Of a stretch of DNA of 64,000 bases, positions 1 through 64,000 are shown piece by piece; position 1 is the stretch's first letter, and every line of letters starts with the position of its first letter. Under the pieces are notes generated by a model. That model saw only the letters and a list, made by a program, of their open reading frames with translations, did no database searches and was not told the DNA's origin. The stretch is from contig NC_018395.1 in NCBI RefSeq assembly GCF_000208865.1, positions 2,449,920 to 2,513,919 on the forward strand, given 5' to 3'. The position numbers and the translations under genes were made by a program. Origin of the DNA: Neospora caninum Liverpool (taxonomy: Eukaryota; Apicomplexa; Conoidasida; Eucoccidiorida; Sarcocystidae).

Positions 1-791
1 ACAGCTGCTTATCCTGTGGCACTTTTTCTAAGCAAATGAAGCGGCGACGCACTACCGGGTTCGCCACTATTTCGCATCCGTCACGCCGTTCAAGGCTGGT
101 TCACCGGCGTGCAAGTGGTTTTTCGAGCTTAATCCTGCAACCTTAAACTTCTTTACTTCAGGTTATCGACGGCCGCAGAACATGGAATACCTGGCGGGAT
201 TAAGTAGCAATTCAGTAGCATCAGTTCGGCCATTGAATGTACCGTCTCACAGAAGCAGGTCACATGAGATGCGGCTTCAAAAGGATCTGCCACATCTAGC
301 AGAATACCGTCGAAAATCAGACTGCCTGTATGGCACGTCTGGCTCCGTTTCACGATCTGAAATAGAGCCTGTAACAGGCGCGTTGGTGAAACAATGCAGA
401 GGCTCTTCCAGCCTGTTACAACCATGCGAGGGGGCAGATAAACCGCATGGGGTGTGGATGTATTCGTAGCTGTTCCGACGACTAGCAAATCCTCCACAAC
501 ATACGCTCGCCGGAAAACGCCACGGGTGAGCCGTGGGCTCCAGATAAACATAGTGTCCTGTATCTCCCATCAAAATCATTGAAGGCGTTCAAGGTACTGC
601 TATATTCCGTGACAGGACTCAGTTGTGATAGATGCCTATGAAGGCCTGCAATTCCCTAAGCACGCCACTGAAAAGATAACACCGGCAGACTCTAGGCAAC
701 CCGCACAAAACGAAGGGCGAGAGCGGCCTCTGGTCGCTGACATCGGAAACGTTCACTGACAGGTAACCCAACGGATTCTACATTCCACCCG
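1..791. other. Left edge, no gene recognised
   Basis: I see no convincing coding exon on either strand here. Short open frames exist but have no family resemblance and no supporting splice context. The stretch lies downstream of the MCMBP stop codon at 792, so part of it is probably that gene's 3' untranslated region. Confidence 0.5.
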
Positions 792-3700
792 TCACCCAGA
801 AATTTTTGGGGCCGCCAGTCGGGCACGCCTCTGTCGCTCGAGATCCATAACACGTTTCCAATGTTCTGGGGACAACTGCCCAGGTCCGCGGCGGCATTTC
901 TCGACTGCATCGTCTGAGCGTGAGCTGTGATGAAGCGGGGAGCATCCCTCTCCAAACGATGCCGACATGGAGTCCGCGAGTACCAGCCAAACAGTGAAAT
1001 CATCGCCTGCGAAAGCCAAGAGAGAGCAAACCAAATTGAAATCAGACGCACGAACTGAACAGGAAGCCGCCCTACTCGCACGTAGAGTGTCACCGGAGGA
1101 GTCACCCGGAACACAAATCGTTGATGGACGGCGCGACGACAGTCGACAACGGCTTTCGTGTTTGCTTCGGAGTTACAAGGGGCGCTGCAACCACCTCAAA
1201 TACACCTGAGTCTGTCAATAAACGCGACGCACCCGCTCGCTGCGACCTGACTTGCATCTTCCCCTTTCTGCGTGCATTGGCGAAGCACCGTACATCCGAA
1301 GAAACGAGCTAACGCTAGACGAGTTGCATCTTCGCACGATACCAGCGCGCGGCGCAGAACCGTGAATATGCCCAACTAGGGCTCCTACTTACTTTTGACA
1401 CTTCGATCCTCTTGCCGGATGCGTACCCAGTCCTCTATCATCATTTGCCGGGTCTCTTCCGCAATATCGACCCCCTGTTCTCGTCTGCTTGCGGCACCAA
1501 CCAGGGCCCTCCAGTAGCTCATTTCGCCGTGGCTTAGCCCCTCTGTACCATCAGCACCCGCTGATGTTATTTCCGTTGCGTCGTTGAACCCGGCTCCAGC
1601 TTCTGAGCCGCCTCCACAGCAATCAGAAGCTCGATGAGTATTCTGAGGCCCCATACTATTTGAGTTCGTGATTTCTACTGGCACCGGTAGAAGGTGGGGC
1701 GCGAAGACAGACGACGACGCCAGGGAAGAGGTCATGCAGATGTTAATGGTGTCCGTCGCAACGCGTTGCTTGGAGAAGATGAAATCGTACGACACGTGCC
1801 CGTCAGCCACCAGAGTTTCGAGGGCTCGGAGGTTCTCTGCTGCTTTTTGGTTCAGCTCCTCGAGCTTTTTCGCTTGTTGCTTCTTCCTTTCCTTCTCTTC
1901 ATTCTCGTTCTTTGCTTCTGTCAAGCTAGGCCCAGTGCCTGGCTGGCTGGAGGACCCATATTCACACTCGTCGTGCAACGCGCCGCTTTCACGTTTCACG
2001 CACGAGGAAGGCGCCTTGCACTGCTCAGATCTGGCGTCGGCCTCGACGATGCGACGGCACGCATCGTCAAGCGTTCTCTTTGACACTACCTCCGGCTCGT
2101 CAATCAGCAGGATAGTTCCTCGGGCCAATTGTAAAGCTCCCCGTGCTGTAGTACACACACGTCCACATGTAACAGACGGCGGAGATGCAAACGGGCTATC
2201 AGGACGCTACAGCAGTAGTCTGCGGTGTACCGAATATGGCTTACCAAGTCGGCCCAGGGTATCCTCTGAAGCGTCATCGAGAAGGAGTTTGGGTGTCATG
2301 GAGCTTGTTGCCAAAGCCCTGGGGCGTACAGATACCCCAACCAATCGTGGCACAAGGCTCTCGAGGATCGTCATCAAGGTTCGACTCTGGTGAGAAAATG
2401 AACAGTTGCATCCACTGCGCGCACCACCATTTCCCCGCACGTTTTCTGTTGGGCAATGTTCTCCGTTCCCTGACGTCGTCTTTTGGTTCACGAGGGGAAG
2501 CAGCTGCTGGTCTTTGCCTTGCTGACTAGAGGGCCTGTACACGAAGTTCAGGCGTAGGCGCGAAAATGGAGTGCCATCGTCATCTGCCGAAGATGCGGAC
2601 GTCATTCGCCGGCAACAGAGGGCGAGCAAAAGGTATTCGGCCGCCAGCCGGTCGCCGCCCAGGCCTCTGGAGCGCAACAAGACGCACTCAACGTCAGTCA
2701 TGGTCGAGGGAAAGCATTAGCTGATGGATTAGATCGGAAGTACCGATGAGGGAGCCAAGCACTAAACGGTATGCATCGACACACCGGGTTGCCTAGGCAA
2801 CGTACTCCGGCGGCCAGTAAAGAAAACTGGCGGATCAAATTTACGAGGCCTCTTGTCTAGCGAGTCAAGTGCAACACCCGCCTCATCCCTACGCGTTGGG
2901 GATACCTATGCAAACTGGTTGGCGCATCAGAGCGTCCCCATATAGTGAATCATGAAAGGTGAACAGACCGAGCTGGCCGATGCTATAATTCACTTCTTGC
3001 TTTCGTGTGCTTGCGCTGCTGCACCCTAAACGAGAAACAAGCAACGCCTGCTGCCTCGTCTCGCCAGCAGCTCTATCCAAGTGAAAAAAAGAATGCCCAG
3101 CAAAGCGGCACAAACTGCGATGTGCGCGAACTAATGCATGTGCTGCGAGCGGACTCATCAATGTACTTCCGCGCAACGTAACTGTACGTAACGTTCCCCT
3201 GCACACTCAGAGTTTTTCAGTTCTGGTAGAGGAAAGAGGGCCTTCTTCGTTCGTAGCGCACGCGTTTGGCTTACTGTGAGAGGAAGCCGACGAGGGCTTC
3301 TCTGCGGACCGACGTGTCCTTCGATTCTTCAGGCGACTGAAGAGCCGGTGCGTCTGATGAGTCCAGCTGGCATCCCGCGTCGTCTTCGTTCTTCAGGTTT
3401 TGCACCTTAACGGCCTTCTCTACCACCGACCGCGAGAGCGAAGAATGAAAGAGACAGCGGTCCATAACGGGGTTGAAAAAACAGACGCGTTTCCAGTCAA
3501 ACACATGGAGACGGAAAGTCATGCCTTTGGAGGCGACCGATTGTGTCGATGCGCCTTCTATGGTGGTGCAAAGACACCTAGAGTGTATCCCCTGCTGCGG
3601 TTCAGGCTTGACGCTGATTTCTAGGCAAGGCGACGAGGCGCAGGCCACGGTGTGAACCTGTGCGGAGTCCCCCTCAGAGGCTGGAAGGACCGAGAGAATG

Positions 3701-5966
3701 CCAACCGCATCAATAAGATCGTTCAGTAAGAGCCCTGGCTCCCCCGATGTGTTTGGCGCAGAGCCGTCCTCTCTTGCGATCCCTTCGGCGCAGCGTTCTC
3801 CAGATCCAGCATCGTCGCCTGCTGCTGTGTACAGCAGAAGCGTACAGTTGTCCAGAGCCGCCGGAACAGGGGACCGGCCAACCCGTTCTTCGTCTCCAGG
3901 GCGCGTGAAGCTCTCTGCCTCTCTCGCCTCTGGACGAGTGCTTCGTCGGGCTAGACGCCTGCACCAGGCTGTCTCTCCAGGGACGGAAACACAGTGGTAT
4001 GGCCAGCGGTTCCAGATCTGTACAGGTAAGACACCCCCTAGTCCAGTTTGATGCTCGTCAGAGTCTAGGGCCGAACTAGGAAAGTTTGCCGCCGCAGAGA
4101 GGCTGTAGAATTCGGAAGATGGCAGTGAATCGTTGCCGCGGAACCCATCTTCACCCGATGTACCCAGGGCAGAACAGCACCGAAGAGTGTCGCTGAGCAG
4201 CACAGGCGCACGAGCAGCGAACGCAAGGCACACGCCAAAAATGGGTGGGAATAACGAAACGCAGACAACAACACGAAGAAAAAGAGAGAAGTAGCAGAAA
4301 TTATCTCTCTCGAAGTTAAAATCAGTAGCACACAACAACTCTTCGGCGCGAAGCGAAACCAATACGGAGTGCAGTGTCTGGACTGAGCAGCCTCTGGCGA
4401 GGTCCTCGTGTAGGAAGAGCTCCAGGCGAAACGCGCAGACACCGTAAAGATGGCGAGCGAAGCCTGTGTGACTCACCGGTATTTGCTCGTGTGCCAAACG
4501 ACTTGGCCGGGCGACTTCTTGCATGAATGTGGACACGGCACTGCGCCTGCGTAGAACTCCGTGTTCAGCGGCTGAGAAAAGAGCGCACACGAGATGACAC
4601 AGACACGGTCGACGAACGAGCCTGAGTCTGTGCTCGACAGCGTTGTCCGCCTGTCCTTTTGCGGAGTCGAGCTGGGCGAGCGTCGCCTCGTTATGTTTCG
4701 GCAACACCTTGCAGCGTGCAAAGGGAAAATGTCACACTGCGTGCAACCACGGGGATTTACTTCCGTTCAGCTGTGGGACCCTAGGACCGTACCTGTTGGA
4801 CGAGGCCGCGGTACCGACAGACCTTGCCAGTCAGTCCGAGAAGCTGCTGCTCCTGAGCATCCAGTGCAGACAGAAATTTCGACTTCGCGATTGGAAAGAA
4901 AAACGGAAAAGGTAGTCACTACGCCAGCCTGCTTCGTGCGACGGCATGCAAAATCGTCGAGAACAATACGGCATTGTAACGCCTTCGCGCAGGATCTTAC
5001 TGAAACGTCGCCGAGAAGGTTGAGATCGACCAGCTGCTCCCCGTTCTCGAGGAAAGCGTCACGAAGAGCTTGGATGTCTCCCCTGAGAACATCGAGCCCC
5101 GAGATAATCCAAAGAGAGATACGGGGTCTGATTGCACGTTTTCAATGGCTTCAACCTCCGATTAATGTTGCGCGCGGCATTTTGCAACTTCGATCAGCCG
5201 TTCGCTCTGTATTCGTTTCCACAGTTTCCGAGTCACACCGGTCCATGCAGGGAAGAGATTCGTCCTTATACGTAGAAGCAATGTTCACGGAGAAACCACA
5301 TTCAGAGCAGTGAATATTGACCTATCACGTAGAGCGACTGTCGGTTTTGGAGGTCCGGAGTGTGTTGCACTTGCTGGATATGCGTGAATCGAAATCTGTG
5401 TATATGCACGTCAACCCCAACAAGAGACTGTCCACGCATGACCACGTCACGTTCCTATGTGCATGTCAAGGCTTCTGGAAACGAGAGGGGGAGGTGAACA
5501 AATGGAGAGCAGGGATTTGGGACCCATTCACAAAACACCGCAGGATGCGATGCAGGCGAGAAAACAGGCAATGTGTCAGCATGTGCGAACCAACGGTGGA
5601 TTCCAGAAATCCAAAAGGAAATGTAGGGCGACGGGGTACTTTGCCCGGTTGCCACAGCAGTGACAGAGCAGACGCTGTGGGAAACGCGGTGTGGAAGTAT
5701 CGGTGCGCAAGTTTCATTCCAGAGCAAGAGAGAGAGAGTGGGGTGGCGAGACAGAACACACACCATTCCTCTGAGGGAAAAACCCGGCGTCCTTGTACTT
5801 CTCCCCGTTGAAGCGCCGCTAGATGTTGGTGAAACCGCTCGTCGACCAGCCTAAGAGCGACACTCTCCTCGTCACTGTGACAAGAAACAGTCACGCGGGT
5901 GTCCGTGCCCGAAGGGGCCGCCGCTGGTTCCAGCGTGTCCTCTCGCGTCTGAGCCATTGCTGTCAT
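792..5966 (-). CDS. MCMBP: MCM complex-binding protein (MCMBP/ETG1 homologue), spliced
   Basis: MCMBP binds MCM3-7 and helps load, recycle and unload the replicative helicase in the nucleus. Exons I could join in phase: 5082-5001, 4852-4793, 4571-4477, 4192-3275, 2666-2245, 2145-1393 and 1006-792. All have GT donors and AG acceptors. Family landmarks appear in order: RYRGLVQ then TEFYAG and HTSKYRD (plant ETG1 has FRGMIQ, EFYAGA, TNKYSD); CVSVPGETAW (human CVPVPGESTW); ALVGFLSQ joined across an intron to GLGGDRLAAEYLL (human LLGFLTHALLGDSLAAEYL); LQLARGTILLIDE; DDFTVWLVLA and a C-terminal GQLSPEHWKR helix. Exon 1 is least certain: ATG at 5966 or 5957, donor perhaps at 5799, but its phase does not fit exon 2, so a small exon may be missing. 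Length is about 900 residues against about 640 in human. The excess is an acidic/coiled-coil insertion in exon 2145-1393 and a linker in exon 4192-3275. Divergent from NTF2. Confidence 0.9.
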
Positions 5967-6969
5967 CGTTGTTAGTGAGGAAACGCGTCGGGTCCTGGAG
6001 CTAGTGCTGAGTGGAAGATCGGGCAACCATCAACGACAACACTCGCGCTCTGCGCGATGGATTTCTCGAGTGGAGAGCACAACGCGCGTAGCACGCAGAG
6101 CCGGACGGGGGAGCGCGTCGCGGGAAAAAGTCCCGTGTAGAGAGTGAGAAGGTTGGGAAGGACAGCTTCTTTCACGCGTTTACCCCTTCCTGCGTCGACT
6201 GTTTCCGCGGGCTGTTGATTACGGATTGCGTGTTCGGCATGCGTCTCATGAGAAAAACGGCTTTCTCTTCCGCGGACGGGGGCTGTCGGATGGAAGCCGG
6301 TCTCCGCTTCTAGCCTACTTTCACGAAGAGAGTTTGATGCACGAATCTCCTCGCAACGAGCCCTAGCTGGAACTCAAAACATGGCAAAATGCCGCGAACG
6401 GACTGGGGAATATCGGGGACTCACACAATCGACTTGAGTGGAATAACTCGATATCTGACGGAGGGCAGCCCCATGGAAAATTACTGGGTTTTCGTGTCGC
6501 CGGTGTCAAGTTCATTCCGTGGATTCGCAAGACCAACCCAGCAGGTGACACTGAGAGAGAATCTCTTCATTTAATGGAACAGTTTTTTAACTTTGCTTTT
6601 GGTAAAAACGCACGAGACACGGTTATAAGGAGGTGGGGGGTGCGCTGTCTCCGGTGTGCCACGGAGTCTCCTAGCACACACTGACCATTTTAAAAGTCGG
6701 GGCGGGGGGGTGGGGATGAGGAAGATCTGAAAAAGCTGAGACACAGGGAAGCCAGAAGTGGATCGTGGTTTCAGAGCGCACTGTGAGGATCTCTCTTTTA
6801 TTTTTCAGAACTCGATTGGCGTTTTTTCCTTGTCCCCACCGATTTCACCCTGCCGCAGCCGGCGACAGTTAAAAGATTGCCGTTTGAAGCCCGGTATCCG
6901 TTTTTTTTTTCGTTTTTGTGATTTCGATCCCCGCATCGTTGGAATCTTTGCGATCTCTGCTCATTCATC
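5967..6969. promoter_or_regulatory. Shared MCMBP / NTF2 divergent upstream region
   Basis: About 1 kb separates the two divergent start codons and should hold both promoters and 5' untranslated regions. A TGAGACG-type heptamer occurs near 6243-6249 on the minus strand. This matches the WGAGACG element described upstream of several Toxoplasma genes. No TATA box is evident, as usual in this group. The regulatory role is inferred only. Confidence 0.4.
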
Positions 6970-9124
6970 ATGTTGCAGCTGAACCCCCAGTTTGACGCCA
7001 TCGGCAAGCAATTTGTTCAGCACTACTATGCCACATTCGGGGCTCAGCGGTAAGTGATGGTAACTTTGGCGAAGGTGTGTACGCTCCAGGGAGGAGGTAC
7101 TTTTGGTCATCTAGTCACAATTGTTTGTTACCCCTGCTTTGATTTGTGCCGAGCAAGAGAAAAGCACAAAAGGAAGGTACCGGCTTCGTGACGAAGTGCA
7201 AGGCTGTTAAGAGAACACTAGATTATTCCGTAGAAGCCTGGGGAACTCGAGATCTCTGACACGTCTTCTCGGTACGAAGGCCCTCCCGTTATCCTTGCAG
7301 CGAGACTGTATCACTCACCCGCTAGGGAATGACGCCAAGGGGAAAAGTGTTCGCCCAACAGTTTCCGCTGGAAGATTACGTAGAGCGGCCTCTTTCACAG
7401 CGATTTTCCGTGTGTGCATGTGTGTGTCGGCTGCCGTCAACGTTTTGGGGACCTCTGGAACGCTCGCTTACGGTTGGTGACATTTGGAGTGAATAAGCTG
7501 TATCCGGTACTAACAGCTCAGCGGTGAAACGCATCTGTTGTAAGGTGCAGATGCCGCCTTTACCGGCGACGTTTTTTCAAGAGGTGCCTCAGTCCGTACC
7601 CGACGCCATCACTCTCGCCCGTGCCCATTTTCTGTGTTGGTCTCAATAAACAGCTACATGGCGAGCACGGCTTATTGCTTTTGCCTCCTTTCTCTTCCTC
7701 TGTGGAAGGGCCGTCACAGTACTGAGACAGGGGCACTTTCGTACCACAGAAGCGCAGTTCTCTATGCAAATGAGAAATCGGCATCCTGGCAGGCCCGATA
7801 TTACCAGGGGTATTTTCTGACCTCGCGGTGCCTGTGCAAGGACGCGCGTGTTCGGTTTTTTTTATCTCTAGCCTCAAATGCCTTGACGACGCCATTTGTT
7901 TGGGATTGAATCTCCGTGTAAGACGGTGTCGTTTTCTATAGCGAGATACATGGAAGACGGCAAGTTGCCGACAAATGCAGTCCACAAGGAAAGCGTTTGA
8001 ATTCACGCTGTCCATGGGGACTGCATTTGGATGTCTTGCTTTCTCTCCTTATGGCAGAGGAAGTCGCCCCTGCGAATTCTGTGACAGCTGAGGCACATGG
8101 CCGGGCGATTCTGGAGATCGCCGCTCCTGCTACTCGTTCCGCTGCAGTTTAAGCCTGATTTGGACATGCGTTCCACCATGCGCAACAAGAAGATTGGTTA
8201 TTGGGACATGAATGCAACCGTACATATGCGCCAGCATCTGCCTTTCCTCAGGAGGCACCCTGCAGCTGGATCCTATATCCACTATTTATAAGCAACTGTC
8301 CTTCCATTGACGTTCCAGTCACCCACGTTTTTCACTGTGTTGCTCTGTGCGGTGTGTACCAGGGAAAAACTGGCGGAGCTCTATACCGAGCAGTCGATGA
8401 TGACGTACGAGAACGAACAATTCCAAGGTGTTGGTGCGATTTTGGCGAAATTGCAAAAGCTTCCAGCTGTCGTGAAGCACAACGTCGTCACCTGCGACTG
8501 CCAACCAACTCCAAACAATGGAATTGTTGTCCTTGTTTCCGGTAAGCAGTTTGGAACCACGCCTTGCCATATCGTAGGGGTATGTCCGTCGACAGTCGTG
8601 CAGAGGTTAAACGAGAATATGCTGTCGTAGTCCGACGTGCACATATTCACGTATGTGAAAATGCATTTCTCTGTACGGGCAACATTGTCATTTAGTATGT
8701 ATATACATATATATATATATATATATACATGAACCGTGCAGTGAACTACAGGGAGAGTTGGGGTGGAACGATTCTTCGTTTCGAGGCTGGAGCACTTCTC
8801 CAGTGTAAATTTGTGTGTTTTGTTGTCGCAGGTGATTTGGCAATTGAAGACAACCCTCCGATGAAATTCTGCCAGACGTTTAATTTGGTTCCCAATGGCG
8901 GAGGTGGCTATGCAGGTGAGGCAGAGGGCAGTTCATATCAGAGAGGACAGCGTCTTGAGAGCAGACTTGTTCCAGTTTGAGAACTGATTTGCAAAGGAGC
9001 AGGTAGCTGTCAGTTGGGTGGTGAGAAGAGTCGTGAATCACACATGCATTCTGAGGGTTGTATATTCCTCTGGTGTGCTGTGTATGCAGTTTTCAACGAC
9101 ATTTTCAGGTTATGCATCGGCTAA
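6970..9124 (+). CDS. NTF2: Nuclear transport factor 2 (NTF2), four exons
   Basis: NTF2 is a small homodimer that carries RanGDP back into the nucleus through FG-nucleoporins. Exons 6970-7049, 8363-8541, 8832-8915 and 9090-9124 join cleanly in phase to a 125-residue protein, the same length as yeast NTF2 and two shorter than human. The first exon gives FDAIGKQFVQHYYATFGAQR (human WEQIGSSFIQHYYQLFDNDR). The second gives MMTYENEQFQG and QPTPNNG. The third gives a GDLAIEDNPPMKFCQTFNL strand and the last ends VFNDIFRL, identical to the family's closing strand. Donors are GTAAGT, GTAAGC and GTGAGG. The region usually spanning RTQLGAIY is shortened at the exon 1/2 join (AQR then EKLAELY), but alignment resumes at once. 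The gene diverges from MCMBP. Confidence 0.95.
8696..8729. repeat. (TA)n microsatellite in NTF2 intron 2
   Basis: A near-perfect TA dinucleotide tract of about 30 bases lies between NTF2 exons 2 and 3. It is self-complementary and could extrude a hairpin. Similar tracts recur in other introns of this window. Confidence 0.9.
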
Positions 9125-10671
9125 GTTGAGACTGATGTGCTTATACATGGAGAGTCTCTTCCGACAGTCAAAGGGAATTAGAACCCGTCTCACGAATATC
9201 TAGCTGCCCTGTCCAGTGTTCGGCCGTTCAATGTGCCGCGTCTCGAAACTGTACCATGCGGAGCGGAGTCACGGCAAACCCCCGTGACCGTGTTCCACGC
9301 TGTACAGGGAGAGAGTGGGGACAAAAGACCACAACTGGTAATTTTCTGCGTGGTGGAAGATCAAATGTCTGGATGATTTTACTATAACGCAGCTGCCGCT
9401 AACCATTGACGCCGCTCGCGGAAGTGACGACTGGCAGTGCCAAAAACCTGCAGGACGCGTAGGCGGTTGAGGCAGATGTAGCAAGAGATCTTCGCTGTTT
9501 TGTACGTATGTTCGTCTCCCCTTATGGATGGTAGAAGGAAGCGTCTACTACTGCAGGGCTCCTACAGACGCCAGCTGTCGCCTGGAGGTATTGGTACTTC
9601 AGGATAAACCTTGGCTTCCTGTAGTTAGCGAGGTCCTTTGGACACTCGATTAGTGGGTACATAGACTGATAATCTCCATTCCGCTCTTTGTGCATCGTTT
9701 CGTGCATAGCCCTGATTCAAGTAGCTCGGCACTTTCCACAAACGCACGACAAGGCAGCCTCGACCCTGAGATAGCTCAGAAGCAAGATCAAGGGTTTGGC
9801 TAAGCACTGTTCAAATTCACAGTATCACAACCGTTTCCGCGTACCTGCTTCAAGTCAAATTTCCTTCAGGATCAACAGCATTGTTTCTGGGCGGATCCGT
9901 CCTCGTATCCGTAAAATATAGGCCACGAGAGGAAAAGGGCGACCTAGTTCGTGCGCATCAAATCGACTGTATTGCTGTTGCCGTCTCATGTCAGTGTGAA
10001 CTCGTACCAGTACTTTAGCTAGTAGACCTGCCTAAGTTGCCTCTCATTATCTCCTATGGCTGCCCAGCGTTTTCACGTTGAACTTGTTTATTCTCGTATG
10101 TGTAAGGGTAGCTATTTGTTGCTCGTTGTAGCTTGCGGAATCATGGGATATAGTATTGTCGCTACTCTCAACTACCAGAAGTTTCGAACTGCAATCTCTG
10201 GAGATAGGTGTGCAGCAACTCAAAGAAAAGTGAGGGCGCATGTCTCGGCTTTCTGTAGCGACACCCGGAATTGGCCATATATATGCCATGGTTGAACTGA
10301 TGGTAGAGGCTAAAACTATCAAATGTCTTGCTTGTTCGTGGGGGTTTGCGGGTAGCGCGTCACTGCCGCGTTGACCACCAAAGGGAGAAATAACCAAGCG
10401 GGAAACTGTTCAGATTGTCGGGTGCGAGGAAGCATGGAGACGTTTCGATTACCGAAGAAAGAGAACAGCGCGGTTGTTGCAGTCGGCGCACGTGGAAGTC
10501 GTTACGGCCTTGGGAACACAGGGGTGCGGCGAGGTTGAGCGGAGGCCCTACGAATTTGCGAACTTGATTTAACGGAGTTAGTGCTCCTCAGACACAGAAA
10601 ACCTTATGTTTATGGCAAAAGGCCGTGCCTTCTAACCAGATAAATCAGACTCCAACACAAAAGAAGGGAGC
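9125..10671. other. Intergenic, no gene recognised
   Basis: The interval lies between the NTF2 stop and the stop of the secreted-protein gene on the other strand, so it is a convergent 3' region. Only short frames without domain resemblance are present. I see nothing to annotate. Confidence 0.5.
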
Positions 10672-11738
10672 TCAAACTGATTTCCTGCACGCCGCCTTTG
10701 TCTCATTGATGACGCTGGCCGTGGACAGCTCCGAAGTCTCAGTGTCAACCAAAAAGGGCATTGCGGCAGGTGCAATAATGCATACTGCTACGGCTCCAGA
10801 CATCGTGAGGCCATGAGGCTGAAGAAAGCGCGACACCAGATCCGCAGCTTTCTGGGCGTCGATTTCACTCGTCTTCCAAGGAGCTCCAAGCCGACCTGCA
10901 CACCAGGCAGGCAGAACGAACAAGTCATCCCAGCAATGTCTTCTCCGATCTGATATACTTGGCCGTTCTTGTGGCTCAAAGAGGTCGCTGCTCTGTTATC
11001 TGTTAATTGTTTGCTGTTTGAGGAAACGTGCACTGCCCCCTTGGAGGCATTCTTACGAGCTCCGCATCATGCTACAGTTGTGGCTACAAAAAAGTTTGTA
11101 TTGGCAAGTGCTCGCAGTGTTGGCCTAGCCCCTAGAGATATAGAGCCGAAACACCGCCCACGATGCTCGTGACACAGCTACATTTCTGGATAAAGCAGTT
11201 TTCCAATCCAGAGAACCCAGTGTCGCACCGACGCAGCGACAGGTGAAACGGTTAGGGTGTTGTGCGCTGCCTAAAGGAACGGGCAATGGGCATGTAAATT
11301 TTGGTTCATCCTGCAGTTGATTAGGATATGTGTGGGGAAAAAAGGACCGGTATGTCTTCTGTTTGCGGTATATTGGCTTGTAAAGGAACTAGGCTGTGCT
11401 AGACACTTTCAAATGTGTATTGCTTCACTAGCCTTACCAGCAAACTCCTCCAGGAAGCATGCGGGGTCAACGCCGGTGAGATTACAGTCGAAGCCCGCAG
11501 TCTCAGCAACACTAGCGCTGCTCTGCTTGAGCTCGTCCGACTGCGTCAACATCGCTCCAGGGATTTGCTGCAGAACATCGCGTAGTCGGTAGTTGTCCCC
11601 ATCGCCAAGCAATTCGAAGAGCATACCGGTTGGGGACCCGCCAGACGCGAATAGGTCGGCGAGATCAATGTCTTGAGCGGATGACACACTTGTCAAACCA
11701 AGAAGAATCACGGCACCAAGAGCTGAAAAAAGAGCCAT
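10672..11738 (-). CDS. Secreted / membrane protein of unknown function, two exons
   Basis: Exon 1 (11738-11438) and exon 2 (10895-10672) join in phase through a GTAAGG donor and a pyrimidine-rich acceptor to give 174 residues. The ATG at 11738 opens a classic signal peptide: MALFSALGAVILLGLTSVSS with predicted cleavage after SSA. The mature part is acidic, with DLADLFASGG and a pair of cysteines (FDCN, PACF) about ten residues apart. Exon 2 adds a predicted 20-residue hydrophobic helix starting near GLTMSGAVAVC and a short Ser/Thr-rich tail ending RKSV. This fits a type I membrane protein, or a dense-granule type protein that becomes membrane-associated. I do not recognise a family. It diverges from the thrombospondin-like gene at 12445 with about 0.7 kb between starts, so co-expression is possible. 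The gene model is well supported; the function is unknown. Confidence 0.75.
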
Positions 11739-12444
11739 CGTGTAGGATGACCCAAGGATAGGGAGCAACTGGCCTGGACAGTGGTGCGAACCTTTGGAAC
11801 AAATTTGTGGACACACAGGAGGAACTACCTGTTGGGACTTGCCAACAATCACTTTCGCGGTGGTTCGTAGCCGTGGCAGGCGTTTAGTTGAAGCTGTTTT
11901 CGGGTGGAGGAAACTCCGATTCATGGTGCACAATTGCAGGATTTGAACATGGGTCTACAGCGTGCTGGTTCCGAGCCTATACAGACGCAAAAAGCGGCAG
12001 AACACGATCCTGTTCTCCCTTGACAGACTTTTGGCTGCCTGACTTGGGAATGCTGCGCGCCCCTAGATTAAGCAATTGTGCAATTGATGCATAACAGCGG
12101 ATAGACGAAAATAGGTGAGTCTTTCTGTATCTGGTCTTCCGTTGTAGCGATATCTTGCCGCAGTTAGTCATCAGCCTAGGTGCCAGGCCGTCCTAGCGTG
12201 TGCCTTGCGCAAGTCAGTTGACGGTCCCAAATCGGCCACTGAAGTTTTTCACGGCACTTTTTTCCAGTTGGACTACGTTTTGCCAAGCACCAAGCTTCCT
12301 TTCGTACGAAGTTGGAACAAACTCGTTGATGGCTTGAGGTGTGCACACGGCCGCAAACTGTTGCCGTATTTTTTCGTTGCCAGGTATCCGTTCGCCCGTA
12401 TCAGGTTCCCACCACGTGGGCAACTGTCTGGTTGGCTGTTTGTT
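11739..12444. promoter_or_regulatory. Divergent upstream region of two membrane-protein genes
   Basis: About 0.7 kb lies between the start codons of the 174-residue secreted protein (-) and the thrombospondin-like protein (+). It presumably holds both promoters. I found no named motif that I would defend. Confidence 0.35.
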
Positions 12445-13709
12445 ATGGTTCACACCATGAAGGTCTTCGTCCCCGCAACCGTTTTCTGCCTTGGTTCGGG
12501 TGTCTTGCTCGCTCTTGCGGAGCCAGGTGAGTAGAATGAACTCAGGCGAATCATGTTCAGACGATTGACGAACACGGCACCCAAGGTACCTACGGAGTTA
12601 CGAAGTATTGGGGTCCTTCGCAACATATCGAGCCCAGCCTCTGCCACCGAACTTCAGACCGTCACCGAAGGCCTCCGAATACGACGATGGTGCCATGTCC
12701 GCTCTCCTCCGTATTCTGTCAGGTTCCTTTAGCAGATATGTCTACCTGAGTGCTGACCGTGTCAACTACTCAGTGGACAAATACGTAGCAGAAAACGTGC
12801 AATCTGGGAGGCCCAGGTCTGTCCTCGTAGACCGGTGTCCTTTTGGTGGAGGTTCCGAGATGGCAGCTGGCCAAAAGTAGATAGATTGGGTTGTGGTTCC
12901 AGCTACAAAGTACATCGATCGCATTTCGGTTAGCCACGGACGAACGCAGTTCCCAGCACTAATAGATCGTGCTTCAAGTGGTATCTCCCGAGTGTTGACA
13001 GCCACTCCTGATGATTGAGGCAACCAGCTAATGGAAACCCCTTAACATATCAAACACCGAAAGAACATGGGCAGGTCTGAAGGATAACGTTTCACCAGCG
13101 AGTGTGCCGTGCGTTTTGCTTGCAGATGTTGATTGCCAAGGAGAGTACGGCCCGTGGTCCGTGTGCGAGCCTTTGGAAGGCCATGCAACTCACCATGACA
13201 ACGAGGACGACTTCAAGCTCGATCGCGGACCAGATGGAGAATTTATCGGTGATTGCTTCCACTTTCAGACTTACAAAATTGTAGTGCCTAAAAGCGGAAA
13301 TGGGCGTGAATGCTCTCGTAGAGAGGGCTCCAAACGCTTCAGATACTGTGACGACTGCAGCAGGATCCCCTCCGTACACAAGCGCTTGGAGGCCCAACAA
13401 GCAACTGACTCTCTCCATACGTTTACCATCATCGCCGGGATTTTCTGTCTGTTCACAATGGTAGCTCTGACAGCCCTATGCGTGCGAAAAGTGTTGAAAG
13501 ATACGTCAGCTCGGTCAGATCAGGTCACTCTCTACTCTTCTGGCCCTTCGAATTCAACTACTCAACAGCGATATCCCTCTGACACGCGAGGACCACATAC
13601 TGCTCCAACAGTTACCATGACTCCGGAATACCCGCGCCACTCAGCGAAAACCATCACTGCGGAAGCTGACCGTAATACTGAAGCTGGTGATTCTGAATAC
13701 GGAGCATAA
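12445..13709 (+). CDS. Small type I membrane protein with a thrombospondin-like (TSR) motif, two exons
   Basis: Exons 12445-12526 and 13126-13709 join in phase (GTGAGT donor, TTGCAG acceptor) to 221 residues. A second ATG at 12457 would give 217 and a tidier signal peptide, beginning MKVFVPATVFCLGSG. The intron falls directly after the signal peptide, as is common for secreted proteins. The ectodomain starts DCQGEYGPWSVCEP, resembling the C..W..WS.C core of thrombospondin type 1 repeats. It contains further cysteines (DCFHF, ECSRR, YCDDC) and the basic SRREGSKRFRY stretch. A transmembrane helix (TIIAGIFCLFTMVALTALCV) is followed by a tail of about 80 residues rich in Ser, Thr and Pro that ends SEYGA. 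Coccidian TSR membrane proteins are often micronemal or apical adhesins. That role is inferred here, and the TSR is atypical and single. Confidence 0.8.
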
Positions 13710-16700
13710 GAGGGAATAGGGGATTAGGCTGTGTCCCTGTGCGCCCGTAGGCGTTCCATAAAGGTTCCATTACATTCAGGTTTCTATACCGTACGACTTG
13801 GCTAAACAAAAAGTATTGCTTGCCATCGTTGATCGCGAGTGTTTCTTGGAACCCTGCTGGAAAGCTTCAACGATTATGTTGAGGCACCACGTTAGTTCAC
13901 GGGTTCCAGCACGCGTACTGTCATCTGTCATCAAACGAATACTGTGTGGAAAAAAAAACTTTCCTGTTTTGCGGCTGACAGTACACGTACAATTTCCTGA
14001 TCAACGGATCTGGTAAGGTAAAGCCCTCTGCGCCACGACCGCCACCTGTGCTTGCACCTGTAAGTTGTGGCCACGCGAGGGTGTACTGGTTCGCAAGTTA
14101 CGAAGCACGCATATGCTCATATGTGCTACAGCTCGAAAAGTGACAAGATCAAAAACAGCAGCGCGCATCTGGTCGCTTGCCGCCATGCCTTGGATAGCTT
14201 GCCCGCGAGACCATGTCATACACACTCGTCGACGGGAAGCGAAAACAATTCAATTCCAAATCAACAAAGGAAATATGAAAATAAATGCAAGCAGTTCACG
14301 GCGGCAAAATAAATACAGGCAGTGCACCAGCATGTTGCTGCATGGGGTGCACCAACCTAGCAACCTATTGTTGTTACATTACCGGCTACACAGTGCACTC
14401 TTCGTTGACCACATCGATTGCCGCGATCAACGTGTGGAAAACAGGATTCGCACGTCTCAGAAGCTCTTACCGAAAGTGTGCCTTCTTACCCCGTAACACA
14501 ACCGTAAACGATCACTACTTCTCCCGTCTCTTTAGCTACCCACAAATGGAGTTCCTTATACGCACCCGAATTACGCGCGGCACGATGAGTAATGGTGTTT
14601 CCGATACACGAAGCAATTGATCCTTCCACTGCCCGCACAACCTTAAATTGTGTCATTGGTGTGCAGCAAAAGCGCTGGGGACTTCTCTAAAATCCCTTAC
14701 TAGCTTGACCATCGTACCGTATGAGTCGTCTTCGTGGGAAAGCGCCAATGGGTCGAGACACACAGCCACTGTGGTGAGCTGCTTCGGTGGTCTCGCCCGA
14801 CAGCGGCAGCCCGTTCGGCGGATTGCGCTTGGCGGCGTTCACCGTCGGCCGCCTACAGACGACGCTGTCGACGCCACTATGTGGATGAAGTCAGCGTCGA
14901 CTCCGCAGGAGGAACCCTTGTAATGAAGACTTCTGTTTTTCACTGTCCTTTGAGGTGACTTTTTTGAACTTAACGCTGCGGAGTTCATGCTTTCAAATAT
15001 CAGCTCGCTGGTCCGCGTTCACCTGAAACTGGAGGGGGCGAACCGTTCACCCTCCCGCCCGGTTGACTGGACGGTCGGGCGTCCGGGTTACCATTGGTTT
15101 GCAGGTAAACCGAACTTCAGGCGACCAGCAGTTGTGCGTGTGTGTGCACTCCAACTACGGTAGGAGAGTGCGTTGTTCCCTGTTCCGCTAAATGACTCGT
15201 TATGGTTGGGGCGTATATATGTGCTGTTTAAAGTGATGAACGAGTGCCAACCGATTGTCGTACTGTGGAACACAACGCGGACGCCGTACGGCCTGGCCCC
15301 ATGAATGCGATCTTCTTCGAAACCGAACAGGGTTTCGGGCAGCATTTTTTTTGTCAGGTCGTACATGCGACGGCAGACTACATTCGTAGTTGTGTGTGGT
15401 GTAGTGGTATCGGTGCTCGATGGGAGTTTTTCCACCTAAGAAGGACTGTACGTTACTCGTGAGGAGGTTGAGACGCGTCTCTGGTCGTCGCTGCCGAGCT
15501 CTGTGGGCATCTGAGATCAGCGGTCGAGACGTCGAAGCGTTCCGGGGAGCCGCGCCAGGATGGGGAATTCGTAGGACCTATTGCGCCAATAGATGAAACT
15601 GAAACATTTTCACAATGCTTCAGTATTTGGTGGCGTTGTTCGGATAGACAGGCTCTCATGTGACTCACGGACTCACTTGATCATTCAGTCGCGACACGTG
15701 CGGTAAAGTGGGAAGCTGTCTGAGACGCGTTTGTCATCGAGGTGCAGAGTGGACTTTCAAGCGGTGGTGCGTAGTTATATCCTCGTCAGACTTTTTTCTG
15801 AAGGGAGGAAATTAGCATGAAAACGGGAGAAATAACAGCTGCATCGCTTTTCACGAACGATCGTGAGCAGCAGAAGCTTGACGCCACGCGGAGGGGATTC
15901 AGACCGTTTTTTAAAGCCGTTGGCTGTGCGGGCTGTGGTTCTGTTAGTGACGCCGTAGTTTCGTGCCGATGCCTGTTACCTGTTTTCTTGTATTTCTCAA
16001 CTGTCAGAGTGACCAATAAGCCGAGACGTTAGGGACCTTCGGGCGACTACCCGTGACCTCATCGTCGGCAACGCGCAGAAAAGCTTTCCTTATCGGTGAT
16101 GCCATCACACGTAATCGTTTCGCCTGAAGTAGTTTGAATTGTTCTAGTGGCTCTTTTTAGAGACCTATCTGAGTGTAGCTTGTGTTCGGTTTCTTTGGGA
16201 GTTCTGGGGGACGACACAGGCGCACTTGCTGGCGGCGACGAAACCCGTTCCAGCATGTGGGCACCTGTGAAATCAGGGGTTGTTTGCGATCATAGAAGGA
16301 GAAGTGGCGCGATTGAAAGTCGCACAATAACACAAACTCTGAATTGGTAGCATATAAGATGTATTTTGCGAGTGGTGGCGTATCCTGTTTTCTAGAGAAC
16401 TGTTGCGGTTATGCCCGCACACGCATCCCAGAGAAGTTCTCTGCTTGAATCCCGATCGGAAATTGCATGTGTACAGGCACCAGACAAGGCCACCTCGAAT
16501 GAGTGTCAAACTGTGCTAGTGTTTGGGGTTGTGGGTGGTCTCGGATTAAGGTGACTTGGAAGAGGTTTGTGTGTTAACTGTACACAGGAGTTTCCCCAGA
16601 CTGCTCGCGTGTTACCACAGGTGACTGCTGTGGTGGTAGGGGGCGGTGTATCGCTGGTCACTGCTCTTGTTTGGAACTGCAGGACGTAAGACACACTACT

Positions 16701-16753
16701 TCTTGGACAGTGACATCCGGAGGCTAGTGGAGCAGTTGTGGGTTCTCGCAGCC
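13710..16753. other. Long non-coding stretch upstream of the 16.8 kb gene
   Basis: About 3 kb with no exon I can support. Short frames around 14.6-15.0 kb have skewed composition but no family match or splice partners. The right half probably carries promoter and 5' untranslated exons of the gene starting at 16754. A TTTGGAACTGCAG acceptor-like site at about 16682 hints at an upstream non-coding exon. Confidence 0.45.
15469..15481. promoter_or_regulatory. TGAGACG element within a perfect 12-bp palindrome
   Basis: The sequence GAGACGCGTCTC (15470-15481) is its own reverse complement and contains TGAGACG on the plus strand. A second TGAGACGCG occurs at 15721-15729. The WGAGACG heptamer is a known element of Toxoplasma promoters. 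Both copies lie about 1.0-1.3 kb upstream of the start codon at 16754. The role is inferred. Confidence 0.4.
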
Positions 16754-19700
16754 ATGATGCAGGGACCTGGGTTCATGGCCGGGACGGAACGGTCATTTCC
16801 ATTGGCAGACGGTGACTATCCTTTTAGCTCGGGACCACATTCTCCTGCAATATCTGACGTGGATGGTGGTACGGTCACGCCAACAGGACCACCTCGAAGC
16901 TTCATCCCTTTGTTGTCTCACCGACTGTCGGCCATTCAAGCTGACGGAAACCGGGATCGTGAGGTGGTCGATGCTTCTGTTTCGTGCGAGCAGGGCTTGG
17001 ACAGAGGTTCCAAGCACGAGTTTTCGCCGTGCCACTCAGAGTCATTCTTATTACAAGAAACGAGTCCCTTTACCCCTCCCACGCTTTCAGACTCTAGCGA
17101 TGCCGGCTGGCTCGACCTGCGACATACCCACTCATATGGTGGTTGCTCTGATGTGGATGTGGGGTTCGGTCTTCTTGGATTGGATTCCCAGGCTCCAGGA
17201 GTGCTCGAGCTTCTGAGTAAGGAGGGACACTCGACGTCCGCCCCTGTGTGTCATTGGGGGTGGAGTGGTGATTCGGCGGATGCCACGGGGACGAACGAGG
17301 TACACGCGCCGGGTAACAGTTGGCGGTCTGTTGCGGACAACGGTTCGGAAGGCTCCAAGTCCACGCTGTTGACGGCGCAAAGACCCTGTGTTGGGGTGGA
17401 TGGCACTCACGTTACAGGAGGACAGTCTGAAGGAACGCGACTTCCCGAAACAACACTAGGCTGGGTGGCAGAACGCGGCGAACGGTGTGGGGCAGCAGGC
17501 AATTCGCTGCATCAGATTATGAGCGCTCGCCTTCTATCTGGAGGACACGACACATCTCAGAACTCGCTGGCTGGAGAGCACTCAGTCGGATCCAACAAGA
17601 ACGAGCCAATGGATATCTGTGGCTCGGTGTTGACTGCCAGCACACAACCGTGCTCTACCCGGTCAAGTCCACAGGACTGGAGCCCTGTGATACAAATGAA
17701 GTGCTCCACATCGACCAAGGAGATTACTGTAGACATGCAGTCCGGGAGTTCATGGAAATGGGGGGTGGTGCAAGTCGATGCGAGTCAGGGAAAACTACTC
17801 CAGGAGGGCGCGCAGTGCACCCAGCAGTTAGCGCAAGGTTTGCGTCAAAACACCGAAAACTGTTACAGGTACGCCTGGCAGACACAAGAACAAGTTGTCG
17901 CTTCAGGCGAAACGAATTTGCAAAGACCAGCAACGGCACATCACCACGTTACCAGACACGTTTCGTGTGGGCGACGTGATGAGCAGAGGAGTAGACACGG
18001 ACAGTGTGGGGAAGATGGGGTGCAAGCGAGAAGCAATCCAATTTCGCGTTTCGTGGTGGCTCAAGGAAACAGGAGTGCAGTTGGTGGTTGCGGGAGAGAT
18101 GTCATGCCGCAATGCGTCAGGTATGAGAGAGAAACTTACGAGCCGAGCCGCAGCTTACGGCCATCCAAGTCAGCCTTCCCGGAGGTATGTATTAGCCCAT
18201 CATCTCTAACCCGATCCACAACAGCAACGTCGATGACGGGACCTCCGCCTGAGAAGATTGACACTTCGTCCATGATATCCTCCCTACCGTGGTCTGAAAC
18301 TGATTCCGAACACACCCGGGGCATGCTCGCAGGCAGCCGCGAAGCTCCGTCAGATCGCATCCTTCGTGGGGTATGTGCATCCAAACTAGGCGACAGAGTG
18401 GTGCAGGCTTTGCCAAGTGGAGCGATTGCAGGAGCGGGGTACCAGGCTGTCGATCCCATGTGGCCCTCTGCACTCTCTGGCGCATCACAATCTCGTCGAG
18501 TCCAGAGAGGGACTGGCCAGTTTTGGAATAGAGCCCAGGGGTCAATGTGGAACTCAGGCGGCAGGTGGGACGTGAGAGAACCACCACATGCTTTTGGGCA
18601 GTTTGACGTAAATACGTCGACACTGATCCCGCCGCGGACAGTCACTGGAGTCGACCAGCAGAGGGAGGATGTCTTATGGCCACGACAGTGCGCTGAGCGA
18701 GCACTATCACTTCCTTCCACATTTCAGTGCTCGAATTTCGTAGGGCCACGAATGACGGGTGCCGCCGCCGACGTTATGGAGACAGCTGAGGACACGCAAA
18801 GGTTGGGACAGCAGATTTCCCGCCCCGTTGAGCTGGATCGTTTACAAAAGAAGCCTCCCCATCCAACTTCGTTTCCTGGATGCCCTGGTCCTGGATCGTT
18901 CATGGGCCACACCCCGTACACAGGACGTTCTGGTGAGGCGTATGCGTACATTCCAACACGTGAAGTAGCAACAGGTCACGTTGCACAGATGTCCTACAAC
19001 ACAGGAAATGGGACATTCGGTCTCCAACACGGGGAAACACCGGTGGAGAGAGTAGAAGTTAACAGTTCGACTGTAAGCAGCCCTGCATGCTTGAGCTGTT
19101 CCAGCGAGACATCACTCGGTCAATCCTCGGCACGAGATTACCTTTCTGTTTGCACCGCGTCATCAGCCTCCGAAAGCGTTGTTGGAAATAACAATTTCAC
19201 CATAAGGGGTGGGCAACAATTCTTGGGTCGTACAGATGAGGTGGCTGAAGCAACTTTAAAGCATGGGTTTGAGTCGAATGGTTTTGGCACTCGATGCGCA
19301 ACCGACAACATTATTACTCTTTCGAGCAGCAAGAGAACCAGATTGGATTCGGAAGGGATTACTTATTTGGACGAAGCTAACTTCGTCAAGAAAACCCGCA
19401 GGACTGCAGGTGATGGAAAGGAGATACAGGATAACAAACCTGCGAGTCTCGATCCCAGGACGACGGGATCTGTTTTTCCCGAATTGGAATCAGGTGATTG
19501 GCACGCGCTAGCGCCTGATGTTGGTGACTGCTGCGGAGAGGGGTCGGAACGGTGCGAGGATGATGCAGGCGGTCAAGGTGACGAGGACAGCAACTTGCAG
19601 TGGCACGAAGGCTTTACCCTTCCGCTTGGCAAAGATGGTCGTGGGGAATTGATCAAGAGAATGAGGAGTGTCCACAAAGCGGTAAGAAGCACACCAGCAA

Positions 19701-20286
19701 TGTATCAGCGTTGTGCGTTTAAGTGAACGTGCTGTCGCCAGCAGCGCGCTACCCAAGTAAGGAGCAAACGCAATTCTTTCCATCCAGTCACGAGGCAGCA
19801 GCGTGTGTGTGAGTTCGCAGTATTACATAGAGGGACGCCACGGTATGTGAAAAAGATGCTGTTGACGGGTGTTCAAGGGCTATATTACAGAAATAAATGA
19901 ACGGACGTTGCAATATGTCGAGAGGATAGTTGTGAAGCAGGAAGTCAACCGAACAAGGACATAGTAATGCTTCTGACTTGAGGGACAATGGTGGGGTTTC
20001 AGCTGGGGACAATTCAGAGAAGCAGATGTGCTCTTTATTTTGTCAGGACCGAGAATTCTGTCGCTTCAGTCTCGAGGGCATGGGTATCGATTTCAAGCGA
20101 CTGGCGCACGCAACTGTTGAGGAGCTGTGGAAAATTGCATACCGTTGGGGACTCTTTGGTTACGCGGTCAAATTGTCCAAGAAGTACGGGAAGACAACGA
20201 CCAGTCAGTCACGGAAGAAGACTCTCCAAAACTCACCAGGGCCTAATTTTCAGGAGGTATCTCCCGCATGCGAGCGCAGCAGGTGA
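16754..20286 (+). CDS. Large disordered protein with a conserved-looking C-terminal domain, unknown function
   Basis: Exon 1 (16754-19681) and exon 2 (20047-20286) join in phase 0 (GCG|GTAAGA to TTTGTCAG|GAC) into 1,055 residues. The first in-frame ATG is 16754, with a second directly after at 16757. Almost all of exon 1 is Ser/Gly/Thr-rich and looks intrinsically disordered. It has no signal peptide or membrane segment. Near its end lie a basic SSSKRTRLDSEG patch and KKTRR, which could serve as nuclear localisation signals, then an acidic run (CEDDAGGQGDEDS). The last hundred residues look folded: LPLGKDGRGELIKRMR, then across the intron REFCRFSLEGMGIDFKRL and VEELWKIAYRWGLFGYAVKL. I do not recognise this helical domain and saw no AP2 domain. 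A nuclear regulator is possible but is inference only. Confidence 0.7.
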
Positions 20287-22107
20287 CGGTGAAGAGAGCA
20301 TTATGCGGTGGAGAACAGACGCTGAAGTTTGCTGGTGTGTATTAGTTGCATATATCGACGTCTGTAGCATTGCGGTGAAGCTGTGGTACCTGATTGGCAG
20401 TTTCCTTAACCTAGTATTAGATGAACAATAGTAGTTTGTGCACAGGGGGAGCCGCTAAATATTTCGTGAGATTCTTTTGTGCGCGTGACGGCATCAAAAA
20501 AGTACCTTCGGTTGACAAAAGAGTACAAAACACTGGACGATCGGACAAATGCGCCTCCTTGTGAACCGAAAACCCATGTTGGCGGATGCGATCACTGATA
20601 GTGCTGCATAATATTACACAAGTGTAGCAGGTATGTGAACTAACATTGCTATGTAGTTGCGAAGGGAGCCTACAGCAACTCCTCTGTACAATGCGTCGGA
20701 ATGTTTACAGATAAGCTTCCTTCGAGGAGTTGTGTCTTGTACTTCGCTGCCCACCTGCACGTTTGCGTACTGCGACGGGGACCAATGCTTTAAGAAGTAG
20801 CAGCTGGGGGGAGTAGCTGCAAAATTTGGCAGGGGGGAAACATGATATGGTGTTCTGTAGTCGAGAGGTATGGACGTCGACGCACATCCATTCACTCGGG
20901 ACACGTGGTAGCTGTGCGAGTGTTCTTGTATTGGGGAGAGGGAGATTAAAGGGGTTGTGCGGATGCCTACCGGAATTTCCGTTACGTCACTGCAACAAGA
21001 TGGTTGCTAGTCAAAGCGAGATTTTACCTTCGTGATACGCGTGTTACTAAGATAACTCCAATAAAACCGAACCAAAGATACTTCCAACGTACGTTTGCTA
21101 CCTGGTGGTAAACATTGTTATTGGCGTGCTATTCGGGGTCGAATTGATGCGTCGTCAGGGTGGCACGTCACGAAATGCCACTAGATTACACGACAGCTAT
21201 ACATATGAATCATCTGTAAATGCAGATTTATATGGGAGCTAAAGCCCTGTACAAACTTTGATCTTTTGATCCTCTAGGTAGTCGTTCTCGACAGCGGGGA
21301 CTGTTTGCGGCCGTCGACGGTTTTGCTGGTATACCTGCAAGAAGTTGCGTTGAAACTGTGCAGCAGGGGGGAATGTGGTGTTTTGAGGAAGGAGGAGACA
21401 ATCGCATGCATTGTAATAGCAGACTGACATGAAAAGCCCACTAGCTCGCCTGTCGTAACTGACTTCGAAATAGACCTGGACGTTTCGCGCGGACACGCAG
21501 GGTCACCTGGGAGTCGGTCACGATGGAATGTTTTATAGTTGTTGGACTAATGTATAAGCATGCCTGCTCACATTTCTGAGTGCATACGAATAAAAATAAG
21601 TTTCCGGTGACGATGTTTACGATAGAGGCCATCTGAATCACGTAAGTACCAACAAATCCTCGCAGCTTCAGGATCGAGACTGACGGCGAAGGGCTCGCAC
21701 AGCTGAATTGTCAAACGTTGCCCACGACCCTCTGAGAGCTTAATATAGATGCTGACCGCTTCATTATCATTTGATCCTGTGCAAAAGCGTGGCATGTAAT
21801 AAGATGTATACTGCACCCGCTAACATCGTCGCTTGCCATGTCAGCGAGTGTGCATGCATCAACCTATTTTTCGGTAGACACAACAACAGCGTTGTCCTGT
21901 TCCTGACGACAACCGGCCCTAGCAAGAAAGAACTGTTGTTCGAATGAATTTTACAACTGATAGAGTGCCACCAAAGAGTTTGGTTCTCCTGTAGAATGCT
22001 TGACAATCTCTTTCATAAAGCACAGTCACACGAAGACCGATCGAGGTAACTCACTGTGAGCGATTCACTACATGCAAACATAGTGGCCCAACAATGAGAC
22101 CTGCCAA
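20287..22107. other. Region with coding-like minus-strand pieces, unresolved
   Basis: No complete gene could be built. On the minus strand some segments read like protein. One, about 21796-21640, is preceded by a TTTGCACAG acceptor and includes the stretch EAVSIYIKLSEGRGQRLTI. Another, about 21480-21320, includes VQVYFEVSYDRRASG and ends at a CAG|GTATAC donor. A third, about 20890-20705, ends at a stop. Their phases do not join unambiguously. They may be exons of a gene continuing from the frame at 22437, decayed coding sequence, or chance. Confidence 0.3.
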
Positions 22108-22437
22108 TTAGCGGTGCCGAGAGTGTCGCTCCGTTGCAGTTTTTTCAGCTTCCTGCACACAGTTAAGAAATTTCTCCTTTTCCACACTACGAAAAATCAG
22201 CTTTTTGCGTCCCCTGAAACTACCAGAGGTCTTGTGATGTGTCCCAGTTTTTCTTCCAGCGGCTTCCTGGTAGGCGACCACAATCCTGGTAACCTCTTGC
22301 AGCCACCACGGTATTCCTTCTGACTCCCGTACAATGGTCTGGGGGACATTGCCAACGGGTAAGCAAGCATCACGACAGGAGGTTAGAGGAGCGTTCGTGT
22401 CATTTTCGTAGCGTTTGTTGTAAAAAACTTGAGACAT
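22108..22437 (-). CDS. Candidate small protein or first exon, unknown
   Basis: A 109-residue frame opens with a true ATG (MSQVFYNKRYENDTNAPL). Its composition looks coding, with a charged second half (GRKKLIFRSVEKEKF and an alanine/glutamate helix). No signal peptide, membrane segment or family is recognised. Its ATG lies only about 90 bases from the F-box start on the opposite strand. That would need overlapping untranslated regions and lowers confidence. It could also be the first exon of a gene using the minus-strand pieces at 20.7-21.8 kb. Confidence 0.3.
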   Translation of the reverse strand: MSQVFYNKRYENDTNAPLTSCRDACLPVGNVPQTIVRESEGIPWWLQEVTRIVVAYQEAAGRKTGTHHKTSGSFRGRKKLIFRSVEKEKFLNCVQEAEKTATERHSRHR

Positions 22438-22528
22438 TTCAGATTCATGAACCTACAAATGGTGGCCCGCCCAGTGGTGTCTTTTGAGAGGGTTAAATGA
22501 TCCGCTGTTATTCTACTTCGCATCCCTG

Positions 22529-25500
22529 ATGGAATGCCGCCAATGGGGAATGAACACCCTGGAGGCGGACTTGATCGCAGATCTCGAAGGCGAGGATGAC
22601 GAGAAGGATTCGGCAGAAGGATTTGCGGTTCACAACATTGAGAATCAGGAGTCGCAGTTCGGGGAGGCGACGGCGCCCAGCAACCAAGGGTTACTCAGCA
22701 GCATAGGTGACAGACGAGGGTCACGGAGTTCAGTCCCAAGCATCAATGCGGCAAGAGATCGAAATGGAGCTGAAGGGTGTGCCACGAGTTTGCGGGCAGA
22801 CACTCAAAATTCATGTACTAAAAGCAGGGCTGAGACGCATTCTCCTGATCATTTGTTTCTCTTGACACAGACAGGAAGGTCTCAGGTTAAGGCACTGTTA
22901 GCGTCAGCAGATCGAGGAGACCTTCTAGGTGGAACGTTGCAGCTGAATGTCCTATGTCCGCCGACGCCTTCTATTGGAACAGACCACGAGGCTTCAGCGA
23001 GATCCGTCGAACACTGTGGTCATAAAACTACGGGACAGTCACAACAACCGCAAGTGTCCGATCAGGTGGAAACATGGTGTACCGAACCGGAATGCAAGAC
23101 ATCGGCGCCAAGGCGCAGGAATTCGTACTTCTCAGATTATTCTCGTGCGCCTCCTGAAGGTAACGACACTGAGACGCGTGCAGCCTATTCACGTTCCTAT
23201 CAGGCAACGTGGGCGGCGATGTGTGTCCCAGTTAAGCCGAGCTCTCGGATGAGCGACACGGCTTCAGGAGATGGCAAAACGAGGTCGCTACCAGGCTGCT
23301 GGGGAAGCAGCGTACTTTGGGAGGCAACAGAGAGCTCAACAGGCGGTGATGACGAGGCTGGAAATGGGAGTTCGTCGGACGCCGCTGTCCAACTGGACGA
23401 ACCGTTTCTACTTCCCTTACTTTTGAAGTTTTTGGGTGTGTCTATGTATGGACGCTTATGTTGTGTAAGCAAAAGTTTGAAGGAGGCATGCGAAGGACGG
23501 TACCGTAGAGGCGGCAGTGCTGCCCAGCTTCAAGAATCGGAAGAACCGCGGAAAGGAAATCAAATTGGAAGCACGAGAGATGTTAAAAGCGCATTCCCCG
23601 ACGGGACGCCTTGGTCGCTGCTACCTGCGAGTGAAGGAACGCCGAGCGACGAAGGACGGGCTTACCCCGCTTCAATCTCCAGTGCATTTGATGGTGCGTT
23701 TGCATCAGATAATGGAGACTTCTGGCTTAGCTTTCTCAGGGACCACTACCCGGGGTCCTTTAGTGAGGAGCTTGAATTTCTGGAAGGTTCTCGACTGCGC
23801 ACGCCGGGCAAAGAATGCAGTAACAGAGTGGTGAACGCTACACCGACGCTCCAGATGCTTAGCACCCCTGAGGTCGCACGATCGCAGGCCAGCTTCGTGT
23901 CCGGCGATATGGAAGTCAGACGAAAAAGGATAGAGCGGGGTAGTACACGCGCTGAAAATCAGGTGCTAGAAATGCAGGATCGGATCCAAGGCGACGCTCC
24001 ACTGGACGAATTTGGTGCACGGCAGAGGGGCCGCCCTTCCATGGATCATGAGGATTTTGCGACAGGTAGTTTGCAAACGGAGAACGGCCAGCCGGGGCAT
24101 CAGGCGGTCTACGGGGTAGGGGGCAATGCGGAAACAGGGAGAGACTTCAAACGTCGTCGAGTCGATGAACGCTGTCCAAATGAACCGTCCAACAGTGGGT
24201 CTTTCCTAGATTCATCAAACAGTGCCCGAGGGGTGCGGGACGTTGGTAGCGTCGATGCACCAGTGCAGGGCGAGCTGGTGGAGCCACCCTTTTATCGAGC
24301 AACCACGAGACCTATGGCAGGCAACAGTTCCTTGTGTAACTTACTTAGTATAGGACCGTCGGGGGGGACAGGTGGTACGGCTTTGACGTCGCCAGGACTA
24401 CAACGGAACACTGGGCGTAAACAAGGTCAGGAGCCATCCCACTGTGCAAAGGACGAGAGAATGGAGAACTCCAGAGAGGGTGAAGATTCAAGACATGTGA
24501 CTTGTGGGTGGAGAAATATACCACACTCCGGTCGGACATCCCGAAACCCCGGGGACGCTGCCGCAGGTTGTCTGACACTGGCTTCACGTGGAAGGCCTGA
24601 GGGGGCTTCGATTTGCAGTAGCGAAGACGCAGCGACTACCGCTGGGCCGAGTTCATCGACTTGGCTGAGCAAGGACGATGAAGGCATGCAGAGAAGCGCC
24701 GGGTCTGCCACGCCGAGCACCGCTTTGCTGAGGGAAGGGACAGCGCACAGAGCAGGACGCGTTTCGGGGTTGGGCGACGATATCGATCCTCTGCTGCTTT
24801 GTGTCTCCGCGCGCTTAAGCTGTATGATTCTGGTGACATCGGCGAAGGTTGCGGAAAAGTGGTAAGATGTGTAAAGTTCCATTTGCTCCTAGAACGGGCA
24901 GGAGAGTACAGGCGCCACCGTGAGAGACCAGGTGATGTGCCGTTTGGTTGAGAACATAATTGGTAATTATTATCCTATGGCAACCGCCGTGAAAACGTAT
25001 TTAGGGAGAGCCGGATAATGTGGGTGCAGACGGCACTGGGACCGTTTTTCAAACCGTTACTAGTTGGAATTTACGACCAAGTGTGTTGTTCGCGCTTTTG
25101 CAGGCGCGAGCTCGGCCTCGTTGCTGGATGGCGCTGGTTTCAGCGCAACGTGCTTCGACGGATGACTCTGTCACAACTGAGGCAGTAGGTCAATTGCTTC
25201 AGGATGCAACGGAGACTAGTGCGAATCCTCGACGGGGCCCGTTGATATTAGTGTGTGCATGTAGTCTCTTACAAATGTACTCAAGCTGCCGTCCAAATAC
25301 GTGTGCGTGTACTCGTAAGATCTGGGTCCTTTCGACAGTGTCCGAGACAGAGAGAGCGACACGCTGCGAGCCTGTGGTGCGCAGACGCTTTTTGTGCCTT
25401 GGTGGTCACGGCCATTGAGTGTGCGACCGGTAAACAAATGCCGATGCTAGCAGGAGGCGTCAAGGTGTGCCGTTGGATTTACCTAGGAAAGACGGCGTGC

Positions 25501-27653
25501 CGAGATCACGGCGTTTGCGTTTTTTACACACTCCTGCGGACCTCACATGTTTTTGTGGGCCACTGCTAGGTGGGTAGTAAAGGCAAAGCGGGCATCTTGT
25601 AGCGCGTCCGCGTCGGCACGCCGGGTTCCGTCTGGAGTTGCGTACCCGTCCGAGGACGCCATCGACCTGCCGGAAGGGGTGGCGAGAAGCAGTAAGTCAG
25701 CCAGTCAGCAGGTTCTGCTATCGGCGTGCCCGGTAGGAGCGGTTCTCGAATTTGTGTCATTCTCCCAGTCTTCCTCGATTCAGGGTTCGCGTGCTGCGTG
25801 ACGATTTGCGCAGGCGACCACATCGCATGGAAAATGACGACAGTGAACTGGGAGCTCTTCTATGAGTCAGTGCAAACTGAAATGGGCTACCGTGCTCGAA
25901 TGCTCGCAGAAAAGCTCTTTCATTTACACCAGGTTAGCGCATGCGCTTGCGGCGGACGTTGCGCAGCAAGTGGCAATGTTGACAGCTCCGCACTTGCTTT
26001 GAAGACGGTCCTAGGAGAAACAACAACAACTGAGCCTCATAAGGCCGGTGCAGTGATCCTGCTTTGGTCTTTGCAGTAACTCGCGTTGACCAGAGTCTCC
26101 AGTTTTTCGACTTATCTGGCCGCCCGGTGTATTCCTTGGCTGTAATTCCTTTTTGCAGAGACATGTCGATGCAGTCGGACAAATCGTCGAGGATCGATTT
26201 GATTTGGAGCAGCAGCTATTATGCCTCCCCGTGTTCTGTGGGGACTCGAGGGGGACTGACAATGCAGGACCCTTGTCGTCGTTCGGCACGCCGCAGTCGA
26301 GTAAAGCGGCATCCGACGAAATGCCAGGGAACCTTACACTTGTCCCCCGATGGAAGAGATGTGTGCCGCAGCTGCGGAGGCTTTCTGACGGAGCTTTTGC
26401 TGTAAGGCTTTCGAAGTCGTAGCGCGGTGGCACGCGTTTCGATGCGTAGGTGCAAAGCGATCGCAAAGGCGACGACGTTCTCCGGTTGAGGAGGCATGCG
26501 GCAGCGAACGGTACGAATGTGCGACGTGTGGCTTGGCGGCTTGTGCGTCTGCAGCTTCTTAGAGCATTGAACGAAGCCTGGGACGAGTACGAAGAGTGGG
26601 CAGAGATGGCGTGCAACGCCTTAGATTGTTTGGACTTTCGGATCACTCAGGAAAGGGAGGCATGTGATCAGCGTTGGCCTCACACCCCGAATCTCGGGGA
26701 CGCCTCTAAGCTGCAGTTCAGGTGAGTTAACTGTTCAACTTTTTCATGCGAGTTCAAGTGACGAGGAGGGTTCGTGGGAACTCGTGTTCAAATACCGAAT
26801 AGATGTCTGTGGCCTATAGGCATGCGGCTGCTCCTGGGTGCGGTGTCAACATATTTGAGCCTTGTCAACAGCGTACCGAACCGCCAGGTACCAGATGCGT
26901 ACAATACTAGGATACACCGCATTTGGACAGCACCATAATGGTGTCAGCATGTACTGATGCGGATCACTAGGCGGGAGGGGGGGGGGGCTGCGGTCGAGAC
27001 ACAATCCAGACGGCAGTTAAAACTCGCCACAGCGTTAGAGCAGCGCGTCCCGTCTTACTACAGGTTCACGAATGTGTAAGCGGTCTTGTACCTTTTGTTT
27101 GTGGATGCTAGGAACTTCTGCGTTCTCGATTCCCGTTTGATGCCCTGCATTACCGCGAGTGTCTATGCTCTAATTCACGAGCTCGAATACCAACTCAACC
27201 GGCCTTTAGTCAACGTTTCAAGTAATCCACCAGCTTGTTCCTCGGCAGAAGGCCGTCATTCCTGGCACGACGCGCCAGCAGCGGTCCGTACTTCAGGGAA
27301 ACAACGCTTGCCTGGAGCGCGGGAGGTACATGCGGCCATTGAACGCGGGAGGAGGTGAGCTATAAGCACTACATCCCCTAGCATGAATGAGTTCGACCGC
27401 CATGCTATGCCAGCAGTACATCCGCGACTAGGTCTTGTTGGTGAAGTAATTGATTCCTTCGGTCCGGTTGGGCTTTCTTTTTCTCAGGGTTATGGAGCTG
27501 TTTGAAGCTTTCCTGCAGCGACTCGAGGAGCTGGACGTCGCCGATGATGGGTTGTCTTCACGGTTGACTCGGGAAGAGTTCCGCCTGTTTTTGTTGACAC
27601 CCGTGAAACAAACATATAGTCGCTTGTCTCCTGCCTCATGGAAGTGTTCGTGA
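22529..27653 (+). CDS. F-box protein, eight exons
   Basis: F-box proteins bring substrates to SCF ubiquitin ligases by binding Skp1. Exons 22529-24861, 25104-25184, 25570-25691, 25814-25932, 26159-26401, 26450-26721, 27112-27354 and 27488-27653 join in phase throughout, giving 1,192 residues. The F-box lies about 290 residues in: LPLLLKFLGVSMYGRLCCVS followed by KSLKEAC, with the usual leucine-rich start and the V-S-K-x-L/W ending. Shortly after comes FWLSFLRDHYPGSF, which may extend the module. The rest of exon 1 is disordered, acidic at the N-terminus and Ser/Gly-rich later. Exons 2-8 encode a folded, mostly helical region (WRELGLVAGWRWFQRNVLRR, NWELFYESVQTEMGYRARML, RRVMELFEAFLQRLEELDV) that I cannot assign, probably the substrate-binding part. 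The ATG at 22529 is the first in frame. No signal peptide or membrane helix, so cytosolic or nuclear. Convergent with AK6. Confidence 0.85.
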
Positions 27654-28030
27654 AAGAGCACGGGTACTGTGTTGTCCGTCGTTGAGGCCGGCTGATGTGA
27701 CAGGTTTCTGGCAGGCAGTAGACACTTCCAAGTAACGAATTCTTGTCAACGCAGCACCGGGCTTATAGCAGATGCTCTGCAGCTGTACAGATCCACCGAA
27801 CCTTTTCATCTTTATAGTTTTCTCGAACAAAACAGAGTACGGCCACTCTGGGAGGCAACACGCTTCTTGAGTCGCACGAGGATTGAAAAGAAGGCACTTG
27901 CCATATGACAGACGCGTGGAACGCAGCTGACCTGTACTGCTGGACACTCGACACACACACAATTCCCGATCAAACAAGCACAACAGAACCAACTAGGGGA
28001 ACTGGACACAGCTGCCAAGCATAGTCTTCT
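27654..28030. other. Convergent 3' region between F-box gene and AK6
   Basis: About 0.4 kb between two stop codons on opposite strands. It should hold both 3' untranslated regions. No exon or element is recognised. Confidence 0.6.
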
Positions 28031-28543
28031 CTATGCCGGGGACCACAGTTTCACGGAAGTCGTGACCGTGGAAACATTGTCAGTAAGGTCGCTGAAATTA
28101 TTGCTTTGTAGTTCTTTCACTTTGTCCTCACCAAAGGCCTCGATAGCTTCGTCAAGCAACACTCTGAAGATTTCGCACTCCACGTTTTCCCGGATTTTAT
28201 CCTCCTTATAATGGCGCTTCTCAAGGCGGTCGTAAAGGACGGCAGTATCGGCTCGCAGGACGTACACGAAGTCAAACCACTCATCTGGCATGAAGTCGCA
28301 CGAGTGGAAGTCAACAATTTTATTACCATCACAGACAATATCCTCGAGCTTATTCACCACCAAGTCCTCATCAAAAATGCTACAGTTTTTTTCGTCATCC
28401 CATTCAGTGAACAATCGCTCGTCCTTAATAAGCTGCCCCACATTCACGTGTTCCATCCCCGTCTCCTGGGCAAGTTGGCGACAGAACGTTGTTTTGCCCA
28501 CGCCTGGGGTTCCCGTCACGAGAATATTCGGACGGTTTCGCAT
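28031..28543 (-). CDS. AK6: Adenylate kinase isoenzyme 6 / Fap7 (AK6, hCINAP), single exon
   Basis: AK6 is a nuclear adenylate kinase and ATPase. It moves phosphate between ATP and AMP and acts with Rps14 in late 18S rRNA maturation of the small ribosomal subunit. The 170-residue intronless frame matches the whole family (172 in human). The Walker A loop GTPGVGKT lies at residues 11-18, followed by the NMP-binding part ending HVNVGQLIKDE. The characteristic IVDFHSCDFMPDEWFD follows (human IVDYHGCDFFPERWFH) with the conserved Asp and His of the AK6 Walker B-like motif. FVYVLRADTAVLYDRLEKR precedes the lid, and NVECEIFRVL follows. The ATG at 28543 is directly upstream of RNRPNILVTG, as expected. 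DCAF13 further right acts in the same SSU pathway. Divergent from the secreted gene at 28824 with about 280 bases between starts. Confidence 0.97.
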   Translation of the reverse strand: MRNRPNILVTGTPGVGKTTFCRQLAQETGMEHVNVGQLIKDERLFTEWDDEKNCSIFDEDLVVNKLEDIVCDGNKIVDFHSCDFMPDEWFDFVYVLRADTAVLYDRLEKRHYKEDKIRENVECEIFRVLLDEAIEAFGEDKVKELQSNNFSDLTDNVSTVTTSVKLWSPA

Positions 28544-28823
28544 GCTGCCGAAGTATGAACGGAACTGCGATGTCGCAACGAGAACGCGGTTCCATGAAGT
28601 GTCGCAAATTTTGACTGAAGAAATGGCACACGAGAGCCTTTTCGAATCTCTTGGACTTCTGAAGTCGGACTGGAAGAGTGCTTGGTGGTTTGCGACTTCG
28701 CGATGACTGTGTCTCTACACCCGGGACCCAGAAGGTTTTAGCAGGGGATCCGAAACCCCTGTTCCCCTTCTTGATGCCGCAACGGTTGGTTCGTCTCAGT
28801 GCTTTTTACTGGCAACGAAAATC

Positions 28824-30263
28824 ATGGCGCGATGCGTCATTTCGACACTGTTTATAACTGCCTTGCCTCTGACGGGTGGTCTCAATGTGGATAACAAGGA
28901 CAACTTTACGACTCTTGTCCCAGACTTCCGAAACCTACGGGAGAGCGATGTCACCGTCGCTCGCGGGTTTTGGGAAACAACGAAAGAAGCTGAGAAGGCG
29001 AGAAAGGTAACACGTCCTATATTAGCTCCTTGATGACAATTAAGGACGGACATTGCTATAGGACTTTATGTCTGCATTCGCTGAGTCTCAAAAAGTATTC
29101 GATGAAGTTCTTCAAGTCCCGCGGCGTCCGCGAGGGAGCCGTTTCAGCCAGGTCGAACACACTGCACAGGCGACGGGTAGGACCCCGGTGGATGACCAAG
29201 AACTAAGGCAAGCGGTTTACAGGGGATTGCCGCTTAATGATACTGTCTATTTGACCACACCCCCAGCCGAGGAATGTACATAACACAACCGTTCAGAAAA
29301 AACCCGATGAAGTTCCGGATTTATGTAAGTGATCAGTTCCGGACTCCTCGGCCGTGATGTTCCAGCTTTGCATTATCGAAGGACGGTGAACACGAGGAAG
29401 CGATGCTGGAGGAAGCAAAACTAGCGGCACAAAAAGTGGGTTGTCTAGCGTGGTTTGCTGTTCAGGTATAGGTAGAGCCAATGTGTCTTAGGTGCAGGTA
29501 GCACGCATGGCCGAGGCCATTTCGGTGAGCACACCTCCATGGAAAGGCCAACGAATATTGCTGTCATACATGGCCTCCAGAACGAAATAACCGAAATGGG
29601 GCGGCAAACGATAGAAGAGCAAAGTGCGTTTAGTAGCAGCATTACATTTGTCACACAGAAAACCTTATTCTTGGTGGTTCAGAGGACAAAACTTTACTCA
29701 GTGAGATTTCTAACCTCAATGTAAGACGTGCTTTCGTGATAAATCTGGTTGCTTCCCGAAACTGCTGCGGTCAGACAAGGCTGAAGTCCCGGGAGTTTGC
29801 CAGTCGCAAACTTTACGACCCGCCCACCAGAGCATTTGGAGTAGCATTAAGTGTTCGAAAGGAGTCCAAGGGTGCAGCAGGCGGTCTGGACTGCACTCCT
29901 CGAATGCAATTTCGACAAACGAAGAACGGTAGGTGTCCGTGCCGAAGCATACAGCGGAAAACCACCCATTAGCGTGTCAGGGCCCATTGGCGAGGACGAG
30001 TTAGCGTCAACGGAACACAAAACCGACAACGATACAAAGCAGGTCGAAAAAGCGGGAAGCTCCTCCGATGGCCAGAACTCTGGGTCGTCGCTTAAAGTAC
30101 GGCGGAGTCAGCAACCATGTAGTTGGTCTGAGATCACTGTCTTTCCTCTTAGGTCGTGAATGTCTTCACCAAAACAGGCTCGGATCTTCCTGCTGCGGGA
30201 CCTCATAGCGGTATGCCGTCTATACCCAACGGTTTCTACGGCCGAACTAAGGTGTCCTTCTAA
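28824..30263 (+). CDS. Secreted coiled-coil protein of unknown function, nine small exons
   Basis: Exon 1 (28824-29006) starts MARCVISTLFITALPLTGG, a signal peptide. My best model adds 29062-29176, 29272-29324, 29382-29435, 29498-29524, 29581-29700, 29775-29928, 29981-30096 and 30153-30263. It is in phase throughout and gives 310 residues ending YGRTKVSF. Introns are only 52-95 bases, far shorter than in neighbouring genes. Exons 4-6 together make a helical, probably coiled-coil segment (EEAMLEEAKLAAQK, VARMAEAIS, NEITEMGRQTIEEQ). Exons 7-8 are basic, then acidic and Ser-rich. No second membrane helix is seen, so a soluble secreted or dense-granule-like protein is likely. The least certain junctions are exon 2/3 (an acceptor at 29267 is an alternative) and the start of exon 4 (29366 is possible). 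A shorter reading that stops at 29283 also exists. No family recognised. Confidence 0.65.
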
Positions 30264-31148
30264 TACTTCTATGTCTACTGCACACCTTGCGGGAGGCTGC
30301 GTGCTGTACGTAAATGCTCCGGGCGCCATGCGAATTGTGACTCTCAGAGGGGACACCTTTTCTGCCCAATAACATCCCCTTGCTTCGGCCGCACGACGCA
30401 CCGCCGAAACCACAACGTGTTGCGCACCAAACGTTGAGCTCACAGTGGTATGGGAGAAGTGACCCCACAAACAATAATTGAATCAAGCTCCAAAAGAATA
30501 CTGGTGCCATGCGGCATATTCTTACAAGCGTAGCGATGCCATGGACGCACCGATAGCATGTCTCCGTCATTCTGATCAGACAGCAATGTTCACCAACAGC
30601 GACCGCTGATCATTGCTCCCGTTACGGTTATCGTTTTTACGGTTACCTTTCAATACGATAGAACACACAACAAAGCTGAGTTAGGTATCACGCATTTGAT
30701 CGCCACGCCAAACTGACCCGGTCGCCCTACGTCACAGCCGGGTGCGAACGAAATGAACTGCGAGGACACCTGTTTTCCAGCGTCAACCACCAGCTTTAGT
30801 GTGCACGTGTTGTAGAAATTACGCCACCATTTCAACCGAGTGCTCAGATGTACCGGTGGTATCCCTGCCGGAGCGTGAGCCCTTTACACGGGCACCGTTT
30901 CCTACCATAGGTGGGGTAACCGAAATGGCCACCTGCCAGTGAGCTGCCAAGATCGTAATTTCGTACGCGTTTGACTCTAGGGATGCTGTTACATCGGAAT
31001 GCCTCGGAATGTGACGGACGTTGCAGGTGGATCGGAACGTTGCAAAGGTTTGGGGTGACAGAATTCAGAAGTTTCTCAAGCATGTCTATTTAGAGAAAAA
31101 ATACATGTAAACGTGATTCGGCCGCGTACAGTGAAGCAGCTACACTGC
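30264..31148. other. Convergent 3' region, no gene recognised
   Basis: This 0.9 kb lies between the stop codons of the secreted coiled-coil gene (+) and DCAF13 (-). Only short frames antisense to neighbouring exons are present. It presumably holds both 3' untranslated regions. Confidence 0.55.
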
Positions 31149-33221
31149 TCATTCGACCTCGTTGTACACAGCCTTCTTTTTGACAGATACAAACGGAACA
31201 GCTCCGGGTTTCGAGTGCTTGCGGCGGTTCTCTTCCTGAAGACAAATTCCATCAACACGGTATGCGCAAATTGGCTATGATACGTGGAGACAGTCTAGCA
31301 GAGAGACTACACAATAACGACCGGGCGAGCTACAGTAGTAACAGATTGGCACAAACCATCTGTACGAATAAGACGGAACAGATGTGCGGTCCGCGCAGTA
31401 CCTCGCGCATATGATTTGAAGAGCTTTGGTACAGCACAGTAGGCGAATGTACGTTGGATACAGGTTTCGACCGTCCGGTGAGTGCCGCTCCCTGTCGCTT
31501 ACTCTTCGTCGCCGTGCGTCGGCCATCTCCCGTTTCTTCTCTTGGGTCTTCTTGATGAGCCTTGGGACGTGGTGGTGTCTGCACATCGAGCGCAGGTCTG
31601 CCCACGATTCCATAAATGGCGAGAGTGTTGTGCTGACGTCACTCAAATCCAAAATAATAGATGTACCGAGAGGCGAAGAGACGGCCGACACTTGCTAGGG
31701 ATTGTCATATGCCATCGCACCCACGAATCGCAAGTATGGCGCGAGTAGCACCGGTGAGGAACTGCTAGTCAAGGTTGATAATGAACACGTCACACCTTCA
31801 AGCAAAACTAATCCAGCATGCAGGCAAGCAGCATACCTCGCGATGCGCTTGATTTCCTTTAAATGAGAAAACTTCTCCGTCAGAGTCTTGCGGTACGCAA
31901 TTGCTTGCCGTTCTCGATGCGTCCGCGGACCAAGCTGCGCAGCAGCCTCCGCCTTCCAGACCCGAACGCACATGTCCGCCGACCCAGAAATGACGAATCG
32001 AGAATCTGTAGAGTATCTACAGGATAGGACGCTGTACGCAAAAGCATGGCGCGCATCGCACACGCCGCACGAAGTCGCACTGCAAAACCCCTGCGTTGCT
32101 GGACAGGGCAAAGAACCACAATAACGAGACTGCTACACCGTGAAAGAGCTAACCAAACTCCGGCTGTCAATGCAAAAGACTGCACCGAACCGGCTGGAAA
32201 GAACCTGACTTGTGTCCCAGCGGTGAAGTCACTAAAACAGGGCCCGACTGAACGGCAGCGGCTACGATGAGAGGGGGACACTGCAGTGCACAGAACCAGA
32301 AGAGAGGCTGTCGGCGACCAGCCACGAAGGTCCCCGGATGTACTACATCCCCCAACTGTAAATGTACGGAGATGTGAAGTGACGCCGAGGTCAAGTTACC
32401 TTTGCATGCGCCGAGTGTGGTATACATCACGACTGCGGCTTTCGTCGACCTTGAAAATTCTCAGCGTGCCGTCGAAGGAAGCGGCAACGAATTCTTGGCC
32501 AGTGGGAGAATAGTCCACGTCCAGGCTGCGGCAGCAGCACAAACGCAAAGACAGGAGGACAGATACATGAAGCATGTACACAGGGAGAGACACGCGTGGA
32601 AACGCATGCCGATCAGCGCGACTGCGGACGTAAAAAACCCGCAAAAAGATGGGTGACACGATGCAGAGCTAATGCTTGATAGCGGACGGAGACTGATGGG
32701 TGGCACACGCAGCGGTGTAAAGCACAACGGACGGACCGAAGCTTCGGGCTCTTCCAACGCCATGTTCGCGCTTCCAGGTGGACGCATTGCACTGTAATGT
32801 ACGCTTACACAGCATTAACGAAGTCACGGTGGATCATCAACGGCGCCGAGAGTTTCCGCATATCGAAGGTATAGAGATTTTGATCTTCGCTCGCCGCGGT
32901 GAATTTTGGAGGGTTCATGGGGTTCCAGCATATGGCGTTGCTTCGCATCTGAGACCGACAGATAACAAGACACCACCGCCGAACGACGCATTTCAACGCC
33001 AAGTGCTGACATGCCGGCATTTCGAGATGGACTGGCAGGGCGATGTTCGATGCTACCATGGGACCGGTTCGAGGAGACGCTATCGCGACCGAAGGGCCGT
33101 ACATCGATTACAGAAACGCAGGAGAACAGGAGAAGATAAAAGCTGAAGCGAAGCACCCGAAAGACGCAGGCTGCCGTGAGAAGTTGAACTCGTTTTCTCA
33201 TGGGCAACGAGTTTGTGGATC

Positions 33222-33252
<31 letters not shown>

Positions 33253-34513
33253 TGAAGAACGAGATCCATTCACTTCAAGTATTTCGAATACACGCAACGT
33301 GTGAATGCGTGGATATGGAAGGTCGATACGGCGAAACATCGAAAACACGAAACGGTAATCGCTGTTCGAGACCCGCTCCATGGTGCCACCATCCGTTACA
33401 CCATGTGGCACACGTAAAGATGCCCGTAAAAAAGATGCGTACACAGTACATCACTCGATATATGTCAGTACATATAGATTTGCTGCATGGAGTCGCTTCG
33501 ATCGCGCCATCTCCATTCGCTAACGGCGCGGGTCTCCCCTATAATGTGTCGCGAGAGACGGCGCGGCGGTCGGATCTGTCAGAGGTTTCGTTTCGTTTCA
33601 GTTGCCATGGAGAGAAGTACAAGACGGACGACATTACCTTCATCATTACTTTGCGAATCGGAGTGTTTGCGCGGATATCTGACAGTCAGCAATCGAAGCG
33701 CACACGCCCCCAACATGAGATACTGCCACCTGCTCCTACTTAGCGACGGAGGATGAGGGCGTTTGCACTGCGTATGAATGCAACCTGGGATAGTCACAAG
33801 ACCGGAGGAGACCCGAGAGAACTCACAGGATCACGAACTGCAGCAGCAACTTCGCAGAAGCTCCGGAGGACATCTCGCCGTGAGGCGTCTCCACTGCAGC
33901 CACTCTCAAGGGCCCGTGAGGCACAGGAGCCCGAAGAACACCGCAAGGAAGAGGAACGAAACGGTGGAGTCAGTTCGTGCACGAAAAACGGAGAGGCATT
34001 TCCGAAGGCGTCACTCGTTCTCTCTCGCGCTGCAATCGAGGCACTTCTGTGGCAAGGTGTTGAGCCACAGGCGGTCACGTAACCGACTGCAGAAGGGAAT
34101 GGGAGAAAATCAAAGGACATCGATTCGTCCCTGATCAGACGACAGCGACAGGCCCGCGCTCCCGCGAAGGGCAGCATCTTCACCTACCATAGAGACCGAC
34201 TGAGCTGTCGGCGCCGCTTGCCGCAATGAGGCACGTCTGGGAAAACGCACACGCGAAACAACCTGGAAGAGATTCGAACACACTTCACGGGTCGAGGCAC
34301 TTTGCCGGCGGATGCTTCACAGCGTATGTAAGGTTCCCCATTCGTGCGCCGCCTTGCCCCCCGCTTTCTCTAGATACAAACGGATGTACGTTTACAAACA
34401 GCACAATGCGTATATCCTCAAATGGCCGAATGCACCGGCTCCCGCAAGCGCGCTCGATGGTTCGGCGACCACCTGTCGCTCGTAACCCTTAAGTTCGCGC
34501 GAGCCTGCATGCG

Positions 34514-34553
<40 letters not shown>

Positions 34554-37258
34554 ACTGCGTGCTGCCGCAATGTAGTGTTCCCGATCCGTAACGCAGTTCA
34601 GAAACCAGTAGACTGGAGAAGCGCGTAAGGTCCGAGAATCCCCAGCTTGCCGTGTTTCCTGGCAATTTGTGTCGCCTCCGTTCCGAGCGAAAACGTCAGA
34701 CATGCAGACGTGTGCACGCGCACATCTGTGAACCGTTGCACACTCCGTGGACACCCGTCTCCCGCAGTTCGAGTTTGCTTGATCTTTTGAGCCGATTGAT
34801 GCTTGGCGGGTATTTGGAAGGCGCCGAGGGGCGCATGCAGTTGTCTCGACGCTTACTTCCGACGGGTTAAACCGAGCGCAGTGAATGACGTCGCATCCCC
34901 ACTGGAAGCTCTGAAGCGGGGTGGAGCGATTGATATCCCACACGGCGACCTCTTCACCAGTAGCCACTGCAGCACGGGAGACAACACAGAGGCTCTTCGT
35001 GAGCAGGAGAACACGAGCCGCCGAACGACGAGGACGAATATGCCCGCGTCTCTACGGTTCGCAGCACAGCGGCGAGGCGAAAAGGCATGCAGGGGTCGGA
35101 GATGTGAGGAACAAAAACACGAGAGAGCGACGGAGACGGGAGGCAGAAGAGGGGAGACGGAGGGCGATGCGAACGGCGAGTCTGAAGCACCACCGACCGG
35201 ACACGACCGCAAAGACGCAAGGAGGGTCGAATTTGTTCCTGCGTCCCTCGCCGGGTTTGCGAGTTGCGTTCTATCGCAAAGCGCGCACAGCGGAATCGAA
35301 GCGGCAGGAGCCCGTCGCGTGGGGCTACATATGCGCGAAAAGGCGCAAGCGGCCGGGACGGAAAACAGAGAAGCGCGATGGCGGAGGCGCGAGACAAGAG
35401 AGAGCACGAGTAGGCAGCAAAGAGGACGCCACAAACCACAGGGCGTCCAAGGCGGGGGACCGACCCCCGGCACGTGGGCCCACGGGAGACAGAGGTGCGC
35501 GACAGAGGGCCGGAGAGGAGACAATCGAGGGAACACAGCCCGGAGAGGAAGACGGATCGGAGCAAACGTGAGTGACAGCGTCGGAGATGAAGGCGAAACG
35601 GTTAAAACGAGGGCGCCGCACGCACACAAGCAGCGCCTGAGAAAGTCGAGGAATACGCTGGGGCGACACCGCGGCTTCTGTGAGCAACGTACCGAAAAGC
35701 GGTTTGGACCAGTGATGGTCGAGGCATGTGACCACAGATGAGGACGTGAACACCGTCGCTGGCTGCAATGAAAAAAGACAAAGGCGTCAAACACAACGTC
35801 CCGGTCTCATCACGCGCCTACCTCGGGTGCCATGTCTTGGCCGCCTTTCATCACAATCCCCCGTGCCAAGTCTGCCGCCTACCGTGCGCCTTCCATCTCT
35901 CGCGCTGCGGCATCGCTCCCGAGTGTGCGTTGTGCGCGCTAACGTTTCGCGTGCACCCTCCATTGCCTGACGTGTCCAAGGGGCATCACGAAACCGCCGA
36001 TCAGTCCCACGCGCGAGGTATCCGCCTCTTGGCGTTGGGCCCCCCTGGCGTCCCGTCGCCGCTCCCCTCTTTCCTCAGCTCTCTGCTTGTTCCCCATCCT
36101 TCCGTAGCGAGGCATATGCAGGACGTCCAGTTTTCCTTCGCGCGTGCGTTTGCTCCTCACCGTTTGCTCGACGAGAGCCGGAACAGCTTGCGTCGTCTGT
36201 CCGTCGTCATTGCCTGCCTCTTCCTCGTCCCCGTCCTTGCGCTGTCCGTCGCCCCCCCGGCCTCTCCGCAGCGTCGAAGAGGCCTGGAGCTCCAGCTCGG
36301 CGACGTCCAGCGTCGAGAGAGTTGCCGACGGGGAGCGAAGCCGCCAAACTTTGATTCGGCGGTCGTCACCCCCCGTAAGGAGGCGGTCGTCCTTGGGAGA
36401 GACACAAAGACCTGAGGCAGGGACGCGGAAGGCGCACGCGAGGGAAATTGCAGCCACGGAGGGAAGACAAGCTCCCGGACGGAAATGAAACAACGCGAAC
36501 GCGCGTGATGAGCGGCTCTCTAGTGGCTGACACCGAGGCCCCGGTAGGCAGGAAAATGGAGGGGAAGAAGACGCAAAAGACACGTGAAGAGACTGTGGAG
36601 AGGCGCGGGGGAAGAGGGGGGTTGTGACTTGTGTGGTGGTTGGCGAGAGCGCAGAGGAGACAAAACGTCAGCCACTCGCTAACCAGAGCTGAGCTCTTTT
36701 GTAGGCAGCAATTAAGCTGTTTCTAGACACTAATTACTTTAGAAAACACTATTGCGTCAAGGCGGCAAAAGAAAAGAGGGGGACCGCTGCGGCGCAGGGA
36801 GATTGTTGTCCGGCCTCCGGTCCGTCTCGAGACGTCTGCTACGCTGCCAAGCGTCCAATCGCTCGGCAGCGACGCGGCGCTTTATCGCTTACCTCTGACA
36901 AACCCGTCGTGCGCTTGAAACACCTTCACGCACTTCTTTGTCGCTCCGAGGTTCCATTCGGCGACCTCGCCATTGCAACTCCCAGTCCACAAAGACGCCT
37001 GAAGAAAAGCAGAGACAAAAGCCTGCGACAGCTAGGCAGGTCAGCGCAGCCGTGCTGGGAGCGGTACGGTTCGAACCAGGATGATTTCGCAGATTCTGGG
37101 CGAATCGGGGTGCACGCGCGATTCCAAAACAGGCGAGCCAAAGGCTTGAAGGGAGCCATGTGCTAGATTGGACTCGGGGAGTCGCTAACGCGAGCTTGCG
37201 ACGCTTCCCATCTACCAATATTTCAACACCTCTACATACAGACACACGCATCACTGCA

Positions 37259-37295
<37 letters not shown>

Positions 37296-38246
37296 GCCTA
37301 CAAATATGCCTAAACCCTCATATATATATATATATGACTGTGCAAGACAAGCAATATTTGTCCGCTACAGGATGTCAGCGTGAAAGTCGGAGGCAGGGGC
37401 GTATGTCCTGCATGTGAAGCGATTCCCGAAGGTTTGTCTGTGTGTTGCCGCTCACCGCCTGACTCTTTGCCCGCACCATCGTCTTGACTCCATCACGGTG
37501 ACCTTCCATGCAAAAGAGCAGTGGTTTGGCGAACATCTTTTGCAGTTTGACGGCGTTGAGTGCTCTCGTGTACTCGCGTTCCTAAAGCGACAAGGAGATC
37601 GATGGGCCAACGCAGAAGGACAAATCGGACGCCCCCGCAGAGAGCGACGTGGTAGCCGAAGGCGACAAAGTGCCAGGACGAGAAAGTGAGGCAGTGAGAG
37701 AGAACGAGAGGAAAAGAGACGGAGGGAAAGAGAAAGAGAGAAAGAAAAAGACAGAAGGAAAAAGAGAGAACGAGATGGAAGGACAGAAAGAGAGGGAAGA
37801 GCAGCTATGCATCCGGCGCGTACCGGCCCCTTCCCCATTGGGGTGGCCGAGAAGAAGAGGAGAGACCACGCGGCACACGTGGTTGTAGATGACACAAATC
37901 GACAGAGTGTGGAGGTAGCCCGCTTTCTTACGAGACGGAAGACAACGATGCCTACAGCGATCGCCTATATCTGCATGTACATAGATATATATGTGCACAT
38001 GCATCGACATCGCGCCTTCATGTGGACGCTCATATCCGGGTTTGCGGCGTCGTATCAGATGCGGCGTGAGGTCTGGGGCCCTGAGTAGTGGTGTATGCAG
38101 CGAAAAAAAGACGGAACTGTGTGTTTGCGTACTCGCTCGAAAGGGTGCATCTGCGGGTCGAAATTACGGACTACGCGCTGAAGCTGGCCAGGCTTCTGTT
38201 GGACGTAGTCGGCCGGGTTGCGGTGAATCACCTTGACTTTCACCAT
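31149..38246 (-). CDS. DCAF13: DCAF13 / Sof1-like WD40 protein, 13 exons
   Basis: DCAF13/Sof1 is a seven-blade WD40 protein of the U3 snoRNP/SSU processome in 18S rRNA processing; in animals it also serves CUL4 ligases. Exons: 38246-38133, 37581-37456, 36998-36893, 36411 to about 35972, 35762-35693, 34966-34857, 34236-34188, 33888 (or 33873)-33827, 32948-32809, 32525-32400, 32031-31837, 31578-31503 and 31235-31149. The start MVKVKVIHRNPADYV and RNFDPQMHPFER match human MKVKMLSRNPDNYV and RNYDPALHPFE. Then come TRALNAVKL and GHRDGVKTMV, CNGEVAEWNL, TCLDHHW, NAICWNP with EDQNLYTFDMR, LDVDYSPTGQEFVAASFDG, SRDVYHTRRMQ and EIKRIAR. The C-terminal HSKPGAVPFVSVKKK is the family's Sof1-type tail. About 566 residues against 445 in human. 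Most of the surplus is a charged insertion in exon 4, whose 3' end is the one junction I could not settle. Divergent from the C2CD5-like gene. Confidence 0.95.
33222..33253. repeat. (TA)n microsatellite, DCAF13 intron 8
   Basis: A TA dinucleotide tract of about 32 bases, broken once near its left end, between DCAF13 exons 8 and 9. Confidence 0.9.
34518..34551. repeat. (TA)n microsatellite, DCAF13 intron 6
   Basis: A perfect TA dinucleotide tract of about 33 bases between DCAF13 exons 6 and 7. Open frames running through it give artificial Tyr-Ile repeats and are not genes. Confidence 0.9.
37262..37335. repeat. Two (TA)n tracts, DCAF13 intron 2
   Basis: TA tracts at 37262-37292 and 37320-37335 are separated by about 27 bases, between DCAF13 exons 2 and 3. 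The pair could form alternative hairpins. Confidence 0.9.
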
Positions 38247-40065
38247 TTTGCGGAAGGCAGCCGAGCCGGAGCGAGGGCGCGGGGCGAAGCCGAGACAGGA
38301 GACAAAAGGAGACACTGAAGCGAAGAACTGAAAAGGGAGCCGCGGGAGGGCAGGGAAGGGAACGGCGAGACGAGGGAGGCGGAGGGAGACGAAACGGGCT
38401 CGAAAAGGACTGAAAGGACACCACAATTGCGGTGCCGACGGAGGTACAGAAGAGATGGCACTGCGAGAGGGGAAAGGCGAGAAACGACGAGGTGGGACAG
38501 ATCAACAGACAGTGAGAGAAGACGGCGGACGAAGATGAGAGAGAGCCACAGGAGAAAGACAAAGAGAGCGACGATGTGCTCCGTGTCGGTCTCTCGCGCT
38601 TCGGCCTGCTTCCATCCTCGTGGGCGAGTTCTCTCGGCACCTGCGTCGAACTCTGCGTGGGCGAGAATAGCGCCGGGCGGCAGACGCTCACGGGCGCGAG
38701 GCGGAGAACGCACAGAGGAGGGGGAATTGAAACTCCACTTGGCGCAGTCGCCTCTGCGCTGCTGTTCTTTGTAAATCGTCGGAAGGCATTCGATCGAATT
38801 CGCGGGCGAAACCCAAAAGTGTTGGGGAAACTGGAGAAGATGGACAGCGGCATGCAAGGCAGGGCTCCCAAGACGAACCAGAAGGGACGACGACGCTCCT
38901 CTCTTGCGCCCGAGAGTCTCTTGACTGAGAAGAGTCGAGAGAGAAGACGACCACCTGGCCAACGGAGGCGGAAAAACACAAAAAGCCGGAGAGAAGGGTG
39001 AGGAAAAGGTGACTTGCCTGTGTCAGGCGCAAAAGGAGGATCTTCTTAGCGTAAAAAATGTGAGAGGGACACTCATTGGTTGGCGTGTTGGCCGCTGGTG
39101 GCCCCACAGAAGAGAAGGCGGAGGAACTGAAGTAGAAGCACGAGAAGAAAGGGAAGACGAAAAAGAAACGAAAGTAGCGCGGTGCACGGCGCAAGAACAA
39201 GGAGACGGAAGGAAGAGCGTTATACGGTAGGAAAGAAGAGACAGAAGACGCGTTTCAGATCGCTCGTCGCGCGTTGAGGGCGCAGAGAGATCCAGTGGAA
39301 ACAGAGGCAAAGGACGCAGCCGAAGAGAAAAGAGTATAATGAGGTGATTGAAGAGAAGAAAGGCTCGAAGGCACGAAAAGGTGTCGTAGGAGCGCACGAA
39401 GATTCCTTGTCTCCGGTTTTCGGCCGAGGAATTTGCTTGTTATAAACAGTAACGCGTTCTTCGCCGACCGCAGGTTTCGCTGTGCATGCAGCCGCGTGCA
39501 TGCAGTCTCGACAGCTGCGGGAGAGACCGCAGCGGCTAGCGTAGAAGCAGGAGGGACGCTCTTGTGGACATTGCTGGCTGTCGATTTCCGCCATCATTTG
39601 TCTTTGACTCTCTCACCACCTGCTGTTCGTTTTTCTCTGCCTTATCACCGTGAAGATGATCCTGTCTCGCGGGGAGGCGACCTTGACACCCGGCGGACCT
39701 AAGGAAACCACATGAAGCTGACTGTGTGCTCGAATATACACGAAGAACCGCCCAGCGGCGGTTCGATTCAGATGCCTCCGTCGTTTTCTTCTTTTTCGGT
39801 CTTCGAAGATCACTATCTGCTTTCCTCAGCACAGCAGGGACGTATCGCCGAAGCGCCGCATACACCGAAGAGAATCCGTTCCGTGTCTTGTTCAGCATCC
39901 AATCCACCTTTCGCGGCGCCTTGCCTTGTGCACCTCTCCCGGTCTGGTTTATCTCTCCTTGTCTCTTCTGGATGTTAATTCCTGGCCATCTCCGCGCGCT
40001 CTTGCTTGTGTCTGTCTCTTCGTTTCCCATGTGTCGGCGTCTTGCTGGCCACCCGTGCTTCGAAG
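38247..40065. promoter_or_regulatory. Shared DCAF13 / C2CD5-like divergent upstream region
   Basis: About 1.8 kb separates the two start codons. The left two thirds are a purine-rich (GA) stretch with no supported exon. The right part contains two TGCATGCA palindromes and the likely 5' leader of the C2CD5-like gene. Long open frames here arise from base composition and lack any family match. Confidence 0.45.
39483..39504. promoter_or_regulatory. Two TGCATGCA palindromes
   Basis: TGCATGCA occurs at 39483-39490 and again at 39497-39504, 14 bases apart. The core is a reported over-represented promoter motif in Toxoplasma and a binding site of some apicomplexan AP2 factors. The position, about 0.56 kb before the C2CD5-like ATG, fits a promoter element. 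The binding factor is not known from sequence. Confidence 0.5.
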
Positions 40066-43000
40066 ATGCCATGCACCGTCAAGTTGCGCATCGTCGCCGC
40101 CCGCGGTCTCGCTCTCTCGTGCCTTCACCAGCCCCGCTCTGTCCAGGCTGGAAACAGCTCGACGCCGCTCCCCTCTTTGTCTCTCTCCCCTCACATTTTC
40201 GACGCAAAACGAGAGCGGGAAGCCCACGAGGAGAGGCACGATAAGGCCGGACGCAAAAAAGAGCGAGACGGACGCGCCACCCATTCGGCCTCGGGTGTCA
40301 ATACACCTGGAGCAGGTGTCTCTACACCCGGAGCAGGGAGCTGTAGCCATGGACGAAATGTGCAGTCCTCGGGTTCGGCGTACTCGCCGGCCTTGCCAGA
40401 TCTTCTCGCCGTCTCCATCGCCCTGGGGCCGCATTTCCACGAGCGGACGAAAGCCAGTAAGCAGTCGAGGACACACGGAAGAATGAGTCGAACTGCATGC
40501 GCACTGTGCGCCCTGTGGCAAGCCTAGCAGGCGTCAGTCTCGCCTCGGTGGAGAAGTGGGCGCGATGGGAAGCCTCGAACGGCCAGAATGAAGGGTCGGT
40601 CGTGCCAACGCAGAGGGAATCATAATTCTTCGCGGTCACGGGGAAGACGACGGTGGCAGCGAAGCGCTCGAGACAGGCCGTTGTCGAAACGACTGCTGCA
40701 CGGTGCCGCGGCAAAAAAGCATATCACAGGCAGCGTAGAGTGCGTCGGACGCAGGAAGCGCACGCCTACCTTTGCCTTTGTTTACCGGATCCAAGTTCTA
40801 TTGTGTTCGCAGCGCATCGTTAGGATTGGACCTATTGTGGAAATAGAACCAGTTGAACACCATGTATTGATATAACGAAGATACGCAGGGTGATCTGGGA
40901 TCCGCCTTGGCACAACAGTAAATCCAGGTAGATGCCTGCTTTCTGTACAAAACCGAGAGGCACGGGCGTCATCAACAGAATACAACCGCCTAAACTCCAT
41001 GCCGGCGTGGATGGAAACGAACCCTCTCTTTCCGTTTCGCTACCACATCTGCATCTGTCGCGTCTTGACCTGTCCAGGTGCATGAATATGCCGTGTCTCC
41101 GCTTTCTCTCCTCTCCGGTTCCGTCTCTGTCGTCCCTTCGCTCGCAGGGGCTCCCGCCTACTTGCCACCCGAGGAGGCCAGCTTGCTCCCCGCCCCCCTC
41201 CGGTGTCCGTACACCTGGAACGAGACGTTTCGGATCGAGGTGCCGGACGAGGCCGTGCTCCAGACCTGGCCATTAGAATTCGACCTCGTTAGTCTCGCTC
41301 CGCACGAAGGCTTTCCTTCGCCTGTCTCGGGCAATCCAGTCGGCCTTCCTGGCCCGAGCGCGGCTCCGGGCATGTTCGGCGCAAAAGCGTCGGTGCATGC
41401 TTCGAGGCCTGCCGGTGCCCCTCCACGCGTCGCGTGGAGCCGCGCGCGCGCCTTCTGCCGTATGGCAGGTCTGCGGCACGTGGGCTCCAAGACCGCGAGT
41501 CCTCACAGCCAAGAGAAGCCGTGGTTTGTCGGCAGCGCCGGAGACGCCAAGGCCCTCGCCCGCGGCAGCACCGGCTCAGTAGCCGCAGAGGGGTCCGCGA
41601 GCTCGTCCGCCGCCGCTGCCGGCTGTCTCCTCGGCACGTTGCTCCTCGACTTGACGCCGCTGCTGAGCGCGGGCGACGCCAGCGATGACCACGGTCGCTT
41701 TGCGGGATGGGACGCAGGCGAGGAAGAATGCGCAACTGTCGGCGAGGGCGATCGGGAAATCCGAGTCCGCCTGCCGCCCCGCGGACAAATGGAGGGGTGG
41801 TTCCCGGTGCTCGACAGCAAAAAAGGCATTGTTGGTAAGCAGCGGAGACCGGGGCGATACTCAACGGCTGCTGCAGAGCGCATGCAAGCCAAGCCCGGAG
41901 CGACGCTATCCGGCGCATACGGGAAGTGTCTTTGCGGCCGGCGCGCAGGCTGCTCGGGCCTCTCCAGCGGAGGGGCGCGGGGGCGAGGGAGGAACGGAAC
42001 GCAGAGAATACGGGGTGCGCGAGGAGGGCTGCCGACTGGCCCACATGCATGTGAAGGAAGAAGGAGGGGGACGGATGAGGTCGGCGAGACAGCGCGTGTT
42101 TGTGTGCGTTCCTGGGGGTGCGTGAGGTTTGCATGCGTGGACGCCCCCTCATGACGCGCCAAGGGGGGGGGCGGGAAACAGTCGCTGGAAAGACATCGCT
42201 CCTCCCTTGTTTCGTCTGACTCATTGTCAATTTGCGGTGTACGGGGACGTTGCAGGCGAACTGTGGATCTCAGTGCGTCTCTCCTTCGCCCGACAACTTA
42301 ACCCCTTCAGCTCGGCGTCTTCTGGGTTTGTCCGTTTCTTCGCTCTCCCTGGCCCTCCCCAGGAATATCTCCACTCCGGTACGTTTCCTCTCGGCGCCGC
42401 TAGGCGTCGCCGCCCGCCCCGATTGAAACACCCCGCTACGGTACAAGCGCCCTTCGGGAAACCCGTCAGCTGCCGGCCGGGGACTGGCCTCTCGTTTGTC
42501 GGGCTTCCGCCGTTATCGGCATCCGCAGTTTTCGATTGGTGACGTTTGCCCAGATCGCAGGACGGGCGAGTTTGCTCGCACGTGACGCCAGAACAACTGC
42601 CTGCTTCTGTCCTAGGGACGCGTACCGCTCTTTGCGCTGCATACCAAAATAAACCGACGTTTGGTAGACACAACGGCGGCACCGGCGTTCTCTGATTTAG
42701 ACAGGGCGCGGTCACAGGAGGTCTTGAGCTAGAGCAGCCTCTGCTCGTTGTGTCGGGAGGAAAGCACGAATGTCTGGCTTCGGGCGATTCTGTGCGACTT
42801 GTAGATCTGTCCCGCAGTCCCGGTCGTTTCTGCGTCGCCATGCAATCAACTTCTCTCCCTCTGCATCTGCCGCTTTTTTCTTCGCCACCTCACGCGTACC
42901 TCCTTCAGAGCCGCGCCTTTCCCTTTCTTGTTGGTCTTGCGCTACCGTCAGTACCAATCGTCGTTTCCTGATTCCCGTCTCCGTTTGGTTCCCTGTGGGG

Positions 43001-45718
43001 CCATCGGCTCTGGAGTGTCGTTGCCGCCTCGCTGTCGACATGTCTCTCGCTCTATGGCCCTGCTTCTCCGCCCTGTTCTCTCCGTTTCTATCGCTCGATC
43101 GCGCAGTTGGTCGCCGTCTCTCTCTTTCGCCCTTGTCTTCTTTCGTGATGCCCGTGAACTCGCGCATGTGTCCCCCTCGGCCAGGCTGTTCACCTGGCGC
43201 TCTTGGCCGCTTGTCGGCTTGGCCCTCATCCTTGAGCCTGGTTTTTCTCGCAACGCCGCGTGTGTTCTGGCGATGCCGCCAACTGCGCCGCGCCCTCCGC
43301 TCGCTGTCTCGCCTTCGCCTCTCAGGTGTCAGCCTCCTAGGATTAGTTGAAGAGCTGCTTCTCGTCTCTCCGCCGTCGGAGGAGGACGCGGACTTTGCCT
43401 ACTGGCGCGAGATGATGCGCAGATCTGCGAAACGCCCGGGGAACCTTCGCCGCCTCATGCTGCACCGAGCGCTGATGCTCACGCGGCGGACGATTGCGAC
43501 AAAGGTACGATTTGGACAGCCGCCAGTTCCGATCCAGGCTCGGGGTGAAGATGGATCGCTTGCGTGCCGTGAGTCCCTAATCGGATCTTGCGTCTCTCGC
43601 GTTTGCGCACGTGCGGATGTGCGTCTGTGGTCCTCCCGTCCAGTCGTCTCTCCGCCTGTCGTCTGCTCTCTCGCCGCCGTTCCCTTTCGCCCTCTCCGTC
43701 GGGATCGTCCCTCTTTCGCGTGTTCCGGCTCTTCCTCTCGGGCTCCTGCCGCCCTGTCCTCGTCACCCACAACAGTCTGTCCCCTCCACGATTCGGCGTG
43801 GCCGACGCCACCGCGCCCTCGTCGTTCAGGCGCCGAGAATCCAATGCCCTCGGCCGCTGTGCGCGCTGGCTGCCGCTTCGCGCACGCGTCACGTGTTTGC
43901 GGTGCTCTCTTTGCTTTGCTCTGTCCTCCTTTTTGTGTCTGCGTTGGCTCGAACCGACCGCGGCGCAGGTGGAACAGCGTGGCGGGAATGCAGTGCTGGG
44001 CTACCGCGCCGTGCTGGAAATCGACGGAGACTTTGACGGCGGCGACTCTGCGGACGCGCGCTCGACGTGGTGCGTCCGCGCATTCGGAACAGTCGTCCGC
44101 CTGTCTGTCCCGGTGGCCCAGCGCGCGTCGGGTGCACCGCTGGCGTCGCTCAGGCCTGGCAACGCTCTCTGGCCCCGACCGCCGGACCGAGACGCGGGCA
44201 AAGCCCGTCCGACGCGTCTCCACCGCGAGACGCCCGGACGCAGTTTGGAGCTTAAAACCCCAAAGACAGAGCTAAGGGATCCGATTCGCGTCGCAGAAAA
44301 CGTCGACCTCCTGGTGGGGGCTCCTGGGCACGCGCCGCAGCCTGTGCGGTATGCACGCGCAGCACGTCACGCCGCGTTTCCAGCGTTTCTCTTTGGGGGA
44401 TCCAAAGCTGGCGACGGGGCCGAAGAGAACGAAAGGCAGCCCGGATTGCTTGAGTCGTTCACGTCAGCGTCTCGTTCGGCTTCCTACCCGAGTCGCGAGC
44501 GAGGCTCGGAATCGTCGAAGGAAGAGTGCCGAATGGCCGCTGACCTTCCAGGATCCCGGAGCGCTTTGGAGGGAGACACGCAAAGCCAACGGAGCCAGGG
44601 CGGTCCAGGGGAGGACGACAGGCTCAGCGAAGGTGGCCGCGGATGGGCGCGACGCACACGGGAGCTGAGCGACGAGGACAAGCGCCAGGGGAGTGAGAGT
44701 CGAGAACGGGGCTCCACAGACGACTTCGAAAACGGGCAGAGACGCATGTGCGGGCGCGAGGTCGAAGTCGACCTGTGGGCGGGGAGGCGCAGAGAAAGGA
44801 AAAGCGCGCAGGAGCCACGCGCACTAACGCGCGTAAGGGGCGGTGCAGGCATGCGCGGTCGCAGCGCTGGAGACCTTGACCGGCACTGCAGAAGAAGCTA
44901 CGTCGACCTGGATGCTGAGCAAGGCTGGGAACGGGGCGAAGGCGCGGGACCCATCGACGAGGGCAATCCCCCCCTGCACGGACGAAGAAGTCCGAGCTGG
45001 AGCGAAGACGAACGCGGAGAGCGACCCACGAGGCTCGGGCCGGGCGGAGGACACCCCGAGCGGAATCGAACTGCCATGAGGGAAGACGGAGGCGCCCCCG
45101 AAGACTTCTCGACCAGGCGGCAAACCCGAGGAAGCGCAGAACGTGAGGATGCTGGCCACTGAACGGAAAGCACTGTCCCCTTTGAGAAGGTGCCAGCAGA
45201 CGGGGGGCGGGGGGGGGNNNNNNNNNNNNNNNNNNNNNNNNNNNNNNNNNNNNNNNNNNNNNNNNNNNNNNNNNNNNNNNNNNNNNNNNNNNNNNNNNNN
45301 NNNNNNNNNNNNNNNNNTGGAGCACGGCCTCGTCCGGCACCTCGATCCGAAACGTCTCGTTACAGGTGTACGGACACCGGAGGGGGGCGGGGAGCAAGCT
45401 GGCCTCCTCGGGTGGCAAGTAGGTGGGAGCCCCTGCGAGTGAAGGGACGACAGAGACGGAACCGGAGATGAGAGAAACCGGAGACACGGTGGGGGGGGGG
45501 GGGGGCATGCCGCATGCAGCATGCAACCTTCCGAGTAGACAGGTGGTGTCAAGCGGGGCGCTATCAGTGTAAACGCCGGGTGGTTTCTATCTACGTCTCT
45601 TCCTGTCTACATCAACATCTCTTTCTTTCGATCGACCACTCTATATATGTATACACACATGTATATACGCACATATGCAGGCGCATGTGGATGTGCACGT
45701 ACAGCCGTCACACTTCAA

Positions 45719-45750
<32 letters not shown>

Positions 45751-48700
45751 CGGATTGCCTTGTGACTGTGTTTCTTTGTCTTCTCAGGTCTCTCTCTGAA
45801 TCCGGCGTCTGTTCCTCTGGTGCCCGCCTTCCCGCCTCAGTCGCTCTGGGAGCAGACTCAAGCTCCGCGCTCGTGCTCGCCTTTCCTTGGTCCTCGACCG
45901 ACAACAACGCCGTCGCTTCGGCCCCTCCCGTCTCCGCTGCCAGCACACGCGACAGTGCCCAGACAGTGTCCGGCGTCCCGTCTGCCGCCGTCTCCCTTCT
46001 ATCCTTCTTTTCTTCCGGCGTCGTATCCCGCCCAGCCGTTCCCTCGAACACCCTCCCCGTCTGCCGTCGAGGTTGCCGCAGCCGCCTGCAAACCCGTTGA
46101 GCTCTTCACCATTGGCCGCCTGCCTCTTAATTACACTCCGGTCTTCGGTAAGACAAGAACCTGGGACTTCTTGCCGCGCCACCTTCCGGCTCCAACCCCC
46201 GTTTGTGTGTCTTGGCCTCTGGGTGGGGTCAGTTGTCACGTCGCCCCTCTCTCTGGGGCGTCTTGTCGCAACCCGGTCCTCGAAATCGCTAGCTGCGCTG
46301 CTCTTTCTCTCTACTCCCTGAGTCAAGTGGGTATCCCTCCGTTCTCGAGGTCCTCTGCTCTGCATGTCCTATCCGCTCTTCGCTGTCGTCTCCCTTGTCT
46401 CTCGGCTCCTTTTGGTCTCGCGTCTGCGCTCCGGTCTGCTCCGGGGTCCGCGCCGTCACGCGTCTCTCCCAGCTCTAGACACCCTGTCGCGTTTCCACTC
46501 TTCCTCTCCTGCCCCTATCCTCTTCTCGGCTTCTAGCGTGGCCGCCGGTGCATGCGGCTGTCTCCGTCCTCCAGGCAGTGTCGTCAGCGCCCACAGCGTC
46601 AAAGTCTTGCCTGCTGGCCAGTCGGGCTCTGTGACGGCCTCTGAGGAGCAACGGACCGCCTGGTGGCTCCAACTCAGGGACGAGCTTCGCGCGCATGCAC
46701 ACGCCCTCCAGTGCGACGCCATCATCGGCTACGACGAGGCGGTGAGTCCCCCGGTGTCGCCGCCAGAGCGGGCGCAGCGGAGGAAAACAGGGGGGGCGAC
46801 CTGGCAGGGAAAAGTGCAGAGGCTGCTCGCACCTCGAGACGGAGAAGCCGTGACCCACAACGAAGCGCCAAGGAGGCAAAGAAAAAGCGGGCATGCACGA
46901 GGGGCGAGGAACGAGGAGCGACATCCTGCCGGGCGTGTCTCCGCGAACGGCCTTCGTTGTCTCGCACGACGATCGGGTTGTGTCCCTCGGAAATCGTGTA
47001 TGTTTCCCGTCTATGTTTCCAGGCTCTGCTCGCTCATGTGATGAGACCCCGCCTGGTCGGTCTGTGCTTGGTTTTTGGTTTCTCAATAGGCCTGCCGGTG
47101 CGGCTCGGTGCTTCTGCTCGTCTGCTTCGGCACAGCAGTGCGTCTCCTTCCTCTCCCTCGGCCTCTCGCGGCCGCGCCTGTCTCTGCGTCGGGAACCCTG
47201 GCGCCGTGCCGACCTCGCCTGCTCGCCAACGGCTGTGGAGGCCACGCCGCCGCGTCTCTCGCTCCCGCACTCGCCTATTCTGCGCACGCCCTACGTGCTC
47301 CAGGCGGTCGTCCCACGCCAGCGCTCGGCCCTCATCACTGCGCTTCTGCTCTGGCCTCCGCGTCTCGGCCAACGTCCTTGATCTTGCCAGTCTCGCCCAG
47401 CTTAGGGCCTGCCGGGTTGGCGGAGTCGCCTGACGCGCCTCCACGCCCTCCCGCTTTCAGGGTCACTGAGCCTTCGCATGGGGCGCCTCCGCCTCAGCCC
47501 GCGGAGGCCTTTGCACCTTCGCCTGCATATTTCCCTGTGGCGACAGACGCGCCCAGCCTGCCGCCTCGCTTTCCCGGTGACTCCCGCCCTGCTCGGGCCT
47601 CGGCCGCTGTGCCTGCCTCAGAAGCTGGGCCGGCACGACTCGGCGGGGTCGTGCGCCAGCTCCCGTGTTTGGCCGAGGCAGCGGCTGTCTATGGACGGGA
47701 GCAGGGAGTGAGCGGCCGGACGCGAGAGGCTTGGGACGCGACGAGAGGCAGACACGCGCGAGACGCGTGTGACAGCGACGACGAGAAGGCCATTCCCGTA
47801 TCGTCCTTGTCGCCGGAACCGCGCATCGATCTCCTTCCGGTTTCTCTGCGTGCAGCGACAAATCGCCTGCCGGACCCCGATGGCCGAGACGGTTTCGAGG
47901 ACGGTCCCCTCTTTGAGGGCGAAGGCCGGAAGCGAAGCCGCGACAGGGAGAAGAAGCGAGAGCGACGGCGAGGGAGAGAGGGACACTCCGGGACTGGACG
48001 GGACGGGTTTTTGCTTGAAGCGCGAGGAGACAAACCCCGAGACAGGAGCGGCGAGCGACGTTCGCGAGAGGCCGAAAGCGGGATGTCCCGCACGCCTGCG
48101 TCGTGCCGACCCCGCTCGTCGCCAGACGATCCATCTGGTTCGAGACTTGTGAGCGCCCGCACACGGAAAAGGGTTCGAGATGAGAGTGCAGCAGGCCGAC
48201 GACGCCACGCAGCCCATCGGCAACGCGTACCGGCCCTGCTGCCGTGCACGATGGTCCATTGCCCCGCCTCGATATTTGTGCCGGCTGCTGCGCTGGCCTC
48301 AGCTACCGGCGCGTCCGAATCAGGCAAAGGCTACTCCCCGCCATCAGCGTCTCCGTTCGGTGTGGCCGATCCTGTGGGAGGCCTCTGCTCTCCCGCGGCG
48401 AGTGGTGGCTTCCCTGGCGAGGCAGGGACTGCAAAAGAGGCTGCCTTCGCTCCCGCCGCTGGCCACCAACGGAAGGCAGCCGTTATCTCGGCGCTTTCCG
48501 CGTTCCATCCTTCGTCGTCGGTGTCCCGCGCCCAGCCGTCGCTCCGCGCCGGGACGGTTTTCCCGCCTCAAGAGACACCCCGCCGAGGCGTACATACACC
48601 TGAGGCGTCGGTGCCCCGGAGTCGGCTCTGCCGGATGTGCGGAGCCGGCGTGGTTCCCGAAATCCTTCTCTCGACCGTCGAAGTCCCTGATGGCCTTCCA

Positions 48701-51700
48701 GTGCTCTGTCGCTCGGCGCCCCTCCGAGTCCAGGTCTGTCGCACCTTTCCAGCGGAGGATAGCGACTCGAGTTCTCGCTCCTCCTCTTCCTCCTCCTCGT
48801 CATCGTCCTCTTCTTCGCCTTCGCCCGCTCGCCGACTGGCTGAAGACCGCACGCTGGCGCGAGCGGGAAGCGCGAAACGGACAGGCAAAACGGCGCCGGC
48901 GGACAGGGAAGGCATCGAGCCGGTGAAGCAGAAGCAGATGCGCGCGGGAGGCGACGCCGAGGGCGGGGGCCTGCCGCCGGAGCGCCAAGATCATAAATTG
49001 TCTCACGAGCGGGAGAAACGGAAAGCCCGCTTGCGGCGGCAGAACACCGACTCGGGGCAGCGAACGCGGGGAGCTGGCAGCGCCGCACCCAAAGCGAAGA
49101 AACGCACGTTTTTCCGCCGCCTTTTGAGTTTCGCGGCTTTTAAAGGGTCGGATTCCGACTCGAGTCGTGCATCGAAATGCACCCGGAACTGGTCGCCTCC
49201 AGCGAAAGACCGCCACAGGCCAGCGGCCTCATCGAGACAGGAGACAGCCAAAGGCCATCGAAGGAAGGAGAACGGTCGCGTGCGGACGGAGACGCGCCGA
49301 CGCCGAGGCGAGTCGTCCTCCTCTTCTTCGTCCTTGTCGTCTCCCGAGCGCACCAAGAAGCACCGCGGAGGCAGCAAGGCCGGAGCCCGGCCCCTCCGTC
49401 CCCGCGGCTTCGAGAGGAAACTGCAGACGGCCGACACAGCGCTCGCGTGTTTGGTGTCCGAGGCGCTGCCGTTTCTGCTTGTGGACCTGCACCAGATGCT
49501 CGTTTTGAAGGTGCGCATGCACGGCTTCAACGCTGTCTTTGGGCTGCGTCTGACCTACGCGGTTGGCGGGAGGGCCCTGATTGCCGAGGCGATTGGGACA
49601 GGCCTCGTGCTTCTGCCGCTGCCGCCTCCCGGCCGCCTGGTGATTCGCAAATCGCCCTTCTGCGGGAGTCTGCGAAAGCGCCTGAACGCGTTGAAGGATG
49701 CGCGCGAGCGAGAGGAAGCGCAGGCCGATCGGGAGTCGAGACGCCGGAGACGAGCAGCGAAGCGAGAGAGACAGCAGCGAAGGCGAGAAAGGAGGAGACT
49801 GCTGGAGCTGGAGGGGGCAGAGCGCGGCGCCGAGGAGGACGATGCCGAGGCGGGGCGGCAGAGGCGCAACAGCGAGAGACGCCAAGAAGCGGAGGAAGGA
49901 AAGGACGGAGAGCGACGACGCGCTGGCCGCGAAGGTTTCGTTCCACGCTCAGTATCGCCCGTGTCGTCTTTGTACCTAGACGATGCAGAGGGGGAATCAG
50001 CCACAGAGGGCGAGAAGGAAAAGGCGGAGCGTTCGCCAGAATGCGAGCCCTCAAAGGCTGCCACAGAGATGGCAGGAAACGGAGACGGGGAACGCAGTGA
50101 GCGACGCGATCTGCCGTCGCCGACGCACAGCCGCCGACTGCGTTTTTCCTCCTCCGTCGGGCAGACGGGCGACACCGAGGACCCCGACAAGAAGCCGGGG
50201 ATGGTGGCGAATCGGGATGAGTATGCGCGGGAGAAGAAGAGGCGCAAGTTCCGGTTCTTCTTTTCGAAGAGGACAGAGCGCGAGTCGTCTTCAGAATGCG
50301 AAGACGCGGACGAGAGCGTCAGGGCGGGACGAAACTTCGGCTGGCACTCGTTGTCAGCTCGGCGTGCGTGGCGCCGAGAGAAAGACGAGGACTCGGACTC
50401 GTCGTCTGAGTCGTCCTCGTCCTCGTCTCTCTCTTCATCTGAGAAAAGCTACTCGTCATCCAGCTCCTCGGTCTCTTCCTTCCGCCGTTTCTTTCGGCAC
50501 CGCCACCCTCACAGCCAGTCCCGCGGGTTGTTCCGTCCGACGCGGCGACACCCGTTCCTGTCGCTAGCTCACGGGCGCCTTCATCACCGTTCCTCGTCTT
50601 CTCTGTCCTCATCGGCGTCTTCCTACTCGTCCTCCTCCGCCTCTTCCTCGTCCACTTCCTCGTCTCTCTCCACCCTCTCCTCGCGCTCTTCTTCGTCCTC
50701 AGACTCCCTCTCTTCGTCTCTCTCGACCTCTTCGCTGTCGTCGTCCTCCTCTTCCCGACGCCGCTCCGCTCCTTCGCCCTTCCTGTCTTTCGCGCGATGG
50801 ACTCGCGCTGGAAGCGGCAGAGACGCAAAAGCATCGCCTCAACACTTTCACCTCTCCGACGCGCCCTACTCCGCCCCGCCGTCTCCTGCAGTCTCGCCCT
50901 CCCGCCCCACAGCCGCCAGGCCGCGCGACGGGCCAGGACATGCGGACCTCGTTCCAGCCGCCCCCACTTTGGGGACCATCCCTGGCTCTCCGCCGCTGTC
51001 TCCTGGGCAAGAAGGAGAGGGAGCCCTCGGCGACCGCGCGGAGGAAAGCGATGGAGGGCTGGAGTCCGCAGGCGGGCCTCGGCCTATATTCGGGTCGTTC
51101 TCCTTCGCGGGCCGCAGCGGCTCCAGTTGTGCGGAGTCTGCAAGGGCGCCGGGAGGGCCTCACAACTCCTCCATAGACGCCAAAGAGGCTGGGAAAGAAG
51201 GCGAGCGGGGCGAAGACGAAAGAGACCCGGAACGGGGACGAGACGAGACGAGGAAGGAGTCAGGGCGGGACACCGTTAGGGACGACCAGTTGCCAGATCG
51301 CGCAGCGGAATGGGAAAGACGGAGACGGCGAGAACGACGGATGACACGGCAAGCGAGAAGAGCAGACAAGAGGCTGAAGGCAAAGAGGAAAGACGAAGCG
51401 ATTGCACACGACATAGAAGACTTGAGTATTCGGAGCTGCGCTCAGAACGATCTCTGGTCGGAAATCGCCTATTACCACGGTGACGCAATAGGGTACGTGC
51501 CCCAACCCCAGACTGCATGTGGAAGTGCTTGGAATCAAGTGACAGAAAGACGTGCCCCGTGAAAGGTTGTTCACATTGCCATATATATCTATACATGTAT
51601 ACGTAGCTGTATCTACCTATACATAGGTATATATATGCACGAATATGTATATTTGGTCTCAAACGGGGGCTGCGTGCGACATAGGTATGAACGAGAATAA

Positions 51701-54700
51701 GTCAGTTGCGCGTTGTCCGAAGGCATATCGGCCTTAAAGATGCATATACATACATAGACAATTGCATACGTACACATGCATATAGATGTATATATTCCCT
51801 TATTCATCTGCACTTGGCTCCGTCTGCTTAATGTGGAAAGGCACATGCAAGAAATGGAATCGGTTATAGGGCTGACGGCCTCGGGCATAAAGCGTTCCAG
51901 ATGCTGGAGCCAGGAGAAGAAAGAGTCCTCAGGAATAAAGAGGCTTATGGGCAAAAGGCGGTGACTGCAAACGCCACCCAAGGACACTCTCCAGCGGGTG
52001 TCGCACCCGTTGATCTTCCCTTCTGTCCTTTGTATTTTTGTGCTGCTGCTGTGCTTGCCTATCGTCTTTTCCTCTTCAGCCTTGCTCACGCGAACCGCCG
52101 TTTCCGGGGACCGCGTCCCCGCGCCCAGATGCGCGAGAGCGCTGGAGACCGCGCCTCAGGGGCCAACGCGCCCCAGCCTGGTCCCTCGCTGTATCCCTTC
52201 CTTCTGCTCCCCCTCAGCAGTGCTCCGGCTTCACGCGGCGTCACCGCGTCGCCGCGTCTTTCTGGCGATCTCTGCCGGCCGAAGGAAGAGGCACGAGTCC
52301 CTTGCTTTTCTGCCTCGGCGTCGCCGCTTGTCGCCCCTTCTGGGGCTGCCTCTTTCGAGCGGCCTTGCCTCCTTCCTTCTTCCCGAGTCGATGTCCCAGC
52401 CACCGCGCCGTGGGCGACAGCCGGGGTGGGCGGCTCTGTCTCGGGCGGGCGCGGCGGTGGAGCCGAGAGCAGCGAGGCTGTCAGTGAGCGCGGCGTCTTT
52501 GCGCTTCTGAGAGACAGTGAGGAGCGGGACAGGCAGAGAGACGAGAACGTCTCGACAGGGTCGCATCTCCACTCAGCTGTCTCCGTTGATGCCCCAAGTG
52601 GCCTGGCCGCCACCGCCGGAGGCCATGACCCTACCGGAGACAACGGCAAACGCGAGGACGTCGATGTCTCTTCCAGCTTCGATCGCCAAGCCGGGAGGCC
52701 TGGTGGACTTCTCCAGGAGCGTCGAGCTTCATTCGGTGAGACCAGGAGACCGATCGGCTTCGACTCCGTTGTGTGCTGTTTTTCGGCCCTTCCGAGCCTT
52801 GCCCTTGCTGCCGTCTCTCGACTTTCGTTGTGCACATCTCGCCTTTTGTGATTGGGAACGGTCGCGTTCCCTGCCCGTCAGATGGAGGAGACCGGGGACA
52901 CCCCGTGTCGTCTCGCGGCGCGTTAGCCCCTTCTGGGAAGGGCTTTCCCGCGCCTGCCTTCTCTCTGTCACCGTTCTATAGGGTGGGGGGGGGGGGGGGG
53001 TGTCCCTCACTCTCAGTTCAGTTCACTCAGTGTTCGTCCTCTGCAGCCATTTCTGGTCCTCACCTTTGGGGATTCCGTGCTTCGTGTGCCTGTCACATCT
53101 TGGTCTCTCCCTCCCTCCTTTTGCTTTGGATGCCGACGTCAAACCAGGCGGCAGCCGACAGGCACTCCTGTCTCTCGTTGACAAGACGCCGACGTACCCA
53201 ACGCTGACCTCTGCAGCCCTGGCGGCTCTCGGTCCCTGGGGGGCTGGGCGATGCGCGCGGCGACACAAGAATCAGAGGATTTTTGTGTTCAGCGTGGACG
53301 ACGAAGTGGACGAGGTGCGCCTGCGCAGTCTCCATCGACAACGCCATCTGGAGGCGACAGGCTGTAGCGTCGGAACTCTCGCGCTCCTTCCTGGGTACGC
53401 CTACCGCAGCCTGAGGCTTGGAAGGGATCCCAGCGGCCAGCCCTTCCTGGGGGACTCTGTGGGTCTGTCGTTTGGGCCCCGCGCTCCGCGCCGGGGCGCG
53501 GAGACAGCTAGGGACGCGCCGGCCGAGGCCTGGGCTGACGAAGGCGTCAGCGCGGAACAAGTAACAGCGGAGAGATCGGGAGGGAGTGAGAGAGGTCCTC
53601 ACAGTGGCGCTCAGCAGCAGCGGAGAAACGACGAAAAGAATCGGACACGCAGGATGAGTAGGGCAGTTCTAGGTCCACGCATGCAGGCACCAGTTTCACA
53701 TGCCCTTGCGCCGCTTGTTTCCATACGGCGAAAAGTTGTCCTCTCCTCCAAAATCCTTCGGTCCTCCGATGCCCTCAGCAAGGAGCTGCAAAAGGTACGA
53801 GAAGCTGACCAGAAGTCAGTTCACGTATTTGCTCAAAAATACGTGTAGGTGCACAGGTAGGGCCGCCTGCCGGCCTGTTTGTAGCCCGACATAAACATCT
53901 ATGCGGACACACATTTGCACACACTTATGTTCAGATTTACACACTACTCTAGACATATGTAGATACACTCCTGGAGTCATACACAGATAGTTGCCTAGCA
54001 ATCATATACACGCACAGGGAGGGACTCCATGAGGAGTAAGTGGAAATGCGGCGGCAGACCTACCTGGCGTAGCCAGTCTCAAGCTGTGGATTGTGTCGTT
54101 TTCCGTGCCCACTCTTTTTCCCATGAAAGAATCAACGACCCTTTGGGTCGCTTTTGCATTCTTGTCGTTCCGTGGATCTGTTTTTTCAGTGTTCAAGATG
54201 TGGATTGGAAAGCGATGTCTATGCATGCACGCGATGGCTGTAAAACAGGCACATGTCCCCCCTTCCCGTTCGCGTGTCTCCGCAGGCCTGGGACTCGGCG
54301 CTCAGTCAGCTCCTCTTCGAGCCGCTGTTGCGGTGCAGTCAGGAGACCTGCGAGATCGCTCTTACGGGGTTGACCCAGTCTCTGTCATTCGCCAAGGACA
54401 ACTCCTTGTACCTCTCGCTGTCGGGGCAAATTCTTCCCCTGCTGCCTCTGCCGGTCTCGCCCTCGCGCAGTGTAGAGGAAAGGCCTTCAGGCCCCGTGTT
54501 GCCCTCTGTCTCGCCTCTTCCGGCCTCGCTCACTGATCTCTCTTCGCACCGGCCCGAGCGAGAGGCACCCCTCAAGAACTCTGTGAATCGTGGGTCGTCA
54601 TCGGGAGCGGTTTGGACCGCCGGTGGGTCCCAGTCGTTTTCCGCGCTTCCAACGGTCCCGCCCACTTCCTTGACGGCTTTGGACACTCAGTCGCAGTGGT

Positions 54701-56942
54701 TTGACCTCTCGTTGGCTTCTCTCACGAAAGAGCCGTCCGCGTCCGCTGCCGCTCACGCAGAGCGGCCACCCAACTCCCTGGCAGGAGCTTCGTTTGCAAC
54801 CCTAGCGATGTATTCTTCACCGCCTCATCCTTCATCGCTTCTTGCCACAGAGAGGAGGGAACCGTCAACCGGGCGGACCCCGGCGCATGCAGGCAGTCCC
54901 TCACGGTGTGTGTCACCTCCGTCTCGCGGTCGTTCCGACGCACCTGGCGAAGGTCACGCACTCCAGAGCCTGCACGAGGGGACCCAGGAGAGGTTTCCGC
55001 AGATCCTCGGATGCCGCGAGAGAGATTCTAGACTTTCGCCCTCGAACGAGATGCCCGAGATGCCCCGGTGCGTCCTGCGACAGGCGGAGACACACACCAT
55101 GGCGTTCTATCCGAAAGGGCCAGAAGAGCATTCACCCGGAGGAAATCGATCAGGTGTCTCTCGCCCCCCTTTCAGTGCTTCGGCGGGAAACGGAGGCGCG
55201 CTGCAGGCCTCTTCGCGGCACAGCGCAGCGAGTGACCGTCGACAGCCTTCTCTCCAAGCTTCGGCTTCTCGAGCAGAATCACGCGCCAAGGCGGGCATGC
55301 TCCCAGGTGACGTCTCGTCGCCTTCTCTCGAGTTGCATGCGCGAGGGCCTGCGCCACCCGAATCAAAGACCCACAAGCGAGGCATTCACCAGCTGGTGGC
55401 GCACCTGTCTCCCTTCTCTCTGCATCATCCGAGATCTCGGCAGCCGCAGCCACAGGGCCCTATGGACGACGCGAGGAAGGGAGAGGCGAGTCTGGGGCGA
55501 TCCGCAGCCCCGAGGGACTGTGGGGCATCTCGTGCGGGCGGAGACTCGAGTGGGCTCCCGTGCCTGTCTCCGCCGTCTCTGGGGGAAGGCGAAGCGAGCC
55601 AGGAACGTTTTTCTGCCCGGGTGCCTTGGTCCCAAAAACTACAGCAGGTTTCGCATCTTGCGCCTTCCGAGAAGATGGGGCCTGCCTCGCAAACGCGGGA
55701 TATTCGGCACGGAGTGACACGCGATGGCGTGTATCGCAGAGAAGAACGCCGGAACAGCTCTTCGGAGGACGCGGCCTCCGGGCGGAGCCCAAACGCCTCC
55801 AGGCACAACGTCGAGTCCCGAACCTACCAAGAAGGGGCCTCCAGTGATTCGATGCCTAGGCGAATCGAGATGGGGGTTGCGCCTGAAACCCTTGACATAA
55901 GCAGCGAGGGTGACGGTGTGGGCGCGCGTAGCAGAGACTTCCCAGGCTCGGAAGGCAGCCGTTCGTTGAACCGTGTTGCCAGGCCTGTGGCATCTCCATC
56001 CGGTCTCGGACGCGAGGCGCCCCCCGGCGGGGCGCGCCAGCGGCACCCCAATCCCCTCCTGCCTTCCCACGCCGTCCTGCGCAGTTTCCTGGGTCGGCTG
56101 TCATCTCAACAAGAGCAGGCGAAACGCCTTCTCGAGCATCCGCTCCTCGCACCAGAAACTATGTTCGAAGCGCACGTGTGTGGCGTCCTCCCGGCTGCCT
56201 TCCTCGGGAAAGAGAAAAGGCAATCGGAGTCGGGTGCCTGGGGAGTCGAGGGAAGAGAGAAACGGCCAGATGCGGCGTGGACCGCCTGGGAAGAGGACAG
56301 GCGATTGGGCAAGACGACGTTGCATACGCAGGATGAAACGCCCTCGGATGATGACGTCCTGGTAAGTACAGAGAAGGGAGAGACACAGACGATTAGCAAA
56401 AACGTCCGCCAACATTGAGGATCGGCGAAGCGACGCGGAACAGACTGTGCGAGCGGCGGACTCGCTTCCCGTATCTTCCTCAAACGCGTCAACATCCTTG
56501 TGAAATCAAAGGCTGGCATCCTGTCACATCAGCATCGCGAGTGTACGCAAATTCCGAGGTCCAACGGAGGTCCCGACATCGATAGGAAGCGTTTTGGGAG
56601 CATTTCTGCTGGTTGGTTGCGGCCACATTCAAATATGGAAATGCGTGTTACCGCCCCCCGCAGTACAGCAAGTATCGCTGTCTCCGCTCATCCGACCATG
56701 AGCGTGATTCGTCTGTCCTGCGCAGGTCACCTCTCTTCCAGCGCTGCCAGGATGCCGCGTCTTGCGGTGAGATGCTGTCGATGCGCCAGAGGAGGGGAGA
56801 CGTGGCTTCTCAGCGGAACCGCACAGAAACCAGGCTGTCTGTTTTGCCAGAGTAAACCACGGGAACACACGCGTATGTGTGTGCGTGCCGCTGTGCTCAT
56901 GCATATATACGTCTACGCCTCTCTCTCTCCATCCAGTCGTAT

Positions 56943-56984
<42 letters not shown>

Positions 56985-58768
56985 CATGCGATTTTGTTCT
57001 TATACGTATTGATTCAAATGCTTTTTTCCCCGGCGTGCCTCGGTGTAGGGGAGAAGTGAGCATTCCCAGGAATGTGTGTATATGTGTTAAGACAGCTGGG
57101 AACGTCTCGGCAAGGCACTTTGTGGGAGTATCGTTTGGCGTATCTTTTCGTGGCGCATTCATGTTCTGCAGACACCTCGGATTGGTGTCAGTCCACCTCG
57201 TGCAGGACGCAAGCGCCTATCACAGTCGTCAGGTAAGCGAGTTCTGTCTAGCTCCACGTGATCTCCAGTCTGTGCGTAATGCCTTGATGATGGACCTCGT
57301 TATGAGACTTTCTTGTTTCTGATCCCCTGTCATTTTCGCTATCTCATTAGTTTCAGACTGCCTCGAAACAGAAGTCCGTCCTTTCTTGATGTCGGCGCGC
57401 ATTCGCAGGGCACACGAAATCTTTCTGATCGGTTTTTCTGACGCCCACGGGTAGAGCTCATCTGTGTTTGTTTTCCCAACGTGGTAGCCACCAGCCGTTT
57501 CCACTCGCCCTCGAAACGCTCTCGTCTTTTGACCGTCTTTACACTTCAGTAAACTGCATATTAGAGCTTCACGCAGCGGAGCGTGTATTCGCGCAGCCAC
57601 TGCTGTGCACTGATCTATCTAATCCGTGAGTATCAGCAGGTTAACTCCGTGCTGCACACCTTCCTAACTACCTTCTTATGTTTGCGTCCATCACGTGCAT
57701 CTGCGTATATGCCCATACACGTGTATGTAAGACGTGGACGTGTAATTGATAGGCCACTCTGTGGGCTGCCCTGTGGACACCGACAGAGCCCGCCGTCGGA
57801 TATTTGTTTGAATGTATTCGTGAACAACTTGGAATCAAGCATGGGCAGATGAATCATCGTCAAGGCGGTAGTCTCCTGTCTCTGTTTACTGCTGTTTTAG
57901 GAGCTCACTGCGGCTCTCCATTTTGCTGCGCTTCGCGCTGCCAAGGCACGGTGCAGGGCACTGGGAGGGAATGTCCTCTTCGCCTCACTCTTCCAGTGGA
58001 ACATGATCGAGGTAGGTCCCTCGTCTCTATGGGCCCCGAGACGGAGGCATTAGCCAGGCACCCTCCTCCCGCCCATTCCTCTGTATATATTCATATATTT
58101 AGACATGTGTGAACGCATAGATAGCCAACGAGAGCGAGACACAGCCAGATCCGCAGGCACGAGACGAGAATGCTGGATTATGCAGCCCACGGGAACAGGG
58201 AAACGACTGTCACCCGTTGAACTACCAGGGAGCCAAGCATTGAAATGAGCCACGCCAAACCGAAAGGTGGGTTGGCAGGACCGGGGCTGATTTTGCGCGG
58301 AGGCAGAGCGGCCGTCGCCTAGGAGCTAGCGACGGTGGCAGCTTTGGAAATGCGCTGCCAACCCGTTGCTTTCTAGAGGGCTGCACAAAAGTAGGATGGG
58401 CATCGACGAATCGTACACGGAAGGGACGCTGCAACATGGCACTCTTTCATCCTTCGATGAATAACGCAACGACGGCCCAACCTCGACCTTTCGTCCGTTT
58501 TCCCGAAACGCCGCTCGCATCGCGGGGCTGTGACTAGCCAAAGCAAGCCGTGTGGATCATGCCTGGACCGAGAACAGACAGTTTCGCAGCGCAAAAAAGA
58601 CTCGAGAAAAGTGAGGGCATCTAAATTCAGTTATGTTGCTTCACGTGTTTTCATGTCTAAATGCTTCAGGAAGAGCGGCTTCAATCCTTCGCCGTCCTCA
58701 CATTCGCTGGAGATGCTACGTTCGCGTTCTTCCACCGGTGCGGCACGTGTGAAGAGGAGCCGGAATGA
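40066..58768 (+). CDS. Giant C2CD5 (CDP138)-like protein, at least 15 exons, interrupted by an assembly gap
   Basis: Human C2CD5 is a C2-domain phosphoprotein in membrane insertion of GLUT4 vesicles. Exons: 40066-40456, 41148-41834, 42256-42378, 43326-43504, 43969 to 44832 or beyond, [gap], 45788-46147, 46575-46741, 47090-51492, 52080-52735, 53148-53794, 54286-56361, 56726-56766, 57172-57232, 57901-58011 and 58670-58768. Apart from the gap junction all phases agree. Landmarks in human order: MPCTVKLRIVAARGL; MEGWFPVLDSKKGIVGELW; GLVEELLLVSPPSEE; RGGNAVLGY; VVSAHSVKVL; TAWWLQLRDEL with CDAIIGY; MCGAGVVPEILLSTV; HGFNAVFGLRL with LLPLPPPGRLVI; HLGLVSVHLVQDAS; ALGGNVLFASL; and FAGDATFAFFHR. Length exceeds 3,600 residues (human about 1,000), swollen by Ser/Arg/Glu-rich insertions, chiefly in the 4.4-kb exon. 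Calcium-binding aspartates of the C2 loops seem absent (LVSLAPHE where human has VLDHD), so calcium-independent membrane binding is inferred. The exon 5/6 junction is lost in or near the gap. Confidence 0.9.
45218..45317. other. Assembly gap (100 N)
   Basis: Exactly 100 N, the conventional placeholder for a gap of unknown size. It is entered through a poly-G run (about 45204-45217). It falls between C2CD5-like exons 5 and 6, so missing coding sequence is possible. Confidence 0.99.
45318..45489 (-). repeat. Inverted, diverged copy of the C2CD5-like C2 exon
   Basis: The reverse complement of this 172-base block matches 41091-41262 with no indel and five substitutions that I count (about 97% identity). 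The block spans the intron end, its CGCAG acceptor and the first 115 bases of exon 2. The reading frame stays open, with one Trp-to-Cys change (CPYTCNETF for CPYTWNETF). It begins directly at the gap edge and ends at a poly-G run. It may be a real inverted duplication whose remainder lies in the gap, or a misplaced contig end from a paralogue or another haplotype. Confidence 0.85.
45490..45524. repeat. Poly-G run followed by three GCATGC units
   Basis: A G run of about 14 bases is followed by GCATGC at 45505-45510, 45512-45517 and 45519-45524, spaced seven bases apart. GCATGC is the core of the palindromic promoter motif also seen at 39483. Here it flanks the inverted C2-exon copy. Confidence 0.7.
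45722..45750. repeat. (TA)n microsatellite, C2CD5-like intron 5
   Basis: A perfect TA tract of about 29 bases just upstream of the exon 6 acceptor. The surrounding 45630-45720 is rich in alternating purine/pyrimidine words. Confidence 0.9.
48769..50757 (+). repeat. Serine-codon low-complexity blocks inside the giant exon
   Basis: Three blocks of TCC/TCG/TCT repeats (about 48769-48830, 50381-50480 and 50591-50757) encode poly-serine with scattered Leu, Thr and Arg. They separate charged segments rich in Arg, Glu and Asp. They lie in frame in the C2CD5-like exon 47090-51492 and explain several long shadow frames on other strands. Such disordered insertions are typical of coccidian proteins. 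Confidence 0.85.
56946..56982. repeat. (TA)n microsatellite, C2CD5-like intron 12
   Basis: A perfect TA tract of about 37 bases, the longest in the window, between the exons 56726-56766 and 57172-57232. Confidence 0.9.
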
Positions 58769-61403
58769 GCGATAGACAATGATGTTACAAAGGGAGGGAG
58801 AATTCCCTGGTCGGCATCTCTGAAACGAAACGGCCGTCCACGTCTTTGCTATCACCGTTGTGGGACGATGTTAACGGGAGAGGGCCTGTAATATTGGGAA
58901 GAACACCGGAACCAAATAGGCATTGGTCTACGATAAGCTCAGACCTGTGGACACTCATCTGGCAAGTCTGAAGGAATGCGTGGCAATTTGATTGATGTGA
59001 CGGTGCATCTATCAACACAACGGTTGTCAAGAGGCAATCCGAGGATGCTGGTGTGCAGAGCCTGCTGGTTAGTTGATGTTCGTCTACGTTACATCAGTCA
59101 AAATGCGAAGCGAGTGCCCGAGAAGGCAATGCAGTAGGCCTGTTTGTCTGTGAGTACGAACACTTTATAGCCTGCGTGTGAGCAGATATGTTGGCAGTGT
59201 GTCTAGGTCGAAGCTAATGTTAGTGCTTGTCTCGTTAAGGCTGCTTCGCTTGCCCTATTTGGACTTACACTATGTAACTGCAGGATGTCTTGTGGCACCG
59301 AGATGAAAAGTGGACTCATGACGATAGTAGCACGCAGTGTTATTATTACGTTTTCCGAGTCTGAGACGATACGTGTAGGCCCGTGTGCTCGAAACGGATC
59401 GGCCCCCAAAAGAGCGCTTCACGCGAAATTTGTCTTACGGCATCTGCGGCACATTTCCAGTTTCCCGCGAGCTTTGTTCTTGAGAATTACAGCGGTTGGC
59501 GCACATCTGTACGCCGGCGTCAGTGGTCATCCTTCACGCTAGCCTCTTTAATTTCTTCAGCTGCATTCAGCACTAGCGGGTCCGTGCTAGTGTCTGTACC
59601 GTGGTGTGACGTTCCCTCTAGATATTACCATTCGCTCCACTGTGGGTTTCTGGCGCAGCCAGTTCAGCTTTATCTCAACGCGTTTGTTTTCCCAAGCCGC
59701 AAGCCGTTCACACTGGGTCTGCAAATGATCACCGTGCAGCCAGTCGCAGTCGCTCGGCTCCCTAAACGGTACAATGCTCGAACGGAGCACAGATAACGAG
59801 GAAATAAAGGAATCCTACAGGACAGAGGCAATCGTGGTCGTGGTAGATCTGCAGAATAATTGGTGGAAAGTGATATTTTCTTAGAAAAATATCTGGGTCT
59901 CCACGGTTGAGGTTATCGCGTCTGCATCCTTCGGCAGTCTACAGGCTTTCAGTCGGCTTCGGACCGGCACTTGTATCCTGCACCAATCTTCGTCTAAGCA
60001 AGCTCGATCCCGGGAACTCGACTAGAGTAGCGCTCCGTTGTGTGGTCATCTCATGGATTTCAACACAACCATTTCCCGCATTCCGCAAAATGTGTATTTC
60101 TCCGCTGGATCCGCGGATGCAGGTGTAGATACTACGTTGTAAGACAATCCGAACGTGAGAGCGCCGTCTCACCTACTGGCGCTATTGAGCTCTTCACCAG
60201 TCCGTGGAACGTTTCCAAGTTTGTCGAGATAGCACGTGGCGAATCTGGGGAGTCGTTCGACAAAGAATCAAACACGCGTCGCGTGAATGTGAGCCCGCTC
60301 TCACCTCACGATGTGTGGTTGTGCTACCACGGGAGAGTCAGTTGGATTTCCTTCATTACACTGACTTGCCTCGACCAGCAACTGACCACAGAATATATCT
60401 GATGGGAGTGCCAAAAGCACGCAAGGTTCCTTACTCATCGGTGGTCTTGATCAGTTCCCATTTTGTGTTTCCTTTACATGGTAAAAACGGACCTGGAGTT
60501 CGCTTGCGCCGCTGGTTTAGCTCATTCACTGACAATGACTCCTGAATTGACTTCACCCTGCGAAGATCACTGCAAGCCATTTAACGTTGCAGGAGAAATG
60601 CGGGATTGTTGCTTCTGTGTCTAGAGGGGGCTAAACTTCAGGACCATGTAGCAATTGCGAACGACCTACCGAAACATGAGAGGTGTCTCAGGCAATCGGA
60701 ATACAAGAGAGGAGCAAGGTAACGCGGCCCGCAGTCACATCGCCGTTTTGAACACATATGCGAATCGATTCACGGGCTAACACATACATGACTTGAGAGC
60801 GTATATCCACGGACTGGCATAAAGCCGCGCAACGAAGCTTTGTTGTCTCGCCGCGCTCACCCTTCGAAGGCAGATGATCATCATACCATTGAATGGACAA
60901 GTCTTAAGACACGACCGTAGTGTACCAGACGACTTTTAGGCGTTCGTTTTTCAACCGGACCTCTGCCGGGTACGCAGGCGCGAGCGGCGACTGTCTCCTT
61001 AGCGACGCCAAAGGAGTGCCCTGATTGTCGCCCGGGGGTAGGCCTCCTCACCGTCTGAGCCGAGCGCACGGATCAAGGCCTTCTACATCCCGCAGAGATG
61101 TCCGAACCGCAAGTCGCTTTGCTCAGTTCGGAATTGTCTGTTCTGTAGAAGTATGCTGTATGCTTCGGCTATCATTTGTGGCGATAATGAACGGTACACA
61201 CACGCTTTTCGTGTGGAGTGGCCTAAAAAACGAGGTGTCTTATTCTGTGACGCGTTCGAGGAGGATATCACCTTCCTACCTACCGACCCGGGGAGCAGAG
61301 TGTCAGGCGACTGTGTGCCTTTTCATCGTCGTTCGACGGTTGGTTCTTGTGTGTATTCTTGATTTGATTTGAGTTTGGTAGCTCCTGGCTTTTAATTGTC
61401 ACA
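58769..61403. other. Intergenic, possible decayed coding fragments
   Basis: No gene model could be supported. Around 60050-60330 on the plus strand short segments look protein-like (NTTISRIPQNVYFSAGS; then LFTSPWNVSKFVEI and VSPLSPHDVWLCYHG). They are in different frames and separated by stops, with no splice sites that join them. This could be a decayed surface-protein copy next to the SRS locus, or chance. A minus-strand frame at 60688-60900 is also open but unsupported. Confidence 0.35.
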
Positions 61404-62691
61404 ATGGTGACCATATCGCTTGCAGACTACAGGGCTGGTGGTCGTTCCGAGCGCGCAGTACGGCGTGTGTCGCTTCTCGTTTGCTTGGTCGCCGACATAG
61501 CGTTTTCAGCTATTGTTTTTGCGTTGATGTCATCTCCGTTTTCGGTTTTCGGCACGACATACCCTCTCGTAAAATGGCACGAGAACACGGTAACCTGCTA
61601 TCCAAACGAAGGCAACGTTGAGGACTGGCTGGCTCTTGTCCCTGACCAAAATGAAGTTACCTTCGCCTGCGAAGGCGCTATTCCAGTCCCTCCAAATCTC
61701 ACAACCCCAACAGTCGTGAGGTTTGTGACCTGATGGCGTCGGCAGATGAGTGTGAGAAGCACCCGTTACCACTATCAAGCGTTTTGACGGACGATAAGAA
61801 CAAATGGATCCACGGGCACTGATCTGACTAAAGGAATCAAGATCACAATTCCGCCGAAACAGTTCCTCTGTGTACAAAAAAAGTTTCGCATTGGCTGTAG
61901 GGCCGGGAAGAACTTTTGTATGATCAGTGCGTATATTGATGCGAAATCCCCGCAGACGAACAGCCAGGTGGCTGAATGTGCGTACGAATCCAACGTCCGT
62001 TTGACACCAATCAAAATAACTCCGAAAAAGAACAGTGCCACCATAGTTTGCGGGCCGGACGGTAAGGTTTTCCCAGTAGACTACAAAAAGGAGTATTGCA
62101 CTGGAGAACCTCCCAACCCGTGTGGTGCACGACAGTACTCTGATGTGTTGCCCGGATACACAAACTCATGGTGGAGCGGTGACCCTTCATCCGTGACGGG
62201 GGCAACGCTGACAGTTCCCCACGACCACTTTCCAAGAACAGCACAGACGGTCAAAGTCGCCTGCGTTGGACCTGACATTGGCGAGGTCAGACAATGTGTG
62301 GTAACCATAGATATAGGTGCAAGGGCGAACGACAGCAATCCTTCAGGTGATGATTCGAGGCGGCCGAGGGAACCCGACGCCGGTAGGTCCCTTGGGGAAG
62401 CCCCTCAAATGGACGGTTCCACCGGTACCCCACCTGCGGACGGCAAAACAGAATGACACCACGCGCTTGCGTACCGATTCCGGCGGCATGGAACACCGGG
62501 GAGGACATTCCGCTGATGGAAATTATGCGGCGGCGAAGGGATGCCGAGGTGCCCGTCGCACAGTTTGCAACAGATCTCCTCAGAACGCAAACATAGTTCC
62601 GACCGGATTCGCAACTCAAATCCCGCATCCGTCCGTGATGCTTTCTGCCCTCACAGGAACCCTGATTGCAGCGGTGTTCGTTGCCTACTAA
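61404..62691 (+). pseudogene. SRS (SAG1-related) surface antigen, frame-broken
   Basis: SRS proteins are GPI-anchored coccidian surface adhesins built of paired six-cysteine domains. The ATG at 61404 opens a basic N-terminus and a hydrophobic stretch (SLLVCLVADIAFSAIVFAL), consistent with a signal peptide. Domain 1 motifs follow (ENTVTCYPNEG, VTFACEGA). Domain 2 shows ATIVCGPDGKVFPVDYKKEYC, then YSDVLPGYTNSWWSGD and GATLTVPHDHFP, all SRS hallmarks. The locus ends with a hydrophobic GPI-signal tail (MLSALTGTLIAAVFVAY). The frame is broken three times: at about 61700-61720, at about 61800 (restoring the first frame), and in the linker at 62317-62456 ahead of the tail. Introns do not explain this, since SRS genes are usually intronless and the shifted pieces align end to end. 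It is either a pseudogene or a draft-assembly error. No restored sequence is given. Confidence 0.85.
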
Positions 62692-63787
62692 GATGCACTG
62701 CGACAACCACGGAGTCTCATCATTCCGCTCCGCGAGTGGCCACGAAGACAGGAAAGAGGTTACATGCATGCTGGGTGCATGATGTACCACGTGGAATGAA
62801 GAAATTGCTTCATGGAAGAACAGTTCCAAATTGTTTGTGTGGCGGATTTTTCGTGGAACGCTTGTGTCGTGTTATTAGCAGGATTGCGTGTGGTGGCTTT
62901 GCGATAGTAGCCATGTTTCGAATATAAAGGGTCTCTGAATTTCGACACGGGAGTGTGTCTGTGAAGTACCATTCGGTCAGGTCAGGGCAACTAATATAGT
63001 GAGGCTCCACCAGCGTACGTTTCGAAATGCGGTACCTCCTGCAGCCCGCTCGCCACTGCGCCAGGCTCTTAGCCGCAAATGCAAGGTCACGATAAGGAAC
63101 CTCTAACGGTTAGGGGATTTTAATCGTATGCATGTGATGTTCAGCTACTGCGAATGAAGCGTCTCTTGATGGGGACATGTGGTAGGGGCCGCTCAGAATA
63201 AGCGATTCTCATCTGCCCCCTGACGGAGAACGACAATGTGATGCGCTCCTCTCCATCGGTGGTGCCGTGACAAGTGTCGTATGCGCCCATGTGGTGCATG
63301 TTTCTGCTCATTTAGGACTTCTTCTGCCCGAGTATTGGCGCAGAAGTATATCAACTTGTTTTCTCTTTTCCGTTCCACGAGAAGACGTGCTAAACTGTAG
63401 ATGGAAAAAAGAGGTAGTGCTCAGTTGCGGCAGCAGTGCGAGCGGTTCCTTAAGTAGAAGAAGCTTGTGGTTGCATTGCGTAAAAAGCAGAAACTCACAG
63501 CTCCCTTCAGTTCAGCAACGCTCCGGGACAACCGTGAGGAATGCCAGAATGCAGTCACTGCAAGCAAGGAAGTGGACCTAGGTCAGCCTGTGGACGGTCA
63601 AAATGCCGCGCTCCGCGTGCGCCAAAGTGCTTGAATCTTCGGTGTGTCCCCTCCACGTTTGTAGGTTAACGGTGTTTCTGGCTCAGTGGTGAGCTGGCTT
63701 TCCGCCTCAGAGAACGAGATGGTATGTGGTTATCCGAGTCGAAATGGAAGATTACATTAGTTTCCATCGATGACTGAATAGGTTACC
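62692..63787. other. Intergenic, nothing recognised
   Basis: About 1.1 kb between the SRS stop and the signal-peptide exon at 63788. Only short frames are present and no motif stands out. It probably includes the promoter of the right-edge gene. Confidence 0.5.
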
Positions 63788-63890
63788 ATGCTATTCCGTG
63801 CCGCACATTGGTCGCTGTGGTGTTTCCTCTGCTGTGCCATAATTGTTTTCAACGAAACAACTCCAGGTGCAACGCCGCTCGAAACAGGCA
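63788..63890 (+). CDS. First exon of a secreted or membrane protein, cut by window end
   Basis: The ATG at 63788 begins MLFRAAHWSLWCFLCCAIIV, a strong signal-peptide sequence. After FNETTPGATPLETG the reading meets a GCA|GTAAGC donor at 63891 (phase 1). The signal-peptide-plus-intron pattern is the same as in the thrombospondin-like gene at 12445. No further exon is visible before the window ends, so the family cannot be named. Confidence 0.5.
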
Positions 63891-64000
63891 GTAAGCGTTT
63901 GTACTGAAAGTGTTTTGCCACTCGCGCACCCGCGTTTGGCACAAATGATCGGCCAAAAACCTGATCGAAGCGCTTTTGAGCTCTCCATCTGCTTCTCTGC

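What the first reader, a model, noticed from the sequence alone, without database searches (positions are those of the whole stretch)
40066..58768. A giant C2CD5/CDP138 homologue in an apicomplexan
Seen: at least 15 exons whose joined phases recover the whole C2CD5 order, from MPCTVKLRIVAARG to FAGDATFAFFHR. It includes four spaced motifs of the type (G/C)xNAVxGY: RGGNAVLGY, LQCDAIIGY, HGFNAVFGL and LGGNVLFASL. Known: human C2CD5 is a C2 protein of about 1,000 residues in regulated vesicle-membrane insertion. Inferred: a protein above 3,600 residues with disordered insertions between the repeats could be a trafficking factor in a parasite that depends on regulated secretion. I know of no functional description in coccidia.
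Basis: partly seen in the sequence, partly recalled or inferred. Interest (0 to 1): 0.8.

Follow-up and report, generated by a model that had tools for sequence, protein, structure and literature searches.

The report
Giant C2CD5 gene in Neospora
A cattle and dog parasite carries one very large, largely unannotated version of a vesicle-trafficking protein known from animals, in which the recognisable parts make up about a quarter of the protein and the rest is parasite-specific filler.

Summary
On the + strand at 40066-58768, fifteen exons join through fourteen GT-AG introns with matching phases into one 3,724-residue frame. The organism is Neospora caninum: the public 857-residue N. caninum protein P0001 equals exons 1-5; that model runs through the exon-5 donor to an in-frame stop just before an assembly gap. 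A partial Toxoplasma protein (TGPRC2_233430B) spans the end of exon 8 to exon 15. Exons 6-8 join inside a nearly full-length C2CD5-specific YbjQ_2 domain. Only the exon 5/6 junction, over the gap, lacks direct support.

C2CD5 membership is supported outside the C2 domain: Pfam PF23025, E 1e-41, in the order of a relative, with no other PF23025 locus found in this genome. The C2 domain is only suggestive: E 0.0075, below cut-off, after hand-removal of inserts. About 77% of the protein is insert. From exon 8 on, Neospora-Toxoplasma identity is 80-82% in domains, 42-60% in inserts. Function is inferred from the human protein, whose own role is disputed.

The parts
40066..40456 (+). exon 1: start codon, first C2 strand, an 80-residue insert, next C2 strands
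   Evidence: identical in P0001
41148..41834 (+). exon 2: rest of the C2-like segment (PYTWNETFRIEV) with an insert of about 93 residues
42256..42378 (+). exon 3: last C2 strand and start of YbjQ-a
43326..43504 (+). exon 4: YbjQ-a, middle
43969..45142 (+). exon 5: YbjQ-a end with motif GGNAVLGY, then a long insert; public model P0001 reads on to a stop at 45162
45143..45787 (+). intron 5, holding the N gap 45218-45317 and the inverted copy 45318-45489; the only junction without outside support
45788..46147 (+). exon 6: insert, then start of YbjQ-b (ELFTIGRLPLNYTPVFG)
   Evidence: its C-terminal part lies in the P0003 match
46575..46741 (+). exon 7: YbjQ-b with motif LQCDAIIGY
   Evidence: PF23025 44.3 bits
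47090..51492 (+). exon 8: end of YbjQ-b, Cys pairs (C-x4-C 48245, C-x2-C 48629), YbjQ-c with motif HGFNAVFGL, large Ser/Arg-rich inserts
   Evidence: PF23025 43.7 bits
52080..52735 (+). exon 9: insert
   Evidence: exact 5' site uncertain, T. gondii has extra residues at this junction
53148..53794 (+). exon 10: FVFSVDDEVDE signature and start of the putative fifth (YbjQ_3-like) module
54286..56361 (+). exon 11: rest of the putative fifth module, then a 620-residue insert
56726..56766 (+). exon 12: start of the last YbjQ-like module
57172..57232 (+). exon 13: last YbjQ-like module
57901..58011 (+). exon 14: last YbjQ-like module with motif LGGNVLFASL
58670..58768 (+). exon 15: FAGDATFAFFHR, C-x2-C tail and stop

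Best explanation
A 15-exon gene of Neospora caninum, the only PF23025 locus found in its genome, encodes the coccidian orthologue of C2CD5/CDP138. Roughly 870 residues of conserved segments (a divergent C2-like segment and at least four YbjQ-like modules, probably five) are spread through a 3,724-residue protein by parasite-specific inserts. Shown here: the gene model, the C2CD5-type YbjQ modules and their order, and stronger conservation of domains than of inserts towards Toxoplasma. Inferred: it is a cytosolic, peripheral-membrane trafficking scaffold with no clear membrane helix. The tandem YbjQ modules would form the rigid core, the C2-like segment would dock on lipid or partner without calcium (the loop-3 Asp residues seem lost), and the Ser/Arg-rich inserts would be flexible, phosphorylatable linkers. 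I put identity at about 0.93, one continuous transcript at about 0.88, and the trafficking-scaffold mechanism at about 0.4.
For: Gene model with 14 of 14 phases matching. P0001 supports junctions 1-4 and P0002 junctions 8-14; PF23025 spans junctions 6 and 7 (residues 954-1046, profile 6-101 of 103). PF23025 E 1e-41. Collinear blocks with P0003, a 1,222-residue predicted protein carrying PF23025, PF23028 and PF23128. Tail against P0003: hhalign probability 94%, E 1.5e-7. Domain identity to Toxoplasma 80-82% against 42-60% in inserts. tblastn controls empty. Highest 19-residue hydropathy mean 1.93, inside YbjQ-b.
Against: No transcript data. Junction 5 lies over an assembly gap. YbjQ-a alone is below the Pfam cut-off (24.7 against 29.1 bits; 20.2 bits in P0001). 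C2 is found in only two of three hand trims and below cut-off (E 0.0075 and 0.096; none), and the best trim also hits an unrelated family at E 0.017. The fifth module has no Pfam hit and hhalign finds only 35 columns at 11%. Two protein-database searches with the full-length query found nothing. No functional data for any apicomplexan.
Confidence: 0.72

Rival explanations
1. Two genes: exons 1-5 (as publicly annotated, 857 residues) and exons 6-15, transcribed separately, together covering what is one protein elsewhere.
For: The public N. caninum model ends at 45162, inside what I call intron 5. An N gap lies there, and no database protein joins the halves.
Against: The stop at 45162 lies 20 bases past a good donor (GTGAGG) and 56 bases before the gap. 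The phase of exon 6 fits that donor. P0003 carries the homologues of both halves, in order, in one predicted protein. I identified no start codon or promoter for a second gene, but did not test for one with a eukaryotic tool.
Confidence: 0.09
2. A C2CD5 orthologue, but much smaller than 3,724 residues, because parts of the inserts are unspliced introns in my model.
For: Most of the protein is low-conservation insert, and the region is 60-66% GC, where open frames run long.
Against: Exon 8 is open for 1,467 codons and exon 11 for 692, about 10^-16 and 10^-8 by composition. The T. gondii protein keeps inserts at the same places, though it too is a prediction.
Confidence: 0.08
3. A tandem YbjQ protein that is not a C2CD5: the N-terminal segment is no C2 domain and the resemblance there is chance.
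For: No Pfam C2 match in the unspliced exons, P0001 or the 939-residue concatenate; no relevant PDB match by sequence; the locus is not among 13 C2 matches in the genome.
Against: With inserts cut out, C2 aligns over profile positions 2-103 of 104 (E 0.0075), and none of 9 scrambled controls matches C2. The part just after C2 matches P0003 (GWFPVLDSKKGIVGELWISV against GWYPIYDTLEGIRGEVYVTV).
Confidence: 0.06

Closest known systems
Human C2CD5 / CDP138 / KIAA0528
   Same: YbjQ_2 modules of the Pfam family named for C2CD5; a C2-like N-terminus (sub-threshold); same motif order as I recall for the human protein (recalled, not aligned by any search).
   Different: About 1,000 residues in human (reader, recall) against 3,724; loop-3 Asp residues apparently lost; large inserts. 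Human role from papers: Akt2 substrate in GLUT4 insertion, disputed, and a CDK5-FIBP complex (passages of PMC5636979); norepinephrine secretion (abstract and introduction of PMC13090686); dynein force adaptation with CDK5 (passages of PMC6335402).
Toxoplasma gondii TGPRC2_233430B (P0002), partial hypothetical protein
   Same: Aligns to residues 2260-3724, same exon content, 51.6% identity.
   Different: Starts inside exon 8, so it lacks C2 and YbjQ-a to -c; Pfam precomputed for it lists PF23128, which my own scan did not return.
Neospora caninum 857-residue conserved hypothetical protein (P0001)
   Same: Identical to exons 1-5.
   Different: Truncated at the in-frame stop before the gap; has no curated domain above cut-off.
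Toxoplasma ferlins and TgDOC2
   Same: C2-domain proteins of the same group of parasites, in organelle exocytosis (section 3.4 of PMC7999867).
   Different: Double- or multi-C2 proteins without YbjQ modules (from that section and recall). That paper has 0 occurrences of C2CD5 or CDP138.

Membership tests
C2CD5 (CDP138) family | Tandem C2CD5-type YbjQ domains (PF23025) | tested here: met
   Concatenated conserved parts E 1e-41, 141.8 bits, three stretches; exon 7 and exon 8 each above cut-off alone; YbjQ-a alone below cut-off (24.7 of 29.1 bits).
C2CD5 (CDP138) family | N-terminal C2 domain | tested here: inconclusive
   PF00168 E 0.0075 and 0.096 in two hand-trimmed versions, cut-off not reached; no match in a third trim; 0 of 9 scrambled controls. 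No fold test possible.
C2CD5 (CDP138) family | Fifth YbjQ-like domain (PF23028) | tested here: inconclusive
   No Pfam match; hhalign against P0003 finds 35 columns around the VDDEVDE signature, probability 11%; the segment is in the expected place and 80-82% identical to T. gondii.
C2CD5 (CDP138) family | C-terminal YbjQ-like domain (PF23128) | tested here: met
   hhalign to the PF23128 part of P0003: probability 94%, E 1.5e-7, 85 columns; precomputed PF23128 on P0002. Direct Pfam scans of the tail gave no PF23128 match.
C2CD5 (CDP138) family | Order of modules along the protein | tested here: met
   Five BLAST blocks against P0003 all in order.
C2CD5 (CDP138) family | Calcium-binding Asp residues of the C2 loops | tested here: inconclusive
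   By eye LVSLAPHEG stands where P0003 has VDYDTYSSADLIG; MAFFT instead set VDYD on LEFD, so the register is open.
C2CD5 (CDP138) family | Vesicle trafficking or membrane insertion activity | not testable with these tools
   No functional data held.
C2CD5 (CDP138) family | Complex with CDK5 and FIBP | tested here: inconclusive
   FIBP family PF05427 found neither in this genome nor in any control, so the search says nothing.

The most novel reading that the evidence does not exclude
Coccidia keep an ancient C2CD5 as a calcium-independent membrane scaffold whose C2-like segment is so stretched by inserts that domain searches miss it. It would serve a secretory or membrane-delivery route beside the calcium-driven ferlin/DOC2 system. 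As a side reading: if the inverted copy in intron 5 is real, the pre-mRNA could pair 172 bases of it with the exon 2 acceptor and regulate splicing of the membrane-binding segment.
Probability: 0.12. Interest if true: 0.65.

Novelty: new member of a known kind. Interest (0 to 1): 0.4.

Why it matters
It replaces an 857-residue hypothetical protein by a 3,724-residue model with a named family, and shows that the truncation sits at an assembly gap. A standard exon-by-exon C2 search of this genome returns 13 places and not this one, so lists of parasite C2 proteins built that way would miss it. If the protein works in membrane delivery, it would be a further candidate beside ferlins and DOC2 in parasites that live by secretion, and an outgroup for asking what the little-understood YbjQ modules of human C2CD5 do.

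Tried and rejected
Full-length protein searches: 0 matches among 2,215 scored candidates (serine-rich words may have swamped it) and 0 among 1,879 with a conserved region as query. They cover proteins of about 2,050-6,500 residues only. The 939-residue concatenate gave 3 matches among 7,992 scored. No second N. caninum fragment covering exons 6-15 appeared, but lengths of about 1,640-2,050 residues were never searched.

PDB by sequence: 0 matches for the concatenate at E 1; for the C2 part one irrelevant membrane protein at 0.44; for P0003 one irrelevant oxidase at 0.54. NCBIfam: 0 families for 4 proteins. FIBP search: no control rang, so no conclusion. The first pattern search of the genome returned 0, with a degenerate pattern I wrote myself; it means nothing, since the sequence is there. 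A bacterial promoter/terminator scan around the gap is not suited to this organism; nothing rests on it.

Literature: C2CD5 in 73 papers, 30 listed, none on a protist by title; TGME49_233430 in 0; '233430' with Toxoplasma in 8, none about this gene by title; YbjQ with C2 domain in 0; C2CD5 with Toxoplasma in 0. Searches were too broad to help. The library holds open-licence papers only.

Considered and dropped: a chance chain of open frames; a PF23025 paralogue elsewhere in the genome (none found).
Full report
What is there. The window lies in a 57.5-Mb genome of 14 contigs. The public protein P0001, named by its source as N. caninum Liverpool, is 100% identical to my model over residues 1-852, so the organism is Neospora caninum. 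On the + strand I read 15 exons from ATG 40066 to the stop at 58766-58768. All 14 introns are GT-AG, all phases match, and the product is 3,724 residues without an internal stop. I chose sites by hand, guided partly by memory of human C2CD5, so support from outside my own reading matters.

Support for the junctions. P0001 contains junctions 1 to 4 exactly and then reads on from the exon 5 donor to a stop at 45162. P0002, a partial T. gondii protein (source name TGPRC2_233430B), aligns over residues 2260-3724 at 51.6% and so covers junctions 8 to 14; at junction 8 it has a few extra residues, so that exact site is open. Junctions 6 and 7 fall inside one Pfam PF23025 match covering profile positions 6-101 of 103. 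That is 13 of 14 junctions; junction 5 lies over the N gap at 45218-45317. tblastn with P0001, P0002 and P0003 at E 0.01 hits 13 of 15 exons, plus one non-exon row, the inverted copy; exons 6 and 12 are not hit; 3 reversed and 20 shuffled queries hit nothing. Exons 8 and 11 are open for 1,467 and 692 codons, about 10^-16 and 10^-8 by composition, while their other frames hold 8 to 23 stops.

What it is. With the inserts cut out, PF23025, the YbjQ-like domain of C2CD5, matches at E 1e-41. Uncut exons 7 and 8 each pass its cut-off alone (44.3 and 43.7 bits against 29.1). The first module, YbjQ-a, does not (24.7 bits trimmed; 20.2 bits in P0001). P0003, a 1,222-residue predicted protein from a 5,097-base JGI contig, carries PF23025 in five stretches, PF23028 and PF23128 and matches ours in five blocks in the same order. 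The last module matches the PF23128 part of P0003 with hhalign probability 94%, though direct Pfam scans did not return PF23128. The putative fifth module is weak: no Pfam match and a 35-column hhalign match at 11% around VDDEVDE. No PF23025 place outside this window was found in the genome (2 places, both here).

The C2 segment. Pfam finds no C2 in the uncut exons, in P0001 or in the concatenate. Of three hand trims, one gave nothing, one E 0.0075 over profile positions 2-103 of 104, and one E 0.096; the cut-off was not reached, and the best trim also hit an unrelated family at E 0.017. Nine scrambled controls gave no C2. The genome has 13 exon-level C2 matches, 10 over cut-off, none at this locus. 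I read the segment as a divergent C2 domain interrupted by two inserts. By eye, the loop-3 Asp residues seen in P0003 (VDYDTYSSADLIG) are missing, but the alignment register is uncertain.

Size and conservation. By hand-set boundaries 872 of 3,724 residues are conserved segments and 2,852 insert. Between Neospora and Toxoplasma, identity is 41 of 51, 80 of 98 and 85 of 105 in the three domain stretches (80, 82 and 81%), against 277 of 462, 37 of 83 and 249 of 587 in the three inserts (60, 45 and 42%). This could be measured only from exon 8 on. The highest 19-residue hydropathy mean is 1.93, within YbjQ-b; I see no clear membrane helix (a crude test).

How it probably works. Human C2CD5 is described as an Akt2 substrate in GLUT4 vesicle insertion, with a contradicting report, and as a partner of CDK5 and FIBP (passages of PMC5636979); as a CDK5 cofactor needed for dynein force adaptation (passages of PMC6335402); as needed for norepinephrine secretion (abstract and introduction of PMC13090686); and in MC4R internalisation (passages of PMC12989912). 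The common thread is membrane traffic. I infer a cytosolic scaffold with a tandem-YbjQ core and a C2-like membrane or partner contact that no longer needs calcium. No step of that mechanism was tested.

The gap. A 172-nt inverted copy of 41091-41262 (end of intron 1 and start of exon 2; 5 mismatches) lies at 45318-45489, flush with the gap, with a run of G at its other edge. It occurs in two places in the genome, both here. This may be an assembly artefact; I cannot tell.

Verdict. The finding is real and the gene belongs with C2CD5 on its YbjQ modules and their order. It is a new, very large member of a known family, absent as a complete protein from the searches I made. The functional claim remains an inference.

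Noticed in passing
window 45318-45489 and 41091-41262: Inverted repeat of 172 nt, 97% identical, one arm flush with the 100-N gap and next to a run of G, the other over the exon 2 acceptor; the only inverted pair of 60 nt or more in the window and found in only these two places in the genome. Assembly artefact or a true local inverted duplication.
   Followed up: partly
window 45143-45162: The public N. caninum model P0001 reads through the exon 5 donor and ends at the stop at 45162, just before the gap; the held protein database showed no fragment for exons 6-15 in the length ranges searched.
   Followed up: yes
window 34395-38501, minus strand: Two ORFs match DCAF13/Sof1 by sequence (8.2e-7 for 38055-38501, 1.6e-4 for 34395-35051). 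Its start near 38243 is head-to-head with the C2CD5 gene, about 1.8 kb apart.
   Followed up: partly
window 28034-28714, minus strand: Adenylate kinase 6 / coilin-interacting nuclear ATPase homologue (AAA_18 8.6e-32; 3iij E 1.9e-51).
   Followed up: yes
window 1388-4731, minus strand: Pieces of an MCM-binding protein homologue (PF09739: 27.5 bits at 3274-4731, over cut-off; 23.6 bits at 1388-2206, just under).
   Followed up: partly
window 16640-19723 and 22451-24862, plus strand: Open frames of 1,028 and 804 residues without a Pfam match at E 0.01.
   Followed up: no
window 58703-58765 (exon 15): A C-x2-C pair in the C-terminal tail, CGTC here and CDAC in T. gondii.
   Followed up: no
window 45722-45760 and 56945-56985: TA microsatellites inside introns 5 and 12.
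   Followed up: no
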